In this document: one piece after another, positions 1 to 64,000 of the stretch
How the letters are laid out: every line of letters starts with the position of its first letter
Position numbering within the stretch: the stretch's first letter is position 1
Source: Melanopsichium pennsylvanicum
Lineage: Eukaryota > Basidiomycota > Ustilaginomycetes > Ustilaginales
Length of the DNA stretch: 64,000 nucleotides
Direction of reading: 5' to 3'
Assembly: GCA_900208305.1 (NCBI GenBank)
Contig: OAPG01000005.1
Location: 372,001-436,000, forward strand
Program-made: the position numbers and the translations under genes
The notes under the pieces: generated by a model
Databases searched by the model: none
Told to the model about the DNA's origin: nothing
The model's input: only the letters and a program-made list of their open reading frames with translations

Positions 1-518
1 TTGGGATGGGCAAAAATGCGATAATCGGAAGAAAAGGGAATGGTGGGTTGGTAGTGGCAATGGTGATGGTGAAGAAGATGATGATATTACGACGATGTCG
101 GATGTTGAAGAGAGAACAGTTGATATAATCTGGCAGGTTGAAAGGGTGAATAGGTCGCAGATGCTTCGTGCACGGCTCCTCACGGAGAGGGCGCGTGGAT
201 ACCCAATCTTAGAAATCGGGGTTACGTGTGTAACCCGATTCATTTATATACCACGTTCCAGATCCGACCATGTCTACGGGGCAACCAGTACACATAACAT
301 TCACGCAAAGCTTGACTTTTGAATCAATACATTTGAAGAATCGATCCTCAACAAACACATGATTCATGAGCGGAGGAGATGAAACTGTGTGCAAGTTTGG
401 ACTAGCGGGGTCAGATTATGAACAGAGACGATCACGACAGATGCAAATGAGAACCGAAACAGATTTTAGAGAACAACCGAGCACGAACCACAACCGCATT
501 TTACAGATTGAAGAGTTT
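1..518. other. Left-edge intergenic sequence
   Basis: I see no supported gene here. The short open frames on both strands lack family resemblance, splice support or codon character. The first 100 bases are purine-rich on the + strand and could be the upstream part of a gene lying outside the window, but nothing shows that. The segment ends at the stop codon of the minus-strand NTF2-like gene. Confidence 0.5.
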
Positions 519-1287
519 TCAGAACTCCATATCGTTGGTCCCTGTGCTCTGAGCTGGTGAGCCAGGCACGATGGCTTGTCTCAATCCAGATCTGTTGGCA
601 AATAGTGCTGTGGGCTTGCCCTTCATGTGGTGCTTCTTCTTTGCGAGGTTGAGCTTGGACGATACTGGGCTCATGTGCGCGTCGGTGGGCGAGTAGAAGC
701 TGTTTGCTGCTGCTGCTCGCGCGGCGAGTGGCGCGGTGGCCTTGCGGTGACCTTCCTCTTCTGTAAAGGAAGAGATTTTGCCATCCAGAATTTTGCGCTT
801 GATGACCACCAGTGAGTGGATAGTCTTGACCGCCTCACCAGAGTCGGAAGAGAGACTGAGCATGTGGTCGAGCACAATGGTGCGTTGAGGGAGCGACTCG
901 GGAGTGACAAGCAGGCGCTGACGAAGGGTGCGCGTGGTGTAGGGAGCGAGAAGCTCGGCAAATTTAGATTTGATACCGCTGGGGCCAACGACTACGTCGC
1001 CGGTGGGCAGAGTGAGGATGGCTTCGTTGGCAAAGATGGAGAAGCACTCATCGCTGGGAGTGGCAGATGTGTAGAGCTGTTGTGTCAAAGAGGATAGAGG
1101 AAAAGCTTTGGTCAGCTCTCGATCATCTCAATATGAGAATTTTAGATGAGTTTGCATGAGGACTTACTTCTAGGAGAGACTGGAGGAGGTTAGCTTCGTC
1201 ATCCTTGGGCTGGCGCTCTGGAAGGAGCTTTGAGTGCTCGGGTGCGAGACCGGCTGCGTTGAGTCTTTTGCTGGATGCGTGGAACAT
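519..1287 (-). CDS. NTF2-like (SnoaL-like) fold protein, two exons
   Basis: Two minus-strand exons, 1287-1168 and 1076-519, give 225 residues. The ATG at 1287 opens a 40-codon first exon. The intron starts GTAAGT at 1167 and ends CAG at 1077, phase 0. The second half reads like an NTF2-like small-domain protein: a predicted helix (around LLQSLLELYTS), then the pattern of a short cone-shaped alpha+beta barrel, with an ILTLPTGDVVVGPSGIKSKF stretch and strands ending near residue 150. The tail is basic and low-complexity. NTF2-like domains bind small ligands or partners; no catalytic residues can be assigned. A longer frame starting at 1088 uses TTG and runs through the intron end, so I reject that start. 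The family call is moderate and the function is unknown. Confidence 0.6.
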
Positions 1288-2458
1288 ACTTGCTTGTGTC
1301 GGACCTGGTGATGCTGGAAATAGTGATGAGATGACGTGACCAAAACCTGATTCGTTTGCTAATGAATGCTAGATTGCTTTGTTGCCGAAGAGAGAGAGAG
1401 AGCCTGGATGTGGTGAAGATGTTGTCGGCGAAGAATCTTGATGTCGTGGAGGTTGGTAATGAAGAAAGGTCAGAGTAGAGCGAGTCGACTTGCTTTTTAA
1501 TGGAAGACCAGTTTGAGTGGGCTCTAGGAGGGGCAGAGTAGATTCTATGATTGACACTCAGTGCAGAACTACACTACCGAGCAGGAAAGGGCAGGGAAGG
1601 TGGACCCTGAAGCTGAACGAGCGCTAAATCAAAAGAGGCAACGCAACGCAAGAAAATGATACTGTAGACTCTCGCACAGCACAAATGTCTCTGAGAGCTC
1701 TTAACGTTTTTGAATTTCGACAAGCGTGATGTCATGCAAGTTAGCTGCACGAAGGCGGCTTACTTCAAGTTGGGCCACAGCCGAGCACAAAGAACAACTT
1801 TACAACATTTTGCTGTGTGCTGCCTCGAATTTTGTTTCATATTTTGGGTTTGCTGCGGTTGACCAACGTTCTACCACCCGACTCATCAATTCAACATCAT
1901 CACTTTCCAATTGCAGCGCTCATGTCCGCTCTTGTTCTTCTTTTGCTTGGGCTGATTTCAGTATGTGTAGCTGTCTGCAGCCTGACCTCTGCATTTTAAC
2001 ACGATCCATATTATTGTTGCAATGTTTGACAGCCAGCATGATGCTCTGTTTGGTGTTGGTTGGATTTGAGTCACGTTGCGCACAAGAAAAACACAGCCGT
2101 CTCTGTACTGTACTGTACTGTACTGTAATGTATATTATTTTATAAATGAGTACATACTGTAGTTGTGTGTTCAGTTGCCAAAGTCGCGCCACAGAATTGA
2201 ACCAGGCATCACGTGGTATTTGGACTGTTAGGTCGAAAAGAATTTCGATGTAACAAATGGCGCAAGAAAAATTGTGAGGTTGGCACGCAGAGGTGTCAGT
2301 TTATGCCAACCCATGCACCATCCTGAATGTCTGTACTTTTGGACAGTACTGCTGTACGACCTTAACAACATATTCTTCTAACTAAATGCTCTTGTGCTCC
2401 AAACACTCGCTCGCATTACTGTTGGCGCTGTAGTCGAGAAAGGAAACAGGGGCGCAAG
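1288..2458. other. Intergenic region with a CTGTA microsatellite
   Basis: About 1.2 kb between divergent genes (the minus-strand NTF2-like gene and the plus-strand kinase). It must hold both promoters. A short tandem CTGTA repeat lies near 2104-2127. No coding potential is convincing. Confidence 0.5.
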
Positions 2459-3628
2459 ATGCGAAGTGACGACCTTCATGAGCTACTCAATCCCATCCTC
2501 CCTTCGGGGAGCCAGATCACTAAGTCGTCGCATCTCACCACACTCTGGGCAGGCTACGGCTCCATTTACCGAATCCACCTCATCACCCCAACATCCTCGT
2601 TAAGCACTACCTACGTTGTGAAAACCATTCGTCCACCCTCCTCTATGTCTTTAGAATACGATGAAGGTCATGCACGCAAGATGTTGTCCTATCAAGTCGA
2701 GGCCAACTTTTACCGCGATTTTGCGCCAAGTTTAGCGGATGAACAAGGTGGATGTTGCATTCCAAAGCTGCTCTCTTCTTCAGCGGCTGGTGCAAGAGGT
2801 GAGCAAGGCGCAATTGAAGCACAGACGCTCGTGTTACAAGACCTCAGTGTGCGGTTTCCAATCCTGACAGAGAAAAGAGGTACATTGAGTGACGTTCAAG
2901 TGACCAAGTCTTTAGAATGGCTGGCAAGTTTCCACGCAAGATCTTGGAACATCGAATCAACCTCGTCACAAAGCATTGCTTCATTCTGCCCACCACCATC
3001 TATAGCCTTCAAAAGCTGGACCGGCAAGGGTCTTTGGCAGCAAGGTGGCTACCATTACCTTGCAACGCGAATGCAACAACTCTCATCCATCCACCCGCAC
3101 CATGATCCATGGGGACGGCTAGGCTTGCACTCCGCTTCCATTCTCCCCTTTGCCGTAGACTACTGCCTCAGCAATCCTCAAGATCGCTCGAGATTGAGCT
3201 TGATCCACGGCGATGTCAAGGCGGCAAACATGGCCTTCTCTCGGGATGGCAGTAGCATGGCCATGTACGATTTTCAGTACGTTGGCGTCGGATTAGGCGT
3301 CCAAGACCTCGCAAAGTTCCTCACCACCAGCATCCCATCACATTATCTCAAGCGCAAAACCGGCGAAGAGGAGCTCTTGAAGACGTATCACAACTTCTTG
3401 GTGCAAAGGTTGCCCAAAGGCGCAAAATATGAATTTGCAGACTTGGTCACCGACTGGCAGCTTGCGCTAGTCAGTTGGGTGAGATTCCTGGCGGGATGGA
3501 GTGGAGGATTTTGGGGCAATGTCGACTGGTTGCAAAGTCGAGTCGAGGCATTGTTACGGGATGACAAGTGGGTCAAAGACGTAAGCGACAGGTATGAAAC
3601 GAGACTAAAAGGTTCAGAACAGGCATGA
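2459..3628 (+). CDS. APH/EcK-like small-molecule kinase
   Basis: A single-exon frame of 389 residues beginning at an ATG. The sequence has the aminoglycoside/choline/ecdysteroid kinase-like fold signature. An N-terminal lobe has a VVKTI lysine strand near residue 54. A catalytic loop LIHGDVKAANM lies near residue 250, carrying the HGDxxxxN Brenner-type motif. It is followed by YDFQYVGVG, in which DF supplies the metal-binding Asp. The length and the aromatic/Trp-rich C-terminal helices fit the EcK-like/DUF1679 group of fungal and animal proteins. The enzyme presumably phosphorylates a hydroxylated small molecule, but the substrate cannot be read from the sequence. No signal peptide or membrane segment is seen. 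It is convergent with POB3, about 135 bp away. Confidence 0.8.
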   Translation: MRSDDLHELLNPILPSGSQITKSSHLTTLWAGYGSIYRIHLITPTSSLSTTYVVKTIRPPSSMSLEYDEGHARKMLSYQVEANFYRDFAPSLADEQGGCCIPKLLSSSAAGARGEQGAIEAQTLVLQDLSVRFPILTEKRGTLSDVQVTKSLEWLASFHARSWNIESTSSQSIASFCPPPSIAFKSWTGKGLWQQGGYHYLATRMQQLSSIHPHHDPWGRLGLHSASILPFAVDYCLSNPQDRSRLSLIHGDVKAANMAFSRDGSSMAMYDFQYVGVGLGVQDLAKFLTTSIPSHYLKRKTGEEELLKTYHNFLVQRLPKGAKYEFADLVTDWQLALVSWVRFLAGWSGGFWGNVDWLQSRVEALLRDDKWVKDVSDRYETRLKGSEQA

Positions 3629-3679
3629 TTCAGACTGACTGGGAGACAATCACAACAGGAACCAATGTCCAGCAAGCGG

Positions 3680-3703
3680 GTGTGTGTGTGTGTGTGTGTG
3701 TGT
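3680..3703. repeat. (GT)n microsatellite
   Basis: A run of about a dozen GT dinucleotides between the convergent kinase and POB3 genes, in the presumed 3' untranslated overlap. Confidence 0.9.
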
Positions 3704-3762
3704 CAAAGAAGAATCGACTGAATTTGCTCATGCTGCATATCTGGCTGAATAATATTTGTGCT

Positions 3763-5433
3763 TCAATCCTTCCTCTTCTTCTTTGGCCGTTCTGCATCAT
3801 CGTCGTAGCCGCCATCCACATCCTCATCCGAGCTAGCCTCTGACGGCGATCCGCCATCCGAGTTCGAGTCAGCAGCAAAGTCTGCATCCTCCTCACTGTC
3901 CTCGTCCTCGTCCGCTCCACCTGGCTCTCCCATCTCTTCATCATCATCGCTCAGCAACCCGGCCGCTGCTGCTGCCGCCAATCCACTCGTCTCTTCCGCC
4001 ATCTCGTTCTTGATCCTCACCTTGCGATCGGCGAGCCACGCTTTAAGCCTGTCAAGCTCCTCGCGCGAGATGGACTGGAAGGTATGGTCGGTGCCGCTCT
4101 TGGTCGCCACGCGCAAATCAAAGGTCTTGGATGACGCAACGGCGCCGCCGACACGGGAGAGAATGGCTTGATGAACCTCGGAGTAAGGCACGTAGACGGG
4201 CTGCTTGGACACCCAGAGGAGTGACTTTTCGAGGGGGTAAAGGTTACCGTCTGCTGCCTTGACGTTGCACTTGATACTGGTCTGGCCCGAGGATGACTCA
4301 AAGTCGGTGGGTGTGGCGACCTTCTGACCCGAAAGCACTTTGAAGATGTTGGTGACGATGCGGAACGTGGGTTCTTCGTAACGTTTTTTCAGCTTTCCGT
4401 CGTACTTTTCTTGGATGGTTCGCTCATCGAGATTGAGCTCGGCATCCATTTCTTCCTCGCGTGGGAACTGGAGCACGAGGTAGGGGTAGCGAGTCTGACC
4501 TTGACGAATGGGCGGATCGAGACCGATGACGAGCATGACGTGAATCTCGTCAGCTTTGGGGAGCAAGAAGAGCTTGTTCATGGAGCTATAGAGGATCTTG
4601 TAATCGTACGTCTTTCCGCGAAGACGGATAAAGGTGTTGAAGACGTCGATGTCGTAACGACCACGTGGAGTGAGCACAAGCACCTCCTTGAAGACAACGA
4701 TTGAGTCTCCGGCCACTTGACCGATATCTGCTTTGGATTTGAGCGCCTCGTGGAAAGCCTCTGCAGCAGTCTCTTCGTTGTTGTCATCAGCGTCAGCTGT
4801 ACTTGCTGCGTCACTAGCGTCATCCTTGCCAGCCTGACCAGGCACGTAGAGGCGCATTTCTACGAGCTGATCGCCCTTGTTGCGCCTGGATTTGGTTGCC
4901 TTTGCATCCGAGGATCCAGTGTTGGCGCCTGGCTGCTGCTGTTCTGGATTCAAAAACTCCATGGAAACCTCTGTCTTTGCAATGTTGCTGTTGGCAAGAT
5001 GCGACAATGGGAGTTCGAAAGCCAACTTGTCGCGCACTAGAAATTGGACTTCGTGGTTGTTGATCTTGGTCTTACCCCAGTTCCAACCGCTTGTTGAGAC
5101 TTGATCTGTTTCGAGAGATTTGTCAAAATACTGTCGGATGTGGGAGGAGAGACTGTCAAAGTCGTCGCGAACAAAACCGTCAAAGTTGGTACGACGAGGA
5201 TTGGTCTGTGCGGAGGAAGGAGATTCACGGTCCTTGTTTAGGTGAATGGAGAGCTGGTAGTTGCGTGCTACACGTATCCATTGGAAGGAAGCCATGTGAT
5301 CAGCGGGGATGGTGATGGTGCTTCCTTCGCCGACGGAGGGTTTCCAACCAAGACCGCCCTGCGACATTCTGAGTTTGCCTGGGGTTGTATCAAGGCCATG
5401 GTAAATGTTCTCCCACTGCGTTGTGCTCGACAT
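3763..5433 (-). CDS. POB3: FACT histone chaperone subunit Pob3 (SSRP1 homologue)
   Basis: A single exon of 556 residues from an ATG. The N-terminus (WENIYHGLDTTPGKLRMSQG, then GLGWKP) is the N-terminal/dimerisation domain typical of Pob3/SSRP1. The SSRP1 middle domain with paired PH folds covers roughly residues 200-480, with landmarks such as PRGRYDIDVFNTFIRLRGKTYDYKI and the FLLPK segment. The C-terminus is a long acidic tract followed by KKKRKD, a likely nuclear signal. There is no HMG box, as usual in fungi, where a separate Nhp6-type protein supplies it. Together with Spt16 it reorganises nucleosomes during transcription and replication. It diverges from the coronin gene across about 760 bp. 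Identity is confident. Confidence 0.96.
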   Translation of the reverse strand: MSSTTQWENIYHGLDTTPGKLRMSQGGLGWKPSVGEGSTITIPADHMASFQWIRVARNYQLSIHLNKDRESPSSAQTNPRRTNFDGFVRDDFDSLSSHIRQYFDKSLETDQVSTSGWNWGKTKINNHEVQFLVRDKLAFELPLSHLANSNIAKTEVSMEFLNPEQQQPGANTGSSDAKATKSRRNKGDQLVEMRLYVPGQAGKDDASDAASTADADDNNEETAAEAFHEALKSKADIGQVAGDSIVVFKEVLVLTPRGRYDIDVFNTFIRLRGKTYDYKILYSSMNKLFLLPKADEIHVMLVIGLDPPIRQGQTRYPYLVLQFPREEEMDAELNLDERTIQEKYDGKLKKRYEEPTFRIVTNIFKVLSGQKVATPTDFESSSGQTSIKCNVKAADGNLYPLEKSLLWVSKQPVYVPYSEVHQAILSRVGGAVASSKTFDLRVATKSGTDHTFQSISREELDRLKAWLADRKVRIKNEMAEETSGLAAAAAAGLLSDDDEEMGEPGGADEDEDSEEDADFAADSNSDGGSPSEASSDEDVDGGYDDDAERPKKKRKD

Positions 5434-6193
5434 TGTGTGTGTTTAGCTGCAGCAAAGAAAAAACCTTGCCGTATGCAAAGAGAGGGGTTTGGAGATGGTG
5501 GCGAGTGAGACGGGAGCAAAGTAAGGGCGGTCACCGTACTGTTACCGTACATATGAGAGGGCCAAAGGCTGAGTTGGAGAGCACCACCAAAGCGCATTTT
5601 GGCTAAAAATGCAATTAATATGATTTTGTTCTTCTCGACTGCGATAAACGCGACACGAGTTAGATTACTTACTCTGAACCAAAAAAAGCTTTTTATTTTT
5701 ATTTTTTAACGACGCTCGCCCACTTCTGCACAGTTGATTCACCCAAGAGAAGAGGCTCGACAGCGACTCATTTTATACTGTGTTTTCTCTATCTTGAACA
5801 ACACAACCGATCTAACAAATAGAAATATTTAAGGAAATGTTAGGGTTACTGAGTTCACAACTTAGGAATAGGGACATCCGATGGGCCGCACGGATCAGCG
5901 GTTGGGATGTCGCAAAGATTACACAGCCAAAAGAAGCAGAGACAGAGAAGCATCACAGCATTTCACTCTGAGACCAATAATCTCTCCCTTTCTTCTGCAC
6001 TCCCCACTCGACTCTCGCTGCCATCCTTTCAACGTTCTGAACCTCTCTACCTCCCCGCACTAATCCTTGTAACCCTACAGCTCCATCCCCATCCCCATCC
6101 CAATCCCCATCCCCATCCCAATCCCCATTTCCTGTTCCATCATCTCCATTCCTACCCTTCTGCAAAGCGTTCAGCTAGACATTACTTTTCAAC
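5434..6193. promoter_or_regulatory. Divergent POB3 / coronin promoter region
   Basis: This 760-bp spacer separates two divergent ATGs and so must contain both promoters. It has A/T-rich runs near 5680-5710 and 5815-5835. Just upstream of the coronin ATG lies a C-rich hexamer-type repeat at 6084-6128 (units of CCCCAT and CCCAAT), probably in the coronin 5' leader. Confidence 0.6.
6084..6128 (+). repeat. CCCCAT/CCCAAT tandem repeat in coronin leader
   Basis: Six-base units, with an 18-base higher-order repeat seen twice, about 65 bp before the coronin start codon. It is pyrimidine-rich on the coding strand, as many fungal leaders are. Confidence 0.8.
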
Positions 6194-7906
6194 ATGAGTC
6201 GCTTCGTTCGACCCTCAAAATACCGCCACGTTTATCCCAACGTCGCCAAAAAGGAGCATTGTTACGAAAACGTAAAGGTATCCAATAATGCTTGGGATAC
6301 CAACCTCGTTGCCGCCAACGGCAAATACATTTCAATCAACTGGAACGCTTCTGGTGGTGGTGCTTTTGCCGTTCTCCCCATCAACAGACCCGGTAAACTT
6401 CCGGATATCTACCCTCTGTGCCGAGGCCACACTGCCACAGTCCTAGACACCGCATTCAGCCCTTTCCAAGACAATTTTGTCGCTTCCGCTTCCGATGATG
6501 GCACCATCGGCTTGTGGAACATCGACGGCCCCAACTTTGATCAGCTCGAATGGTCCGACAAGGAGCGAGAGCGCAACGGTGGTGTTAAGGACTTTGAACC
6601 CATCGCTCGCGTAAGTGGTGGTGGAAGAAAGATTGGCCAGGTTGTTTGGCATCCCACCGCATCCAACGTTCTCGCCGCTGCTACCGGTGACCATGTCGTC
6701 AAACTCTTTGATGTCTCGAGCGCTTCCACCGCTGCTTCCTCCCCCAGCATCTCTCTCCGTGGCTTCACCGATACTATCCAGTCGCTCGACTGGGACTGGA
6801 CCGGATCCACCCTCATCGCTACATCGCGCGACCGCAAGATCCGCACTTTCGATCCGCGTACAGGCGAATCTCCAGTTCAGGTCGCCGACTCGCACGGCGG
6901 CATCAAAGGCGCCCGTGTCATATGGTGTGGTGACAAGGATCGAGCCATCACTACCGGATTCTCCAAAATGTCGGACCGTCAAATGTTCCTCTGGGATACC
7001 AAAAACCTCTCCTCTGGTCCTCTCAAGCAGGTCACCTTGGACTCGAGCAGTGGTATCATTATGCCCTTCTGGAGCGACAACAACATTGTCTTCCTCGCTG
7101 GAAAGGGCGATGGTAACATTCGATACTACGAACTCGAGAATGACGAGTTGCACTACCTCACCGAATCCAAGTCCTCCGAGCCTCAACGTGGCTTGACTTT
7201 TGTCGGCAGACGCTTCCTCAACACGGATGAGAACGAAATCGCAAAGGCGTACAAGATCACCGGTACCACCATCCAGCCAGTTTCGTTCTGCGTACCTAGA
7301 AAAGCGGAGGGATTCCAGAGCGACATCTTCCCACCTGCACCTAGCGCCGAACCTGCATTGACTGCAAACCAATTCTTTGATGGCAAGAGGGCTCCACGAA
7401 ACCTCATCTCTCTGGAAACGGGTAGGGGTGTTGGCAGCAATGCTAGCCCTCCTCCTGCAGCGGCAGCAGCAAGTGCTGCCAGTTCGACTCAGTCTGCGCC
7501 GGCATCAACCCCGGCTGCAGCACCAGCACCAGCACCAGCACCTGCACAGACCCAGGCTTTGCCTAGGGCTGCATCTCCAACAAAACCAAGCCCGATTGCG
7601 ACACCCTTTGCTGAGGAGCCAAAGCCTGCACCGGTCAAGGATACCCCCGCCCCAACATCTATCATCTCGGCACGGGTTGCCACATCCGCTTCCAACGGCC
7701 TTCCTCCTCCCAGTCGTGCCACTTCCAACAACAACGACAATAATAATATCAACAGTGAAGAGGTGGAACAGCTCAAAAAGGAGCTTGAAAAGTTGCGTAC
7801 AGCGGTCGAGCAGAGGGATACAAAGATTCGACACCTCGAGCAAGAGAATGAGACGTTGAAGACCAACCAGAAGAAGGCACGCGAAGCTATTTTGAGCGCC
7901 TTGTAA
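6194..7906 (+). CDS. CRN1: Coronin, actin-binding WD40 protein
   Basis: A single exon of 570 residues from an ATG. It begins with the coronin signature MSRFVRPSKYRHVYP. A seven-bladed WD40 propeller follows over about residues 30-400, with blade motifs such as GHTATVLDTAFSPF and SASDDGTIGLWNI and the coronin-type extension after the propeller (GLTFVGRRFLNTDENEIAKAYK). Residues about 415-510 are a low-complexity Ala/Pro linker. The last ~45 residues are a leucine-rich heptad coiled coil (EEVEQLKKELEKLRTAVEQ), which in this family drives oligomerisation. The family binds F-actin and regulates Arp2/3 at cortical patches. The long minus-strand frame over the same bases is a shadow. Confidence 0.96.
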   Translation: MSRFVRPSKYRHVYPNVAKKEHCYENVKVSNNAWDTNLVAANGKYISINWNASGGGAFAVLPINRPGKLPDIYPLCRGHTATVLDTAFSPFQDNFVASASDDGTIGLWNIDGPNFDQLEWSDKERERNGGVKDFEPIARVSGGGRKIGQVVWHPTASNVLAAATGDHVVKLFDVSSASTAASSPSISLRGFTDTIQSLDWDWTGSTLIATSRDRKIRTFDPRTGESPVQVADSHGGIKGARVIWCGDKDRAITTGFSKMSDRQMFLWDTKNLSSGPLKQVTLDSSSGIIMPFWSDNNIVFLAGKGDGNIRYYELENDELHYLTESKSSEPQRGLTFVGRRFLNTDENEIAKAYKITGTTIQPVSFCVPRKAEGFQSDIFPPAPSAEPALTANQFFDGKRAPRNLISLETGRGVGSNASPPPAAAAASAASSTQSAPASTPAAAPAPAPAPAQTQALPRAASPTKPSPIATPFAEEPKPAPVKDTPAPTSIISARVATSASNGLPPPSRATSNNNDNNNINSEEVEQLKKELEKLRTAVEQRDTKIRHLEQENETLKTNQKKAREAILSAL

Positions 7907-8188
7907 AAACCTCCACATGCTGTATGTTCTGATGCGGAACCAATTTTTTCTTTTTCTTTTTCGTCACTAGTCAGAGCCTTTCCTTCAATTAGAGAAGGAT
8001 GTCAATGAAAACAATATACATTATGCTAAGAAGAGAAAGAAGAAGGAGGAGGAGATCAGAGGGGGGTTGACATGGTCTGTGTTCGTGGATATGAGATTTT
8101 TTGACTGAGAAGCAAGAGTTGGGGTGTGAGTTGGCCAAGATTGAATACGTTGTACGGGTACTTTGCAGTACTGTATAGTATTTGGAAA

Positions 8189-9399
8189 TTAGGGTTTCTG
8201 AAACACATGTTGACGATAGAACTTTAATTCGGCGATGCTTGCCCTGATATCGTTGAGTGCTCTGTGATCGCCTTTTTTGTCACCTTGGTCATCCATTTTA
8301 CTAACCAAATTTGCGTCGTCATCGTTCTTGTTGTTGTTGGGCATATTTTTACCTTGACCTTGCCAAACACGATCGCTTTCACTGCCATACCATCTTTTGA
8401 CCAATTCCTTGATAGTCGAAACGTCGACGATACGGTAATGCAAATGTTGAACTAACTCGGGCATTTCTTTGACCAAAAACACTTTATCCGCATGAACTGT
8501 GTTTCCAGCCAAACAAGCCGCATTGGGTTGAGCAATTCGATCTCGAACATACGCCAGAATGGCTGCTCGAACAGAAGCATGTGGGTACGAATGATCGGGA
8601 GAGAGGCATGCTTCTGTCAATCCGCTAATGCCGTGCTGATTAACACACCTGTACACAGCCAGAAAGACGAAGAATTGGGGAGCGGTGGGGAGGAGGGGAG
8701 GGGGGGGGAAGGGGTATAAGGGGATAATAGAAGTGAAACCCAAGTTGGTTGTAATATGGAAGTTACAAAAGGGTCAAAGTTAGCAAAACCAATGCAAAGT
8801 CCTGCAAAAGCAAAAGCAAACCAAGAAAGTGCCCTTATGGATTGCATTTTACAAGGTTGATTTTCGGATCAGAGTAGGTGTTCCAGAAAAAGAAACAAAC
8901 ATACCAAGCATTCATGCGATCCAAAACATCCTTTGGCGTAGTAATCACGTAGCTCACGCCTTGGTCGACAGGGTTGAGATCTCCGTCGGTGATGATGCAC
9001 GCAATCTCAAGCAGTCTGTCTCCTTTTTCAATGTTGAGTCCGGTCATTCTGCGCAAGAAACATTCGCAAATGGTGAAAGAAGGGAGTAGTGCGTCAGCAT
9101 TACGACTTGCTTGCAGAGGGAATCTGGACGAACGTAGCCATCAAAGAAAGCCTTGGTGGAAAGAATTACAGTTACAGATAAGGACAAAATAGCAGCTCGA
9201 AGCGCTTCGTTGTTCTCGAGAGTAAGGTCTCGAACGGGAGATAAGAAAAAAAAAGAAAGGAGAATGGATAGCTTTTGGTCAAGACATCAAGTCTACATAC
9301 TCACTCGCAATCAATCCAGACCAACGGACCATGGCTACCGTCCAACTTTTTGGTTGCTGGTGGAGGTGGGATTGGCGACATGGTTTCGGAGACAGACAT
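8189..9399 (-). CDS. REX2: Oligoribonuclease (DEDDh 3'-5' exonuclease), three exons
   Basis: Exons 9399-9305, 9048-8905 and 8648-8189 join in frame to give 232 residues. Introns start GTGAGT and GTATGT and end CAG. The joined protein shows the DEDDh family motifs: VWIDCEMTGL, which supplies the first Asp and Glu and lies across the first splice junction; AGNTVHADKVFL; HYRIVDVSTIKEL; and HRALNDIRASI, with the catalytic His and Asp. Its length matches the Orn/REX2/REXO2 family. It degrades short oligoribonucleotides to mononucleotides, in mitochondria in yeast. The first in-frame ATG (9399) gives a protein with no obvious presequence. However, the frame stays open about 90 codons further upstream, so a longer mitochondrial form is possible (see findings). 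Confidence 0.92.
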
Positions 9400-10862
9400 G
9401 TTGGTCACGAATTCTTTCGTCTGTTTTGGTTTGAAGAAAAGTTGAGCCAAACGATTCCAGACTGAACTTGTGCAACCTGTGCTGCTCTGATGGATGGTTC
9501 GAGCGAGAAAGAGGCTTGGTGTCGATGTTGCGATTTGATATCGGGTTGTGAGGAATAAGGTCTGGGTGCGGCTGCGGTTGTGAACGGCGGCACGCACAAT
9601 CTTGTTTGCGATCGATGACTGAATGTTGACTAACTTCGAATACCGCAGCAATGTATCTTTATACAGCAAGGTGAGACGGTATCAACAAGACGGAAAGATG
9701 GCGAGATAGTCCAAGAATCGAAACCAGCATAGAGAGTCAAGGTGGGGTGAAGGATGTGAAAGAGGGAGTGTATTGCACCGAATTATTCACATCGAAATTC
9801 GTCGCCGTGTGCGCATACAGTTGAAGATACATACGCCGACCCAGATTAAATGGGAGATTAAAGGCGAAGCGAACAGAGCGCAAATGAAATCAGATTAAAT
9901 TAGATGGAGGCGAAACTAATAATTGGGACACGTTCAGCGGGCTGTACTTGACAGAATTCGCTGTCTTTACCAAATTCTCGAGGCCTCGTCGAAAGTACAT
10001 ATTCTCGCGATATTTGACCTGTACATAATTTGTAAATACAAGCAAACATTTTAGAACAAACAAGAACAGAACTCAAACAAGAACAGAAATTGAACAAGAA
10101 CAAGAACAGAACCAGAACTGCAAACTTCAACTGCTCAGATGACGCTCTTGCACATGTCATCTGAGCGTCATCTGACACCGTTTCAACTTGATGGTGTTGT
10201 AGATGAGCGTTGTTTGCGTAACATCTTCCGTGACACCATCCTTGAGCGTCCCTGACGCCATTCTTCACCCCTTATGAGTGTCATCAAGCACACAACCATG
10301 ACAGACACCCTGAACAATATTTGCAAAAGCAACGCTTGTGCAACCAATTGATGAATGTGTGTTGTATAGCGGCGTCATGATTAAGAACACCATCCATTGA
10401 GACTTGGAGAATTTTGGCAAGCTTGTTTGGCATGTACCTTAGCTTGCGTGCAATTCAACTCTTGGTCCAACACCAGCTCCACTATCAACACCAATTGAAG
10501 TTTGTATCTTCACTGCTATCATGTTGTTTGCTGCCTCTTTCTCTATCACAATACAATCTTTTTGTCAGTGCAACAATGAAAATGCTTGTGAGGTACCAGC
10601 AGAGACTTTCAATGTCATTGGCTGCATTTTGGAAAGCCTTTGATTGCCCCCATCTTGGTGTGAAATTGAGCTTATGGCCCAAGCAAGTTGATTGCTCAGC
10701 TTTTTTTTTGTCTTTTATGCACACCAACCCTTTCTTTTTCTTTCCTCATTACCACCAACATTGCCTCCAAGATTTCTTGGCTGCCCCTTCACTGGCCCCT
10801 CCACTGGGCACCATTTTACCTGCTCAAACAACTTGTATCTCTTTTCCAATTGTGGGACCTGT
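9400..10862. other. AT-rich gene-free flank of the transposon nest
   Basis: No supported gene. The REX2 upstream region occupies the first few hundred bases. Base composition turns AT-rich and low-complexity from about 10.0 kb (GAACAA-type runs at 10080-10120). A perfect 12-bp inverted repeat (CAGATGACGCTC / GAGCGTCATCTG, 10136-10147 and 10163-10174) could form a hairpin. Open frames at 10414-10902 are low-complexity and unsupported; they may be decayed transposon sequence. Confidence 0.5.
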
Positions 10863-11131
10863 TGTTACAGGGACTCAGAATGAGTCCAGATTAAACCCTT
10901 GATTTTATCGGGTTTTGTATTGAGTCCCAGTAAAAGGTGGGTTTCCAGCCAATCATGTTTGGACACTTGCTAGAAGCTGTGGACAGGAACCAGAGGCTGT
11001 AGACAGCTGCTACAAGGGTTGGAAGGATCTCCAGCAGGTACACAGGGTCCAGATAACCGGCTTGGTAGGATTAGGGGTCAGGTGATAAGCAGCTACTGGC
11101 TCTGGTAGCCAGCACTGATAAGCACAGGGGG
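10863..11131 (+). repeat. Old LTR relic, left part
   Basis: The sequence begins TGTTACAGGGACTCAG. It continues, once element 1 is excised, into 34347 onward. The joined sequence reads like a U3/R region: clustered TGATAAG motifs (11083-11089, 11116-11122), then a TATA-like run and a transcription-start box on the right-hand side. It is a distant relative of the element 2 LTR. The left end is set only by the TG dinucleotide and is uncertain. Element 1 inserted at its 3' end, using GGGGG as the target duplication. Confidence 0.55.
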
Positions 11132-11561
11132 TGTTAGTGCCTACCAACCGGAGTCCAAAGAGGGGGTGCTCGGCCCCCCTCCTGATTGAGCGATCGTCGT
11201 GATCGGGCCCCGACCGACCCTCTCCGGACCCCTCGCAGCGGAGCGGTCGGCCTGACACGATCCTCCTACCGCCCAACCGCGGCTGGCCCCTCCGTACGTA
11301 GGATACGACCGTCGGCAACCTAACATTGTAACGCCGCGGTGGGAAGTGACCGATAGTTCCTGTACCTTACCACCCCGCCCCCGCCTGACATGAGGTTGCC
11401 TCCGGACCTCGTCGCATGTATTACTTAGTTAGCTCTATAGCAACGCAGTAGTGTGCTCTGACCCCCGACCGCCTGTGTCGCCCCGCCTACGACCTCTCCG
11501 TACCCGTAGCCTCCATCCCGGCTGTAGCCGCCCGCGGTATCTAGACCCTACAGCCTTAACA
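11132..11561 (+). repeat. Element 1, 5' LTR
   Basis: 430 bp, TGTT..AACA ends. Four differences from the 3' copy (three are C/T or G/A transitions). The interior string GTCGCATGTA at 11411-11420 is the exact reverse complement of the primer site at 11563-11572, which marks the likely transcript 5' end for self-priming. Confidence 0.95.
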
Positions 11562-11562
11562 T

Positions 11563-11572
11563 TACATGCGAC
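11563..11572 (+). promoter_or_regulatory. Element 1 self-priming primer-binding site
   Basis: TACATGCGAC starts one base after the 5' LTR and is a perfect reverse complement of LTR positions 11411-11420. There is no TGG start as expected for a tRNA primer. Tf1/sushi-type chromoviruses prime reverse transcription by folding the first ~11 nt of their own transcript onto such a site. Confidence 0.7.
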
Positions 11573-11600
11573 CTCCCCACGGGACGACGTCGTAACCAAG

Positions 11601-12836
11601 ATGAGTACACGCTCCAACCGACAAAACCAAACGGACGCCTCCCCCCAAGCGGAGGGAGATGCTCCCACCATCTCCCCCAGCGGAGACGAGCCCGCCAGCG
11701 TTGTTGCACCCTCAAGCGAACCGCCCGCCGCCCTGACCACCTTGGTCCAAGGGCAAGCGGATATCCTGGCGCTTCTGCGTGAAACCTCTGAACAACAGCG
11801 GCGCATTACCGCTCTGCTAGAGGCCGCTTTCTTCCCCAGGGAGGATCAACCTAGACCGGAGTCTTCCCAGCACTACCAAGGAGCAACCGCTGCCCAGGTC
11901 CCCCCGCCAACCGTAGCCCCCGTCTACGTGGAGGCCGCGCCCCGCGAGCCAGAGATTCGACTCCAGGCTCCGGAATGGGACGGCAGCCAAGACAAACTGG
12001 AGGACTTCTTGGATCAATGCGAACTCAACTTCGAGGCTAATCCCTCCAAGTTTCCGACGGATGCCCGTCGCATCATGTTTGCCATCGGCAACATGACGGG
12101 CAAACCACGAACCCGCATTCGCAATGTGCGACAACAGGAGGGGGAGGATCCGCCCTGGATGAGCTCCTGGAGGGCCTTTTGCGCCGACCTCCGTCGCGTC
12201 CATGGCGATCCCGACCCCAGCTACACCGCACGCCTCCAACTGAATGCCCTCCGCCAGAAGGGATCAGTATCGGAGCACGCGGCGGAGTTCATGTCGCTGA
12301 CGGCCAAATCGCACCTGACCGACCAGCAGCAGGCGTTGATGCTGTTCGAACAAAGCCTCCGGCCGCGCCTACGGGAAAAGCTCACCCACGTGCCGATGAC
12401 CGACATCCGTGACTTCATCAACGCCGCCATTGTCACGCAGCGCCGGATGCAGGTGATACAGGAGGCCACGACAAGACCCGCGGAGTCACAGCTGCGACAC
12501 CGACCGCCCCTCCCAGCCGTGACGGCCAAACGAGAGCCCCCGGAGGGACCCCGCAAAATGGAACAACCTCCACTACCGGCCAAGGACCCTACGCGTGATG
12601 CGGCGGAACGCCTCCGCCAGCACCGACGGACCAACGGGCAGTGCTTCGGCTGCGGTGGCAGCGACCATTTGGCCCGTGACTGCCCGAAGGCGCCCCAAAC
12701 ACAAACTCTCCGGGCACATGCTATTTCATTCGACAACGATTCCGGGACTATACTCGTCAACCCCATGGATGACGGGTCAGCCTCCAACCCCGACAGTGAC
12801 CTATCGGATTCGGAGGATCCCCCGGAGGGAAACTAA
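11601..12836 (+). CDS. Element 1 Gag
   Basis: 411 residues from the first ATG after the LTR; the frame is also open upstream into the LTR, but that part is leader. A retrotransposon gag core is seen around residues 110-260 (WDGSQDKLEDFLDQCELNF, then FCADLRRVHGD). A CCHC zinc knuckle CFGCGGSDHLARDC lies near residue 350. An acidic tail ends at a TAA at 12834-12836. It overlaps the -1 frame of pol by 37 nt, and the last sense codons form a slippery heptamer. Capsid/nucleocapsid function is inferred from the family. Confidence 0.9.
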   Translation: MSTRSNRQNQTDASPQAEGDAPTISPSGDEPASVVAPSSEPPAALTTLVQGQADILALLRETSEQQRRITALLEAAFFPREDQPRPESSQHYQGATAAQVPPPTVAPVYVEAAPREPEIRLQAPEWDGSQDKLEDFLDQCELNFEANPSKFPTDARRIMFAIGNMTGKPRTRIRNVRQQEGEDPPWMSSWRAFCADLRRVHGDPDPSYTARLQLNALRQKGSVSEHAAEFMSLTAKSHLTDQQQALMLFEQSLRPRLREKLTHVPMTDIRDFINAAIVTQRRMQVIQEATTRPAESQLRHRPPLPAVTAKREPPEGPRKMEQPPLPAKDPTRDAAERLRQHRRTNGQCFGCGGSDHLARDCPKAPQTQTLRAHAISFDNDSGTILVNPMDDGSASNPDSDLSDSEDPPEGN

Positions 12837-15800
12837 GGGTCGATGGGTTCCTTCGGTCCGAACCCATCGACAACCTAAGCCAGCTCCGGGTGCTCGCCGC
12901 AGCATTCTGGGCAGCCCACCGGACCAACACTCCCGTCGTGGAGCAAGAGGGACCCGTTCTCCGGATCCATCGACACCCTACCTTACCAACCTACGAATGC
13001 TTGGTAAGCGTCGGCGACATGCAAGGCCTTGCCTTGCTCGATACCGGCGCCACCGCCTCTTTCATTACTCCCGAAATGGTCGCAACGGCCAACATTCCTA
13101 CCCACTCCCTCCGTAAATCCGTCCACGCCACATTCCTCCAGGGCATGTCGGCCGCCATCAGTCGCCACGCGGCGGTGGATATCATCATCAACAACCACTG
13201 CATCACCTCACGCCACCGACTCTTCATCACCCCCATGACCTCCCACGACGTGCTGTTGGGGATGGATTGGATCGAGGCCGCCAGGCCGGAGCCAAACTAT
13301 ACCCTCCGTACGTGGGACCTCCGGGTCCCCCACACCGTCACGGTGCCCTCCAACCCCAAAATCGAAAAGAACGAACTCCACAACTTGGTTGGCCGGCGAC
13401 AGCTGGTCTCCACTGAGGAGGACCTGCTGGTCCTCCCAGAACCGGAAGAGGAGCTACTGCCCCTCCGAGCTTCCGCGACCGACCTCGCCGTCCTACCGCC
13501 AGAGTACCGCGAGTACGCCGACGTCTTCGACGCCAAGAGGGCCGACCAATTGCCTCCCCACCGCCCACACGACCACGAGATCAACCTGGAGGCTGGCAAA
13601 ACCCCTCCCTACGGCGCACTCTACTCCCTGTCGCACCGCGAACAAGAGGAGCTCCGGAACTACCTCCGGAAGATGCAGGCCATTGGCTTCATCCGACCGT
13701 CGAGTAGCCAAGCTGCCGCGCCCCTCCTTTTTGTACCAAAGAAGGACGGTCGCCTCCGGCCGTGTGTGGACTACCGCGCCCTCAACGCCATCACCGTCAA
13801 GGATTGCTACCCGATCCCCCTCATCTCCGAACACCTTGATCGGCTGGCGACGGCCAAGATCTTCACTAAATTCGACCTGAAGGGTGCCTACAACCTCCTC
13901 CGGATCGCCCCCGGCCACAAATGGAAGACCGCATTCCGCACGCGCTACGGCAGCTACAAATACCTCGTCATGCCGTTTGGCCTCTGCAACGCTCCGGCGA
14001 CCTTCCAACGGCTCATGAACCACATGCTGTCGGATCTCTTAGACGTGTCCGTCATCGTATATCTGGACGACATCCTAGTCTTCTCCAACAACGAGGCCGA
14101 CCACCACCACCACGTCTGCCAAGTGTTGGATCGATTACGGAAGCATCAGCTGTATTGCGCTCCGGACAAATGCGAATTCCACACCGACTCCGTCAAGTTC
14201 CTCGGCTACCTCGTCAGTCCCGACGGCCTCTCCATGGACCCGACCAAGGTCAGTACAGTCTTGGAGTGGCCGCCACCACAGTCGATCCGACAGATCCAAG
14301 TCTTCCTCGGATTCGCCAACTTCTACCGTCGCTTCATCCGCCACTATTCTCGTGTAGCGGCCCCCCTCACCGACCTCCTGAAAGGAGGAGCCTCCGGAAA
14401 GGTAGATCTGCCCCCGGAAGCAACGGCAGCCTTCAACCGGCTGAAAGAAGCGTTCACCTCTGCCCCTATCCTCCGGCACTTCTCTCCAACGCTCTACACC
14501 GTCGTCGAAACAGACGCGAGCGATGCTGTGGTAGCCGCCGTGCTGTCGCAGTGGCACCCACAGCCGGGCGCCGACGCGAGCGCCGAGCCCAACAGCCGCT
14601 CGCATACCCTCCATCCTGTGGCATACTGGTCGCAAAAGATGATCCCGGCGGAGCGTAACTACAAAATCCACGACAAGGAACTCCTGGCTATCGTAGACGC
14701 CTGCGGCGCTTGGAGACACTACCTCCATGGCCTCACCCGACCGTTCCTCATTTACACCGACCACCAGGCGCTCCAGTATTTTCAGACGAAGCGACAACTC
14801 AACCGTCGCCAAGCCCGCTGGCAAGCCGACCTGGCTGAGTTCGACTTCGTCCTCCACTACCGTCCGGGTAAGGAGGCCGTCCGCCCCAACGCTCTGAGTC
14901 GCCGGCACAACTTGTTCCCCGACGGACCGTCGCGCCCAGACCCCGCCAACCAAGCCACTCTCCTCCCTGTAAACTTGTTTGCAAGGGCAGCCGGCGTACA
15001 CTCCTCGGACCCCCTGCCTACGGAGTGGATCGAAACCCTCCGGAAAGCGGCCAACCTCCCCCCAAACGTTGCCGTCCGCGATGGTGTCCCGTACACCACA
15101 GAGGGTCACGTCTACCTGCCACCCCAATTACGGGACAAGGCACTCCACCTACTGCACGACCACCCTACGGCGGGACATCCTGGCCGCAAGACGACCCTCC
15201 ATCTCATGCGTCAACGTTTTTACTGGCCAACCATGGTGCAGGACACCGACAGCTATGTCGCCTCTTGCGCGGCCTGCCGAAGGGCAAAACACCCCCGTCA
15301 CAAACCCCACGGCTACCTTCTCCCGTCGGTCCCTCCCGATCGGCCGTGGTCCACTATTACCATGGACCACATCACTGACCTCCTGCCCTCCCTTGCCAAC
15401 GGCACCACCTACAACTCCATTCTCGTAGTCGTCGACCGCCTCACCAAGTTTGTGGTCTTCATTCCTGCAAACAAAACCGATACGGCGGAGACTTTGGCGT
15501 ACCAGCTCCACCGCTACGTCTTTTCATACTTTGGCCTCCCGGACACCATTGTATCTGACCGAGGAACCACGTTTGTAGCTTCCGTTTGGACGGAACTCCT
15601 CCGGGCCCTCCGGATTAAAGGGTCTTACTCGTCGGCCTACCACCCTCAAACAAATGGCCAGACCGAGCGAGCCAACCAGACGCTGGAGTTGTTCCTCCGC
15701 TTCTATACGGCCTACGACCACAGCGACTGGGCAACCCTCCTGCCGACAGCCCAGCTTGCGCTGAACCAAAGACCGTCGGCGACAACAACCATCGCCCCGG

Positions 15801-16396
15801 CTATAGCTTGCTTCACATTTGCACCTCGGGCACACCCCTCCATCCCCCCGGCCACCTCCAACGTTCCGTCGGCGGATAAAGTGCGGGTGTGCCAGGACGC
15901 CATCGCCAAAGCCAACCTTGCCGTCGCAAAGTGGTTTAACCGTCGCAGGAGCGACGTCTCGTTCCGCCGGGGGGACCTGGTGCTCCTCCGTACCAAGCAC
16001 CTCCGCAGCGACCGACCCTCCCACAAGCTCTCCAACCCCCTCGCCGGCCCGTTCAAAGTCGACAAGGTGATTAGCAACCGAGCCTACCGACTCCTCCTGC
16101 CTCCGTCGTGGAAGGTCCATCCCGTCTTTCACGTACAGATGCTGGAGCCATACCCCGACGGAGTCAGGGAGTCCAGCGACGCCCCCCAACCGACTACTCT
16201 GGAGGACGACTACGCCGATTTCGAAGTCGAGGGCGTATTGGACTCCCGCCGCCGCGCCGGACGCCTACAGTACAAGGTCTCCTGGGTAGGGTACCCCCCA
16301 AGCTGGGTCCCGGCGGAAGACGTGGACCGCGCCCCGGATCTGGTCGCTGCGTACCACGCCGCGAACCCAACCAAGCCGGCTCCTACCCGGCGTTAG
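12800..16396 (+). CDS. Element 1 Pol polyprotein with chromodomain
   Basis: The frame is open from 12800 and is entered by a -1 shift at 12833, giving about 1187 residues. Domains in order are: aspartic protease with LLDTGATASFI; reverse transcriptase with FDLKGAYNLLRI and the YLDD active site at 14060-14071; and RNase H with ETDASDAVVAAVLSQW and IYTDHQALQYF. An HHCC zinc finger (HPTAGHPGRKTTL..CAACRRAKH) leads into the integrase core, with D in TMDHITDLL, D in VSDRGTTF and E in NGQTERANQ. At the C-terminus a chromodomain (FEVEGVLDSRR..YKVSWVGYPPSWVPAEDV) suggests targeting to modified chromatin. Everything looks intact. Confidence 0.95.
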   Translation, partial: PIGFGGSPGGKLRVDGFLRSEPIDNLSQLRVLAAAFWAAHRTNTPVVEQEGPVLRIHRHPTLPTYECLVSVGDMQGLALLDTGATASFITPEMVATANIPTHSLRKSVHATFLQGMSAAISRHAAVDIIINNHCITSRHRLFITPMTSHDVLLGMDWIEAARPEPNYTLRTWDLRVPHTVTVPSNPKIEKNELHNLVGRRQLVSTEEDLLVLPEPEEELLPLRASATDLAVLPPEYREYADVFDAKRADQLPPHRPHDHEINLEAGKTPPYGALYSLSHREQEELRNYLRKMQAIGFIRPSSSQAAAPLLFVPKKDGRLRPCVDYRALNAITVKDCYPIPLISEHLDRLATAKIFTKFDLKGAYNLLRIAPGHKWKTAFRTRYGSYKYLVMPFGLCNAPATFQRLMNHMLSDLLDVSVIVYLDDILVFSNNEADHHHHVCQVLDRLRKHQLYCAPDKCEFHTDSVKFLGYLVSPDGLSMDPTKVSTVLEWPPPQSIRQIQVFLGFANFYRRFIRHYSRVAAPLTDLLKGGASGKVDLPPEATAAFNRLKEAFTSAPILRHFSPTLYTVVETDASDAVVAAVLSQWHPQPGADASAEPNSRSHTLHPVAYWSQKMIPAERNYKIHDKELLAIVDACGAWRHYLHGLTRPFLIYTDHQALQYFQTKRQLNRRQARWQADLAEFDFVLHYRPGKEAVRPNALSRRHNLFPDGPSRPDPANQATLLPVNLFARAAGVHSSDPLPTEWIETLRKAANLPPNVAVRDGVPYTTEGHVYLPPQLRDKALHLLHDHPTAGHPGRKTTLHLMRQRFYWPTMVQDTDSYVASCAACRRAKHPRHKPHGYLLPSVPPDRPWSTITMDHITDLLPSLANGTTYNSILVVVDRLTKFVVFIPANKTDTAETLAYQLHRYVFSYFGLPDTIVSDRGTTFVASVWTELLRALRIKGSYSSAYHPQTNGQTERANQTLELFLRFYTAYDHSDWATLLPTAQLALNQRPSATTTIAPAIACFTFAPRAHPSIPPATSNVPSADKVRVCQDAIAKANLAVAKWFNRRRSDVSFRRGDLVLLRTKHLRSDRPSHKLSNPLAGPFKVDKVISNRAYRLLLPPSWKVHPVFHVQMLEPYPDGVRESSDAPQPTTLEDDYADFEVEGVLDSRRRAGRLQYKVSWVGYPPSWVPAEDVDRAPDLVAAYHAANPTKPAPTRR
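12827..12871 (+). promoter_or_regulatory. Programmed -1 frameshift signal (gag-pol, element 1)
   Basis: GGGAAAC at 12827-12833 lies in the Gag frame as G GGA AAC, directly followed by the Gag stop TAA. After a five-base spacer comes a perfect 12-bp hairpin: arms GTCGATGGGTTC (12839-12850) and GAACCCATCGAC (12860-12871) with a nine-base loop. This matches the X XXY YYZ plus spacer plus stem layout of -1 frameshift sites. The pol frame, opening at 12800, is exactly -1. Confidence 0.85.
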
Positions 16397-16578
16397 GCAC
16401 GGATACGAGCGACGGTTGCCGTCGGGAGACCCCCCGCCGGAGCCAAAACCCCTCCGGTCCCCGACCTCTTGGGTAGGAGACCCGGTCGGGCTCCTCTCAC
16501 CCCCACTCCCACACACGGACACACACACACCCAAGCGACAGAAAAGAAAACAAGTGCATTCGAGGAGGGGCCCCGGGG

Positions 16579-19500
16579 CTAGTCCCTCAGGAAGCCCTCC
16601 AACCACGCCCAGACCACGTCCACCTGCTGTCGCGTGTTCTGCGACAGTTGCTGGATCTCGCTGATCCGGCGGAGCTCTCGCTCGCCGCCGGTCCTCAGCG
16701 ACTCTGTCAGCAACAGCGCAGCCACGTCGGCCAGCCCCTGTTGAAATAACTCAGTCCCCTCCTGCACCCCGTGGAAGAGGGACTCGGCACGCCTTACGGC
16801 CGCACCCAGATCCCCCAGGCCCGTAGCGGACTCCCCCGGCTGGCCTTGGGCCCGCGCCCGAGTGCGGCGCCGCTCTCGGGCAGCCTCGGCTGGACGGTCG
16901 GGGCGAGACCTAGCTTGCTTGCGAGCCGCCTCCCGCTCCCGACCCACCGCGCCCACCCGAGCCACCTCCTCCCTCAGTTCCTCCTCCTCCTCCGGGATCT
17001 CGCCAAGTGTCCTCAGCGACAACCTGACGTTGGGGTGGGGGCGGCGACGCCGACCGACCCCTCCGGACCTCCACCTCTCAAGCAAGCACGCGTAAACCCT
17101 CATTCGGAGGGGACCTTGGGCGCCGCCAAGTGGTGGGACTGTCGAGGAAAACAAAAGGAGGAACAAGAGTCAGCCGACCACCCAAGACATCGCGACAGAC
17201 GCCCGACGGAAATACTTACCGCGCATATCCGCGTCGCAGGGTTGCCCATGGTGCCCCTGACACCGACGGCAGCGGAGATCGCCTCCCGCCCGCTCACAGG
17301 CAACGCCGGCGCATACGCTGTAAAGACAACACAGGCGAGGAGACTGACAATGTGAACTGGCAAACGAGACTGGGATTGATGATGGTGTCAAGACAACAAA
17401 GACAGTTGGACCACAAGAGTAATGAGCTAAGTGACTCCTGAGCACAAGCCATGTACACACGCAGTGCCTGCTCGTGAGAGGCTTGTGAAAGGGGCAAGGC
17501 CGGTGAGCACTGGCCGGGACTCGGCGAAGGCGGAAGCGGAAGGCCGGTGAGCACGTGACAAAGGTGAGCACGTGACAAGTGAGAAGGTGAGCACGTGACA
17601 AGTGAGCACGTGACACACCCCCTCCAAAGGAGAGAGCGTCTGCGCGAAAGAGAAGGAGAAGGGGGGCAGACAAGACGAACAAGACTGAGATGAAACGGCT
17701 CGCGTGGGTTGTACACAGCGAGAGACAAGACGGTCGAATGTGTTGTACAAGACGACGGAATTGATTGAACGGCTCGAGTGTGTTGGACACAACAAGAGAC
17801 AGAGATGATCGATTGTGTTGGACAAGTCGATAGGTGCGGCGGTCAAAGGTGTCCGAGGTGGCTAGGGTGGCTGCACTACGGACGATGAGTTTATGCAAAC
17901 ACGATTAAAGAAGTTCGGCGACCGCAATACTTAAGGGTGAAGTGTCCTCGGCGTCCTCTGCTGAGTCGATAGGGTTGAACAGCTGATCGCTGGCGGTCAC
18001 AAAAGGCCGAAGTCGTGAGTGGTGGACTCTGTTGGCCAAGGGTACGCCCTGTAGAGAGTGGAGTTGATAGCTGTTGTGGTAATGGTCGACCACACGGTAG
18101 GGACCGAGCCATCGTGCCTCAAGTTTGTTGCCAAATCCGTCAAGAGCATGATTTCAAAGGAGGACCAGGGACCCCGGAGAGAAAGGCTCAGAGATGCTGT
18201 GTCGAGTGTTCCACCTGTCGGCTCTGACCTTTTGTGCGGCCTGCAGCGCTGTCAAGGCCTCTTCTCTGGAGTCGGCGAGGAAGGCGAGGCGTAGCGTGAT
18301 ATCCGGATTGGAGATGTCGTCGGCCTGCCGACTGCTGAGCTTAGCCTGGTCGCTATGAAGGGACAGTTGGTCCCGAGGAACAAAACCAAAGAGAATTTCG
18401 GATGGCGATAAATTGGAGAGGTCGGGCATTGGTCGGCGGTTGAGGCTCATGAGAGCGTGCCGAAAGATGGAGGTGAAGGCGGACTGGGAGGTGTTGGATG
18501 GCACATCGGCGAGGGAAGTACGAAGACGGTCCCACAACAGACCGTGGCTTCGTTCGACTAATCCGTTGACCTGATGCGCGTATGGAGGGCTGAAATAAGT
18601 TGTGATGTGCCGTTCATTGCACCAGTCCGAGAAGGTGTTGTTGCGTTCGAAGAAATGATCTGCGATGATCGTGCTGGGCAAGCCGACCATCGTCTCTAAG
18701 TCCGACAACGCCTTGATTGCCACCTGGGTGTTGGGGGGTCGCTTGTGAAGCCATCCCCATACGTACCGAGTAACATAATCTACGACGACGAAGGCACCCT
18801 CGAATCCTGCGTGTCGGATAGTGACGAAGTCAATGCCGATTGTCACGGGAGTGGGTCCCAAGGGAAAGGTCTGCGCAGGGCAGAGATGTTGAATCGGCTG
18901 AGATCCGGTGGGAGAGCATGTCTCGACGGATCTCAGGGAGATCTGGTGGATATTGGTGGGCTCATGGGATTTAAGGTTAGCGCAGAACCGAGAAGTTGAA
19001 TCGGACGAAATCCGGTGAGAGAGCAGGTCTCGACGGATCTCACGGAAATTCGGCGAGTGGCAGTGACTTGCCGGATATCAAAGGTATCGATGGCAAGGGG
19101 AGCATCTGCGATGGCGGCGACCAACGCCACGCCGGAACGACACGTGGGCCAATCGACGCCCAGGGGGCAACGGAGAGGGAGCACGCGGGCGTGCTCGGAA
19201 GCACCCTGCCAAAGGACTAGGGGGCAGTCTTATCGTGCGGGGGTCCAAGCTCGACGCACGCAGGTCGTACAGTACCGATGGACCTCGCACACGATACATA
19301 TATATATAAATACTCTGTTCCCCGCTATCGGATGAGCGGAAGCTCATCCACTCTATCTTATATCTCAGTCACACATAGTTATCAGTACGTCGTACTTACC
19401 ATACTCTTCACACGTTGCACATCGCAATACCATTTATTGCGATCCATATAGTCTGTGTCCCCGTCGGTGAACGGAGAACAACGTATAGACGTTGTCGACA

Positions 19501-22500
19501 CCACAATCGACGCTGTAGCACCTCAACTACAGGCAGAACCTCAACCGCGGGCCTGGCACCACAACCAGTCCCTCATAACTCCACCGGCAACAACGGCTGA
19601 GGTCTAACCCAGCCATCAGCAGTATCCCGTCGACGTCGTGACACTCGCGTCGACCGAATACCCCGTCCGAGCTTGCCGCGTTACCTCTGTACGGAGTGTC
19701 ACCAGCGGTCAGCCGATATCCGTCGAGAGATTGCCACTCGCGGGATTCTCTTCGATATCCGTTGAGGCCAAGCTTAACCGCCGGAATTCACTGAAATCCG
19801 GCGAGTCGCGCTTTCTCACGGGAATTCGGATCTCTGGCACGCGACCGCTGACATTAGAGTGGATCGTACAAGCAACGCCCCAAGTTCACCAAGATGGCCG
19901 ACTCTGCACTACATGACAGACTCGACCGCCTCATCGCCCTCCTTGAGCAGCAGCAGGTAGACAATGCCGCCCTCAAGGCTCGGCTCGACCAACAGGAGAC
20001 TCCCTCCCCTGGTCGACGAGCTAGGGAGCATGATCTAAGCTCCCCGACCCGTCGAGCCTCGCAGCAGGCGGATGAGTCCTACCTCGGTGGTCTCGAGACA
20101 CCCACGCCTGCGACTAGACCACACCCTCGGTCCGTCACCTTCGACATTCTCGACCGACGAGCGTACACCGATCAAGAGAAGTACGCTACGCCTACTGGAC
20201 CTCGGTATGTCAAACCGGTGACCCCGGAGGCATGGACCGGCACTGGCAGTGAACAGGACACTCAGCCCCACGCTGCCCTCAAGACTCCATTCCCCAAGCT
20301 CGACACTCGCGACATCGATATCTTCATTCTCGAGGCCGACGCTTGGTTCAAGGCTAATGGTGTGTACGACCATACTTCGATGATCTTACACACGGCAGCC
20401 CAGCTCGAGGGCACCGCTCGAGAGTGGTGGAAGGGTAAGCTCCGCGTCGACCGGCATCGTCAAGGGATGCTCTTCCATGATTGGAGCCACTTCACCACTC
20501 GACTCAGGGAGCTGTACAATCAGCGCAGCGACAGGGTCGATGCCTACAACAAACTCCTAGCGTTGAGGCTTATTACCGACACACCAGGAGCAGCAACGCG
20601 ACATGTCGAGCAATTCCGGGACCTGGCAGCTCAGTGCCACATGGAGGACCCTGAGTTTGTCATCGACCTCTTCCGAGGGAGCCTTACTCGCTCACTTCAG
20701 GAGAAGTTCGAGCGTAACCCACCTGAAGACCAGTGGGCCTGGTACCGGGAGGTCGAGGACATTGATCGCCAGCGTATGCGGCATCAGCAGAATGCCGTCC
20801 GCTTCGCCCCAACCCCAGCAATCAGGACTGCTCATACTGAACCGGGCATTCCCCAGAGAACTGGCTCTCGACCGTTGCCCCCTCATCTGGCACAGAAGCT
20901 GCCGGTACGGGAAGCACCACCGAGACCTCGCGACGACCGAAGGGTCGTCCCCGGCCCAACGACATTTAACAGCGACGCCTGTAGGGTCTGCGGCAAGACC
21001 GGGCATTGGCAGCGGAACTGTCCAGACGCCAAGCCAACGGTTTACCCGTCTAGACCATCAGGACCACAGATGCGAGCGCACGTGGTGTTGGAGTCGGAGA
21101 AACCACAGGACGGCTCACCAGAGGAAGGAGACGGAGCTGAAGACCATCGCGAAGACGATGGCGGTCTTGAAGACCACTTTGACCCCAACCTCTTCACCGA
21201 CGATCACGACGCAGGCAAGCCCTACCACGAGGACAAGGGAAACGATCTTGGAGCGATGCAATGATGGCATGCATCGCTCTAAGACCGCCTTCGCCATCAC
21301 CTTGTATATGTCAGGATTGTTCATTATGTTTCTCTGCAGCTTCCGGTGCCTCAGTACTCGAACTAGCAGGTACGGTCAACCACCATCCTGCTAGCATTCT
21401 CGCCGACACCGGCGCTGCATTGTCTATAGTTTCAGCTCCGTTTGTTCGCAAGTACTCGATAACCACAAAACCCATAAAAAACAGAACCGTACACGGAGTG
21501 ACCGGACATTCCCTCACGATCACGAGCGCTGCTGACGTTGAAGTAGTCATAGGAGGACAACACCTAGGGATGCTCAAGGTCGCCGTCGCTGACGCTAGCG
21601 ACTATGATTTCATCCTGGGGTACGATGAACTACGACGCCTACAGCCAAGGGTCCATTGGGATACTGGACAGCTCGATTTCGGAAAAACCAACGAGATCCG
21701 GTCAGACGCGGTCGTTCAAGGGATTTCACCAAAATCCGCCGAGACCGGCCGATCTGCCGAATCTCGAGCAAACTTAGTAGTACATGGCTACGAGTTCGTC
21801 GACGCCAACGAGCTCGTTCAGGCGGCACTACGGGATGGCCCCATAGGGGTCATGCTAATCAGCGCTCCTCCGACGTCGCTCCCGTCGTTTGGCTTTGTCC
21901 CCACGGGAGGCGACAAAGGCATAGAGATGGAAACGACACTAGAAGAGCCTCCCACTGCCGTCGAAATCCCAGCCCCGTACTACCCCCTCAAGGATGTATT
22001 CGACGAGGTCGAAGCGGACAAGCTTCCCCCTCACACAAAGCACGACTTGCACATCGAGCTACTACCCAGTTCGACGCCACCTCAAGGTCCGCTATATCTC
22101 AAGGGACCTAAGGAGATGGCCGAGCTGAGGAAGTACCTCGAAGAGAATCTCGAGAAGGGATTCATTCGGCCCTCAAAGAGCCCGGCGCGATCCCCCGTCC
22201 TCTTCGTGCCTAAGAAGGACGGCGGCCTGCGACTCTGCGTAGACTACCGCGGTCTCAACGAGGTCACGGTTAAGAACCGAGCACCACTGCCCTTAATCGA
22301 GGAGCAGCTGTTCCTCCTACGAAAAGCGAAGATCTATACCAAGCTGGACCTAAAGGCAGCTTACAACTTGGTTAGGATCGCCGACGGGGACGAATGGAAA
22401 ACCGCGTTTGGAACTCAACTCGGACTGTATGAGTATCTGGTCATGCCATTCGGATTGGCAAATGCGCCCGCGCACTTCCAATCGCTCATCAACACCATCT

Positions 22501-25500
22501 ACCGCGACATCATTGGCGTATACGTGGTAGTATACCTTGACGACTTCCTGATCTTCAGCGACAACGAGAGGGAACACATCGAGCACGTCAGGACGGTGCT
22601 CAGTAGGCTCAAGGTATGGCGGTTATTTGCCAAACTCTCGAAGTGCGTGTTCCATACCGATACTGTTGAGTTCCTCGGTTACATCATCAAGCCGTCAGGT
22701 ATCGAGATGGACCCCGACAAGATCAGGACTATCAAGGAATGGCCAATGCCGGAGTCTATACACGACATCCAACGCTTCCTCGGGTTCGCCAACTTCTATC
22801 GCAGATTCATCTCTCACTTTGCACGTATAGCGAGACCGCTCACTTCCCTCGTTAAGCCCACAGAGCGATTCAAGAAGTTCGACCTCCCTGACGACGCTCG
22901 CGCTGCTTTCCACAAGCTGGTGGAAATGTTCACCACCGCTGGGGTTCTCAAGCACTTCGACTACCATCGTCCTACCCGGTTGGAAACGGACGCAAGCAAC
23001 TTCGCTCTCGCTGGAGTACTCAAACAAGAGCACGACGGACGATGGCACCCAATAGCATTCTACTCGTGCAAGATGGCATCGGCGGAGAAGAACTACGAGA
23101 TCCATGACAAGGAACTCCTCGCTGTTGTCGTCTGTCTCAACCACTGGCGGCACATGCTTGCAGGACTACCTAGTCAGCTCATTATTCTCACGGATCACGA
23201 GGCGCTCAAATACTTCAAGTCTCAGCGGAAGATCACAGGTCGGCAGGCTCGATGGTCAGTGTTACTCGCTGACTTCGACTTCGTACTCCAATACAGACCG
23301 GGAGATAAAGCGGGAGAGCCAGATGCGTTGACACGACGAAGTGATATGCAGCCGACCGCAGAAGAAGACCTCCACAACGTCCGGCAGCTGTTACCGGCAC
23401 GAGTATTTGCCGAGGATTTCGAAAACCGCCGAGTGGACTCAACTCGGCGGATTTCACCGAAATTCGCCAAGAAAGAGCTACTCGCCGAATCTCAAATAAA
23501 TATGCTAAAGCCAACGATGTCCGACATCGCGGAGGGAGGGCTGGTCCAACTCGTAAAGACTTTCCAGCCGCTCGATGCCGAGCTCGCAGAGCTTCATCAG
23601 AAGCAACCTTTCGAAGTTAGACATGGCCTGTGGTATCACGACGGTCGGCTAGTGGTGCCGCGAGTCACATTACCAGGTAAGAAGGGTCAACGCAACACTC
23701 GGAGTGCCGCCGAAGCAAAGGATCGCTCGCTCTCGGTGGAGCACCTGAGATACATGGTAATGTCCCAATGCCACGACGGCGCTACCGCTGGCCATGCAGG
23801 TCGAGACGCCACCCTCGAGCTCACAAGGCGGCATTATTGGTGGCCAAATATGGCGGCATGGGTTGCTGACTATGTAGCAAGCTGCCCAGTGTGCGCTCGA
23901 TATAAAGCACCGCGACACCGACCATATGGCCTTTTGCAGCCGCTGTCGACGCCGTCAAGACCCTGGAATTCCATCTCGATGGATTTCATTGAAGGGTTAC
24001 CTAAATCGGAGGGGTATGACTCGATCTTCGTAGTGGTCGACCGGTTGACCAAATATGCCATCTTAACCCCGACGTACAAGACGATAACGTCGGAGCAGAC
24101 GGCAAAGATGCTCAAAGACCAGGTTATGTCCCGTTTCGGGGTACCAGAGTACATTGTCTCAGACCGCGGCCGACAATTCGTCTCGGCGGCATGGAAAGAG
24201 TTCACCGCCAAGCTGGTCATCCACCACTTGCTCAGCACAGCCTACCACCCACAGACGGACGGGCAAACGGAGCGAGTCAATCAAGTTGTCGAGCAGTACC
24301 TCCGTATGTACTGCAACTACGAACAGGACAACTGGGTAACCTGGCTGCCGATGGCCAAGTTCGTTTACAACAACACGGTCCACAGCAGCATAGGAGTCTC
24401 GCCTTTCTTTGCTTGCTACGGGTGGAATCCAAAGTCACACCCCGATCTCCCAGAACAAGTCGGTGTGCTCGACCCCAAGAGAAAAGAGTTTGCCACCCGA
24501 AGAAAAGAATTTACGGAGTATCTACAGGAGCAAATCAGGTACGCTCAAAGCCAAACCGTTGAGCAATATAACCGCAAACGGAAGGACATCGAGTTCAAAG
24601 TTGGAGACATGGTCTACGTCAACCGAAAGAACTGGAAGACAGCTCGACCCAGTCCCAAACTCGACACAAGGTTAGCAGGCCCGTTCCCCATCCTCGAACG
24701 AGTCGGCAGAAGAGCATACCGGCTCCAACTCCCAGCAAGTTTGCGCGTACACAACGTTTTCCATGTCTCGATGCTCGAGCCTCAAAGGGCAAGCTCACTC
24801 CCACAGCGCTCCACACTCGAAGTCACGCCGCCCCTACCGGACGACACTCTAGAATTCGAAGTAGAGGCTATTGTGGGAAAGCAAAAACAGGGTAGGCAAG
24901 TACAGTACAAAGTCCAATGGAGGGGCTACCCCGAGGAGGCAGCCTCGTGGGAACCGACAGACTGTCTCAACTGCCCAGACCTCATCCGGGAGTATGAGGA
25001 ATCGGCGGGGGGACGGAGACACTAAGCTGAAGAGGATCTTGCGACGGAGACACTAAGCTGAAGAGGATCTTGCGAGCCGCAATGCATGCCATCACAGGAG
25101 AGTAAGATGGTGAGAAGCTCGACAAGGACGAAGCTCAACAAGGACGATGTCGAGCGGCAAAGGTAGAAGGTTGCAGGAATCGAGATCCGGACAATGACCC
25201 TGACTCAGGGAATTTCCACGAAATCCGCCGAGTACTGCAGAATTCAACGGATCTCAGAAAAAATTAAAAAAAAATCGCGGGGTAACGAGAACCTAAAAGT
25301 CACGAAATTCGCCGAGGAATGCATGATCCAAAGGATCTCAGGCCTTAACGGGCGATGCGAGTCGACAAGTATATTCCTCAGAGTCGTCGCACCTGTTGCA
25401 CACCGAAAGTCACACAATCAAGCTCACACTAGGTTCAATGGGTAACGAGGCACTGCCATTGCAACAAGTCGACACAGCCAGCGGGCACAGACTACTCCGC

Positions 25501-28500
25501 CGACTCGGGGGCTGACGAAGGCCCAGGCACCAAAGAAGGCTCGAGAGCCTCGAATGGCGAGCGCATAGACCGCACTCGCCGCTGACGATCGAAGTACTCC
25601 TCGATCATCGTCAGCACCGGGACTCGCCGACTACGAGGCGAGGCAGACCAAATGATGCGCATTGCATGTGCCCAGTGGGGGTCCGCCACACCATCCGAGT
25701 CACGGTCGATCCCACGTACCTCCCCCAATCCTCGACCTCCCGCTCCAGTGACGTGAGCTCGCTCGACGCCACGCTCGCCTCGATGCAGATGGCGAGGGGG
25801 AGCGTCGCCAGCGTATACCGTCGTTGGCAACGCCCTCACAGTACGCACGCATTTCTTGTGGCCGCCAAGGTGGCAGTGCACACAAGCGCGCGGAGTCCTG
25901 CCCTTGCCACCGGCAGAAAGTACGTCAGCGAAAGCCGACGCAAAACAACTGGGACAAAAAAGGGGAGAACCGCGGTCAGCAATGCGTATCGAACGGACAC
26001 AAGTATCAAACGGAGAAGGGAGCAGTAGTACTTACGGTATACCAAGCTTCGTGCATCGGGCGCATTGCCAGCTCGGCCAAGGCATGCAGCCCTCGGTCAG
26101 TCGAAGGAGGACCAGACGATGCAGCCGACCGGCCTTCACGGAACCCTCCAATACCTCCCAAGTAGGGGGCCAGGCCCCGCACGCCACGAACACCAGCAAC
26201 ACCGGAGCGATAAGTGACTCCGCCCACAGCGCAATCTCGAGGTAGTTGGGCACATGAGGCCCAACGAGCGGAGCGACAATCCTCCCTACAACCGACTCTT
26301 CCACCTCCATCGCCTCCAGCCGCTCTTCCTCCTCTTCCGTGGCGTCGTTCCCCAGGAACAACGGTTCCAGTGGTCGCGGCGTCGCCCGCAACGCGACGAG
26401 CTGCTCGGCAGCAACAATTTCGATGGGCTGCTCGCCAGCAGCAGGGGACAACGGAGTTGTGGCCTCGAGGCCGGCAGCCGAAAGTGTCGCCACTGCCCGA
26501 GTGGCAGGATCTCGTTCGCGAAGCCTGGCGCTACAACGCACAGGCTCGTCTGCCCGAAAGGCAGGCATTTGTGTCGACGCTGGTCGCAACGACGCAGCGG
26601 AAGTGGCAGTGTTTGAAGTGCTGGGCATTGTGATGTTTTGGGAAACGCTGTTGGTGGAAGAACAAGTCGGGGAAACACCCGCCGACCCTATTTAAGCCTC
26701 AACGGAGCTCGGCTCTCGAAGGGGGGGTAGTGTCACGGGAGTGGGTCCCAAGGGAAAGGTCTGCGCAGGGCAGAGATGTTGAATCGGCTGAGATCCGGTG
26801 GGAGAGCATGTCTCGACGGATCTCAGGGAGATCTGGTGGATATTGGTGGGCTCATGGGATTTAAGGTTAGCGCAGAACCGAGAAGTTGAATCGGACGAAA
26901 TCCGGTGAGAGAGCAGGTCTCGACGGATCTCACGGAAATTCGGCGAGTGGCAGTGACTTGCCGGATATCAAAGGTATCGATGGCAAGGGGAGCATCTGCG
27001 ATGGCGGCGACCAACGCCACGCCGGAACGACACGTGGGCCAATCGACGCCCAGGGGGCAACAGAGAGGGAGCACGCGGGCGTGCTCGGAAGCACCCTGCC
27101 AAAGGACTAGGGGGCAGTCTTATCGTGCGGGGGTCCAAGCTCGACGCACGCAGGTCGTACAGTACCGATGGACCTCGCACACGATACATATATATATAAA
27201 TACTCTGTTCCCCGCTATCGGATGAGCGGAAGCTCATCCACTCTATCTTATATCTCAGTCACACATAGTTATCAGTACGTCGTACTTACCATACTCTTCA
27301 CACGTTGCACATCGCAATACCATTTATTGCGATCCATATAGTCTGTGTCCCCGTCGGTGAACGGAGAACAACGTATAGACGTTGTCGACACCACAATCGA
27401 CGCTGTAGCACCTCAACTACAGGCAGAACCTCAACCGCGGGCCTGGCACCACAACCAGTCCCTCATAACTCCACCGGCAACAACGGCTGAGGTCTAACCC
27501 AGCCATCAGCAGTATCCCGTCGACGTCGTGACACTCGCGTCGACCGAATACCCCGTCCGAGCTTGCCGCGTTACCTCTGTACGGAGTGTCACCAGCGGTC
27601 AGCCGATATCCGTCGAGAGATTGCCACTCGCGGGATTCTCTTCGATATCCGTTGAGGCCAAGCTTAACCGCCGGAATTCACTGAAATCCGGCGAGTCGCG
27701 CTTTCTCACGGGAATTCGGATCTCTGGCACGCGACCGCTGACACCGATGACCTCCAGCGGCGTAGTGAATGTCAGAGGGCGAAGCTGAGCCACACTGTGA
27801 CTGGAACCCCCTTTGAACTTGGCACAGGTCAAGCAAGAGCGGCATAGCTCCTCCACGTCCTTGGATCGCGTCGACCACCACACGTTTAGATCGGCGAGGA
27901 CGAAGTCCTTGCTGAAGTGGCCATGGAGTTGGTGAGCATCGTTGGCCAGAGCTAGTCCTTCAGCGCGGGGAACAAGTCGCAAGCCACAGCGATGATGAAT
28001 GACTCCGTCCACGTAAGTGAAAGAGGTTGCGCGGTGCCTTAACTTCCGGATTGAGTCTGCGTCCAAGCCAGTCGTGTCGGCAAAGAGAAGGAAGCGGACA
28101 AGGTGTTGATCGGGATCACCCTCAAACTTTGCAAGGACGGTCAGAGCGTGGTTGTCGCGACCGACAAGGTCAGCAGTCGTTGCGAGAGTTGCGATGTGGA
28201 ACAAGCTGGCTGATACGTGTGACTCGTCGATGTGCAGGCCAGCGCGATGCACCAAGTCAGCAGGCTCCGGGTCTGCGGGCGATGAATTTATGGCGGGTCG
28301 ATGGGAGAGCTTGTGTGCGAGGGCATTGGCTGATCCGGGCAGGTGGCTGAACTTACGAATGTCGTATGATAGGATCAGGGCACGCCATCGTTGGTGGTGC
28401 GAAGTGCGTGGCGATAGTAGGAAGTCGCGAAGGGCAATGCAATCAGTGTGGAGGTGGATGCCGTGTGGATTGCCGATCAGGACCTTGTGGAGTTTCGTGA

Positions 28501-31500
28501 GAGCCCATTTGGCGCATACCGCCTCGAGGAGGAACGACTGGTATCTCTGCTCTGATGGCGCTGTCCGTCTGGAGATGAAGGCGACGGGCCTGAGAGTCTT
28601 GAACTCCGTGGCTGACATGGCCTTCGCGGCGAGTAAAGATTCGGGAGTACTCAGGTCGTTTGCGCGATCCGTTGTCGGGCTAGCGACCGGGGACTGGAAT
28701 AGGGCTGCGCCCATGCCTTCAAGGGAAGCGTCTGTGAAGATGATAAAGGGACGGTCATACTGGGGAGGTTTCACCGGCGGCGAGGAAGCGACAGCGACTT
28801 TGAGCCGGAGGAAGGATGCCTTTTCCACATCCGTCCAAGACCATTGTTGGCCAGGATGTTGAAGCGCTTTCTTCTTCGACAGGGGCTTGCCAGCCGGTGT
28901 AGAGGCGTCCAGATTGCGGATGAGTTTTTGGAGTGGTGCGGCAATACAAGCGAAGTCGCGAACAAGATGCCGGAGCGCGCTGCATGTCGATAAGAAGGCG
29001 AGGACCTGGTGTGGCGTCGTTGGGCGTGGCCAGTTGAGGATACCGGCTAGACGGTCTGGATCGGCCAAGATGCCTTTTGCCAAGATGATGGCACCACAAA
29101 ACTTCAAGGTTGGGGCTCCGAGGACTGTTTTCTTAGCCGAGAGCTTGAAGGACGACTGTCGGGCAAGGTCGAAGAGAGAACGGAGTGCTGCGATGTGGCT
29201 GGGCAGTGAGGATGCGGCGATACCAAAATCATCCATCCAAACGCGTACGACACTGCCAGGCGGAGGCCGAAGGAGGATGGGCTTGAAGATTGTGTTGACG
29301 AGCGTGAGGAAGGTGCCGGGTGAACCAGAGAGGCCAAATGGCAGACGAGTGAAATAAAAGAGGCGATTGGCGAGTGTGAAGGTCGTGAGCAGCTGCAAAT
29401 CAGGGTCGAGAGCGATGCTGTGGAAGCCAGCCATGGCATCACGTGTTGAAAAGAGGGGTCCACACGCGGCGATATCTTGGATTGCAGTGTCCATGTCTCC
29501 CAACGGGTGCGTGGCCGGAAGGTCGGTGGCCCGGTTGAGAGGAATGTAGTTGAAAACCAGGCGATACTTGCGCACGTGAGTCTGGGTAAGAGGCCGGCCG
29601 GGGTGAGACGCGTTAGAGCCGAGGTGGGACGCGTCGGTCGACTCCGCCGATTTAGTCGATCCATCTGATCCAACCGATCCAACCGATCCTACCGTTTTTA
29701 CCGATCTGGCCGATTTAGATGTTGCGGCCGATTTAATTCCAGGTTTGGGGAGTTTCGACGCGTCTTCCTGTGGCGTTGTCTCGGCCGTGTGGTTAGGCGG
29801 GTCAGCAGGCGAATCCCGGGCCACAGACTTACTTGATGCTTGTTCGCACCGACGGATGGCGTCTTGGAGCAATCGCTGGAGTTCTTCCTCTGAGCACGAG
29901 TTGACCGAGTGTCTCTCTTTCGGCACGACATGGCACGCCGATACCCAACGCACGTGGTCGGTACTACTAACCTCCTTGATGTAGCCGGCTGCTAAAAGGT
30001 TGTCAATCTCTGCGATTGCGAAAGCTCGTTCGTCTGGGCCAAGCGGCGGCGAGTTCTTGACTGCGACAGGGGTTGCATCCGCCTTGAGGACGATTCGATG
30101 CTGTAAGACGGGGCTGGGCTGAGCCATATCCGCCGTAGAAAGGGCGAAGACGTCTTGGTATTGCGTAACAAGATTCTTGAGAAGATTGACTGCAGCCGGA
30201 TCGTCGGCAGCAATTTGGACCGCGTCGAGGACCTGTGTTGCTCTTTCTCTGTTGTCCTGGACAGTAGGCGTTGGCGCATCGATGACGAATGCTCGCGATG
30301 CGGCCATGTGGCTGTGCCGACCTGCAGCAGGGTAGCATCATCGAGGACGGGATCGGTGACGTTGATGGCGGGATGGGGCTGCTTCTCGATGATGTCCAGC
30401 ATCACGAGAGGTGGCGGCGGTACAGGTTCTTTAGACCTGAGGGCGTTCGGTAGCGCTTGCCATCCAGCGATAGACCGAATGTAAAGAGAGTCACTTGAAT
30501 AAAGATGGACTGCTCCTGCCAACGTCTTCCACGGCTTGCCTAAGAGGAGTTCGTACGATCCCATGGAGTCAAGCACTTCGACTGAGATGTCGTGCGACGG
30601 GGCTGTGTTTGTGTTGCCAAACAAAGAGGTGTCGAAAGTCACCGTGAGTTCGATACGGCCGGAAGTGCGGATACGTTGCCCATTGGCCAACGTTGCAACG
30701 ACATTGGAGGACTGGAGCGGACTCAAACAGTCTGCATAGCGGCGATAAGTTGATAAATCGATGATATTAAGGACGGAACCCTCGTCGATGTGAGCCTTGA
30801 GAGGGATAGGTGGCTGTTGATCGCTATGTACATGGCGGGAGAGGAGTACGGGGACTATATATGGTGTTGTACTCCTTGCGAGGCGGTCTGTCAAGCTAAG
30901 TGAGGGGATAGGCGGAGTAGTTGGGCGGGATAAGCTAATAGGCAAAGGGGACGGCGGCCTTACTTTTGGTTGGGTGCTCCCTGTCCCCATTGGAGACACC
31001 CTGAAGCATTTCCCGAACCGATGTGAGGATCGGTGTCGATGAGGTTGTTGACGAAAGAGTCGCCATTGTAGTACGCAAAGCGTGGGTTGATGTCAATTAA
31101 GTCCGCGCTAGTGTCGGGCGAGCTGTTCTGCGATGACTGGCTGCTGTTGGAGGAGCCTGAGGGCGAAGAGCTTGCTCCTGAGCTGGAATGTCCTACATGA
31201 AGTGCGGCGCGTAGTTGGCGAGGTGCCCCGGATCGGATTGCAAGCCGCCTATACTGCTGCTCGGCAGTGGGCAGGGGGTTCTGTGCCTGGCAGTTGCTGG
31301 CGAAATGGTCACGCATGCCGCAACGGTGACACTCTCCTGAGCCGGGGGGCTGTGTGCCCGGTCGGAGAGGCCAGGCAACAGAAAGACTCGGAGTGACATA
31401 CCTGACTTGTTCGAGTGCCCGCTGATAGGCTCGGATGCCCTCTTGATCCGTGCTGAAAGTGCGAGGAGGGACGGGCGGGCCAGTTGGGCGGGCGATGGTC

Positions 31501-33565
31501 TGCGTGTTGTAGCGCCCGGCAACAGGTTGGACTGGTTGAGAGAGTCTGTTGTCGCTGTTGGCGGGTTGGCGGACGATGTTGGGCGGTCTCTGAGCCCGGG
31601 ACTGAACGAAGGGAGCGAGGTCGTCCGGCGTGAGTTTGGCAATCTCCTTGCATAGATCGCGCATCGTCTTGAATTGACTTGCTTGACTGCCGAGCGCAAG
31701 GATGAGAGGAGTCGGCAGCTTTGGGAAGAAGGATTTGATGATTCGATCTTGGCCGACGTCGGACGCAGGAATGCGGGCGGCCAAGTTGAAGGCGTCCCTG
31801 GCGAAGCGCTGAACAGGCGAGAGACCATCGGTACCGTGCACGGTCTTGGTGAGGTCGTTCTCAGATAAGTTGAGAGCCAGAAGGTCGGCGTAGCTGTCGC
31901 GGGCGTCCTGAACGTCGAATAGCGTGGGCCAGCGCTGGTGTCCGGCGGCGTCCAGACGTGCCCAGGTGTTCTTGTCGGGCTGGCTGAGGCTATCGAACCA
32001 GCGAGCTGCCACCGAGTCGTTGGCCAGGCAGAACTCGAACTCCTCGATCATGGCGGTGTCGCCGATGATGCCTCGAGAGTTGCAGAAGCGGCGGAACTTA
32101 CGACTGAAGGAGGACCAGGTGGTGTTCGCAGCGCCAGAGAATTTGGGGCGAGGCTCGGCAAGGACATAAGTGACGTTGTCCAAGCGTTGAGTCACAGGGC
32201 GCTGCTCGCTAGGCAGTGGGGTTGTGGTGCCGTCCTGGTCATGGAGACCAAGGACGTCGTCCTGCCCGGAGGTTGCGACGTTGCTCATGGAAGGCGAAAG
32301 GCTGAAGAGATCGTTCAAGGTTTGGGAGTTGAAGATAGAGAGGTCGAGGGAGTTGGACGGGGAGGGCTGCGAGGTTTCTTTCGGGGAGGTTTCGGCTCGT
32401 TGTGGCTGTTGCCTCAGAAGACGTTCTGGGTCGTTGAGTGGGATCAGAAGATTGGGCTGAGAGGCCCGGCGTGTTGTTCGAGGAGCGGAAATGGCGGAGA
32501 GAAGCGACTGAATGCGCAGAGGTGGTCGGTGGTCGGTGGTCGGTGGTCGGTGGTCGGTGGTCGGTGGTCAGTGGTCGGATGGTCAGAGAAGGGCTGGACG
32601 ATGGGCTGATTGATATGGAAGTGATCCTGTAGGCGTCGCCATGTAAAGACAACACAGGCGAGGAGACTGACAATGTGAACTGGCGAACGAGACTGGGATT
32701 GATGATGGTGTCAAGACAACAAAGACAGTTGGACCACAAGAGTAATGAGCTAAGTGACTCCTGAGCACAAGCCATGTACACACGCAGTGCCTGCTCGTGA
32801 GAGGCTCGTGAAAGGGGCAAGGCCGGTGAGCACGTGACAAAGGTGAGCACGTGACAAGTGAGAAGGTGAGCACGTGACAAGTGAGCACGTGACAACGCAG
32901 GCGTAGCAATCGCCCCACGTCTCGGCCCATAGCGGGGCAAGGTCTGTCGTATCGGCCACGGAAACACAAACGTCGGTAGCGATCCCAATCAACACAGCAA
33001 TGGAACAAATACTTACCATCACCAACGAGTTCCGGAGTGATCTCGATGGGAACCGAAGGACGCGACCACGGCATCAAATTCCGGGGCGCCAGGACGAGGG
33101 AAGTGTTGGCCGATGCAGAGGAAGGAATGGCCGACGGATCGGCAGACTGTTGACGCACGGCGCGCTTGCGACGGCCCGAGTTGGCCCCCCGGGAAAGGTG
33201 AGCACGCGGAGAACGGCGCACCCCCCGGATGGGACCAGCGGAGGTCTCCGACGGCCGATCTGTCGTAATCGAACAAGGGGGAGGGAACAAACGTCAGTAA
33301 CCCATTCCACGGCACCGACCGGTGGTTGTCAGGCCCTCTGGGCCCCCCATCCGCAACCGAATCACGACGGAACCACGATCGACTCACCTCCGGAAGCGGG
33401 TAACGTTGTTGTTGTTGTTGGTGCTATTGTTGTTGTTGCTGCTGCTGCTGTTGCCGACGCTGCCGCCGTCGCGGACGTAGGCAATGGAGGGGGAACGGTA
33501 CTGACACCGGCCAACGGGTTGTCGGCCGGGGAATCCATGGAAGCGTCTACTGGTGACGACGACAT
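16579..33565 (-). CDS. Element 1 antisense spliced gene with six-cysteine cluster (interrupted)
   Basis: Minus-strand exons are 33565-33388, 33259-33017, 32943-32899 joined to 17318-17220 (split by element 3), and 17138-16579. Introns start GTGAGT, GTAAGT and GTAAGT and end with ACAG. All three are phase 1, and the spliced total is exactly 375 codons with a single terminal stop. The protein has a Ser/Thr/Ala-rich N-terminus. It then has two cysteine clusters, CX2CX6C and CX2CX7C, separated by eight residues; this matches the spacing of a Zn2Cys6 binuclear cluster, though it lacks the usual basic residues. A charged Glu/Arg-rich, coiled-coil-like C-terminal half follows. An antisense TATAAGG (33676-33683) precedes the ATG. 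Element 3 splits the first cysteine cluster, so this copy is broken. The function is unknown. Confidence 0.7.
17319..17615 (-). repeat. Element 3, 3' LTR (with CACGTG array)
   Basis: 297 bp. Compared with the right-hand copy it has an extra 44 bp within a local duplication around the GGCCGGTGAGCAC string. Its U3 start carries repeated GTCACGTG motifs. Confidence 0.9.
18841..19853 (+). repeat. Element 2, 5' LTR
   Basis: 1013 bp. A TATA run (TATATATAAATA, about 19301-19312) lies some 35-45 nt before the predicted transcript start at 19346. That start is defined by ATCCACTCTA, the reverse complement of the primer site at 19855-19864. About 75 nt into the transcript is a perfect 9-bp hairpin (ATCGCAATA / TATTGCGAT, 19421-19443). 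Several copies of a short ATCCGGCGAG-type palindromic repeat lie in U3 and near the end. Confidence 0.95.
19855..19864 (+). promoter_or_regulatory. Element 2 self-priming primer-binding site
   Basis: TAGAGTGGAT starts one base after the LTR and pairs perfectly with LTR 19346-19355. Spacing and match length are the same as in element 1. Confidence 0.75.
19894..21264 (+). CDS. Element 2 Gag
   Basis: 456 residues. An N-terminal leucine-rich coiled coil (RLDRLIALLEQQQVDNAALK) precedes a Ty3/gypsy gag core around residues 130-290 (LEADAWFKANGVYD, then LEGTAREWWKGKLR). A CCHC knuckle CRVCGKTGHWQRNC lies near residue 350. The C-terminus is acidic. The stop TGA (21262-21264) overlaps the pol ATG. 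Confidence 0.93.
   Translation: MADSALHDRLDRLIALLEQQQVDNAALKARLDQQETPSPGRRAREHDLSSPTRRASQQADESYLGGLETPTPATRPHPRSVTFDILDRRAYTDQEKYATPTGPRYVKPVTPEAWTGTGSEQDTQPHAALKTPFPKLDTRDIDIFILEADAWFKANGVYDHTSMILHTAAQLEGTAREWWKGKLRVDRHRQGMLFHDWSHFTTRLRELYNQRSDRVDAYNKLLALRLITDTPGAATRHVEQFRDLAAQCHMEDPEFVIDLFRGSLTRSLQEKFERNPPEDQWAWYREVEDIDRQRMRHQQNAVRFAPTPAIRTAHTEPGIPQRTGSRPLPPHLAQKLPVREAPPRPRDDRRVVPGPTTFNSDACRVCGKTGHWQRNCPDAKPTVYPSRPSGPQMRAHVVLESEKPQDGSPEEGDGAEDHREDDGGLEDHFDPNLFTDDHDAGKPYHEDKGNDLGAMQ
21246..21284 (+). promoter_or_regulatory. Hairpin presenting the Gag-stop/Pol-start AUGA
   Basis: Arms 21246-21260 and 21270-21284 form a 15-bp stem with one G-U pair; the inner ten pairs (GAGCGATGCA / TGCATCGCTC) are perfect. 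The nine-base loop ATGATGGCA contains the pol start ATG (21261) and the Gag stop TGA (21262). No -1 slippery heptamer is present. This layout suggests coupled termination-reinitiation. Confidence 0.75.
21261..25025 (+). CDS. Element 2 Pol polyprotein with chromodomain
   Basis: 1254 residues. Protease ILADTGAALSIV lies near residues 46-57. The RT has LDLKAAYNLVRI and YLDD near residue 424. The RNase H has ETDASNFALAGVLKQ and ILTDHEALKYF. An HHCC finger (HDGATAGHAGRDATL..CPVCARYKAPRH) leads to the integrase with D in SMDFIEGLPK, D in VSDRGRQF and E in DGQTERVNQ. A C-terminal chromodomain (FEVEAIVGKQK..YKVQWRGYPEEAASWEP) ends the protein. Two linkers, protease-RT and RNase H-integrase, contain the element's short palindromic repeat translated as protein (GISPKSAETG and RRISPKFAK). 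All catalytic residues are present. Confidence 0.97.
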   Translation: MMACIALRPPSPSPCICQDCSLCFSAASGASVLELAGTVNHHPASILADTGAALSIVSAPFVRKYSITTKPIKNRTVHGVTGHSLTITSAADVEVVIGGQHLGMLKVAVADASDYDFILGYDELRRLQPRVHWDTGQLDFGKTNEIRSDAVVQGISPKSAETGRSAESRANLVVHGYEFVDANELVQAALRDGPIGVMLISAPPTSLPSFGFVPTGGDKGIEMETTLEEPPTAVEIPAPYYPLKDVFDEVEADKLPPHTKHDLHIELLPSSTPPQGPLYLKGPKEMAELRKYLEENLEKGFIRPSKSPARSPVLFVPKKDGGLRLCVDYRGLNEVTVKNRAPLPLIEEQLFLLRKAKIYTKLDLKAAYNLVRIADGDEWKTAFGTQLGLYEYLVMPFGLANAPAHFQSLINTIYRDIIGVYVVVYLDDFLIFSDNEREHIEHVRTVLSRLKVWRLFAKLSKCVFHTDTVEFLGYIIKPSGIEMDPDKIRTIKEWPMPESIHDIQRFLGFANFYRRFISHFARIARPLTSLVKPTERFKKFDLPDDARAAFHKLVEMFTTAGVLKHFDYHRPTRLETDASNFALAGVLKQEHDGRWHPIAFYSCKMASAEKNYEIHDKELLAVVVCLNHWRHMLAGLPSQLIILTDHEALKYFKSQRKITGRQARWSVLLADFDFVLQYRPGDKAGEPDALTRRSDMQPTAEEDLHNVRQLLPARVFAEDFENRRVDSTRRISPKFAKKELLAESQINMLKPTMSDIAEGGLVQLVKTFQPLDAELAELHQKQPFEVRHGLWYHDGRLVVPRVTLPGKKGQRNTRSAAEAKDRSLSVEHLRYMVMSQCHDGATAGHAGRDATLELTRRHYWWPNMAAWVADYVASCPVCARYKAPRHRPYGLLQPLSTPSRPWNSISMDFIEGLPKSEGYDSIFVVVDRLTKYAILTPTYKTITSEQTAKMLKDQVMSRFGVPEYIVSDRGRQFVSAAWKEFTAKLVIHHLLSTAYHPQTDGQTERVNQVVEQYLRMYCNYEQDNWVTWLPMAKFVYNNTVHSSIGVSPFFACYGWNPKSHPDLPEQVGVLDPKRKEFATRRKEFTEYLQEQIRYAQSQTVEQYNRKRKDIEFKVGDMVYVNRKNWKTARPSPKLDTRLAGPFPILERVGRRAYRLQLPASLRVHNVFHVSMLEPQRASSLPQRSTLEVTPPLPDDTLEFEVEAIVGKQKQGRQVQYKVQWRGYPEEAASWEPTDCLNCPDLIREYEESAGGRRH
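25012..25073 (+). repeat. 31-bp tandem duplication across the Pol stop codon
   Basis: The unit ACGGAGACACTAAGCTGAAG plus 11 further bases occurs twice in direct tandem; the Pol TAA is in the first copy. The duplication does not alter the protein. Confidence 0.8.
25492..26628 (-). CDS. Element 2 antisense spliced gene with six-cysteine cluster
   Basis: Exons 26628-26036 and 25948-25492 join to exactly 350 codons (349 residues). The intron (26035-25949) starts GTAAGT, has a TGCTGAC branch-like string and a T/C-rich tract, and ends CCCAG. A TTAAATA box (26690-26696, minus strand) lies about 65 nt before the ATG. The N-terminal half is Ala/Glu-rich with a hydrophobic stretch (SLIAPVLLVFVACGAW). 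Then come CARCTKLGIPC (CX2CX6C, with the splice junction just before the third Cys) and CVHCHLGGHKKC (CX2CX7C), 20 residues apart. The C-terminal part is charged. The cysteine spacing is the same as in the element 1 antisense protein. No function can be assigned; zinc binding is inferred. Confidence 0.7.
26715..26730 (+). promoter_or_regulatory. Element 2 polypurine tract
   Basis: CTCGAAGGGGGGGTAG lies directly upstream of the 3' LTR. Confidence 0.8.
26731..27743 (+). repeat. Element 2, 3' LTR
   Basis: 1013 bp and identical to the 5' LTR except for one observed base. It is followed by the second CCGAT target copy and the element 3 pol sequence. Confidence 0.95.
29992..30990 (-). CDS. Element 3 protease-region frame
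   Basis: This frame is -1 relative to Gag and starts with an ATG about 30 nt before the Gag stop. It contains a retropepsin-like region with IDEGSVLNIID in place of the usual D(S/T)G and the family's LLGKPW motif near residue 175. The Glu in the catalytic triplet suggests an inactive enzyme, or a mutation in this copy. The last third of the frame overlaps the pol frame and is probably not real protein; pol lies another -1 frame away. I see no canonical slippery heptamer, so how the frames were joined is unclear. Confidence 0.65.
   Translation of the reverse strand: MGTGSTQPKVRPPSPLPISLSRPTTPPIPSLSLTDRLARSTTPYIVPVLLSRHVHSDQQPPIPLKAHIDEGSVLNIIDLSTYRRYADCLSPLQSSNVVATLANGQRIRTSGRIELTVTFDTSLFGNTNTAPSHDISVEVLDSMGSYELLLGKPWKTLAGAVHLYSSDSLYIRSIAGWQALPNALRSKEPVPPPPLVMLDIIEKQPHPAINVTDPVLDDATLLQVGTATWPHREHSSSMRQRLLSRTTEKEQHRSSTRSKLLPTIRLQSIFSRILLRNTKTSSPFLRRIWLSPAPSYSIESSSRRMQPLSQSRTRRRLAQTNELSQSQRLTTF
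30960..32288 (-). CDS. Element 3 Gag
   Basis: 442 residues from the first ATG (32288); the longer open frame to 32318 starts with TTG. Gag core features appear around residues 60-200 (FSGAANTTWSSFSRKFRRFC, then WARLDAAGHQRWPTLFDV). A CCHC knuckle CHRCGMRDHFASNC lies near residue 335. A Ser-rich region follows. The frame ends with TAA, overlapped by the protease frame. Confidence 0.88.
   Translation of the reverse strand: MSNVATSGQDDVLGLHDQDGTTTPLPSEQRPVTQRLDNVTYVLAEPRPKFSGAANTTWSSFSRKFRRFCNSRGIIGDTAMIEEFEFCLANDSVAARWFDSLSQPDKNTWARLDAAGHQRWPTLFDVQDARDSYADLLALNLSENDLTKTVHGTDGLSPVQRFARDAFNLAARIPASDVGQDRIIKSFFPKLPTPLILALGSQASQFKTMRDLCKEIAKLTPDDLAPFVQSRAQRPPNIVRQPANSDNRLSQPVQPVAGRYNTQTIARPTGPPVPPRTFSTDQEGIRAYQRALEQVRYVTPSLSVAWPLRPGTQPPGSGECHRCGMRDHFASNCQAQNPLPTAEQQYRRLAIRSGAPRQLRAALHVGHSSSGASSSPSGSSNSSQSSQNSSPDTSADLIDINPRFAYYNGDSFVNNLIDTDPHIGSGNASGCLQWGQGAPNQK
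32521..32580. repeat. GGTGGTC heptamer tandem repeat in element 3 leader
   Basis: About eight copies of a 7-bp unit lie between the element 3 5' LTR and its gag start, that is, in the transcribed leader. Confidence 0.85.
32642..32894 (-). repeat. Element 3, 5' LTR (with CACGTG array)
   Basis: 253 bp. Four CACGTG boxes (32831, 32848, 32871, 32886) lie within 66 bp at the U3 end, each inside a near-identical GTGAGCACGTGACA unit. Confidence 0.9.
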
Positions 33566-33904
33566 TGCAAAAAAAGACAATCCAAGGAAGCGTCTGCTGG
33601 TGGCGACGACATTGCGAAAAAAAAAGAATGGGGAAGAATGGGGGAAATCGAGAAGGAAGACCCGTCGAACCCCATCCTTATATCCCTCCTCGATAGCTAC
33701 GCACGAGCAATGGCGCACAGTCAATTCCGCCGGTCCAAGGCATTGTGGGTGGTATTGCCTCATTGCTGCGCATCCGCGATTAAATTGCCAAGACGAGCGT
33801 CGCAACTTGTACAGAGAGGCGCCCCTGGCGCGGATTAAGGTTGAGGGAGTACGACCCCCCTCGCCCTCCTGTCCTATCAGCCGCCTGGGGACCAGTCGGC
33901 CTGA

Positions 33905-33916
33905 ACCGGGGGGTAA
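33905..33916 (+). promoter_or_regulatory. Element 1 polypurine tract
   Basis: ACCGGGGGGTAA lies immediately before the 3' LTR, in the position where plus-strand DNA synthesis is primed. Confidence 0.65.
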
Positions 33917-34346
33917 TGTTAGTGCCTACCAACCGGAGTCCAAAGAGGGGGTGCTCGGCCCCCCTCCCGATTGAGCGATCGTCGTGATCGGGCCCCAACC
34001 GACCCTCTCCGGACCCCTCGCAGCGGAGCGGTCGGCCTGACACGATCCTCCTACCGCCCAACCGCGGCTGGCCCCTCCGTACGTAGGATACGACCGTCGG
34101 CAACCTAACATTGTAACGCCGCGGTGGGAAGTGACCGATAGTTCCTGTACCTTACCACCCCGCCCCCGCCTGACATGAGGTTGCCTCCGGACCTCGTCGC
34201 ATGTATTACTTAGTTAGCTCTATAGCAACGCAGTAGTGTGCTCTGACCCCCGACCGCCTGTGTTGCCCCGCCTACGACCTCTCCGTACCCGTAGCCTCCA
34301 TCCCGGCTGTAGCCGCCCGCGGTATCTAGAACCTACAGCCTTAACA
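33917..34346 (+). repeat. Element 1, 3' LTR
   Basis: 430 bp, matching 11132-11561 at all but four positions. It is followed by the second GGGGG target-site copy. Confidence 0.95.
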
Positions 34347-34900
34347 GGGGGCCAAATCCAGTGTACACAGGCACAATGCAGCTAGGGAGGCTAGCTGTTG
34401 ATAAGGAGGCCCTGATAAGAGGTATCCTGATAAGAACTTCAAGCAGGGCTTGATATATATATAAGAGGGCATTTGTTTCAATTGTGGAGGAGCGGGGCTC
34501 ATCCACTCTATTATTCATTACCTTAGTTATATGTTGTAAGTTTCTCAGTATCTACTTCTTGTCTCTGCTGCAATCACCAGGTATTGCAGCATTACAGTGT
34601 TTGTGTCTTCCTCATTGGAGAAGCTGAACATTCTTAACAACTGTCAGCACCTCTACTGACACTACAGCACCTCCACTGTAGGTGGAACCTCAACTGCGGC
34701 GATGGAACCCACACTGTAGCCTTATCAGACAGCAACAACAGCTCCCAAGTTCTCAGGAGATGTTGTAGACAGCAACTGGCGCTTGCATCAAGGACACTTG
34801 TGTATAGTGCAAGTCACACAATCATTTGGACAAGCTGCACTACCGCTGAATGGAGTGTTCATAGAGGCTAGTCAACTCGGAACAATCCCAGCGGGTCTCA
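34347..34900 (+). repeat. Old LTR relic, right part
   Basis: Continues the relic cut by element 1. It shows TGATAAG boxes (34399, 34413, 34428), a TATATATATAAG run near 34453-34464 and the start box ATCCACTCTA (34501-34510), identical to that of element 2. A hairpin CTGCAAT / ATTGCAG (34568-34589) lies at the equivalent place. The later ACCTCAACTGCGG segment matches the element 2 LTR region near 19525. Overall it is AT-richer and diverged. The 3' end is not clear, and no pairing primer site follows, so it is a solo or truncated LTR. Confidence 0.65.
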
Positions 34901-36516
34901 GAACAAAATTGGATAGAACATGCATTTCCAGCAGGTTTCATTTTGAAACACAATAAAAACTCAGGTTTCCTTGGATATTAAATCAAATCCCAAGTAAGGC
35001 ACATTGGCCCCTGATAGGACTATGGTACGCTTTTTTTTGTGCAATCTTGATCCCATTCTGTGCCAGGTTGCACAATGGAAAGGTAAGTACATGTTTCTTT
35101 GTATCTCTTGTCCATTTGTCCATTTGTTGTTGTAGTTGTCATTGCTGTTTACCAGCATTGCCTTTACTGACCCTTCACCTTGTGCTCTGCTTTTCACGTT
35201 GCCAATGCCATCATCTGCATTCTACAACATCTGCATTCTACAACATCTGCATTCTACAACATCTGCTTTTTACAACATCTGCTTTTCACAACATCTGCTT
35301 CTTGCATTGCCATCACCATCATCTGCATTCTACAACAACTGCATTCCACAATATCTCTGCCAACCCTTATTCTTTCTTGCCTCCTCCTGAGATTTGTAGG
35401 CACTGCTGAGGCCTCTCATGGTATGCATTGATACAAGGATTTGATTTGTAAGTGATTAGAGTGACAAGTGGATGTGTGGTACCACATGCTGACAACATCT
35501 CCTTTATATGACTTTATGATTTGGGGCCGCCCTTGCTTGCAATCTGATTGCATGCTTGTATGCTGACACTCACTTTGCTACCCTACTTGACTTGCACTCT
35601 TTCACGCTCACATTCAATAGATCCTGCTGACATATCTCTCAATGCTAGTACAGACAGACTTTGTCAAGAGCATAGACAACAGACTGTTTGCATGGATTGC
35701 GCGACGGAAGAATCTGGGTACAAACAATATAAACAGGAAATGGGCCTCTTTGATGACAGTGATGACTGCATCCTCCCAGAAGCTACTTGATGATTCTCTC
35801 ACCTACCAGAATACAACTGATACAACAATTGAGGCTGGTTACAGCGGCTGTGTATGAGCTGGTACATGGTGATGAGAATGCCACAAGCACAGGCCAAACC
35901 CCAAATTGCCTGGTCAAGGGCAGACAAACCCGTCAACCACGCTGACGCCACTGTTAGACCTGCTATACATGTGGCGGAAAGCGGATCTATTAATGACTCA
36001 CACGGTGTGCACCAGGAAGCGCGTCACAGGCGCACATCTCGACAAACTTCAATGTGGTTGGGGCACGCCACGTTTTTGAAGAGCAAACAAAACATCGAGA
36101 CCCAAAATCCGGTATGCCGGCAAACACACAAAAACACTTGTATATAACTAGTTTGCATAAGTTTGTCCTCTCAGTGAATCAATCCACACCATTTGCATAC
36201 AAGAAGTCTTTAGCATGAACAACACAGCCACCCATTTTTTGTTTTGTTTTGTTTTGGGTTGCCTCCCTCTCACAACTTCGATATCCGCACGCGAACAAAT
36301 AGTCGACAACATTCAACTCTCTGAACCCTGATCTAAGTTACGAAATATCACTAAGTTGGTCTCGACTCACAACAGGGTACAGCAACATAATCTTATCACG
36401 CAACTCATCATAAAGCCCTTCAACCACTCACGAGGAAAGCCCCATTGCGATTATGAAATACGACGATCAAATCAACTAGAATACAATTTAGACACATGCA
36501 ATCGTGAAGGCGACGC
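34901..36516. other. AT-rich, gene-free right flank of the nest
   Basis: No gene can be supported. The segment contains a tandem repeat (35216-35310) and short frames near 35548-35857 without family resemblance, possibly decayed transposon sequence. A TTTTG run lies at 36237-36255. The last part is the downstream region of the Sec14-like gene. Confidence 0.45.
35216..35310 (+). repeat. ATTCTACAACATCTGC tandem repeat
   Basis: About five imperfect copies of a 16-bp unit; later copies change to CTTTTTACAACATCTG and CTTTTCACAACATCTG. A related copy recurs near 35325. Confidence 0.85.
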
Positions 36517-38508
36517 CTACTTTGCTATCTCGACGATCTCAAGATCGCCATCTCGGGCTGCCCCGCCCATCTTTTGCATCTGACTAGGATGGATGGGAAT
36601 CGGCTCTTCGAAAGTGCTATCCGTCGTACTATCCGGCTTTGACAGAGCTGTGAGGGCCACTGAGCTAGGACGACCGTCTGCTTCTGCATCTGAACCTGCT
36701 TCGGGGTGATCATTCGCCGCACTGTCTGCTGTTGGAGGCTTCGAGCCAATCGGCTCCTTTGAAGATGGGACAGCAGCTTTCGAGTGGCCGTGATGAGCAC
36801 CTTGCACCGCATCAACACCATGTTGTCCGTTCACCTTGCTCGCTTCGGAGCCATTCTGGCGTCGTCTCGAGGTGCCGTCGTCGAGTCGAGAACGAGAGGC
36901 GTGGACCTTTGCTGATGACGAAGCATTCTTGGTGTGAGAATTGATCGCATCAAGTTCGGCAAGGTTCCTTTCGAGCACAGAGAGGGATGTTCCCTCACCT
37001 AGAACTTGCTCCTCGTGTCTCCCGTCCGCCGTCTCATACTTCCATCGAATCACGCCTTGCCTGTCGAGCACTCCCCACCGGTCGTATTTGAGTGTGCCCA
37101 TGACGTAAGGTCTGAGTTTCAGCCACGCCACTCGTACTCTGGTCGCAAGGATATCCCGATTCGCCCTTAGACTTGCCACACCCTCTGGCTCCCAATCGTC
37201 ATGAATGTTATCGCCATCTTCGTTAGTGTTGCGACCGAATTTGGGTCGAATGCCCCTTCCCTTTGCGTCGCTCAAACTTGCGTCTCCATACGCCCTTGCA
37301 AGTGCGCGAGTTGCAAATTCGAATTCCATGCATGCATTCCTATACAAACTTGCTAGTTCTTCTGCCATTTGGGTGTCTTTTTGAACATCGTTCTCGTCTT
37401 CCTTGGGCAGTGGGTAGGTGAAGGACCAATCGAGTTGTCCGTGCATAGAGTCCTTGGGAAGATGGTGGGAGGGAACGTGGTCTCCGAGTTCTTCCACTTT
37501 CCATGTGAGACGCACCTTGTCCCTGACCACTGGATCGAGAAGAGGTCGAAGAATGGACCAAATGGGCTTGAAGATCCAAGGTGCGCCATGTACGTAAACT
37601 CTGGCAAGGGTTTCCGGGTAGAAAGATTCCATGGTCTTGGCCATGAAAAGGACGATCGACCAATCCATATTGCGAATTCCAAAGTTGTTGAGATTAAAAA
37701 TGACCACCTTTCTCTCTACGGGTGGCGGCATCAAGATGGACAAACTCTCCTGCAGCAAGATGACGCCGCGCTTGAGTTCCTCGGCAGTCTGATTTGACGA
37801 GTAATGTGAGCCTACTTCGATGAAGTATACCGGTTCACCGGCGGCAGTGGCACCGTAGGTGTAAGAGATGCCGTTATTCATAATGTTGAAGCCACCCCTG
37901 GTCCTTGTCAAGCCCAACTCTGCCTCCTTCATAATGTTGGAGATCTTGTACTGGACTCTGAACGCGCAAGTGCTGCCAATGATAGCCAGCGCCCTATCTA
38001 CGTCCCACTTTCTCGCACGCAAGCATCTTAGCATGTACGCATCTGGATGTTCGCCCTTGACAATGGCCCAGAACTCTGTGCGCAATGCGGCACCACCGTG
38101 ATTTAAGAGGAATGCTTGCATCTCGTTGCTCTCCTCGAGATGACGAAGGTGCTCCTTGAGCTTGTCATGCTTGGGAACGTGTTTGGGATCGGAAGAATCG
38201 GCGGTTTGCTGCGCAAGGTGCTCATGCGAATTGGGTGCTGACGATTGTTGAGGTACGGGTTCGGATGCGGCGGCGCGGTGTTTCCGACCGAAACCGCGTC
38301 TGAGTGAGTCTGAGGAGGAGCGCGATGCCGACGTGGGTGGCTGGGATGCATCTGCATCGATCGAGTCGGATGAGTGAGACGTTATTTCGCATAATCGGAG
38401 GAACCGGCGCCAGAGCTTGAAGAGAGCCAAGGTCTGGGACGGTGTAAGATTGTACCGATAACCGGGCGAGTGAAGATAGTCCACTGTGGTTGTCGAGTTG
38501 TCCACCAT
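36517..38508 (-). CDS. Sec14-like CRAL-TRIO lipid-transfer protein
   Basis: 663 residues from the first in-frame ATG at 38508; the frame is open 38 codons further upstream but starts there with TTG. Residues about 125-190 form the CRAL-TRIO N-terminal helices (MLRCLRARKWDVDRALAIIG). The CRAL-TRIO lipid-binding domain covers about 205-375 (GEPVYFIEVGSH, VVIFNLNNFGIRNMDW, FYPETLARVYVHGAPWIF). A second conserved block near 385-520 contains PKEDENDV and LKPYVMGTLKYDRWG-like sequence. A long Ser/Asp-rich tail follows. The family transfers phosphatidylinositol and related lipids between membranes. The ligand is not predictable, and the low-complexity inserts are typical of smut proteins. Confidence 0.9.
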   Translation of the reverse strand: MVDNSTTTVDYLHSPGYRYNLTPSQTLALFKLWRRFLRLCEITSHSSDSIDADASQPPTSASRSSSDSLRRGFGRKHRAAASEPVPQQSSAPNSHEHLAQQTADSSDPKHVPKHDKLKEHLRHLEESNEMQAFLLNHGGAALRTEFWAIVKGEHPDAYMLRCLRARKWDVDRALAIIGSTCAFRVQYKISNIMKEAELGLTRTRGGFNIMNNGISYTYGATAAGEPVYFIEVGSHYSSNQTAEELKRGVILLQESLSILMPPPVERKVVIFNLNNFGIRNMDWSIVLFMAKTMESFYPETLARVYVHGAPWIFKPIWSILRPLLDPVVRDKVRLTWKVEELGDHVPSHHLPKDSMHGQLDWSFTYPLPKEDENDVQKDTQMAEELASLYRNACMEFEFATRALARAYGDASLSDAKGRGIRPKFGRNTNEDGDNIHDDWEPEGVASLRANRDILATRVRVAWLKLRPYVMGTLKYDRWGVLDRQGVIRWKYETADGRHEEQVLGEGTSLSVLERNLAELDAINSHTKNASSSAKVHASRSRLDDGTSRRRQNGSEASKVNGQHGVDAVQGAHHGHSKAAVPSSKEPIGSKPPTADSAANDHPEAGSDAEADGRPSSVALTALSKPDSTTDSTFEEPIPIHPSQMQKMGGAARDGDLEIVEIAK

Positions 38509-40051
38509 AATGGATGGCTCCGATGAGGTTGTAAGATACGTTTGACTATGAATTTCGGTGGATCTCGTATGTGCAGAATAAAGGTGGGATGGATAGATGT
38601 GATCTTGAATAGGAGGTCTCAATCAACTGCGCGAATTCGGGCCCGTGAGCGTGCTTGCACAACAAATTGCTGCAGAGTGTGCGCAGAGCTGCAAGCAAGA
38701 GCTGCGACGCTGTCGAGGCAGAAAGTTCTGCGAAGATGAAGCGTATAGGGAGCCAAAGATGAACAAGGAGCGTCGATGGTGGATAAAGTAGAGGACAGGT
38801 TGTTGCCTAAGGAGTGTGCTGTAGTACAGCTGTGGGAGTATTGAGGTGGTAGGTCTTTTGCTGCATCCAACCGTCCCTCCGAGGCCCACCACTGTCACCT
38901 TGTTGCGAGCGGGCCAACGTCAGGTTAAGTTACGTCTAAATTGCACATTTGAACGGCTCGAGAGCAGCACATGGGTCAGAGAAATATTATTACGCCCAAA
39001 CTTGGTTTAATCAACAGGTGCCAGTCGCCTCAAATTTGTAAATTTACCATACTACTCTGTATAACTAATTCATGATTGCTTAAAAGGCAAAGTCCTTGCT
39101 TGCTGGCTGACTCACTTCTTTTCCTGAATCTTGATAAAATACTGTATATTAGGAGCGGAGCGGAAAAGAGAGTGCAGCGACAAGAGCTTCTTTCGGCTGG
39201 GGATCCAGTCAGAACCGAACGCATGGCTGTATCAACCGTTCGATACCGCTTGAGCTTGGAGTGACGGGTCCATGTACCTCAAGCCGTGGTCAGTACAGTG
39301 ATTTACATGAGCCTTTCCATACGCTTTATCATGCTTAGAAGACAAAAGACTGGACCACGAGAGTAAACAGTCTTTGACACGAATGAGATGGCAATGCAGA
39401 CCATTTAGTCCACCTCCCTCTTGTACCCAGCGTCGAACATGGTGTGTTTATCTTTGCGACCAAGACTGGGCATTGTCCATTGTTATCCCTTTACAAAGCA
39501 GTCCACCTTTGCGCAATCGCTCATCATCCTATAGCTGTCAGGCATGCTGTGTCTGTGTCAACATCGGCTGACTTGCCGACTGACACTATGAGCTCTGACT
39601 CATAACGGCGTAAACGTGAAATACTTGTTGTGTATGATCAGCAACAATAAATTTGTCGGTCTTACCGGAGGATCCAACCTTGCTGCACGCACATCCGGGG
39701 GATTCTTTACTCTTTCCTCTGCCGTTGCGCTGATCCGGCATGTGGAGAAAATCTTAACCCGAAAAATAAATTTAAAAACAAATTAAAGCCAAATTACAAT
39801 AGTGTCCGAACTGTAAATTTTTACGAGGAAAAACAAGAAGAAGATGAAGAAAATCAAGAAAAAAAAAGAAAAAAAAGGTCGGTCTTGAAAAGTGGCAGTA
39901 GCTGAATAACAGGGACCCTCCTGCTGGTCTTGTGCTCGGGCTGTAAAAATATAAGACATCGGCTCTGCCGCACACTTGTTTCCCCTTCTTCCGACATCCA
40001 TCCCCTATCTTCCCCACCGAGTTATTCGGAAGGCCGCAAAAAGCAGCAAAA
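38509..40051. other. Divergent intergenic region, Sec14-like / ECM31
   Basis: 1.5 kb containing the two divergent promoters. AT-rich stretches are at 38985-39090 and 39770-39880, the latter purine-rich (AAGAAAAAAAAAG). No coding or RNA gene is recognised. Confidence 0.5.
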
Positions 40052-41434
40052 ATGGCGTCCACGGCCAGTGGTCTGGCCAGGTTGCAGCTCAGACAATTCG
40101 TTTCTAAGCGTGCAATTCGTGCATCTGCTAGCTGCTCCTACTGCACCGTTGCAAATGTCTCTTCCTCGCCCGACACCTTTCGTCAATCACAATCTATCCT
40201 CTCTGCTTCGTCTCGAACGCCTCGAGCTCCCTCATCGGAGCAAAGATCTTTCGCCACGTCGGCCACCCATTCCAGCTCTTGGCCAGCAGGACACATCGAC
40301 GAGCAATCTTCCCCCTCTTTATCCTCATCGATCGATTCCAAGGGCAAAGCCCGTGCCATCACTTCCATTCCTTCTCTTCCTCGCAGCAAGACCCTCTCAG
40401 ATCTTAACGCGCTCAAACAAAAAGGCATTCCTATCGTCTGCTTGACAGCACAGGATTTTCCGACCGCCCTATCCATCCGCAGCGCCCCCATCGACTTATG
40501 CCTCATCGGAGATTCCCTCGCCAACGTAGCCTTGGGCTACACCTCAACCCAGCCACTCTCGCTCGATAGCATGATCCACCACTGTCAAGCCGTGAAGCGT
40601 GGTCTCGATGCTCCCTTGTTCTCTACAGCAAGTCTCATGGACGAAATTGACCTTCCCAACGGGCCACTCGTTATCGCCGATATGCCCTTCGGCTCCACTT
40701 TTGGCTCTCTCGATTCGGCTGTCCACTCCGTAATTAGGCTTATCCAACAGACAGGAATAGATGGCGTAAAGATTGAAGGCTCTTACGAAGTAATTCCTCT
40801 GATTAAGCGGCTCACGGATCACGGAATTCCGGTAATGGGCCATCTCGGGCTCCAACCTCAGCGAGTGGGCAGCACCTCCGGTTATAGAGTTCAAGGCAAA
40901 ACAGCAGCTCAAGCTAAAGACATCCTTGATGCTTCGCTGGCACTGCAGACCGCGGGCTGCTTCAGTATTGTGCTCGAGTGCATCCCTACACGCGTGGGAG
41001 AGTACATTAGCGCCAAATTGCAAATCCCCACCATCGGAATCGGAGCGGGAAGCAAGACAGATGGACAGATTCTGGTCATGAATGATATGATTGGCGATCT
41101 CACTTCGGCCGGTCATATTCTGGCAGCTTTGAGTCAAAAAACTCAAGCGATGGGTTCGATTTTAGCTCAATCTGAATATACCGAGGAGCAAAACGCAAAA
41201 GGGGAGAACCAAATTGATCAAATCCCAATGACAAGTGCATTGACACCATCCGCACCCAAATTCGTAAGAAACTTTTGCCAACCTGCAGGAATTTCCATAG
41301 GCACGCTTCGAGTTTCTGCTGTACAGGCGTATACAAATGCGGTGAGGAACAGGAGATTTCCGGATGATCAGATCGAGGGTTACAAGATCAAGACGGACGA
41401 ATGGAAGGCATTCTTGCAACTGTGTGGCGAGTAA
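40052..41434 (+). CDS. ECM31: Ketopantoate hydroxymethyltransferase, mitochondrial
   Basis: 460 residues from an ATG. The enzyme (PanB) transfers a hydroxymethyl group from methylene-THF to 2-oxoisovalerate, the first committed step to pantothenate and coenzyme A. The first ~110 residues are Ser/Arg-rich with few acidic residues and look like a long mitochondrial presequence. The catalytic TIM barrel follows. It has CLTAQDFPTALSI, the metal-binding LIGDSLANVALGY, VKIEGSYE, GHLGLQPQ and the catalytic-Glu region VLECIPTRVGEYI, then IGIGAGSKTDGQILV. An extended C-terminal region (PKFVRNF, AVRNRRFPDD) is usual in fungi. Confident. Confidence 0.95.
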   Translation: MASTASGLARLQLRQFVSKRAIRASASCSYCTVANVSSSPDTFRQSQSILSASSRTPRAPSSEQRSFATSATHSSSWPAGHIDEQSSPSLSSSIDSKGKARAITSIPSLPRSKTLSDLNALKQKGIPIVCLTAQDFPTALSIRSAPIDLCLIGDSLANVALGYTSTQPLSLDSMIHHCQAVKRGLDAPLFSTASLMDEIDLPNGPLVIADMPFGSTFGSLDSAVHSVIRLIQQTGIDGVKIEGSYEVIPLIKRLTDHGIPVMGHLGLQPQRVGSTSGYRVQGKTAAQAKDILDASLALQTAGCFSIVLECIPTRVGEYISAKLQIPTIGIGAGSKTDGQILVMNDMIGDLTSAGHILAALSQKTQAMGSILAQSEYTEEQNAKGENQIDQIPMTSALTPSAPKFVRNFCQPAGISIGTLRVSAVQAYTNAVRNRRFPDDQIEGYKIKTDEWKAFLQLCGE

Positions 41435-41737
41435 AAAGAAATAAAAAATAAATTAAAAATGGAGGTCTAGGAAGTTTTGCTACCGGGAATCTGTAGATTC
41501 TCCCCCCCTCCCTCTTGCTTCCAAGGAATGATTGATGTTATGCTGGATTGTGCAGTGCTCTGCAATGATACTTGAAGATACTGTACATAATACGACACTG
41601 CATGTGCTATTTGCACATCTGACCATGACCATATCGTTGAGCATTGTGTGGAAATGTCAGCTACATTGGGATGAGCGAGTGCGAGTGACTCGAGCAAAAT
41701 AAATAAATAAATAAATAACCAAGTAAATATAAGCTGC
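41435..41737. other. Convergent spacer ECM31 / Zn2Cys6 gene
   Basis: About 300 bp with A/T-rich 3'-end-like sequence and an AAATA repeat near 41697-41718. No gene. Confidence 0.5.
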
Positions 41738-42799
41738 TTAAAACTCAGACGTTGATGGATTGCGTCTTGTTGTTTTTGTTGCTGGTGCAATCGTATTCGC
41801 TGCGCTGTGATGATTATGATGAGTGGGACTGGCAGTAGTATTGGTGGTGGATGATGAAGGAGGAACGAACCTACGAATCCAATCTTCGTCTGTTTGATTT
41901 CCTCCAAATTCGATGGTGAACCCACCTAGCACAGCATTGGGATCGGCACCCCTGGGAACCAGACCACGATTCAAACTACTGCCACCTTTGCCCGATGAAA
42001 GTAAGGGCAGTCCATGTGGGATGGACATGGTCAACGATGACGATGACGGATGGTCGTGATGATCGTGATGGTGTGGGGTTGAGGCGGATGATTCTGATTG
42101 AAATGGGTATGGATGAGGAGCGTGGGTATGTGTCGAAGGTAGAGCGAGATCAACTTCACTATAATCGCTGTCGGTGTAGTCGTCCTCCTCTCCCTCTTCC
42201 CCCTCTTCTTCTCCTTCTCTGTCTGCCTCTTCTCCCTCTCCATCTTCTTCTTCTTCTGCTCCTGCTGCCTGTGCTTCGTTGGGTGCTTTCTGTTGCGGTT
42301 GCGCTGCGGATGAGGGAGATGGTCTCAGTTCCGCATTTGTTGTGGCAGCAAGAGTAGTGCCCATAGAAACCAAATCTCCTTCCAAACCCAAGACATCCAC
42401 CAGCTCCTGCTTAACATCGCTATACAACCAACCTTGTTTCCTGAACTTCGCCTTGTCCGCTTGACCAGCATTCTTCAACTGGTCCACATCAATCTTGACT
42501 CGTTCATGTTTCAACTGACCCAACACGAACCCCAAAACAGTCTCTAGCGCCAAGATGCGCTGTTCCAGACGTGGACGCAAGCCTTGAGTCGGACCTCTTT
42601 TGCGCTCTGGTCGATCATACGTACACTTTCGCTCGGATTGAGCGCAAAACGTGCAGACGGGAGTCAAACCGTCACACTTATCCTTCTTTTGGTAGCATTG
42701 ATCGCACGCTCGGCTGACACGTTTGCGTTTGGCGACTTTTGAAGACGAGGTGTTTGAGATTGCAGTGGACGTGGATGCGACTGAAGATGATGGTGTCAT
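41738..42799 (-). CDS. Zn2Cys6 (Gal4-type) transcription factor
   Basis: 353 residues from the first ATG (42799); the open frame reaches 42892 but begins with TTG. A basic stretch KVAKRKRVSRA precedes the binuclear cluster CDQCYQKKDKC..CTFCAQSERKC near residues 32-60 (CX2CX6CX6CX2CX6C). A linker and a short leucine-rich helix (RILALETVLGFVLGQL) suitable for dimerisation come next. The rest has an acidic Glu/Asp tract, a His-rich segment and Ser-rich regions. No fungal-specific middle homology domain is evident. A nuclear regulator is inferred; its targets are unknown. It is divergent from the ceramidase gene. Confidence 0.88.
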   Translation of the reverse strand: MTPSSSVASTSTAISNTSSSKVAKRKRVSRACDQCYQKKDKCDGLTPVCTFCAQSERKCTYDRPERKRGPTQGLRPRLEQRILALETVLGFVLGQLKHERVKIDVDQLKNAGQADKAKFRKQGWLYSDVKQELVDVLGLEGDLVSMGTTLAATTNAELRPSPSSAAQPQQKAPNEAQAAGAEEEEDGEGEEADREGEEEGEEGEEDDYTDSDYSEVDLALPSTHTHAPHPYPFQSESSASTPHHHDHHDHPSSSSLTMSIPHGLPLLSSGKGGSSLNRGLVPRGADPNAVLGGFTIEFGGNQTDEDWIRRFVPPSSSTTNTTASPTHHNHHSAANTIAPATKTTRRNPSTSEF

Positions 42800-43378
42800 A
42801 ATAACTGTGGGACGTTGGCAAGTCGTGACAAGTGCAAAGACGAGATAAGGTAAGAATACCGAAGGGTATGTCGAGGTGAATGTTGAGGACAACTCTTGTC
42901 ACTCTCAAAGCGGGGAATAGATGATTTCGGATTTCGGATTTCGGACAAACCCCAAACTGTTGGAAGCTGCAAGATATTATTATTATTATTAATTAAGAAG
43001 CGTCCTTTTTCCTCGTTTGCTCTTTTTGAAATCAAAATCAATCGCGTGAAAAGCGGACTTTGTTACCGTCAAAAGACACACACAACATTGGAATGTCGAC
43101 ATCAATTACTATTATCGGAGCCAGCTGGTGTTGGTGTTCTTGCTTATTTGTCAATGCATCGGTGTTATCATTCTTGCTCATCATCCTCTATCATCATTTA
43201 CTGCTTAGCTTGTCGAAACCTATCCTTTCTACCTCGTATATCCCATACACATTTCGCATCTCTTCTACGACTACGTTTCACCAACTAATACCCTAACACT
43301 CCGACACTCGACCATCTCTGTCTCATCAGGAAGGCACTCACGGGAGTAGGTCACTCGTCACACACGACAACAAACAAC
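42800..43378. promoter_or_regulatory. Divergent promoter, Zn2Cys6 factor / ceramidase
   Basis: 579 bp between two divergent ATGs. It contains a TTATTATTATTATTAATTAA run at 42976-42997 and a short duplicated TTTCGGATTTCGGA string near 42927. No other elements are identified. Confidence 0.5.
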
Positions 43379-44269
43379 ATGTCTTGGTATAAAGATCCCA
43401 ATCCCGTCCCAGCAGGTTACTGGGGACCAGTGACAAGTACTCTCTTGTGGTGCGAAGAAAAGTATCGCTGGTCGTACTACGTTGCAGAGCCCATCAACAC
43501 ACTCACCAACCTTTTTTTCATCGGTCTCTCCCTCTATGGCTATCACGTTTCTAATCGAGAACGTCTCCCTCTACGATACAGTTTATGTCACCTTGGAGTG
43601 GCACTTGTTGGATTTGGATCTGCTCTGTTCCACGGCACATTAACATATGCGACGCAATTGTTGGATGAACTACCCATGATTTATACCAGTGCTTGGTTGA
43701 CATATTGCGTTTGTGAAACCACCAAAGGTTATGGGAAACCTCGGTTTCGCTTACTCCTACCCACCACTTTGACACTGCTAGTAATATGCATCACCATCAC
43801 CTACGTTTGGAATGGTAATCCCGTGTTTCACCAAATCGCATATGCGAGCATCCAGCTTGTCTCTACCGCAAGAGTCGTCTATTTGCTTTCCAACAAATCC
43901 TCTCCTCTCAACACTACTGCTGCTGGAAAAGACAGAAAACGAGAGATACAAAATTTGTATTTGTTCGGAGCAATTATCTTCTTGACAGGTTTCGCCATTT
44001 GGAACATTGACAACATCTTTTGCTACAACCTCCGTCAAGCACGCAACAAAGTCGGATACCCATGGGCAGTGCTGTTGGAAGGTCATGGATGGTGGCACAT
44101 ATTCACAGGCTGGGGTGCATACTGCCTCATTACAGCAGGTAGTCAGTTGGCTGTAGGGGAGAAAGAGGATCCGAGCAATTTTACACTGGTACGAGGCGCA
44201 TTCCCTTGGGTCAAGAGGGTTCAGGAGTATAAACCGCCGAGCAAGTCGGGAAAGAAGAAGTCCTCCTAG
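43379..44269 (+). CDS. Alkaline ceramidase (Ypc1/Ydc1/ACER family)
   Basis: 296 residues with about seven hydrophobic segments. The family hydrolyses ceramide to sphingoid base and fatty acid in the ER/Golgi membrane. The CREST-superfamily metal and catalytic residues are visible: ALFHGTLTY (Ser-x-x-x-His type), the Asp in LLDELPMIY and the two His in EGHGWWHIFTGWGAY. The N-terminus GYWGPVTSTLLWCEEKY and AEPINTLTNLFFIG are signature segments. The C-terminus ends KKKSS, a dilysine KKxx-type ER retrieval signal. The length fits the family. Yeast has two paralogues, so I leave the symbol blank. Confidence 0.95.
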   Translation: MSWYKDPNPVPAGYWGPVTSTLLWCEEKYRWSYYVAEPINTLTNLFFIGLSLYGYHVSNRERLPLRYSLCHLGVALVGFGSALFHGTLTYATQLLDELPMIYTSAWLTYCVCETTKGYGKPRFRLLLPTTLTLLVICITITYVWNGNPVFHQIAYASIQLVSTARVVYLLSNKSSPLNTTAAGKDRKREIQNLYLFGAIIFLTGFAIWNIDNIFCYNLRQARNKVGYPWAVLLEGHGWWHIFTGWGAYCLITAGSQLAVGEKEDPSNFTLVRGAFPWVKRVQEYKPPSKSGKKKSS

Positions 44270-44998
44270 AAGTTACCCCCCTTAGATATGATACAACTCA
44301 GAAAATAGAAGTCCTATCATCCGATTCTTTCAATATAAGATAACAGAGTCAGTTCAGAGTCGATATATAATATCTTCATAATTGGCATTGGTCCTGCGAG
44401 AGTTGTGATCCCCAATGTTCCAAGACCAAATTCAAAACCTTGGAAACAATCTATGGCCGCTTTCTCAATATCTTTCTCGACTTTGTATACTGATCCAGCT
44501 TGTGGCAATTCGCAAGATGTGCCATCCACAACCACAACCACAAAAAAACAGCAACAATAACAACAACAACAATTTCGGCAGCAGCAACAACAAAAAAGTG
44601 ATGGGAATCTTGAAACAACCACTCCAGCAACACCACCACCACCAGCTGCTGCGGCAACAATAGTTTACTCGATCTTTAACTCGGAAGATCTAGCTCATCC
44701 AACGGTCCCAGATCGAGCCGCAATGGAAAATGTGATTCTTCAGGCTAGAAAAAGGCAGTTGAGACAAGAACTTTACGGCGACATATCTTGACGGGGAGGT
44801 CACAACTCACACGACATGGTGGGGAGCACAAGCCACGCCTCACTCCTTGAAATGTGCTTGTTTCCTTATGCAAGCAGTCATAGCTGTGTTGGCCAATAAT
44901 TAAGACTCTCTCCGCCGATGACTGTAGCAATCTAGGCTGAAAAAGACATCGCCCCTCTCGACTTAACCTTTACGCTGCTATTCTATACTCAGCTTACA
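44270..44998. other. Intergenic region with CAA/CAG-type repeats
   Basis: 730 bp. AACAACAACAA and CAGCAACAACA tracts at 44534-44600 and CACCACCACCA at 44630-44642 produce long false frames on both strands. No gene is supported. The end of the region carries the promoter of the effector-like pseudogene. Confidence 0.5.
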
Positions 44999-45377
44999 AT
45001 GATTGCTCCATTTTGGTATACGACTCTCTTTCCCCTCTTTCTATCACTGCTGTCCTTCGTCTACGCTTTACCCCCGCTGCCACTCCAAGATGAGGCCATG
45101 TACCGAAAGGCTTTGCGAATTTACCGAACTGCAGGTGGGCTTTCGGCCCATGGATACGACTACACGCCTGCAGATTTTGAAAGTTGGTGCCGTGATATGG
45201 GATCAGCATGGCTGAGCATGGCTCACTTGCGATGCGTCCTGCCTGTTGGACAAATTTTTTCGATCCGGAGAGACGCAAAGTGACCTATATATGCGCCTCC
45301 TTGGTCCGGACGGCGACCAGCCAACGGAAGCAGCCATCTTCTGGAAACATGAGCAAGCCTTGCGTGCGCCCTTCTGA
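44999..45377 (+). pseudogene. Small secreted effector-like protein, frameshifted
   Basis: The ATG at 44999 opens a strong signal peptide (MIAPFWYTTLFPLFLSLLS) followed by a mature region with MYRKALRIYRTAG. The frame is good to about 45204. There a 10-bp direct tandem duplication (AGCATGGCTG/AGCATGGCTC, 45205-45224) shifts the reading frame. Beyond it, the frame that would follow without the duplication stays open and protein-like ([14 protein letters not shown]) to a TGA at 45375-45377. Length is about 120 residues. I do not recognise the family. Small secreted proteins like this are typical smut effector candidates, but that role is inference. The 3' end overlaps the RPL18 pseudogene on the other strand. 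Confidence 0.6.
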
Positions 45378-46129
45378 CCATGGATGAGGACGGTGTTGGA
45401 AGCAGTTGGCGCACGAGTAGCGAGCTGGTCCAAAGTGAGGCACTCACCACCAGCAGCCTCGATACGAGCACGAGCAAGGTTGGTGAATCGAAGCGCGGCA
45501 ACAGAGAGCTTGGGGGAGCTCAAGAGCTCGGTTGTCGTCAGTAATGGTAGCAACAAGAACAAAAGTCTTGACAGTCTCGCAAGCCGAAGCAGCAACACCA
45601 CCTTCAAACTTGCTGAGATCGATCGCCCTCGAAACCGAAACGGTTGATCTCGGATATGTAAAGACGAAAAAGCATGGCCTTTTTGAATCGATTGTCCCTT
45701 CGGCGAGCGAGTAAGCGGTAAAGCTGCGAGTTTTTAAAAGTTGAGGACGGTGAGTGATAGAAAAATGGGTAGTGCAACTGTTCCTCAGGTGGTGGGATGG
45801 AAGAGAGTTTGACGCTTGATCAAGTCCATGATGCCTTTTCTCCATCAATCGTACCACCTGCCAGGACTTTGACATGAATCAAATGACATTTCGGTGCCAG
45901 TGTGGGATGTAGATGCTGCAATCCATCAATTTGTTTCCTGATCCACTACTCTCTTGCGACCAACTGCAAATCCTTGCTCCTTCTGTGAGATTTTGATTGC
46001 AAGCGTCCTAAACCTCTCGCGTTTGTTCGTGCGCTGAGAACTGACCTTGACCAAGAGGAGCGGCAAAGGATCCTGGCTCTTGGGAGCAGTACACTTGTCC
46101 TTGACGTGCTTCTTGGAGATGTCAATACG
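45360..46129 (-). pseudogene. RPL18: Ribosomal protein L18 pseudogene with intron
   Basis: The exon 46129-46046 reads RIDISKKHVKDKC..SQDPLPLLLVK. It is bounded by ..CAG and GTCAGT, and a second exon from 45723 reads [17 protein letters not shown], both clearly eL18. Further on, [27 protein letters not shown] and [20 protein letters not shown] are recognisable, but in different frames. Indels have scrambled the middle, where the KINRPPVS region should be. The C-terminal quarter is missing after [15 protein letters not shown]. Because introns remain, it arose from a DNA-level copy, not a retroposed mRNA. A functional RPL18 must exist elsewhere. Confidence 0.85.
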
Positions 46130-48087
46130 CTGTGGACGTCAAGAATGAACGCGATTGAGAGTTGGAATGATGAAAATCTGCATGACTGCTCATGTGGCCG
46201 AAATAACGTGCAGTGGCAGACCATTTAACGACGATGTGTGCGAGCTAGCGAGGTTTTGAGTTTGTTCTTTGAACAAAATCGAATGTCTCTCGTGTTATCC
46301 GATTGCGAGATGGAAGATCACAAATAAATCATCTGTGAAATTCTGTCCACCAGACTATGATCGCTGAAGAGATATCGTTTGTCTTGACGTCGTCTTCCTG
46401 AAACAAGGAGCAGCTACATTCGAGATTTTGCATCTATCCTGTTCAATACGTATTCTGATGGCGAAGGGCGCTTCTGTCTTGTCGTCCATTGTGCGATCGA
46501 AGATTCTCTGACATATTCCGTCGATAACTAGCACGTATTTGAATGAATTTCGGAAACCTTCGTATTTGTGCGATCCACTTGGCCAGGCTGATCTCCACCA
46601 ACAGTGTTTGCGCCTACATGCTTTCCGCTACTGCTCCTTTCGCGAAATATGTGTACGACTGATGAGGGCATGTTTATGCCCGAGCTTCTCTAGTGTTCTA
46701 TAGGTCATTACAGGCCGTATTTATCTGATGTGCTTAGTGACGAGGTCGAAATGTCGGCTCTGGTGGAGCTGCTGCGTGTTGGTGTTCATATCGTTCGTCT
46801 TTAGATGCTGCCTGTGTCGAGCGTCCATTATGCTTCGGTTGATGGCACAACTTCCCATTTTGATGACTGTCTTGACGTGGTGGAGAAATGGTGAACGTAG
46901 ACGAGACAGTGATAGCGGCGACGAGGTTTGCGAGACTCACAATTACACTGCTCACACACAGGCCCTGGCTTGGCTCACCACCTGCAAACTGCTGTATTGT
47001 ATGCAAAGAGGGACGAAGACCTAGCGATGTATCTTCTTGATGACCTGGAGAACACATGATCTGGTGCAATTACGAGCTTGATCTGGCGTAAATTTACTAT
47101 ATAGTACAGTATATACAATGCATGGCTATGAATCGCGAAAGTGCTCTGGTGTGATCACGAAAGCAATTGACAAAGAGAGTACCTTCCAAATCACCTGCAG
47201 GCGAAGCTAGCCTTTCATCCTTCAGCCTTATTCTGCGACCAATTTCATTCGCGAATACACACAATCAAGGTCAATCCGTTGCAATTGGTCTCTGCGTGCG
47301 ACGAATCGTGTGAGTGGGAGAATGGAAAGAGTTGATTTAAATGAAAAGTGAGCGGTGAGGTAAGGTTATGAGTATGAGTGGGGAATAAAGGCAAAGAAAT
47401 GCTGATTTGCCGAAATGAATTTGTACTGCAGCCGTGGATCGAGCAAGATTTGTTGGACTTGAACGGGCAAAATGGTCCAAGGATAAGATCAAGTCTTCGA
47501 AATTACGTAGTCCGACGCGTAGCGACGACAGCGATAAGCCATGGCACGACGGTCTTTGCCATCATCGTGAGGGTTGTGGTGTTTGTGAGACAAGCCTGCG
47601 CCAGGAGCACCAGCGTGTGTCCCCACAGTCCACCTGACATCAAACCTTCACTGTTGAGCAGAATTCGGTCAGACTCGGAGTCTGCGATAATGTGAGACTC
47701 ACAAGCGTTAGCATGCCCGAGCATGCCTGGTGGGTCCTCGTAAAACCCACAATCTTTCATCGCGGGACCAACCAATACCGTGAGAACCAACAAAACTTAG
47801 ACAAAGCACTGCTGACTTTCTACGGTGGGAATGTGCAGCTTTTAAACCACCATACCGTGGAGCTAGTGGGCAATCAACGGCCTTCAGAAGTTTTGGCGGC
47901 AAGGTGGGCTGCCAATCGAGACCGTCTTCGGACTTTCTTCGGTCATTGTGGCTGGGTATCGCTGAAAATCTCACGATATTTACAGACGTCATGAATGTAT
48001 AAAAGTGCACATGTTGGACGGGACTGCAACCGTTCTCTCACCACTTCCTCAGTCACAGTATCCTGATATCTAAAGCCAGACCTACTG
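46130..48087. other. Gene-poor region before the secreted-protein gene
   Basis: About 2 kb with no supported gene. Several frames of 60-100 codons occur on both strands (for example 46728-47024 and 47503-47793), but none shows a family, signal peptide or splice structure I can defend. It may contain more decayed duplicates. The last 90 bp are the promoter and leader of the gene at 48100. Confidence 0.45.
47998..48005 (+). promoter_or_regulatory. TATA box of the secreted-protein gene
   Basis: TATAAAAG lies 95 bp before the ATG at 48100, a good position for a fungal TATA-driven, inducible gene. Confidence 0.6.
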
Positions 48088-48099
48088 TTGACGATCATT

Positions 48100-49335
48100 A
48101 TGTGGTTCCGGCCTCTACTTGCAGTCTCTCTCGGACTACTCATTGCAGCCATTTCAGTTCAGGCGCAAGATCGGCCAACATCTGCCGTAGCCTTTGTTGA
48201 CGTCAAGTTTGATGACAAGGCCGCTATTTGGTCTTTGTTGCTCGACCCGAGGTACAGTAAGGTCGTTGCGATCACCTCAGGCATCGAAAACCACGGCAAA
48301 GCGGCATCGGAGTTGGAGCAATACCTGGAACGTCAAAACGCCATGCCCAATGTCAAGAAAGTCGATCTTGACAAGATCCAGATATTCAGAGGAACCAATC
48401 CTTTTGGGGAAGAGGCCCCACACGAGCATTGGTGGAATAACAACGGTGAAGCAACGAAGCCCGAAGCGAGCGAGGCTGCACTGGGCAGTGCTTTGCGCGG
48501 GCACAAAGTCAGAGTCTTCCAGCTGGCGCCTACTAATCTGGAACAAGTTCAAGAATTGATTAATGCTGCCGAGCCTGGCTCAATTGACAGCTACATGATG
48601 TTGCGTGGTTATAATAGCAAGCAGTCCACCACGGACAGGCATACCTACTTTTATCAAAACCTGCGGGGGTGGTTGAGGCAGAACAACCCTGAAGCCGAAT
48701 TGTTCATCACATCCTCCCACGAAAGTTATGTAGACAAGCAAGGAGGCAAGCAATATATCGAGCAGATCAAGCCCATATTCCCTGAGGAAGATCTCGAGCA
48801 GGCAGTCAAGGATCCATTCTGGTCCAAGCAATTACTGAGAGCCTACCGAGAGGCATTGACAGACCGGCCGTTTACGATAAAAAATCGCGTACCGGGTCCC
48901 GAAGAGCTTGACGACCTTATCTATCACGCTAGGGTGAATCCAGAGAGTATTCAGGGTAAAAAATGGCGCAAATCTATTACGAAGTATGTTCAAGAAGTAC
49001 TTCACCGCAATTCCGACAATCCAAATAAATCTATAGTTCTTAGGAGGTTTCGACAGACGTTCCTGCCCGAATTTACGCAAGCACCGACGTTGGAAGTTGC
49101 GGATGCTAATCATATGGCCGCATTCCATCGTAACCTCGATGTTCGGAACACTGGCCATGTCTCAGATATGTACTGGGACCGGGTTAGATATCCAGATGGC
49201 CCGCACGACAGGAACGCGATCGTACACTTCGAGGAAGCGACGTCAGACGGTGACACTCATGGAATGCTGCTTAGAGGTGCTGATAGAAACAAAGACCTGC
49301 AGTATATCAAGAATCTAGCAGGTTTGCTCCGATAG
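48100..49335 (+). CDS. Secreted protein, possibly of nucleoside-hydrolase fold
   Basis: 411 residues from ATG 48100; the frame extends four codons upstream to a TTG. A signal peptide (MWFRPLLAVSLGLLIAAISV, cleavage near AQA) is clear. The mature N-terminus reads FVDVKFDDKAAIWSLLLDP, then VVAITSGIENHGKA. This resembles the nucleoside-hydrolase opening, in which a D..DD calcium loop, a helix and a strand ending in a GN-type Asn follow each other. One of the family's loop Asp residues is absent, so catalysis is doubtful. The C-terminal half (HMAAFHRNLDVRNTGHVSDMYW) is unfamiliar. It is Cys-free, with a good TATA box. A secreted, host-facing role is inferred from the signal peptide and neighbourhood. 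Confidence 0.65.
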   Translation: MWFRPLLAVSLGLLIAAISVQAQDRPTSAVAFVDVKFDDKAAIWSLLLDPRYSKVVAITSGIENHGKAASELEQYLERQNAMPNVKKVDLDKIQIFRGTNPFGEEAPHEHWWNNNGEATKPEASEAALGSALRGHKVRVFQLAPTNLEQVQELINAAEPGSIDSYMMLRGYNSKQSTTDRHTYFYQNLRGWLRQNNPEAELFITSSHESYVDKQGGKQYIEQIKPIFPEEDLEQAVKDPFWSKQLLRAYREALTDRPFTIKNRVPGPEELDDLIYHARVNPESIQGKKWRKSITKYVQEVLHRNSDNPNKSIVLRRFRQTFLPEFTQAPTLEVADANHMAAFHRNLDVRNTGHVSDMYWDRVRYPDGPHDRNAIVHFEEATSDGDTHGMLLRGADRNKDLQYIKNLAGLLR

Positions 49336-51588
49336 AAGACGCCTCATGACATAATGTAGATGTCTGCATCTCCTGCCTCTTGAGCAGCCTCTTCGTCGAG
49401 TTGAATCGGGCTGCCACATTTCATCTCACCCCCGATGTCCTTGCATTTCAATCCTCTCACGTCAAAGAAATAACTATCCGTGTGGTAGTGGATCAAAGTA
49501 TCGGTTTTTTGTTAAAGCACATCTAACTTGACTGTGCCTGTTGCGTCATGTTCCCTGAATATAGAGCCAGCTTGTTTTCTCTTCATGTCGAACACGGAAG
49601 CCATTCCGTTTTGCGAAGTTGGTGAACAAGTATCGTGCATGCGTGTGTGACACGGTGAAACGCCGATTGACGAGAAAAAAATGACCCAAATCGTACTTTA
49701 CGGATACCGTGGGACCAGGTTGTAACAACATGATGAGTTTGTTTAGCGGGAAGATCATGGAAACCAGAACGACCGTGGCACGGTTCCATCAGACGGCCGT
49801 TGCTCGCCCACTCCACCATGCTTCCCGGAACGGGAAATCATATTGTGGGCTTCAGCGATGCTAGCCACTGTAATCTAGAAGATGAAAAGGCCACATCCGG
49901 ACGACAAAATATCATATACTGTTGCTGATGAGTTGAAGGGCAGATCTCTCCGATGAATTAGCTTCGCACAGCGACTGAGCCAGCTTTCAATTGGGCGTCG
50001 CCTTGGAAAATGCGAATCGATTCCAGCCCTCTGAGACAATTCTACCGAAATTTACGATTGGTTACACAGAATCTGGCGTTGATGTTCGATTACCGGTGAG
50101 AGTCTCGAGAATCTACGGACGGCGCTGCATCTCTTAGGTGTCGCCACGCGTTGTCACCAGTGTTGTAAACGTCGACTAGCCTGCCCTCTCCTTGCTCTTT
50201 TCCGCGGACCACGTGAGCGGCTTGCTATACATATACAGTACTGTAGGTGTACTGTACGATAGGTGTACCGTAGTGAAAAGGACCAACTTGGAAGCAGGGC
50301 GAAATACCGCGAGAGTTCTCAGCATTCCAAACGAAGTCGCTACCGGTGCCGAATGTGATCAAAGCAGGCTGTGACTGTCAAATAGATCACCTCAGAGTGG
50401 GATGCGGTGTCTTTCCAAAGATTGACCAGAAATTCTGGCCCAATACAACGCTTGGCAAGGACAGGCGAAAGGGATCGATTCTATGATTTGAGCTCGATAG
50501 TGTGCTGTCTTGAATTGCAGACCGAGTTGTAGGGCAACAAGAAGACGAAGATCTCCTCGATGTTTGCTCGCATCCCTGTAACAACTACCTATGCCAAAGA
50601 GTGAACGTCGAAGCGCTAGACAATGGCTTTAGTGGTTGTTTGGCAGCAAGGTCTGGTTTGCCACGATCAGAGCTCTCACGTGCTCTTGATAAGATGGGAG
50701 GGAGTACGTACATCTGTGGTGCTTGCTAGGCAGCTCGTCGCGAAAAGGAGCACGAAACGATTTTGAGTTGCATTCGCGGCCCGCTTTGAAATTCAAAATC
50801 TTGAGAAGAACAAAAGCACGTCTGTCTGCACCTCGCACAACCCGCATGCTCATACTGATTGCGGGCGAAAACCACGCTGTGAAAAGGACAGCAGCAGCAT
50901 ATATTTTGTGCAGTACAGTCGCACGTGTTTTTGCTGGCCTAGCCTCAGATCTGAGATTTTAAAAATTTAATATTTTTTTTTAATATTTTTTTTGGCGTTC
51001 CGTCATACACCGACAAACCAATCTGTAGCAAAATTGTACACACTTACAGGTTGCTGATTGAGAAATCGCTCTGATCGCACCTCAGTCACTCTTGATCGGC
51101 TTGTCCGTTGTCTAGCTTTTTCATCTTTAGCATACAAGCACAACCCTTTTCCTGGTCGGGGGCCATCCGACGTTTCTGGTCTACGAGCTCCTTCATCACT
51201 ATAACACTGTCACCATCTCGTCTTAATCCCCCACAACTCTATTAGCAGAGTTTCCTTTGTCACCTCTCGGAGCAGATCCGACACCGCTAGAGCATAGCAA
51301 CTCTCAACGCATTTCCCTCGGATTAGCAACAACTCATTCGTTCACACCAACAACATTCATCTTTCATCGACCTACCATCGCTTCTACTCAGCCTCGATCA
51401 CCGCTCAGCTCATCGTTTCGGATCTTGATTCCCTTCGCATTTCGTCATCATCGGCCAGTAATTTAGATACATCATGTGTAGTTTTCGATGACCTTGGAAG
51501 CTGACCCTTTCGGCAGCACCATCAATCAGAATCATCTTCAGCAAGCACAAGACGCATATAGCACGAAACTGATCTCCTTATCGCCAAT
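49336..51588. other. Long intergenic region with TRK1 promoter and leader
   Basis: 2.25 kb without a supported gene. It contains CTGTA-like strings near 50232-50270 and an A/T run (TTTAATATTTTTTTTTAATA) at 50960-50995. A pyrimidine-rich stretch from about 51080 to 51470 looks like a TRK1 promoter/leader. Two upstream reading frames close to the TRK1 start are listed separately. Confidence 0.5.
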
Positions 51589-51604
51589 ATGCTCCGACAC
51601 GTAA
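51474..51604 (+). promoter_or_regulatory. Two upstream ORFs at the TRK1 start
   Basis: A five-codon uORF (51474-51491) ends in an ATGA overlap with the ATG of a 38-codon uORF (51488-51604). The second extends past the TRK1 ATG at 51589 in another frame. If both are in the mRNA they should depress TRK1 initiation. An intron in the leader is not excluded. Confidence 0.5.
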
Positions 51605-54600
51605 GCTCCAACAAGCAACTCACTGCCGTCCGCGCCAAGCTCCAATACATGGCAAAATGGTGCGGAAAGCATCTCAACTTCTTTCGAGTTCACGTACTCG
51701 TCTTCACATTCACTCCGCTCATTGCTGCCGCCATCTTCTACGCTTGCAATGGCGAGAATCACATCAAATTCATCGACTCGCTCTTTGTCTGCGTCTCGGC
51801 CATGACCGTCACCGGTCTGGTCACCATCAACATCAGCACCGCCAATGGAGGTCAACAGGCCATTCTCTTCATCCTCATGTGCATCGGCAACATCTCGGCC
51901 GTCAGTGTCACCATGATCTGGATCCGCAGAAGCTTTTTCCGCAAAAAATTTGATCATGTCGTCCGCCGAAGTGCAAAAGTACGCAAGCGCATGCACGATG
52001 TGGAGGAGCAGGAGCGTAGAGAGCGAAGACGCAACATTGCCAAATTACAACGTATGGTCGGCCTAAAGTCCTCCGACAGCGCAACTACCATGAGCGACAC
52101 TGAACTAGACCGCACCGATTCCAGCTCCAGCGATCATATCGAGCTTCGTCGCATCGATAAGAACAAGCAAAAGACCAAGAACAGACGCGGACCGCTACGA
52201 GCAGACATGATCCGTCGTATCGATGGTCCTGCTTTCCTAATCAACTCGGCAGGTGATCCCTCCAACACAATCCCCGAGCAGCAGGCAGCCCTCGTGTACA
52301 GCGGGGCTGGCGCATCCGTCACACGTGAGCCAGATCGGATCGGGTCACCTCGATTAGTCTCGGCTCAACCAGGTGTCGGTATCCTCACAATGGATCGAGA
52401 TCGCCAGCCGTCCGTCACAACGGATGAACACCATCAGCAGCCGAGCATCCGCATCTCGCTCCCACACGACACTGATGCTGACCGTGATGCAGAAACGAGC
52501 CCTTTAGATCAGCCTCCGCGCAGAAGGCTTTCGATCCCGCGCTTCGATCGTTGTCATGATCCTGATGCTGACTCGGACGAAGAAGAGGCTGTGGTCGACG
52601 GAGAGGACGATGCAAAGATGCAACAAATGCCGCGCTCGCAACCCCTCCACGCACGATTTCCCGATCACCACATCCCAGGACGTGGCAGGCGAGTTTCAGA
52701 CCCGCCTCAGTCTCACGTCCGCCGCGGATCCGACACTGGCCTCGCCAACACCTATGCGACGCAAGAGAAGGTAGACATGTTTCCGCGTTCGCAAACCGTC
52801 GAATTTGTCGTTCCCAGTGACTATCGATCTCCGTCCGATTCTCAGCAACGGGACTTGGGTTACACAACCGGCAACAACATCAGCGGGGCCGGCGGACTGC
52901 GTCAACGAAATACTACCATGGATCGCACCATTACTGGACGATCCTATGTGTCAGGTCGCCTCAGCAACGGAAAAATGGGCATCCCGCTCGCGCGTACTCA
53001 GACCTCGTCCAAACAACGCGGATTTGGAGGCTTCCCCACCCCGCTAGAGATTGCAAGTATGGCCATCAAAAAAGCCGTACCAGGAGTTCAGGAGAGATTC
53101 CAAAGAACAATGACCATGCCTCGCACTGCCACTTTCACTTCAATCCGTTCGGGAGGTGGTCTCCCTGAAGGCGGCACCAAGGCGGCGCCCTATCTCTCCT
53201 TCGATGCCACCGTCACCGGCAACTCGCGCTTCCATGCATTGACCGAAGCACAGCGAGACGAGCTCGGTGGTGTCGAATATCGTGCACTTGACTTGCTTGC
53301 AAAGCTGGTGCCAGCCTACTGGCTCATCGTCAACCTAACCATGGTCACCATGGTAGCCCCTTACATCAACAGCAGCGCCTTCACAAAGTATCGTGTCCCT
53401 TTCGATATGCAAGGAGCCGAGAAACCCAATTACACGTGGTTCTGGTTCTTCCAAGTGATCTCGGCATATTCCAACACGGGCATGTCATTGGTGGATACGA
53501 GCATGACGCAGATGCGAGATGCCTACTTTCTCTTAATCCCCATGGGGTTCCTCATTTTGGCAGGGAATACGGGATTCCCCATCCTATTGCGCTTCTTCAT
53601 TTGGATCATTTCGGTCTGCGTTCCGTCAACTTCAAGGATCTACGAAACGCTGAGGTTCTTGCTCGACCATCCGCGTCGTTGCTTTGTCTACCTCTTTCCT
53701 TCGAGTCAGACTTGGTTCCTGTTTTTTGTTCTCGTAATTTTCAACGTGACCGATTGGCTTGCTTTCCTGATTCTGGACATTGGCAATCCGGTCATTGAGC
53801 AGATCAAGCTCAATGTCCGCATCTTTGACGGCCTCTTCCAATCGATCGCTGTGCGTGCAGCCGGTTTCACCGTGGTCAGCTTGCTGGCTCTTGCACCAGC
53901 CGTGCAGTTCCTGTACGTCATTATGATGTATCTCTCCGCCTTCCCACTCGCCTTGTCGGTTCGGAGCACCAACGTGTACGAGGAGAAGTCGCTTGGAGTG
54001 TACGTCGACGAGCAGCCAACTGAGCCGGGTGTTGTTCCACAAGAGTCGAACGATGCCAAGGTATGGGGTTCTTTCCTAGCGTCGCATGCACGTCGACAAC
54101 TCGCTTTTGATATCTGGTGGCTCGGTTTTGCGCTCTGGCTCATCTGCATCATCGAACGCAACGACATTCAGGATGCCAGCTCCAACGGCTGGTTCACCAT
54201 CTTTAGCTGCCTGTTCGAGCTCACTTCTGCTTACGGAACCGTCGGACTCAGTCTGGGAACGCCGTACGACAATTTCAGTCTGTCGGGCCGATTCCATACG
54301 TTGTCCAAGCTGGTGGTGTGCGCGGTCATGATCCGTGGAAGACATCGTGGGTTGCCGGTTGCCATTGACAGGGCCATTCTGTTGCCGTCCGAACTGGAGG
54401 CGGAGGATATGTTGGATGATGATTTCTCGCATATTGATGATATGTGGGATCGGGACACTACGCTTTGTGTGGATCCTAATGCTCCGGTTGGGCCGGGAGC
54501 ACCGAGATCGTCTTTCAATGCTGTCGATCGACAGAGGAGTAACAGCAGTGGTAGCGGCGATGCAGTTGGAGAGAACAACGGAATGTCTTCTGTCAAACGC

Positions 54601-55149
54601 ACTGGTTCTGGGGTGTCGTTCGCTGTGAACCCGGCTGGTACTCGACGCAACAGCATGCCTATGGAACCGTTGTCGCCCAAGCATATGGCGGAAAATGGAT
54701 CGCACGAACCACGAAGGAGTTTCACTTTCACACTTCCTCCCAGCAGTTTGCCACTCCTCCACGGGTCGCCAACCACTGGAGCGGGTGGAGTGACAGGCCC
54801 AATGATGGTATCTTCGCCAGGACAGTTGACAGCGATTGACGAGATGCCGAGCGGGAATGGTGCTACACCTATGAGTGAGAGTAGGGCAGAATCGCCTTGT
54901 GGTGTAGGTCAGCCACCGAGTTTGCAAACCAACCCAAGCGCCAGTCCGAATCCAAGCACCAACAGCAGTGTAAAGGGAAAGGAAAAGGAAAAACAACATC
55001 GTCTCATTCATTCGACTACTTGTAGTGCTGCAGGAACATCAGAGGAGGAGTTCGAGGTACGACAGGGGAAGGAAGAAAGGGAGGTGGCACAGCATGTAGG
55101 ATGCTCCACTCCGGATGGCAAGCACGATCCAGTCACAGGTAACGAATGA
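51589..55149 (+). CDS. TRK1: TRK-type high-affinity potassium transporter
   Basis: 1186 residues, single exon. The family forms plasma-membrane K+ uptake transporters built from four M1-P-M2 units. All four filter glycine motifs are visible: MTVTGLVTIN (residue ~75), YSNTGMSLVD (~630), RAAGFTVVSL (~760) and AYGTVGLSLG (~885). The late RGRHRGLPVAIDRAILLP segment is a TRK signature. A hydrophilic Arg/Ser/Asp-rich cytoplasmic loop of some 400 residues separates the first and second units, as in yeast Trk1, and a long Ser/Pro-rich tail follows the last segment. Regulation may involve the two uORFs just upstream. Confident. Confidence 0.95.
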   Translation: MLRHVSSNKQLTAVRAKLQYMAKWCGKHLNFFRVHVLVFTFTPLIAAAIFYACNGENHIKFIDSLFVCVSAMTVTGLVTINISTANGGQQAILFILMCIGNISAVSVTMIWIRRSFFRKKFDHVVRRSAKVRKRMHDVEEQERRERRRNIAKLQRMVGLKSSDSATTMSDTELDRTDSSSSDHIELRRIDKNKQKTKNRRGPLRADMIRRIDGPAFLINSAGDPSNTIPEQQAALVYSGAGASVTREPDRIGSPRLVSAQPGVGILTMDRDRQPSVTTDEHHQQPSIRISLPHDTDADRDAETSPLDQPPRRRLSIPRFDRCHDPDADSDEEEAVVDGEDDAKMQQMPRSQPLHARFPDHHIPGRGRRVSDPPQSHVRRGSDTGLANTYATQEKVDMFPRSQTVEFVVPSDYRSPSDSQQRDLGYTTGNNISGAGGLRQRNTTMDRTITGRSYVSGRLSNGKMGIPLARTQTSSKQRGFGGFPTPLEIASMAIKKAVPGVQERFQRTMTMPRTATFTSIRSGGGLPEGGTKAAPYLSFDATVTGNSRFHALTEAQRDELGGVEYRALDLLAKLVPAYWLIVNLTMVTMVAPYINSSAFTKYRVPFDMQGAEKPNYTWFWFFQVISAYSNTGMSLVDTSMTQMRDAYFLLIPMGFLILAGNTGFPILLRFFIWIISVCVPSTSRIYETLRFLLDHPRRCFVYLFPSSQTWFLFFVLVIFNVTDWLAFLILDIGNPVIEQIKLNVRIFDGLFQSIAVRAAGFTVVSLLALAPAVQFLYVIMMYLSAFPLALSVRSTNVYEEKSLGVYVDEQPTEPGVVPQESNDAKVWGSFLASHARRQLAFDIWWLGFALWLICIIERNDIQDASSNGWFTIFSCLFELTSAYGTVGLSLGTPYDNFSLSGRFHTLSKLVVCAVMIRGRHRGLPVAIDRAILLPSELEAEDMLDDDFSHIDDMWDRDTTLCVDPNAPVGPGAPRSSFNAVDRQRSNSSGSGDAVGENNGMSSVKRTGSGVSFAVNPAGTRRNSMPMEPLSPKHMAENGSHEPRRSFTFTLPPSSLPLLHGSPTTGAGGVTGPMMVSSPGQLTAIDEMPSGNGATPMSESRAESPCGVGQPPSLQTNPSASPNPSTNSSVKGKEKEKQHRLIHSTTCSAAGTSEEEFEVRQGKEEREVAQHVGCSTPDGKHDPVTGNE

Positions 55150-55192
55150 AGATGAGAGATGGCTCTTTTTGGAAGTAGACTTTTGGAAATGG

Positions 55193-55194
<2 letters not shown>

Positions 55195-55241
<47 letters not shown>
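55195..55241 (+). repeat. Poly(T) homopolymer
   Basis: A run of about 47 T residues in the TRK1 3' region. The length may be unreliable in an assembly. Confidence 0.85.
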
Positions 55242-55243
<2 letters not shown>

Positions 55244-55659
55244 CAATATGACCTTGACTTTGTTGTCTCTATTGAATTTCCTTGAGTTTCATGTTCCACC
55301 AAAGACTTGTGCTTGTGTGTACGTTGATATGTGTCACTTTGTTCCATGTTGGGGTGTGAGAACTGTTTAGAGAGAGGGGGGCGAGAAGCTGTTTAATTCC
55401 AATTTTGAAAAGATGGCTTTGCTGTGGTTAGGGTTGTATGAGTAGTCAATTAGAAAAATGCTTATATTCGAAACCAGAGAGAAATAGATGCTAAAAGTAC
55501 AGAGTAACAAAAGGGAGATGAAGGAGGTGCAAAGGGCCTTAAAAAAAAACCCCCAAAAGGAGAGAAATAAAGGACACTCTGTAAAGAATGGGGATGAAAG
55601 AAAGGAAGATGTGGGAATGTGTGAAAGGAGGGGATGTGAAGAAAGAAAAAAAGAATTGA

Positions 55660-56346
55660 TTACGCCTCTTTCTTGACCTTTTTATTCTTCTTATCCTTCT
55701 TGCTCTTTTTGGTAGGAGACAAAGATGAGTCTTGCGAGAGATTGTTGTTGTTCATGGAATTTTGTGTCAAACTATCGTCAAAGGTGGGGGTTTGTGCTTG
55801 TACCAATTCATGATTCTTTGAAAACGATTCCTTTCCTTGTCCATCACCGGTACTTTCTAGGATTTCTGCTGGAATTTCCATTTCTACTTCCATCGCTTCA
55901 GCTTCGAGAGTTGTTTCGTCATTGTCATCGTCTGAAAAGGTGGTATGTGCACCACCGCCATTACTACCAGCAATAGCAGTCGCACTGCCAGCTTTACCCA
56001 AATCCAACGATGGAGTATAGCTGGAAGAAGATATGGTGTTGTTCCCGTTGAAGCTCGAGATGAGATCAGAGAATGCGGCATAATCAATCTTACCCTGCAA
56101 GCCGTTCATGAGTCGAGTGAGTTGAGCAGCAACAACACCACCTGTGGAACCAGAAGCAGAGGCGGTAGCAGCATCGCCATCAAGGTTGGACGAGGCTGCA
56201 GCTGCGGCAGCTGCATTGTGGGTACCTGTACGTGCTGCGTATGCGGTCAAGAATGACGAAATGGAATCGGATACATGGAAATGTTCCATAGGTACGGGAT
56301 CATGGGCTAATTGTAGCCTTAAAGGTAAAGGAAGCGCTGGTTCCAT
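55660..56346 (-). CDS. Unknown protein with lysine-rich C-terminal tail
   Basis: 228 residues from an ATG. The N-terminus (LPLPLRLQLAHDPVPMEHFH) and two short helical segments (SISSFLTAYAART and AQLTRLMNGLQGKIDYAAF) are the only ordered-looking parts. The centre is Ala/Ser/Gly-rich and then acidic. The tail KKSKKDKKNKKVKKEA is strongly basic, as often seen in nucleolar or chromatin proteins. I do not recognise a family. It is divergent from GDT1. Codon use and the length of the clean frame support a real gene. Confidence 0.6.
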   Translation of the reverse strand: MEPALPLPLRLQLAHDPVPMEHFHVSDSISSFLTAYAARTGTHNAAAAAAASSNLDGDAATASASGSTGGVVAAQLTRLMNGLQGKIDYAAFSDLISSFNGNNTISSSSYTPSLDLGKAGSATAIAGSNGGGAHTTFSDDDNDETTLEAEAMEVEMEIPAEILESTGDGQGKESFSKNHELVQAQTPTFDDSLTQNSMNNNNLSQDSSLSPTKKSKKDKKNKKVKKEA

Positions 56347-57125
56347 TGTGTTGACTTTTGCTTTCTCGCTGTTTCAATCAAGAGAGGAAGAGACTCAAAG
56401 GGGAATGGCGAATGTTGGAGTTTGTTGCGTTTTGCGAATCGATTATTGTCGAAATCGAGATTTCAAGAGGACGTATGGGTGTGTATATGCATGTGTATAT
56501 GTAGCGAGCGAGGGTGTTGGAAGAAGGAAGAATTCCAAGCAGAAAGCAGGCCGAGGCAAAATTCTCACAAGACTACTTAATGCTCACAAGTTAAGCCGAG
56601 ATCCGTGAAAATAGATATTATTAAATTGATTCGTAATCCTGACTTGGTTGCGAACAAATTTGAGTGGGTTACTTTCGATGGGCTCATCTTCTGGAAGCAA
56701 AAGTTACAGCCCAAACGCACCAAAAAAACAAGGGTCCTTCCTATGCTGATACTGCATGTCATGTGCTTCCAACGCTGACGTTGACTTTGTGACACGCGAA
56801 ATGGTGGCTGTAAAGAATATCACATGTGTCAGAGTACTCCCAAAGTGAAATTCAACACACACTCCCTCGTTCTCTCTCTCGACCACATTGAGCACCCATC
56901 TCACCAACACCGCCATCAACAACATCACCTCTACATATCATACATAGCACCATCAAACCGTGCTCGTTCCGCATACGTAACCCCCTTTTCATCACGCCAA
57001 GTTAACCCATTCATTTCAATACACACACCGACCCACGTATCCTTCTCACCTAACACGCACAAGTCACCCTGTTTTCTCCCAACACAGCTCAACAACGCAA
57101 ACCTAGCTAGTGTGGTTCTCTAAAC
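56347..57125. promoter_or_regulatory. Divergent promoter, unknown basic protein / GDT1
   Basis: 780 bp between divergent ATGs. The GDT1-proximal half (56850-57120) is C/A-rich leader-like sequence. No specific elements can be named. Confidence 0.5.
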
Positions 57126-57545
57126 ATGGAGGTGGTAGCAAATGCCGCCACCAATGCCGGTGCGGCAACAAACACTGCTCAAACAATCGACCTATCCATG
57201 CTCATGGGTGGTACAGAATCAGCTTCCATCCCATCCAACTTTGCTGGTTATAGTGCAGCTTTGGCACTCACAGAAGCATGGAATAACGACCCTAGAGCTT
57301 TGTATTCCAGCTTCATGATGATCATCGTAAGTGCACTCACACATCCTGCTTTAGCCACCATTCCATACCAGTCGCTCTGAGACAGAGCGCGCCACTTTTC
57401 CACGGTATGATTCGAGAATGGGAAGCATCCTCATTTGTTGTGTGGCACAGCTTGCTCACGTCCATTCGAATCTTTCTTCTATATTTCCATTTTTGCTACT
57501 TAATCTTGATCCGGTTTCCGATTCCATATGCCATTCGAATCTTGC

Positions 57546-57613
<68 letters not shown>

Positions 57614-58487
57614 CCTCTCTCTCTTTCTGCCTCTCTCGCGCTCGCAGGTTTCGGAAATCGGTGACAAAACATTCCTCATAGCAGCCATTCTGGCCATGCG
57701 AAGTTCGCGTCTTATCGTATTCTGTGGCGCATTTGCATCTTTGGCCGTCATGTCAGTGCTATCCGCTCTGCTTGGCGTCATGTTTCCTCAATTGTTGCCT
57801 AAGAGTTTGACAAACTTGTTGGCTGCCGCGTTGTTCTTCGTTTTTGGCATCAAGATGGTCAAAGATGGACTCGACATGAAAGGCGATGAGATTATGGAGG
57901 AATGGGAGGAGGCTGAGAGGGAGATCAATGAAGAAGAAGAAGGAGGAGGAGGAGGAGGATCTCATGAGTTGGATAATATGGAACAGGGGATTGGGGATGT
58001 TGCACCTTCACAGATTCTCCCTCGGCATGTGAATGGGATGAATCATACAATATCACCACCACATTCAAAAGGTACAGCGACAGCAGGAGGAGGAGGAGGA
58101 GGAGGAGGGATCAACAGGTTGAAAGAAGGGACCAAAAATCTGTGCGGACTTTGTTTCAGTCCGATTTTTGCACAGGCGTTTATACTCACGTTTTTGGGAG
58201 AATGGGGGGATCGATCTCAGATTGCAACCATTGCGCTTGCTGCTGCTCACAACGTGACATTGGTTTGTATTGGTACCATTGTAGGGCATGCGTGTTGTAC
58301 GAGTATAGCCGTGATTTGTGGAGCGGCGTTGGCAAAGAGGATTAGTGTCAAACATGTGACTTTGGGTGGAGCTTGTTTGTTTTTAGTGTTTGGAGTGATT
58401 TATGCTTGGGAGGCGTATATTGAACCTGGATTGGATATGGCGAATGTGGTTCAAGTGGCAAAGGGTTCCGTTGGCGTAAGTGAGTAA
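57126..58487 (+). CDS. GDT1: GDT1/TMEM165 family Golgi cation transporter, two exons
   Basis: Exons 57126-57326 and 57648-58487 join in phase 0 to 346 residues. The intron starts GTAAGT and ends GCAG. The UPF0016 family exchanges Ca2+/Mn2+ for protons in the Golgi. Both family motifs E-x-G-D-(K/R)-(T/S) are present: EIGDKT directly after the splice junction and EWGDRS near residue 240. Six to seven hydrophobic segments are split by an acidic and Gly-rich central loop. The final codons GGC GTA AGT GAG TAA contain a perfect 5' splice site (GTAAGT at 58477), so a further exon or alternative C-terminus is possible. A (CT)n run lies in the intron. Confidence 0.92.
57551..57610 (+). repeat. (CT)30 microsatellite inside the GDT1 intron
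   Basis: Sixty uninterrupted bases of CT, followed by further C/T-rich sequence to the 3' splice site at 57647. It extends the polypyrimidine tract to about 95 nt. Confidence 0.95.
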
Positions 58488-59167
58488 TTCATATGCTGTA
58501 GTAGATACGAGGGATTGGTCTAGGTATACTACATTTACTGCACCGTACAGAATAACTTGGCTGCGTTGGATCACACCCCATTCTTTGTTTTGGGACAGCA
58601 AAACAAGTCTCTTTGCAATATGATCACTCGGATATGAAACATGTGAGGATACCCGGCAAAGACGAAAGCTGAAGACACACTTTTTCGGATGTCGGAGCGG
58701 GAGGGTGGTAACTCTTGAATATGAAATATTTTTTTATTTTTTATTTTTTTATTTTTTTGGAAACGACTTTTTAAATTTACATTATTACTGTAGCCGCTGC
58801 AGGTGAGTGATGAGTGGCTTGAATACACTATCATGAGCTTTTGTTTTAATAGAATGTGGACAGTCAAAGCGCTCAGAGAGTCTCGAGTGGTGGAGGCAAT
58901 TTGGGGCGGGGCGGTGGTGACATGCTGCAGTGACAGTTTGGCGTGCAGAAAGAATAATGAGGCAAATTTTTACTGTAACTTACAGTACGTACGTGCTCTT
59001 TCACGCACATACATACCCACTTTTGATCCTTTCACAATCGCTCATAGAGTGGATTGTGTTGTACATATATACGATACTATATCGCTTTCCCTTTCCCTTG
59101 TCCTAAAACATCAACATAACTTATTCTTTCCCCATCTTCTCAATCCACTATTTTTACGCAAGAAAAC
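58488..59167. other. Intergenic region GDT1 / SCCPDH-like gene
   Basis: 680 bp. A TTTTTTATTTTTTATTTTTTTATTT run lies at 58729-58758. The last 200 bp are leader-like. No gene seen. Confidence 0.5.
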
Positions 59168-60421
59168 ATGTCGAAAAAGTACGATCTGGTCATCTTTGGA
59201 GCAACGGGATACACTGGCACGCTAGTTTGCAAGTATCTACTCACCCATCCAGGTTCGCCTTCTTGGGCAATTGCTGGGCGTTCTGCTTCACGTCTGTCTA
59301 GTCTCAAGTCCAAACTCTCCCTCCCTGCTTCGGTTGGAGTGATTGAGGCCGAAACTTCCAACTACTCATCCCTCGTGGCTATGACTAGTCAGGCAAAAGC
59401 TTTGGTCAATATCGTTGGCCCTTATCGTCCTTTCAAAGCTACACAAGTAGTTGGTGCTTGCGTCGAAACCAGTACCCATTATGTCGATCTTAGTGGTGAG
59501 ACCGGATTCAATTCGGATTGCATCCAAAATTTCCACCTACAGGCACAAGCAAAGGGTGTCACCATTGCCAATTCGGTAGGTTTCGATTCGCTTCCTTTCG
59601 ACCTTACTACCTACCTTGCCGTACAAAAGGCCAAACAACTTTCAGGTGGAAAATCGGATGTGAAAATTGCCGAATGTGCTTATTATCTTCCTAAAGATCT
59701 TTCAGCAGGAACGCTTGCAAGTGCCATTTCCATGGCGAGTGAAAAGAATCAAATGTACTCAATTCGAGGCGATTGGTTAAGTCCTATTTCTAAACCTGCC
59801 AGTCTCACTTTCAATGCAGTAAGATGGTTCCCTCAAACATCCAAATGGGGTGCACAAAATACTTTTAGCATCCACAATACTCGCATGGTGAATCGAACCT
59901 GGGGTTTACTTGAACATCACAAATCTCCCCAAGCCTACGGTCAAAATTTCATTTACAAAGAAGGTTCAATTGTACCCAACAAAATCTTCGGTTACATTTT
60001 TGCATACCTAGGTGCATTTTCTATTTGGATTCTTATGAACTTTGGTTTGGTTAGACACTTTGTAGCAAAGAGTATGACTGCAAATAGTGGTCCAACCGAA
60101 AAGAGCTTGACAGAGTCCAAGTTGAAGGTCGAAACTCTGGCAACGACGGATGATGGTAAGACTAGGGCGATTTGTAGAATGTCCGCAAAAGGTCATCCAG
60201 GCTATCTACTTACCGCTAGGATGATTGTTGAAACAGCTCTTACCATTGTCGATGATAAGGATAAGAAGCAAAATCCTTTGGATGGAGATAATGTCCAAGG
60301 TGGTGTACTCACTCCAGCTTTGGTTGGTGCAGAAAGATTGGCTCAAAGGTTGGTAGAATATGCTCAATTCCAGATCGTTACCGAGCGATTTGATGAGAGT
60401 AGTGTCAGGAAGAACAAGTAA
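59168..60421 (+). CDS. Saccharopine dehydrogenase-like oxidoreductase (SCCPDH family)
   Basis: 417 residues, single exon. The N-terminus DLVIFGATGYTGTLVCKYLL is a Rossmann nucleotide-binding motif (GxTGxTG). Further family landmarks are IAGRSASRLSSL, IVGPYRPFKATQVVGAC, THYVDLSGETGF and VGFDSLPFDLTTYL. A single hydrophobic segment near residue 280 (IFGYIFAYLGAFSIWILMN) fits the membrane or lipid-droplet association described for SCCPDH-like proteins. Fungal members are not the lysine-pathway enzymes, and their substrate is not established. No terminal targeting tripeptide is seen. The family call is confident; the reaction is unknown. Confidence 0.92.
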   Translation: MSKKYDLVIFGATGYTGTLVCKYLLTHPGSPSWAIAGRSASRLSSLKSKLSLPASVGVIEAETSNYSSLVAMTSQAKALVNIVGPYRPFKATQVVGACVETSTHYVDLSGETGFNSDCIQNFHLQAQAKGVTIANSVGFDSLPFDLTTYLAVQKAKQLSGGKSDVKIAECAYYLPKDLSAGTLASAISMASEKNQMYSIRGDWLSPISKPASLTFNAVRWFPQTSKWGAQNTFSIHNTRMVNRTWGLLEHHKSPQAYGQNFIYKEGSIVPNKIFGYIFAYLGAFSIWILMNFGLVRHFVAKSMTANSGPTEKSLTESKLKVETLATTDDGKTRAICRMSAKGHPGYLLTARMIVETALTIVDDKDKKQNPLDGDNVQGGVLTPALVGAERLAQRLVEYAQFQIVTERFDESSVRKNK

Positions 60422-61109
60422 AACACAGAATGACGGTGTAGCTGTGTACGAGCGAGGAAGAAAAAAAAAGGAAAAAAAAGGGCTTCGATGCTGTATTGTG
60501 CGAATGCCAGCAATGAAAATTAGTATCATCTCTCAAATCAGAACCGCACGTTCAAGTGCTGTGCATTGGGCGTCTAGACATGCCCCAATTTGTTATCAAG
60601 ACCTAAACTCTGATGTGAAAGTCGCTTCACAAACGCCGAGCCGTAGCAACGCAAGATGAAACCCCGCTTCGATCGTCAACTTCGCTCCAGGCGCTCCTTT
60701 CTCGACACCCCTCTGTATTGGGCCTGAGAATAAATGATGCTTTACATACTTTAGCTAGATCATGGTTCAAATTGCCCTCAAAATCATGTTAATACCATCA
60801 TTGTGATCGCGATCGGCTTTGTAGCTGCAAATTGCATTCAAGCATTCAAACATCTTGCTCCACCTCAGCAAGCACTCAAAATCCTTTGGATGTGCCAATA
60901 CAAACAGTCATTACCGCGATCAGCCTCAACGTTGTGACATTTCGATTTGTGACAGACAAAACGACAAATTCGAAAGCCGAAACCGTAATCATACAACATT
61001 TGATGAGAAGAACCATAAACACCCATCAACTTTGAACCTACCTGCAGTAATCTTACGCCAAACCCCCTCCTTTGCGATCCTAAGATCGCTTTCAAGCGTT
61101 AAGCAGCTC
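60422..61109. other. Convergent spacer
   Basis: 690 bp between the 3' ends of the SCCPDH-like and KEN/D-box genes. No coding signal is convincing; A-rich 3'-end-like sequence lies near 60461-60480. Confidence 0.5.
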
Positions 61110-63425
61110 TCAAATCACAAGCTCTTCGTTAAACCTGTACCTTTCGGCAGCCTTGAACTCCTTGAGCCTCCGAGTACGCTCCGAGTCATCCGAATGGATT
61201 TCAGACGAGTTGACTTCGTTTCTCCAATCTTCTTGATCGCTGTCCACAGACTCGGCGCGAGTCTTGCCTTTGTCTTTCCTATGGCTTGGACGCGTGCGTT
61301 TCTTTGACACTTCGCCGACAGACTCGTCTTCCTCATCATCCGAGACAGCGACAGCCTTCTTCTTACTAGCGCCTTTGACTACAGATCTGACCCTCGAGGC
61401 GGCTCCAGAGACTCGTTTGGCAGCCCTGACTTTGCTAGTAGTCGAGCTGGGGGCTTTGGCCCTGGACTTGCCAGCAGTCGAGCTGGAAGCCTTTTCTCCT
61501 TTCGAGGCGGACGCCTTGGCCTTGACGTTGTGCTTGTTGCGGGAAGGGAGGAAGCCGAGGATGTCGTCCATCGCCAGCTTGGTTGCTGTAGGCGAAGATG
61601 CGGCTCTCTTGCTTGTCCTTGTGGCTCGTGGCGAGGTTGGATGGGACAAATTGGCGGGTGATGACATCATCTCTGCTGCAAGTCTTTCCAGCGCTTTCTG
61701 CTCTTGCATCTCATTGCGCTTCAAAGGAAGACCAGAAACCGACTTTCTTTCCGTTGCCGCATTTCGAGTGGTCTTCCGCCTAGAGCGAGGAGGAGGAGGG
61801 GTTGACATCGGCGAGTCGTCACTGTCATCGGCAGCGGGTGCTGCCTCCCTTTCGCGCTTCGTACATGAGCGTGTGACCCGTTGCGCTGAAGTGTCGGCGG
61901 CCTCAGGCGTCTTCCGTTCCTCCTTGATTGGGATAGTGTTTTCTGCTGACCCGACCCCGTCTTCAGAGTGCGGAACTTCGTCGCGTGGTACTGCTTGGAG
62001 CTTGTGATTGCCCAGTAGAATGACGGCGCTGGGTTCTGGCCTAGCAGATGAATCTCCATCATGGGGTGGGGGAGAAGACATGTGGCCAAAAGCGTGTTCA
62101 GCCAGACGTCGATCGTCGCTAGTGTTGAAGGGGTCGGTGGGAATATCCACAAAGACTTCGCCCGCCTCGTCCAGATCCTTTCCGTCGTAATCGAGACGCG
62201 CAGCGATCGCCTGAGTATTGCGGTCTCGAAGCTTCGCCTCGGCTCGCAGAAAACCAAATTCATCTTCTTCCAAGTCCTCCATCTTGAGGTTTGCATCTGC
62301 GAACCCTTCGCTGCCTGAGCTCATGACCTCATCAGGCCACGAGCCGGTGCTGTGGCCATCGACACCACTCTCAGCGAGCTGCTTGCGGGCAGCTGTCCAA
62401 GCTTTGACTTTGTCGACTCCCTGGTTCTGGTAGTTCAGGAGCTGCTGCTCGGATGCGGTCATTGGCTCAGCGCGACGTGCCGCTCCTGGAGACTCGACTG
62501 GGCTGGATGTTTCTGAGTCGAGGAGGAAAATATCGTCAAGAATAGGCTTGCGCTTCTGCGAGATCGGTGTTGAGTGTGTTGGCTGCTCGATAGAGCGCAA
62601 CACGCCTGCGCCGGAACGTGTGGTTCTGTGCGTTCTGCCGACGCCGATCCTTGGGTGAGCTGCAGGCGGAGGCACATTCTCTTTGTCTGAACATTCATGC
62701 TGTGAGGCGGTTGAGCCAGCGCCCTCTCCCTCCTCATTCTTCAGTCTCGTTCTTTGCCCATGCTTCTCCTTCTCGGTCGTTGGTGTCTTGGCTTGCGTCT
62801 GCTGGAGGGCGCTGATATCGAAGTATTCGAGATCGTCGCTGTTGATTGCGGGAGAGAGGCGAGTGAGCTCGTCATGGGAAAGAGTCGCGTCCTTGGCGCG
62901 CTTTCCTGCTGCCTCAATCTGAGCAGAGAATGGATCTTCAAGCGAGCTGGGGATCGAAGGTAGTTCAACGTGCGAGAATTCCTGTCGTGGAGCAGGTTTG
63001 GCCGATTCCGTTCGTCGCGATGGCGCTGCTGATGAGAAGGCTGTCGTTTTCGGTTCGGGTGTAAGCCGAATGATCTCTCGTTTTGGTCGCGTCGACTGAG
63101 CTGCGGACGTGCTGGGATGAGACTGCTTGGTGGCACCTTTCTTCCCCTGAACTTTTGTCGGGATCAGGACCGGTGCGTTACGATCGCCGAATGGCTTTCG
63201 ACGCGATGCGCTAGCCTCAGTGGCGACGACATTCTTGATGTCTCCCAGCGCGCGCCTACCTTGCGGAGCGTTCTCATCTGACTGAAGGAGGGGTGCGCCT
63301 TTTGCGGATGATGAGGCGGCTTGGGATCTCGTGGCTCGGCTCTTGTTAGCTTGTCGAGACACGACTGACTTCGAATCTGGGCCGCGGACAGTGTTTGACC
63401 GCCTGGAAGAGCGGAGCTCTACCAT
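61110..63425 (-). CDS. Large disordered nuclear protein with D-box, KEN box and FGF motif
   Basis: About 771 residues if translation starts at ATG 63425 (MVELRSSRRS). The frame remains open to 63767, with another ATG at 63710, but that stretch reads like leader. The protein is mostly disordered and basic. Visible motifs: RRALGDIKN (a consensus RxxLxxIxN destruction box) near residue 60; DKENVPP (KEN box) near 250; EDEFGFLRAEAKL (an FGF motif) near 390; and basic Lys/Arg/Ser-rich blocks. The conserved-looking C-terminus has WRNEVNSSEIHSDDSERTRR and RLKEFKAAERYRFNEELV. APC/C-regulated degradation and a chromatin role are inferred from the motifs. I cannot assign an orthologue. Confidence 0.7.
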   Translation of the reverse strand: MVELRSSRRSNTVRGPDSKSVVSRQANKSRATRSQAASSSAKGAPLLQSDENAPQGRRALGDIKNVVATEASASRRKPFGDRNAPVLIPTKVQGKKGATKQSHPSTSAAQSTRPKREIIRLTPEPKTTAFSSAAPSRRTESAKPAPRQEFSHVELPSIPSSLEDPFSAQIEAAGKRAKDATLSHDELTRLSPAINSDDLEYFDISALQQTQAKTPTTEKEKHGQRTRLKNEEGEGAGSTASQHECSDKENVPPPAAHPRIGVGRTHRTTRSGAGVLRSIEQPTHSTPISQKRKPILDDIFLLDSETSSPVESPGAARRAEPMTASEQQLLNYQNQGVDKVKAWTAARKQLAESGVDGHSTGSWPDEVMSSGSEGFADANLKMEDLEEDEFGFLRAEAKLRDRNTQAIAARLDYDGKDLDEAGEVFVDIPTDPFNTSDDRRLAEHAFGHMSSPPPHDGDSSARPEPSAVILLGNHKLQAVPRDEVPHSEDGVGSAENTIPIKEERKTPEAADTSAQRVTRSCTKREREAAPAADDSDDSPMSTPPPPRSRRKTTRNAATERKSVSGLPLKRNEMQEQKALERLAAEMMSSPANLSHPTSPRATRTSKRAASSPTATKLAMDDILGFLPSRNKHNVKAKASASKGEKASSSTAGKSRAKAPSSTTSKVRAAKRVSGAASRVRSVVKGASKKKAVAVSDDEEDESVGEVSKKRTRPSHRKDKGKTRAESVDSDQEDWRNEVNSSEIHSDDSERTRRLKEFKAAERYRFNEELVI

Positions 63426-64000
63426 CGCGCGTTTGCCTGAAGGCGTAACAGGGTCTGCGCGTGCCTCAACAATGGTCGCTATGATGGAGATGAATGTAGT
63501 GCTGAGGGGTGTTGAGGGAGAAAAAACCGGATTGAAGTGCAGGCGAAAACGAAATAATAGAGTCGTCGTTGCGATACGAACCAATGAGGGGGGGGGGGGC
63601 CAATTGGCTCTTATGAGCGAATCTGAAAGGTGAGGATTGACGTGGTGAGAATTAAATTCGTGCTTGGTTGAAGCGGGATAGGTGCGTGAGAAAAAGGGTC
63701 TTCGGTACATCCGATCCTCTTTGCTCTCATCTCCACTCGCGTTGAGTGGAGGCGTGACACGTTTCAAATGTAAAAGTGTGCTCTGTGTGTGAATGCAGGG
63801 CGCAGCGGCAACTTTAGTTCCCTTTCCAAAATAATATAAATAAAAATAAATAAATGAATCAGCGCATCGCGAAAAAGTCCAACGACAGAGAGCTGGACCG
63901 GCTTACAACGCGCCAAGCTGTTGGGTCAGAGGACAAGACAAGATGAATAAATCGAGGTAGCGCTGACCACCAGTATCTCCACTAACTTATGGCATCTCCT
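63426..64000. other. Right-edge intergenic sequence
   Basis: Presumed leader and promoter of the minus-strand KEN/D-box gene. It includes a G10 run at 63588-63599 and an AAATAAATAAA string at 63838-63852. No other gene is seen. Confidence 0.45.

What the first reader, a model, noticed from the sequence alone, without database searches (positions are those of the whole stretch)
16579..33565. Element 1 carries an analogous antisense gene: four exons, all introns phase 1, same cysteine spacing
In an element whose LTR and primer sequence differ from element 2, the same slot (pol to 3' LTR, antisense) again holds a TATA-like box, ATG and spliceable exons summing to exactly 375 codons. This holds once element 3 is removed. 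Three independent introns preserving the frame by chance is unlikely. The product has CX2CX6C-x8-CX2CX7C, and the element 2 product has CX2CX6C-x20-CX2CX7C. The spacing equals the Zn2Cys6 (Gal4-type) consensus. A shared antisense zinc-cluster protein across two chromovirus lineages would be a new accessory system, perhaps regulating LTR transcription or host silencing.
Basis: partly seen in the sequence, partly recalled or inferred. Interest (0 to 1): 0.88.

Follow-up and report, generated by a model that had tools for sequence, protein, structure and literature searches.

The report
Backwards spliced gene in smut retrotransposon
Two families of virus-like jumping genes in a smut fungus each carry an extra, intron-containing gene written backwards between their polymerase gene and their end repeat; its frame is kept across copies and it encodes a cysteine-rich, probably zinc-binding protein of unknown job.

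Summary
The window is from the smut Melanopsichium pennsylvanicum. Element 1 is a chromovirus; between its pol and 3' LTR lies an antisense gene of 4 exons (178+243+144+560 bp = 375 codons with stop), all introns phase 1. Here exon 3 is split by a minus-strand element (17319-32894) that itself holds element 2. Exon length changes are multiples of three in 8 of 9 copies; intron changes are not. Within element 1's young copies selection is weak (dN/dS 0.62). Element 2's antisense gene (349 aa, one intron, database protein MEPE_02721) is under clear purifying selection (0.30; 0.13 around the Cys) and has Ustilago relatives. The two products share cysteine spacing but no detectable homology, and Pfam's Zn2Cys6 model recognises neither. 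So: real antisense accessory genes and a plausible zinc-binding regulator; 'Gal4-type' and 'one shared system' are not shown. My searches found no earlier report in fungi.

The parts
11132..34346 (+). Element 1, chromovirus (Ty3) with 430-bp LTRs 11132-11561 and 33917-34346; TSD GGGGG
11433..12836 (+). Element 1 gag (Ty3 capsid, Retrotrans_gag; zinc knuckle just under its cut-off)
12800..16396 (+). Element 1 pol, 1198 codons open: protease, RT, RNase H, integrase, chromodomain (30.7 bits, cut-off 25.1)
33676..33683 (-). TATA box ATATAAGG of the antisense gene; identical in 35 of 35 other copies
33388..33565 (-). Antisense gene exon 1 (178 bp, Ser/Thr/Pro/Ala-rich N-terminus)
33017..33259 (-). 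Antisense gene exon 2 (243 bp, phase 1-1)
32895..32943 (-). Exon 3, first part (with one TSD copy), up to the insertion
17319..32894 (-).
17220..17318 (-). Exon 3, second part (with the other TSD copy), holding the rest of the Cys motif
16579..17138 (-). Antisense gene exon 4 (560 bp with stop TAG; charge-rich C-terminus)
18841..27743 (+). Element 2, chromovirus of family B; 1013-bp LTRs 18841-19853 and 26731-27743; TSD CCGAT
26036..26628 (-). Element 2 antisense gene, exon 1 (593 bp), ending inside the codon of the third Cys
25492..25948 (-). Element 2 antisense gene, exon 2 (457 bp with stop), after an 87-bp intron; whole product identical to database protein MEPE_02721

Best explanation
Both chromoviruses carry a genuine accessory gene on the strand opposite to gag and pol, between pol and the 3' LTR. 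Shown by sequence: a fixed TATA box, conserved GT-AG introns and a conserved frame in element 1; purifying selection and conservation in another genus for element 2. Inferred: a transcript starts near the 3' LTR, is spliced, and yields a protein with a disordered N-terminus, a six-cysteine zinc-binding module and a charged C-terminus. The introns can persist through retrotransposition because the genomic RNA reads them from the other strand and does not splice them. Most likely job (inferred): a nuclear, nucleic-acid-binding regulator of the element's own sense transcription or of its silencing, working like HBZ of HTLV-1 or the antisense proteins of plant Retand/Grande elements, without being related to them.
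For: 33 of 35 uninterrupted copies open, 31 of 35 with ATG and all splice dinucleotides; TATA 35 of 35; a CTNAY branch-like site 33-40 bases before the acceptor in at least 33 of 35 copies for each intron; exon length changes in frame in 8 of 9 copies, no indel in exons 3 and 4; six Cys invariant in 33 of 33. Fewer missense (137 against 173 expected) and stop changes (2 against 6.6) than the mutation pattern of neighbouring non-coding DNA predicts, synonymous as expected (89 against 87). Element 2: dN/dS 0.30 (bootstrap 0.22-0.38), 0.13 over codons 180-245; Ustilago relatives, 39-42% identical over the alignment, with all six Cys.
Against: No transcript could be looked for with these tools, and in U. 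hordei only 27 of 904 LTR elements showed expression in the two conditions tested (PMC9603552, passage). In element 1 dN/dS is 0.62 over 33 copies (0.45-0.86) but 0.70 (0.49-1.04) in the 25 copies where pol was measured too (pol 0.51); the first 58 codons have more missense changes than expected (33 against 26), and the Cys codons alone show 0 against only 2.0 expected. All four further copies of element 2's gene that I read carry stops. No DNA-binding family is recognised; structure models are weak (mean pLDDT 35.9 and 45.2) and that of element 1's Cys exon shows a helix and a hairpin rather than two Cys helices; CGG-n-CCG sites are not enriched in the LTRs. Family C, 84% identical to B over 465 aa of RT-RNase H, lacks the gene in the one copy read, so elements of that type seem able to do without.
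Confidence: 0.58

Rival explanations
1. The antisense protein is a structural or particle-associated accessory factor (an extra nucleocapsid-like or env-like protein), not a transcription regulator. The Cys module would bind RNA.
For: The slot is where env-like genes sit in other Ty3 elements (recalled); Cys-rich modules also bind RNA (recalled); no DNA-binding family is recognised.
Against: No gag-like Pfam match in the antisense proteins. A separate antisense promoter would be an odd way to make a particle protein.
Confidence: 0.15
2. The active product is the antisense RNA (interference with the sense RNA), and the open frame is incidental.
For: A conserved antisense TATA box in 35 of 35 copies; non-coding antisense RNAs from transposons are reported in the fungus Blumeria hordei (PMC10648671, search listing and start of abstract).
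Against: An RNA-only role does not explain frame-keeping exon changes and conserved splice sites, or element 2's dN/dS of 0.30 and its conservation as protein in Ustilago.
Confidence: 0.06
3. Two unrelated host or passenger genes were captured in the same slot; the Cys pattern is convergent zinc binding and the genes give the element little benefit.
For: No detectable homology between the two products; different intron positions; the closely related family C copy does without the gene.
Against: Purifying selection on the element 2 gene and a protein cluster of 75 member sequences in Ustilago sp. UG-2017a point to upkeep over many transpositions; a passenger should decay.
Confidence: 0.18
4. 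Chance open frames without a gene.
For: In one copy alone a reader can choose splice sites freely.
Against: Conservation in 35 other copies and in another genus; element 2's product is letter for letter a database gene model.
Confidence: 0.03

Closest known systems
Antisense ORFs of plant Retand-lineage Ty3 elements (TRP28 domain) and of maize Grande and rice RIRE2, PMC11963269 (abstract and passages seen)
   Same: Antisense gene between pol and 3' LTR of a Ty3 element; suspected DNA-binding or regulatory product; the Grande product is nuclear and, by the title of the paper cited there, has its own promoter.
   Different: Plants, non-chromovirus lineage, TRP28-type products. Here chromoviruses of a fungus, four-exon and two-exon genes, six-Cys products without a Pfam family.
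HBZ of HTLV-1 (its nuclear location mentioned in PMC11963269; its splicing and bZIP domain recalled)
   Same: Antisense, spliced, starts near the 3' LTR, encodes a small nuclear regulator.
   Different: A bZIP protein of an animal retrovirus; no sequence relation was tested or is claimed.
Steamer-like Element-1 antisense mRNA of the mussel Mytilus chilensis, PMC10974842 (search listing and start of abstract only)
   Same: An LTR retrotransposon with a reported antisense mRNA.
   Different: Animal element; I did not read what, if anything, it encodes or whether it is spliced.
Fungal Zn2Cys6 (Gal4-type) transcription factors, Pfam PF00172
   Same: CX2CX6C-xn-CX2CX7C spacing; in element 1 a charge-rich region follows, as linker and coiled coil do in Gal4 (recalled).
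   Different: No Pfam match, no basic stretch between Cys 2 and Cys 3, linker of 18-20 residues in family B.

Membership tests
Chromovirus (Ty3 with chromodomain) | gag-pol with PR-RT-RH-INT order and a C-terminal chromodomain; LTRs with TSD | tested here: met
   Element 1: Pfam order and Chromo 30.7 bits (cut-off 25.1); element 2 Chromo 51.1 bits; TSDs
Fungal Zn2Cys6 (Gal4-type, PF00172) | Cys spacing CX2CX6CX(5-12)CX2CX(6-8)C (range recalled) | tested here: inconclusive
   Element 1 fits (x8, X7); element 2 has x20 and Ustilago P0033 x18, outside the recalled range
Fungal Zn2Cys6 (Gal4-type, PF00172) | Recognised by the family profile | tested here: not met
   Element 1: no match at E up to 10; element 2 P0008 and sister copy P0009: E 5.3 and 3.5, 7.7 and 8.3 bits, cut-off 21
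Fungal Zn2Cys6 (Gal4-type, PF00172) | Basic DNA-contact residues between Cys 2 and Cys 3 (recalled) | tested here: not met
   VCAGVA in element 1, TKLGIP in element 2, FNLGIP in Ustilago P0033
Fungal Zn2Cys6 (Gal4-type, PF00172) | Two-zinc cluster fold | tested here: inconclusive
   AlphaFold models too weak: mean pLDDT 35.9 and 45.2; the Cys parts are among the better-scored stretches; no fold search was run
Antisense accessory gene between pol and 3' LTR (arrangement) | Position and orientation | tested here: met
Retand antisense-ORF elements | Non-chromovirus Ty3 lineage (PMC11963269, abstract) | tested here: not met
   Both host elements have a chromodomain
Retand antisense-ORF elements | TRP28 domain in the antisense product | not tested
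   No Pfam family was found in the products, but a TRP28 model was not compared

The most novel reading that the evidence does not exclude
Smut chromoviruses have, at least twice, fixed a spliced antisense gene for a zinc-cluster protein that acts in trans on the element's own LTR or on host silencing. The cassette-like, phase 1-1 Cys exon of element 1 could make two isoforms, with and without the zinc module, by exon skipping: an on/off switch inside a retrotransposon.
Probability: 0.25. Interest if true: 0.82.

Novelty: new variant of a known kind. Interest (0 to 1): 0.62.

Why it matters
If transcribed as modelled, this extends antisense accessory genes from plant Ty3 elements and deltaretroviruses to fungal chromoviruses, and does so with introns that survive retrotransposition only because they lie antisense. 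It gives a compact system: three chromovirus families in one genome, two with the gene and one, 84% identical in RT-RNase H to one of the two, without it in the copy read. That makes it directly testable what such a gene does for an element.

Tried and rejected
Chance frames: rejected by the copies. Gal4-type membership: not met on profile and basic residues. Homology of the two products: profile-profile comparison gave only a 27-column match of probability 1.5% (E 0.034) that pairs the second half of one motif with the first half of the other; no BLASTP match better than E 0.8. PDB by sequence: nothing better than E 0.47 for element 1 and 0.38 for the family B profile. NCBIfam, four proteins: nothing near a cut-off. 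Viral contigs with alignment A3: 60 pattern matches, no relative. CGG-n-CCG half-sites in the LTRs: 9, 9 and 10 against single-base shuffle means 7.8, 7.0 and 9.9. Fold searches were not run because both models are too weak.

Searches looked for antisense genes in fungal or chromovirus elements; I found no antisense coding gene of a fungal element in the listings (one search showed 15 of 29 papers; the others showed all they found: 1, 3, 0, 0 and 8). Searches looked for the species and its annotation. Only PMC11963269 (abstract, passages) and PMC9603552 (passages) were opened.

Full report
What the window is. The assembly has 21.1 Mb in 61 contigs. Proteins of these elements are named Melanopsichium pennsylvanicum in the databases, on contigs of the same lengths as in this assembly, so the host is that smut. 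Three LTR elements are nested. Element 1 (+, 11132-34346, TSD GGGGG) is a chromovirus with gag and a 1198-codon pol. A minus-strand element (17319-32894, TSD ACGC) inserted into it, and element 2 (+, 18841-27743, TSD CCGAT), another chromovirus, inserted into that.

The observation. Between element 1's pol and its 3' LTR the minus strand holds ATATAAGG, an ATG 118 bp further on, and four exons of 178, 243, 144 and 560 bp with consensus donors and acceptors; all three introns are in phase 1 and the sum is 375 codons with the stop. The minus-strand element sits inside exon 3, just after the second Cys codon of the motif.

The refutation test. Both halves of the slot were searched in the genome separately (both score only their best 40 candidates, so counts are lower bounds). 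One search found the 3' half complete in 36 places, the window included; the 35 others are uninterrupted and all 35 were read (29, 6 more). The partial matches were not read. The frame is open in 33 of 35. L032 has a 5-bp deletion in exon 1 and L036 a stop at codon 288. Two of the 33 are flawed in other ways: L017 has ATT for ATG, L023 AT for the first GT, so 31 of 35 are intact in every respect tested. Nine copies depart from the commonest exon lengths, eight of them by multiples of three; introns vary by one or two bases (128-130, 72-73, 80-81). Exons 3 and 4 have no indel in any of the 35. In L015, the one copy tested, each intron would bring an in-frame stop if retained. The six cysteines are invariant in the 33 open copies.

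Selection, told both ways. Over 33 copies dN/dS is 0.62 (bootstrap over codons 0.45-0.86) and 0.54 (0.37-0.82) without the low-complexity N-terminus. Pol was within reach only for the 29 copies; in the 25 of these left for the comparison the antisense gene has 0.70 (0.49-1.04) and the last 500 codons of pol 0.51 (0.40-0.67) (L011 and L033 dropped for gaps, L032 and L036 as broken; one kept copy, L038, aligns poorly over part of pol). Against the mutation pattern of the neighbouring non-coding bases, missense changes are 137 against 173 expected, stops 2 against 6.6, synonymous 89 against 87; the deficit is clearest from codon 191 on (48 missense against 81), while the first 58 codons show an excess (33 against 26). 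The Cys codons alone prove little: 0 changes against 2.0 expected. Copies this young cannot show more.

Element 2 gives the stronger case. Its antisense gene (exon 1 26628-26036, 87-bp intron, exon 2 25948-25492) yields 349 aa, identical to database protein MEPE_02721. One search lists 29 full-length matches, the window's included; I could read 4 of the other 28, with 86-92% identity. These and the window's give dN/dS 0.30 (0.22-0.38), lowest, 0.13, over codons 180-245, which hold the Cys motif, although all four carry stops and are decaying. Exon 2 keeps 457 bp in all five and exon 1 has 593 or 614 (21 more), while the intron has 87, 87, 71, 76 and 71. Database models P0008-P0011, nine member sequences, are full-length with all six Cys. 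Relatives occur outside the genus: of 46 proteins found with alignment A3 (best 7995 candidates scored), 25 are Melanopsichium and 21 are not; 18 of the 21 are named Ustilago species, two of them weak (E 0.0067 and 0.17), and three have no name. Of the 13 non-Melanopsichium proteins that I aligned, six have all six cysteines (P0033, P0034, P0035, P0037, P0038, P0040); the other seven are cut, spliced differently or altered there. P0033 stands for 75 member sequences in Ustilago sp. UG-2017a, as expected of a mobile gene. P0036 ends at the residue where element 2's first exon runs into its intron, so the intron position is probably shared. The Ustilago genomic context could not be read. The element 1 protein, in contrast, found only Melanopsichium: 7 hits at E up to 1 among the 7991 best candidates.

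One system or two? The Cys spacing is the same within each half and very unlikely for these compositions (a shuffle does not model clustering of Cys). Beyond that no homology is detectable, and intron positions differ: element 1 has the whole motif in one exon, element 2 splits the third Cys codon. Pol of the two is 39% identical over 1237 aa. Either very old common descent or convergent zinc binding fits.

Family C. A third chromovirus family (pol frame 1291 codons; chromodomain-like end in L075, not run against Pfam) is 84% identical to B over 465 aa of RT-RNase H and 54% to A over 479. In the one copy read, the stretch from pol stop to 3' LTR is about 456 bp (L075:532-987, LTR start inferred from the paired matches); its only match to B's slot better than E 0.1 is 28 bp at the LTR edge, and B's protein finds nothing there (E 0.84 at best). 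So the gene seems gained or lost within a close group and not needed by all such elements.

How it may work. The antisense position explains why introns persist: the genomic RNA carries their reverse complement and does not splice them (established biology of retroelements, and what the copies show). A transcript from the TATA box near the 3' LTR would be spliced to a protein with a Ser/Thr/Pro/Ala-rich N-terminus, a Cys module and a charged C-terminus. I take a regulator of the element's own expression as most likely, by analogy of position with HBZ and the plant antisense proteins; this step is inference. Database models P0001-P0004 leave out exon 3, P0005 and P0007 keep it. Since exon 3 is phase 1-1, skipping keeps the frame; whether these models rest on RNA is not known to me. 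A caution: in U. hordei only 27 of 904 LTR elements were expressed in two conditions (PMC9603552, passage).

Novelty. Antisense genes in this slot are known from plant Retand-lineage elements (PMC11963269, abstract and passages) and suggested there to be regulatory. In the listings I found no antisense coding gene reported for a fungal LTR element; the nearest were non-coding antisense transposon RNAs in Blumeria (PMC10648671) and an antisense mRNA of a mussel element (PMC10974842), both seen as listings only. Most subscription papers are not in that library. I therefore call it a new variant of a known kind.

Noticed in passing
L075:532-987 and L082 (family C chromovirus): Family C is 84% identical to element 2's family in RT-RNase H but, in the copy read, has a 456-bp pol-to-LTR stretch without the antisense gene.
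   Followed up: partly
33565-33612: A duplication of about 47 bp at the start codon puts a second, out-of-frame ATG at 33612 upstream of the start; 12 of the 35 other copies show a 47- or 49-column gap there. It may act as an upstream ORF.
   Followed up: no
17319-17615 and 32642-32894: The LTRs of the minus-strand element are 99% alike over 192 bp but differ by 44 bp in length, apparently in a region of TGTCACGTGCTCAC repeats.
   Followed up: no
P0001-P0004 against P0005 and P0007: Database gene models of element 1's antisense gene differ in keeping or skipping the Cys exon.
   Followed up: partly
P0007 (MEPE_01710) and P0032 (MEPE_05452): Database models that fuse antisense-gene exons to a staphylococcal-nuclease/Tudor protein and to a pol chromodomain; probably annotation fusions at element edges.
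   Followed up: no
P0048: A family B relative in Ustilago bromivora is named 'related to Mig1 protein'; its 237 aa hold only the N-terminal part of the antisense protein.
   Followed up: no
L076, L079, L080, L081: Older copies of element 2's antisense gene carry stops, several of which look like C-to-T changes, and CpG sites mutate most in element 1's slot, as if copies had been methylated.
   Followed up: no
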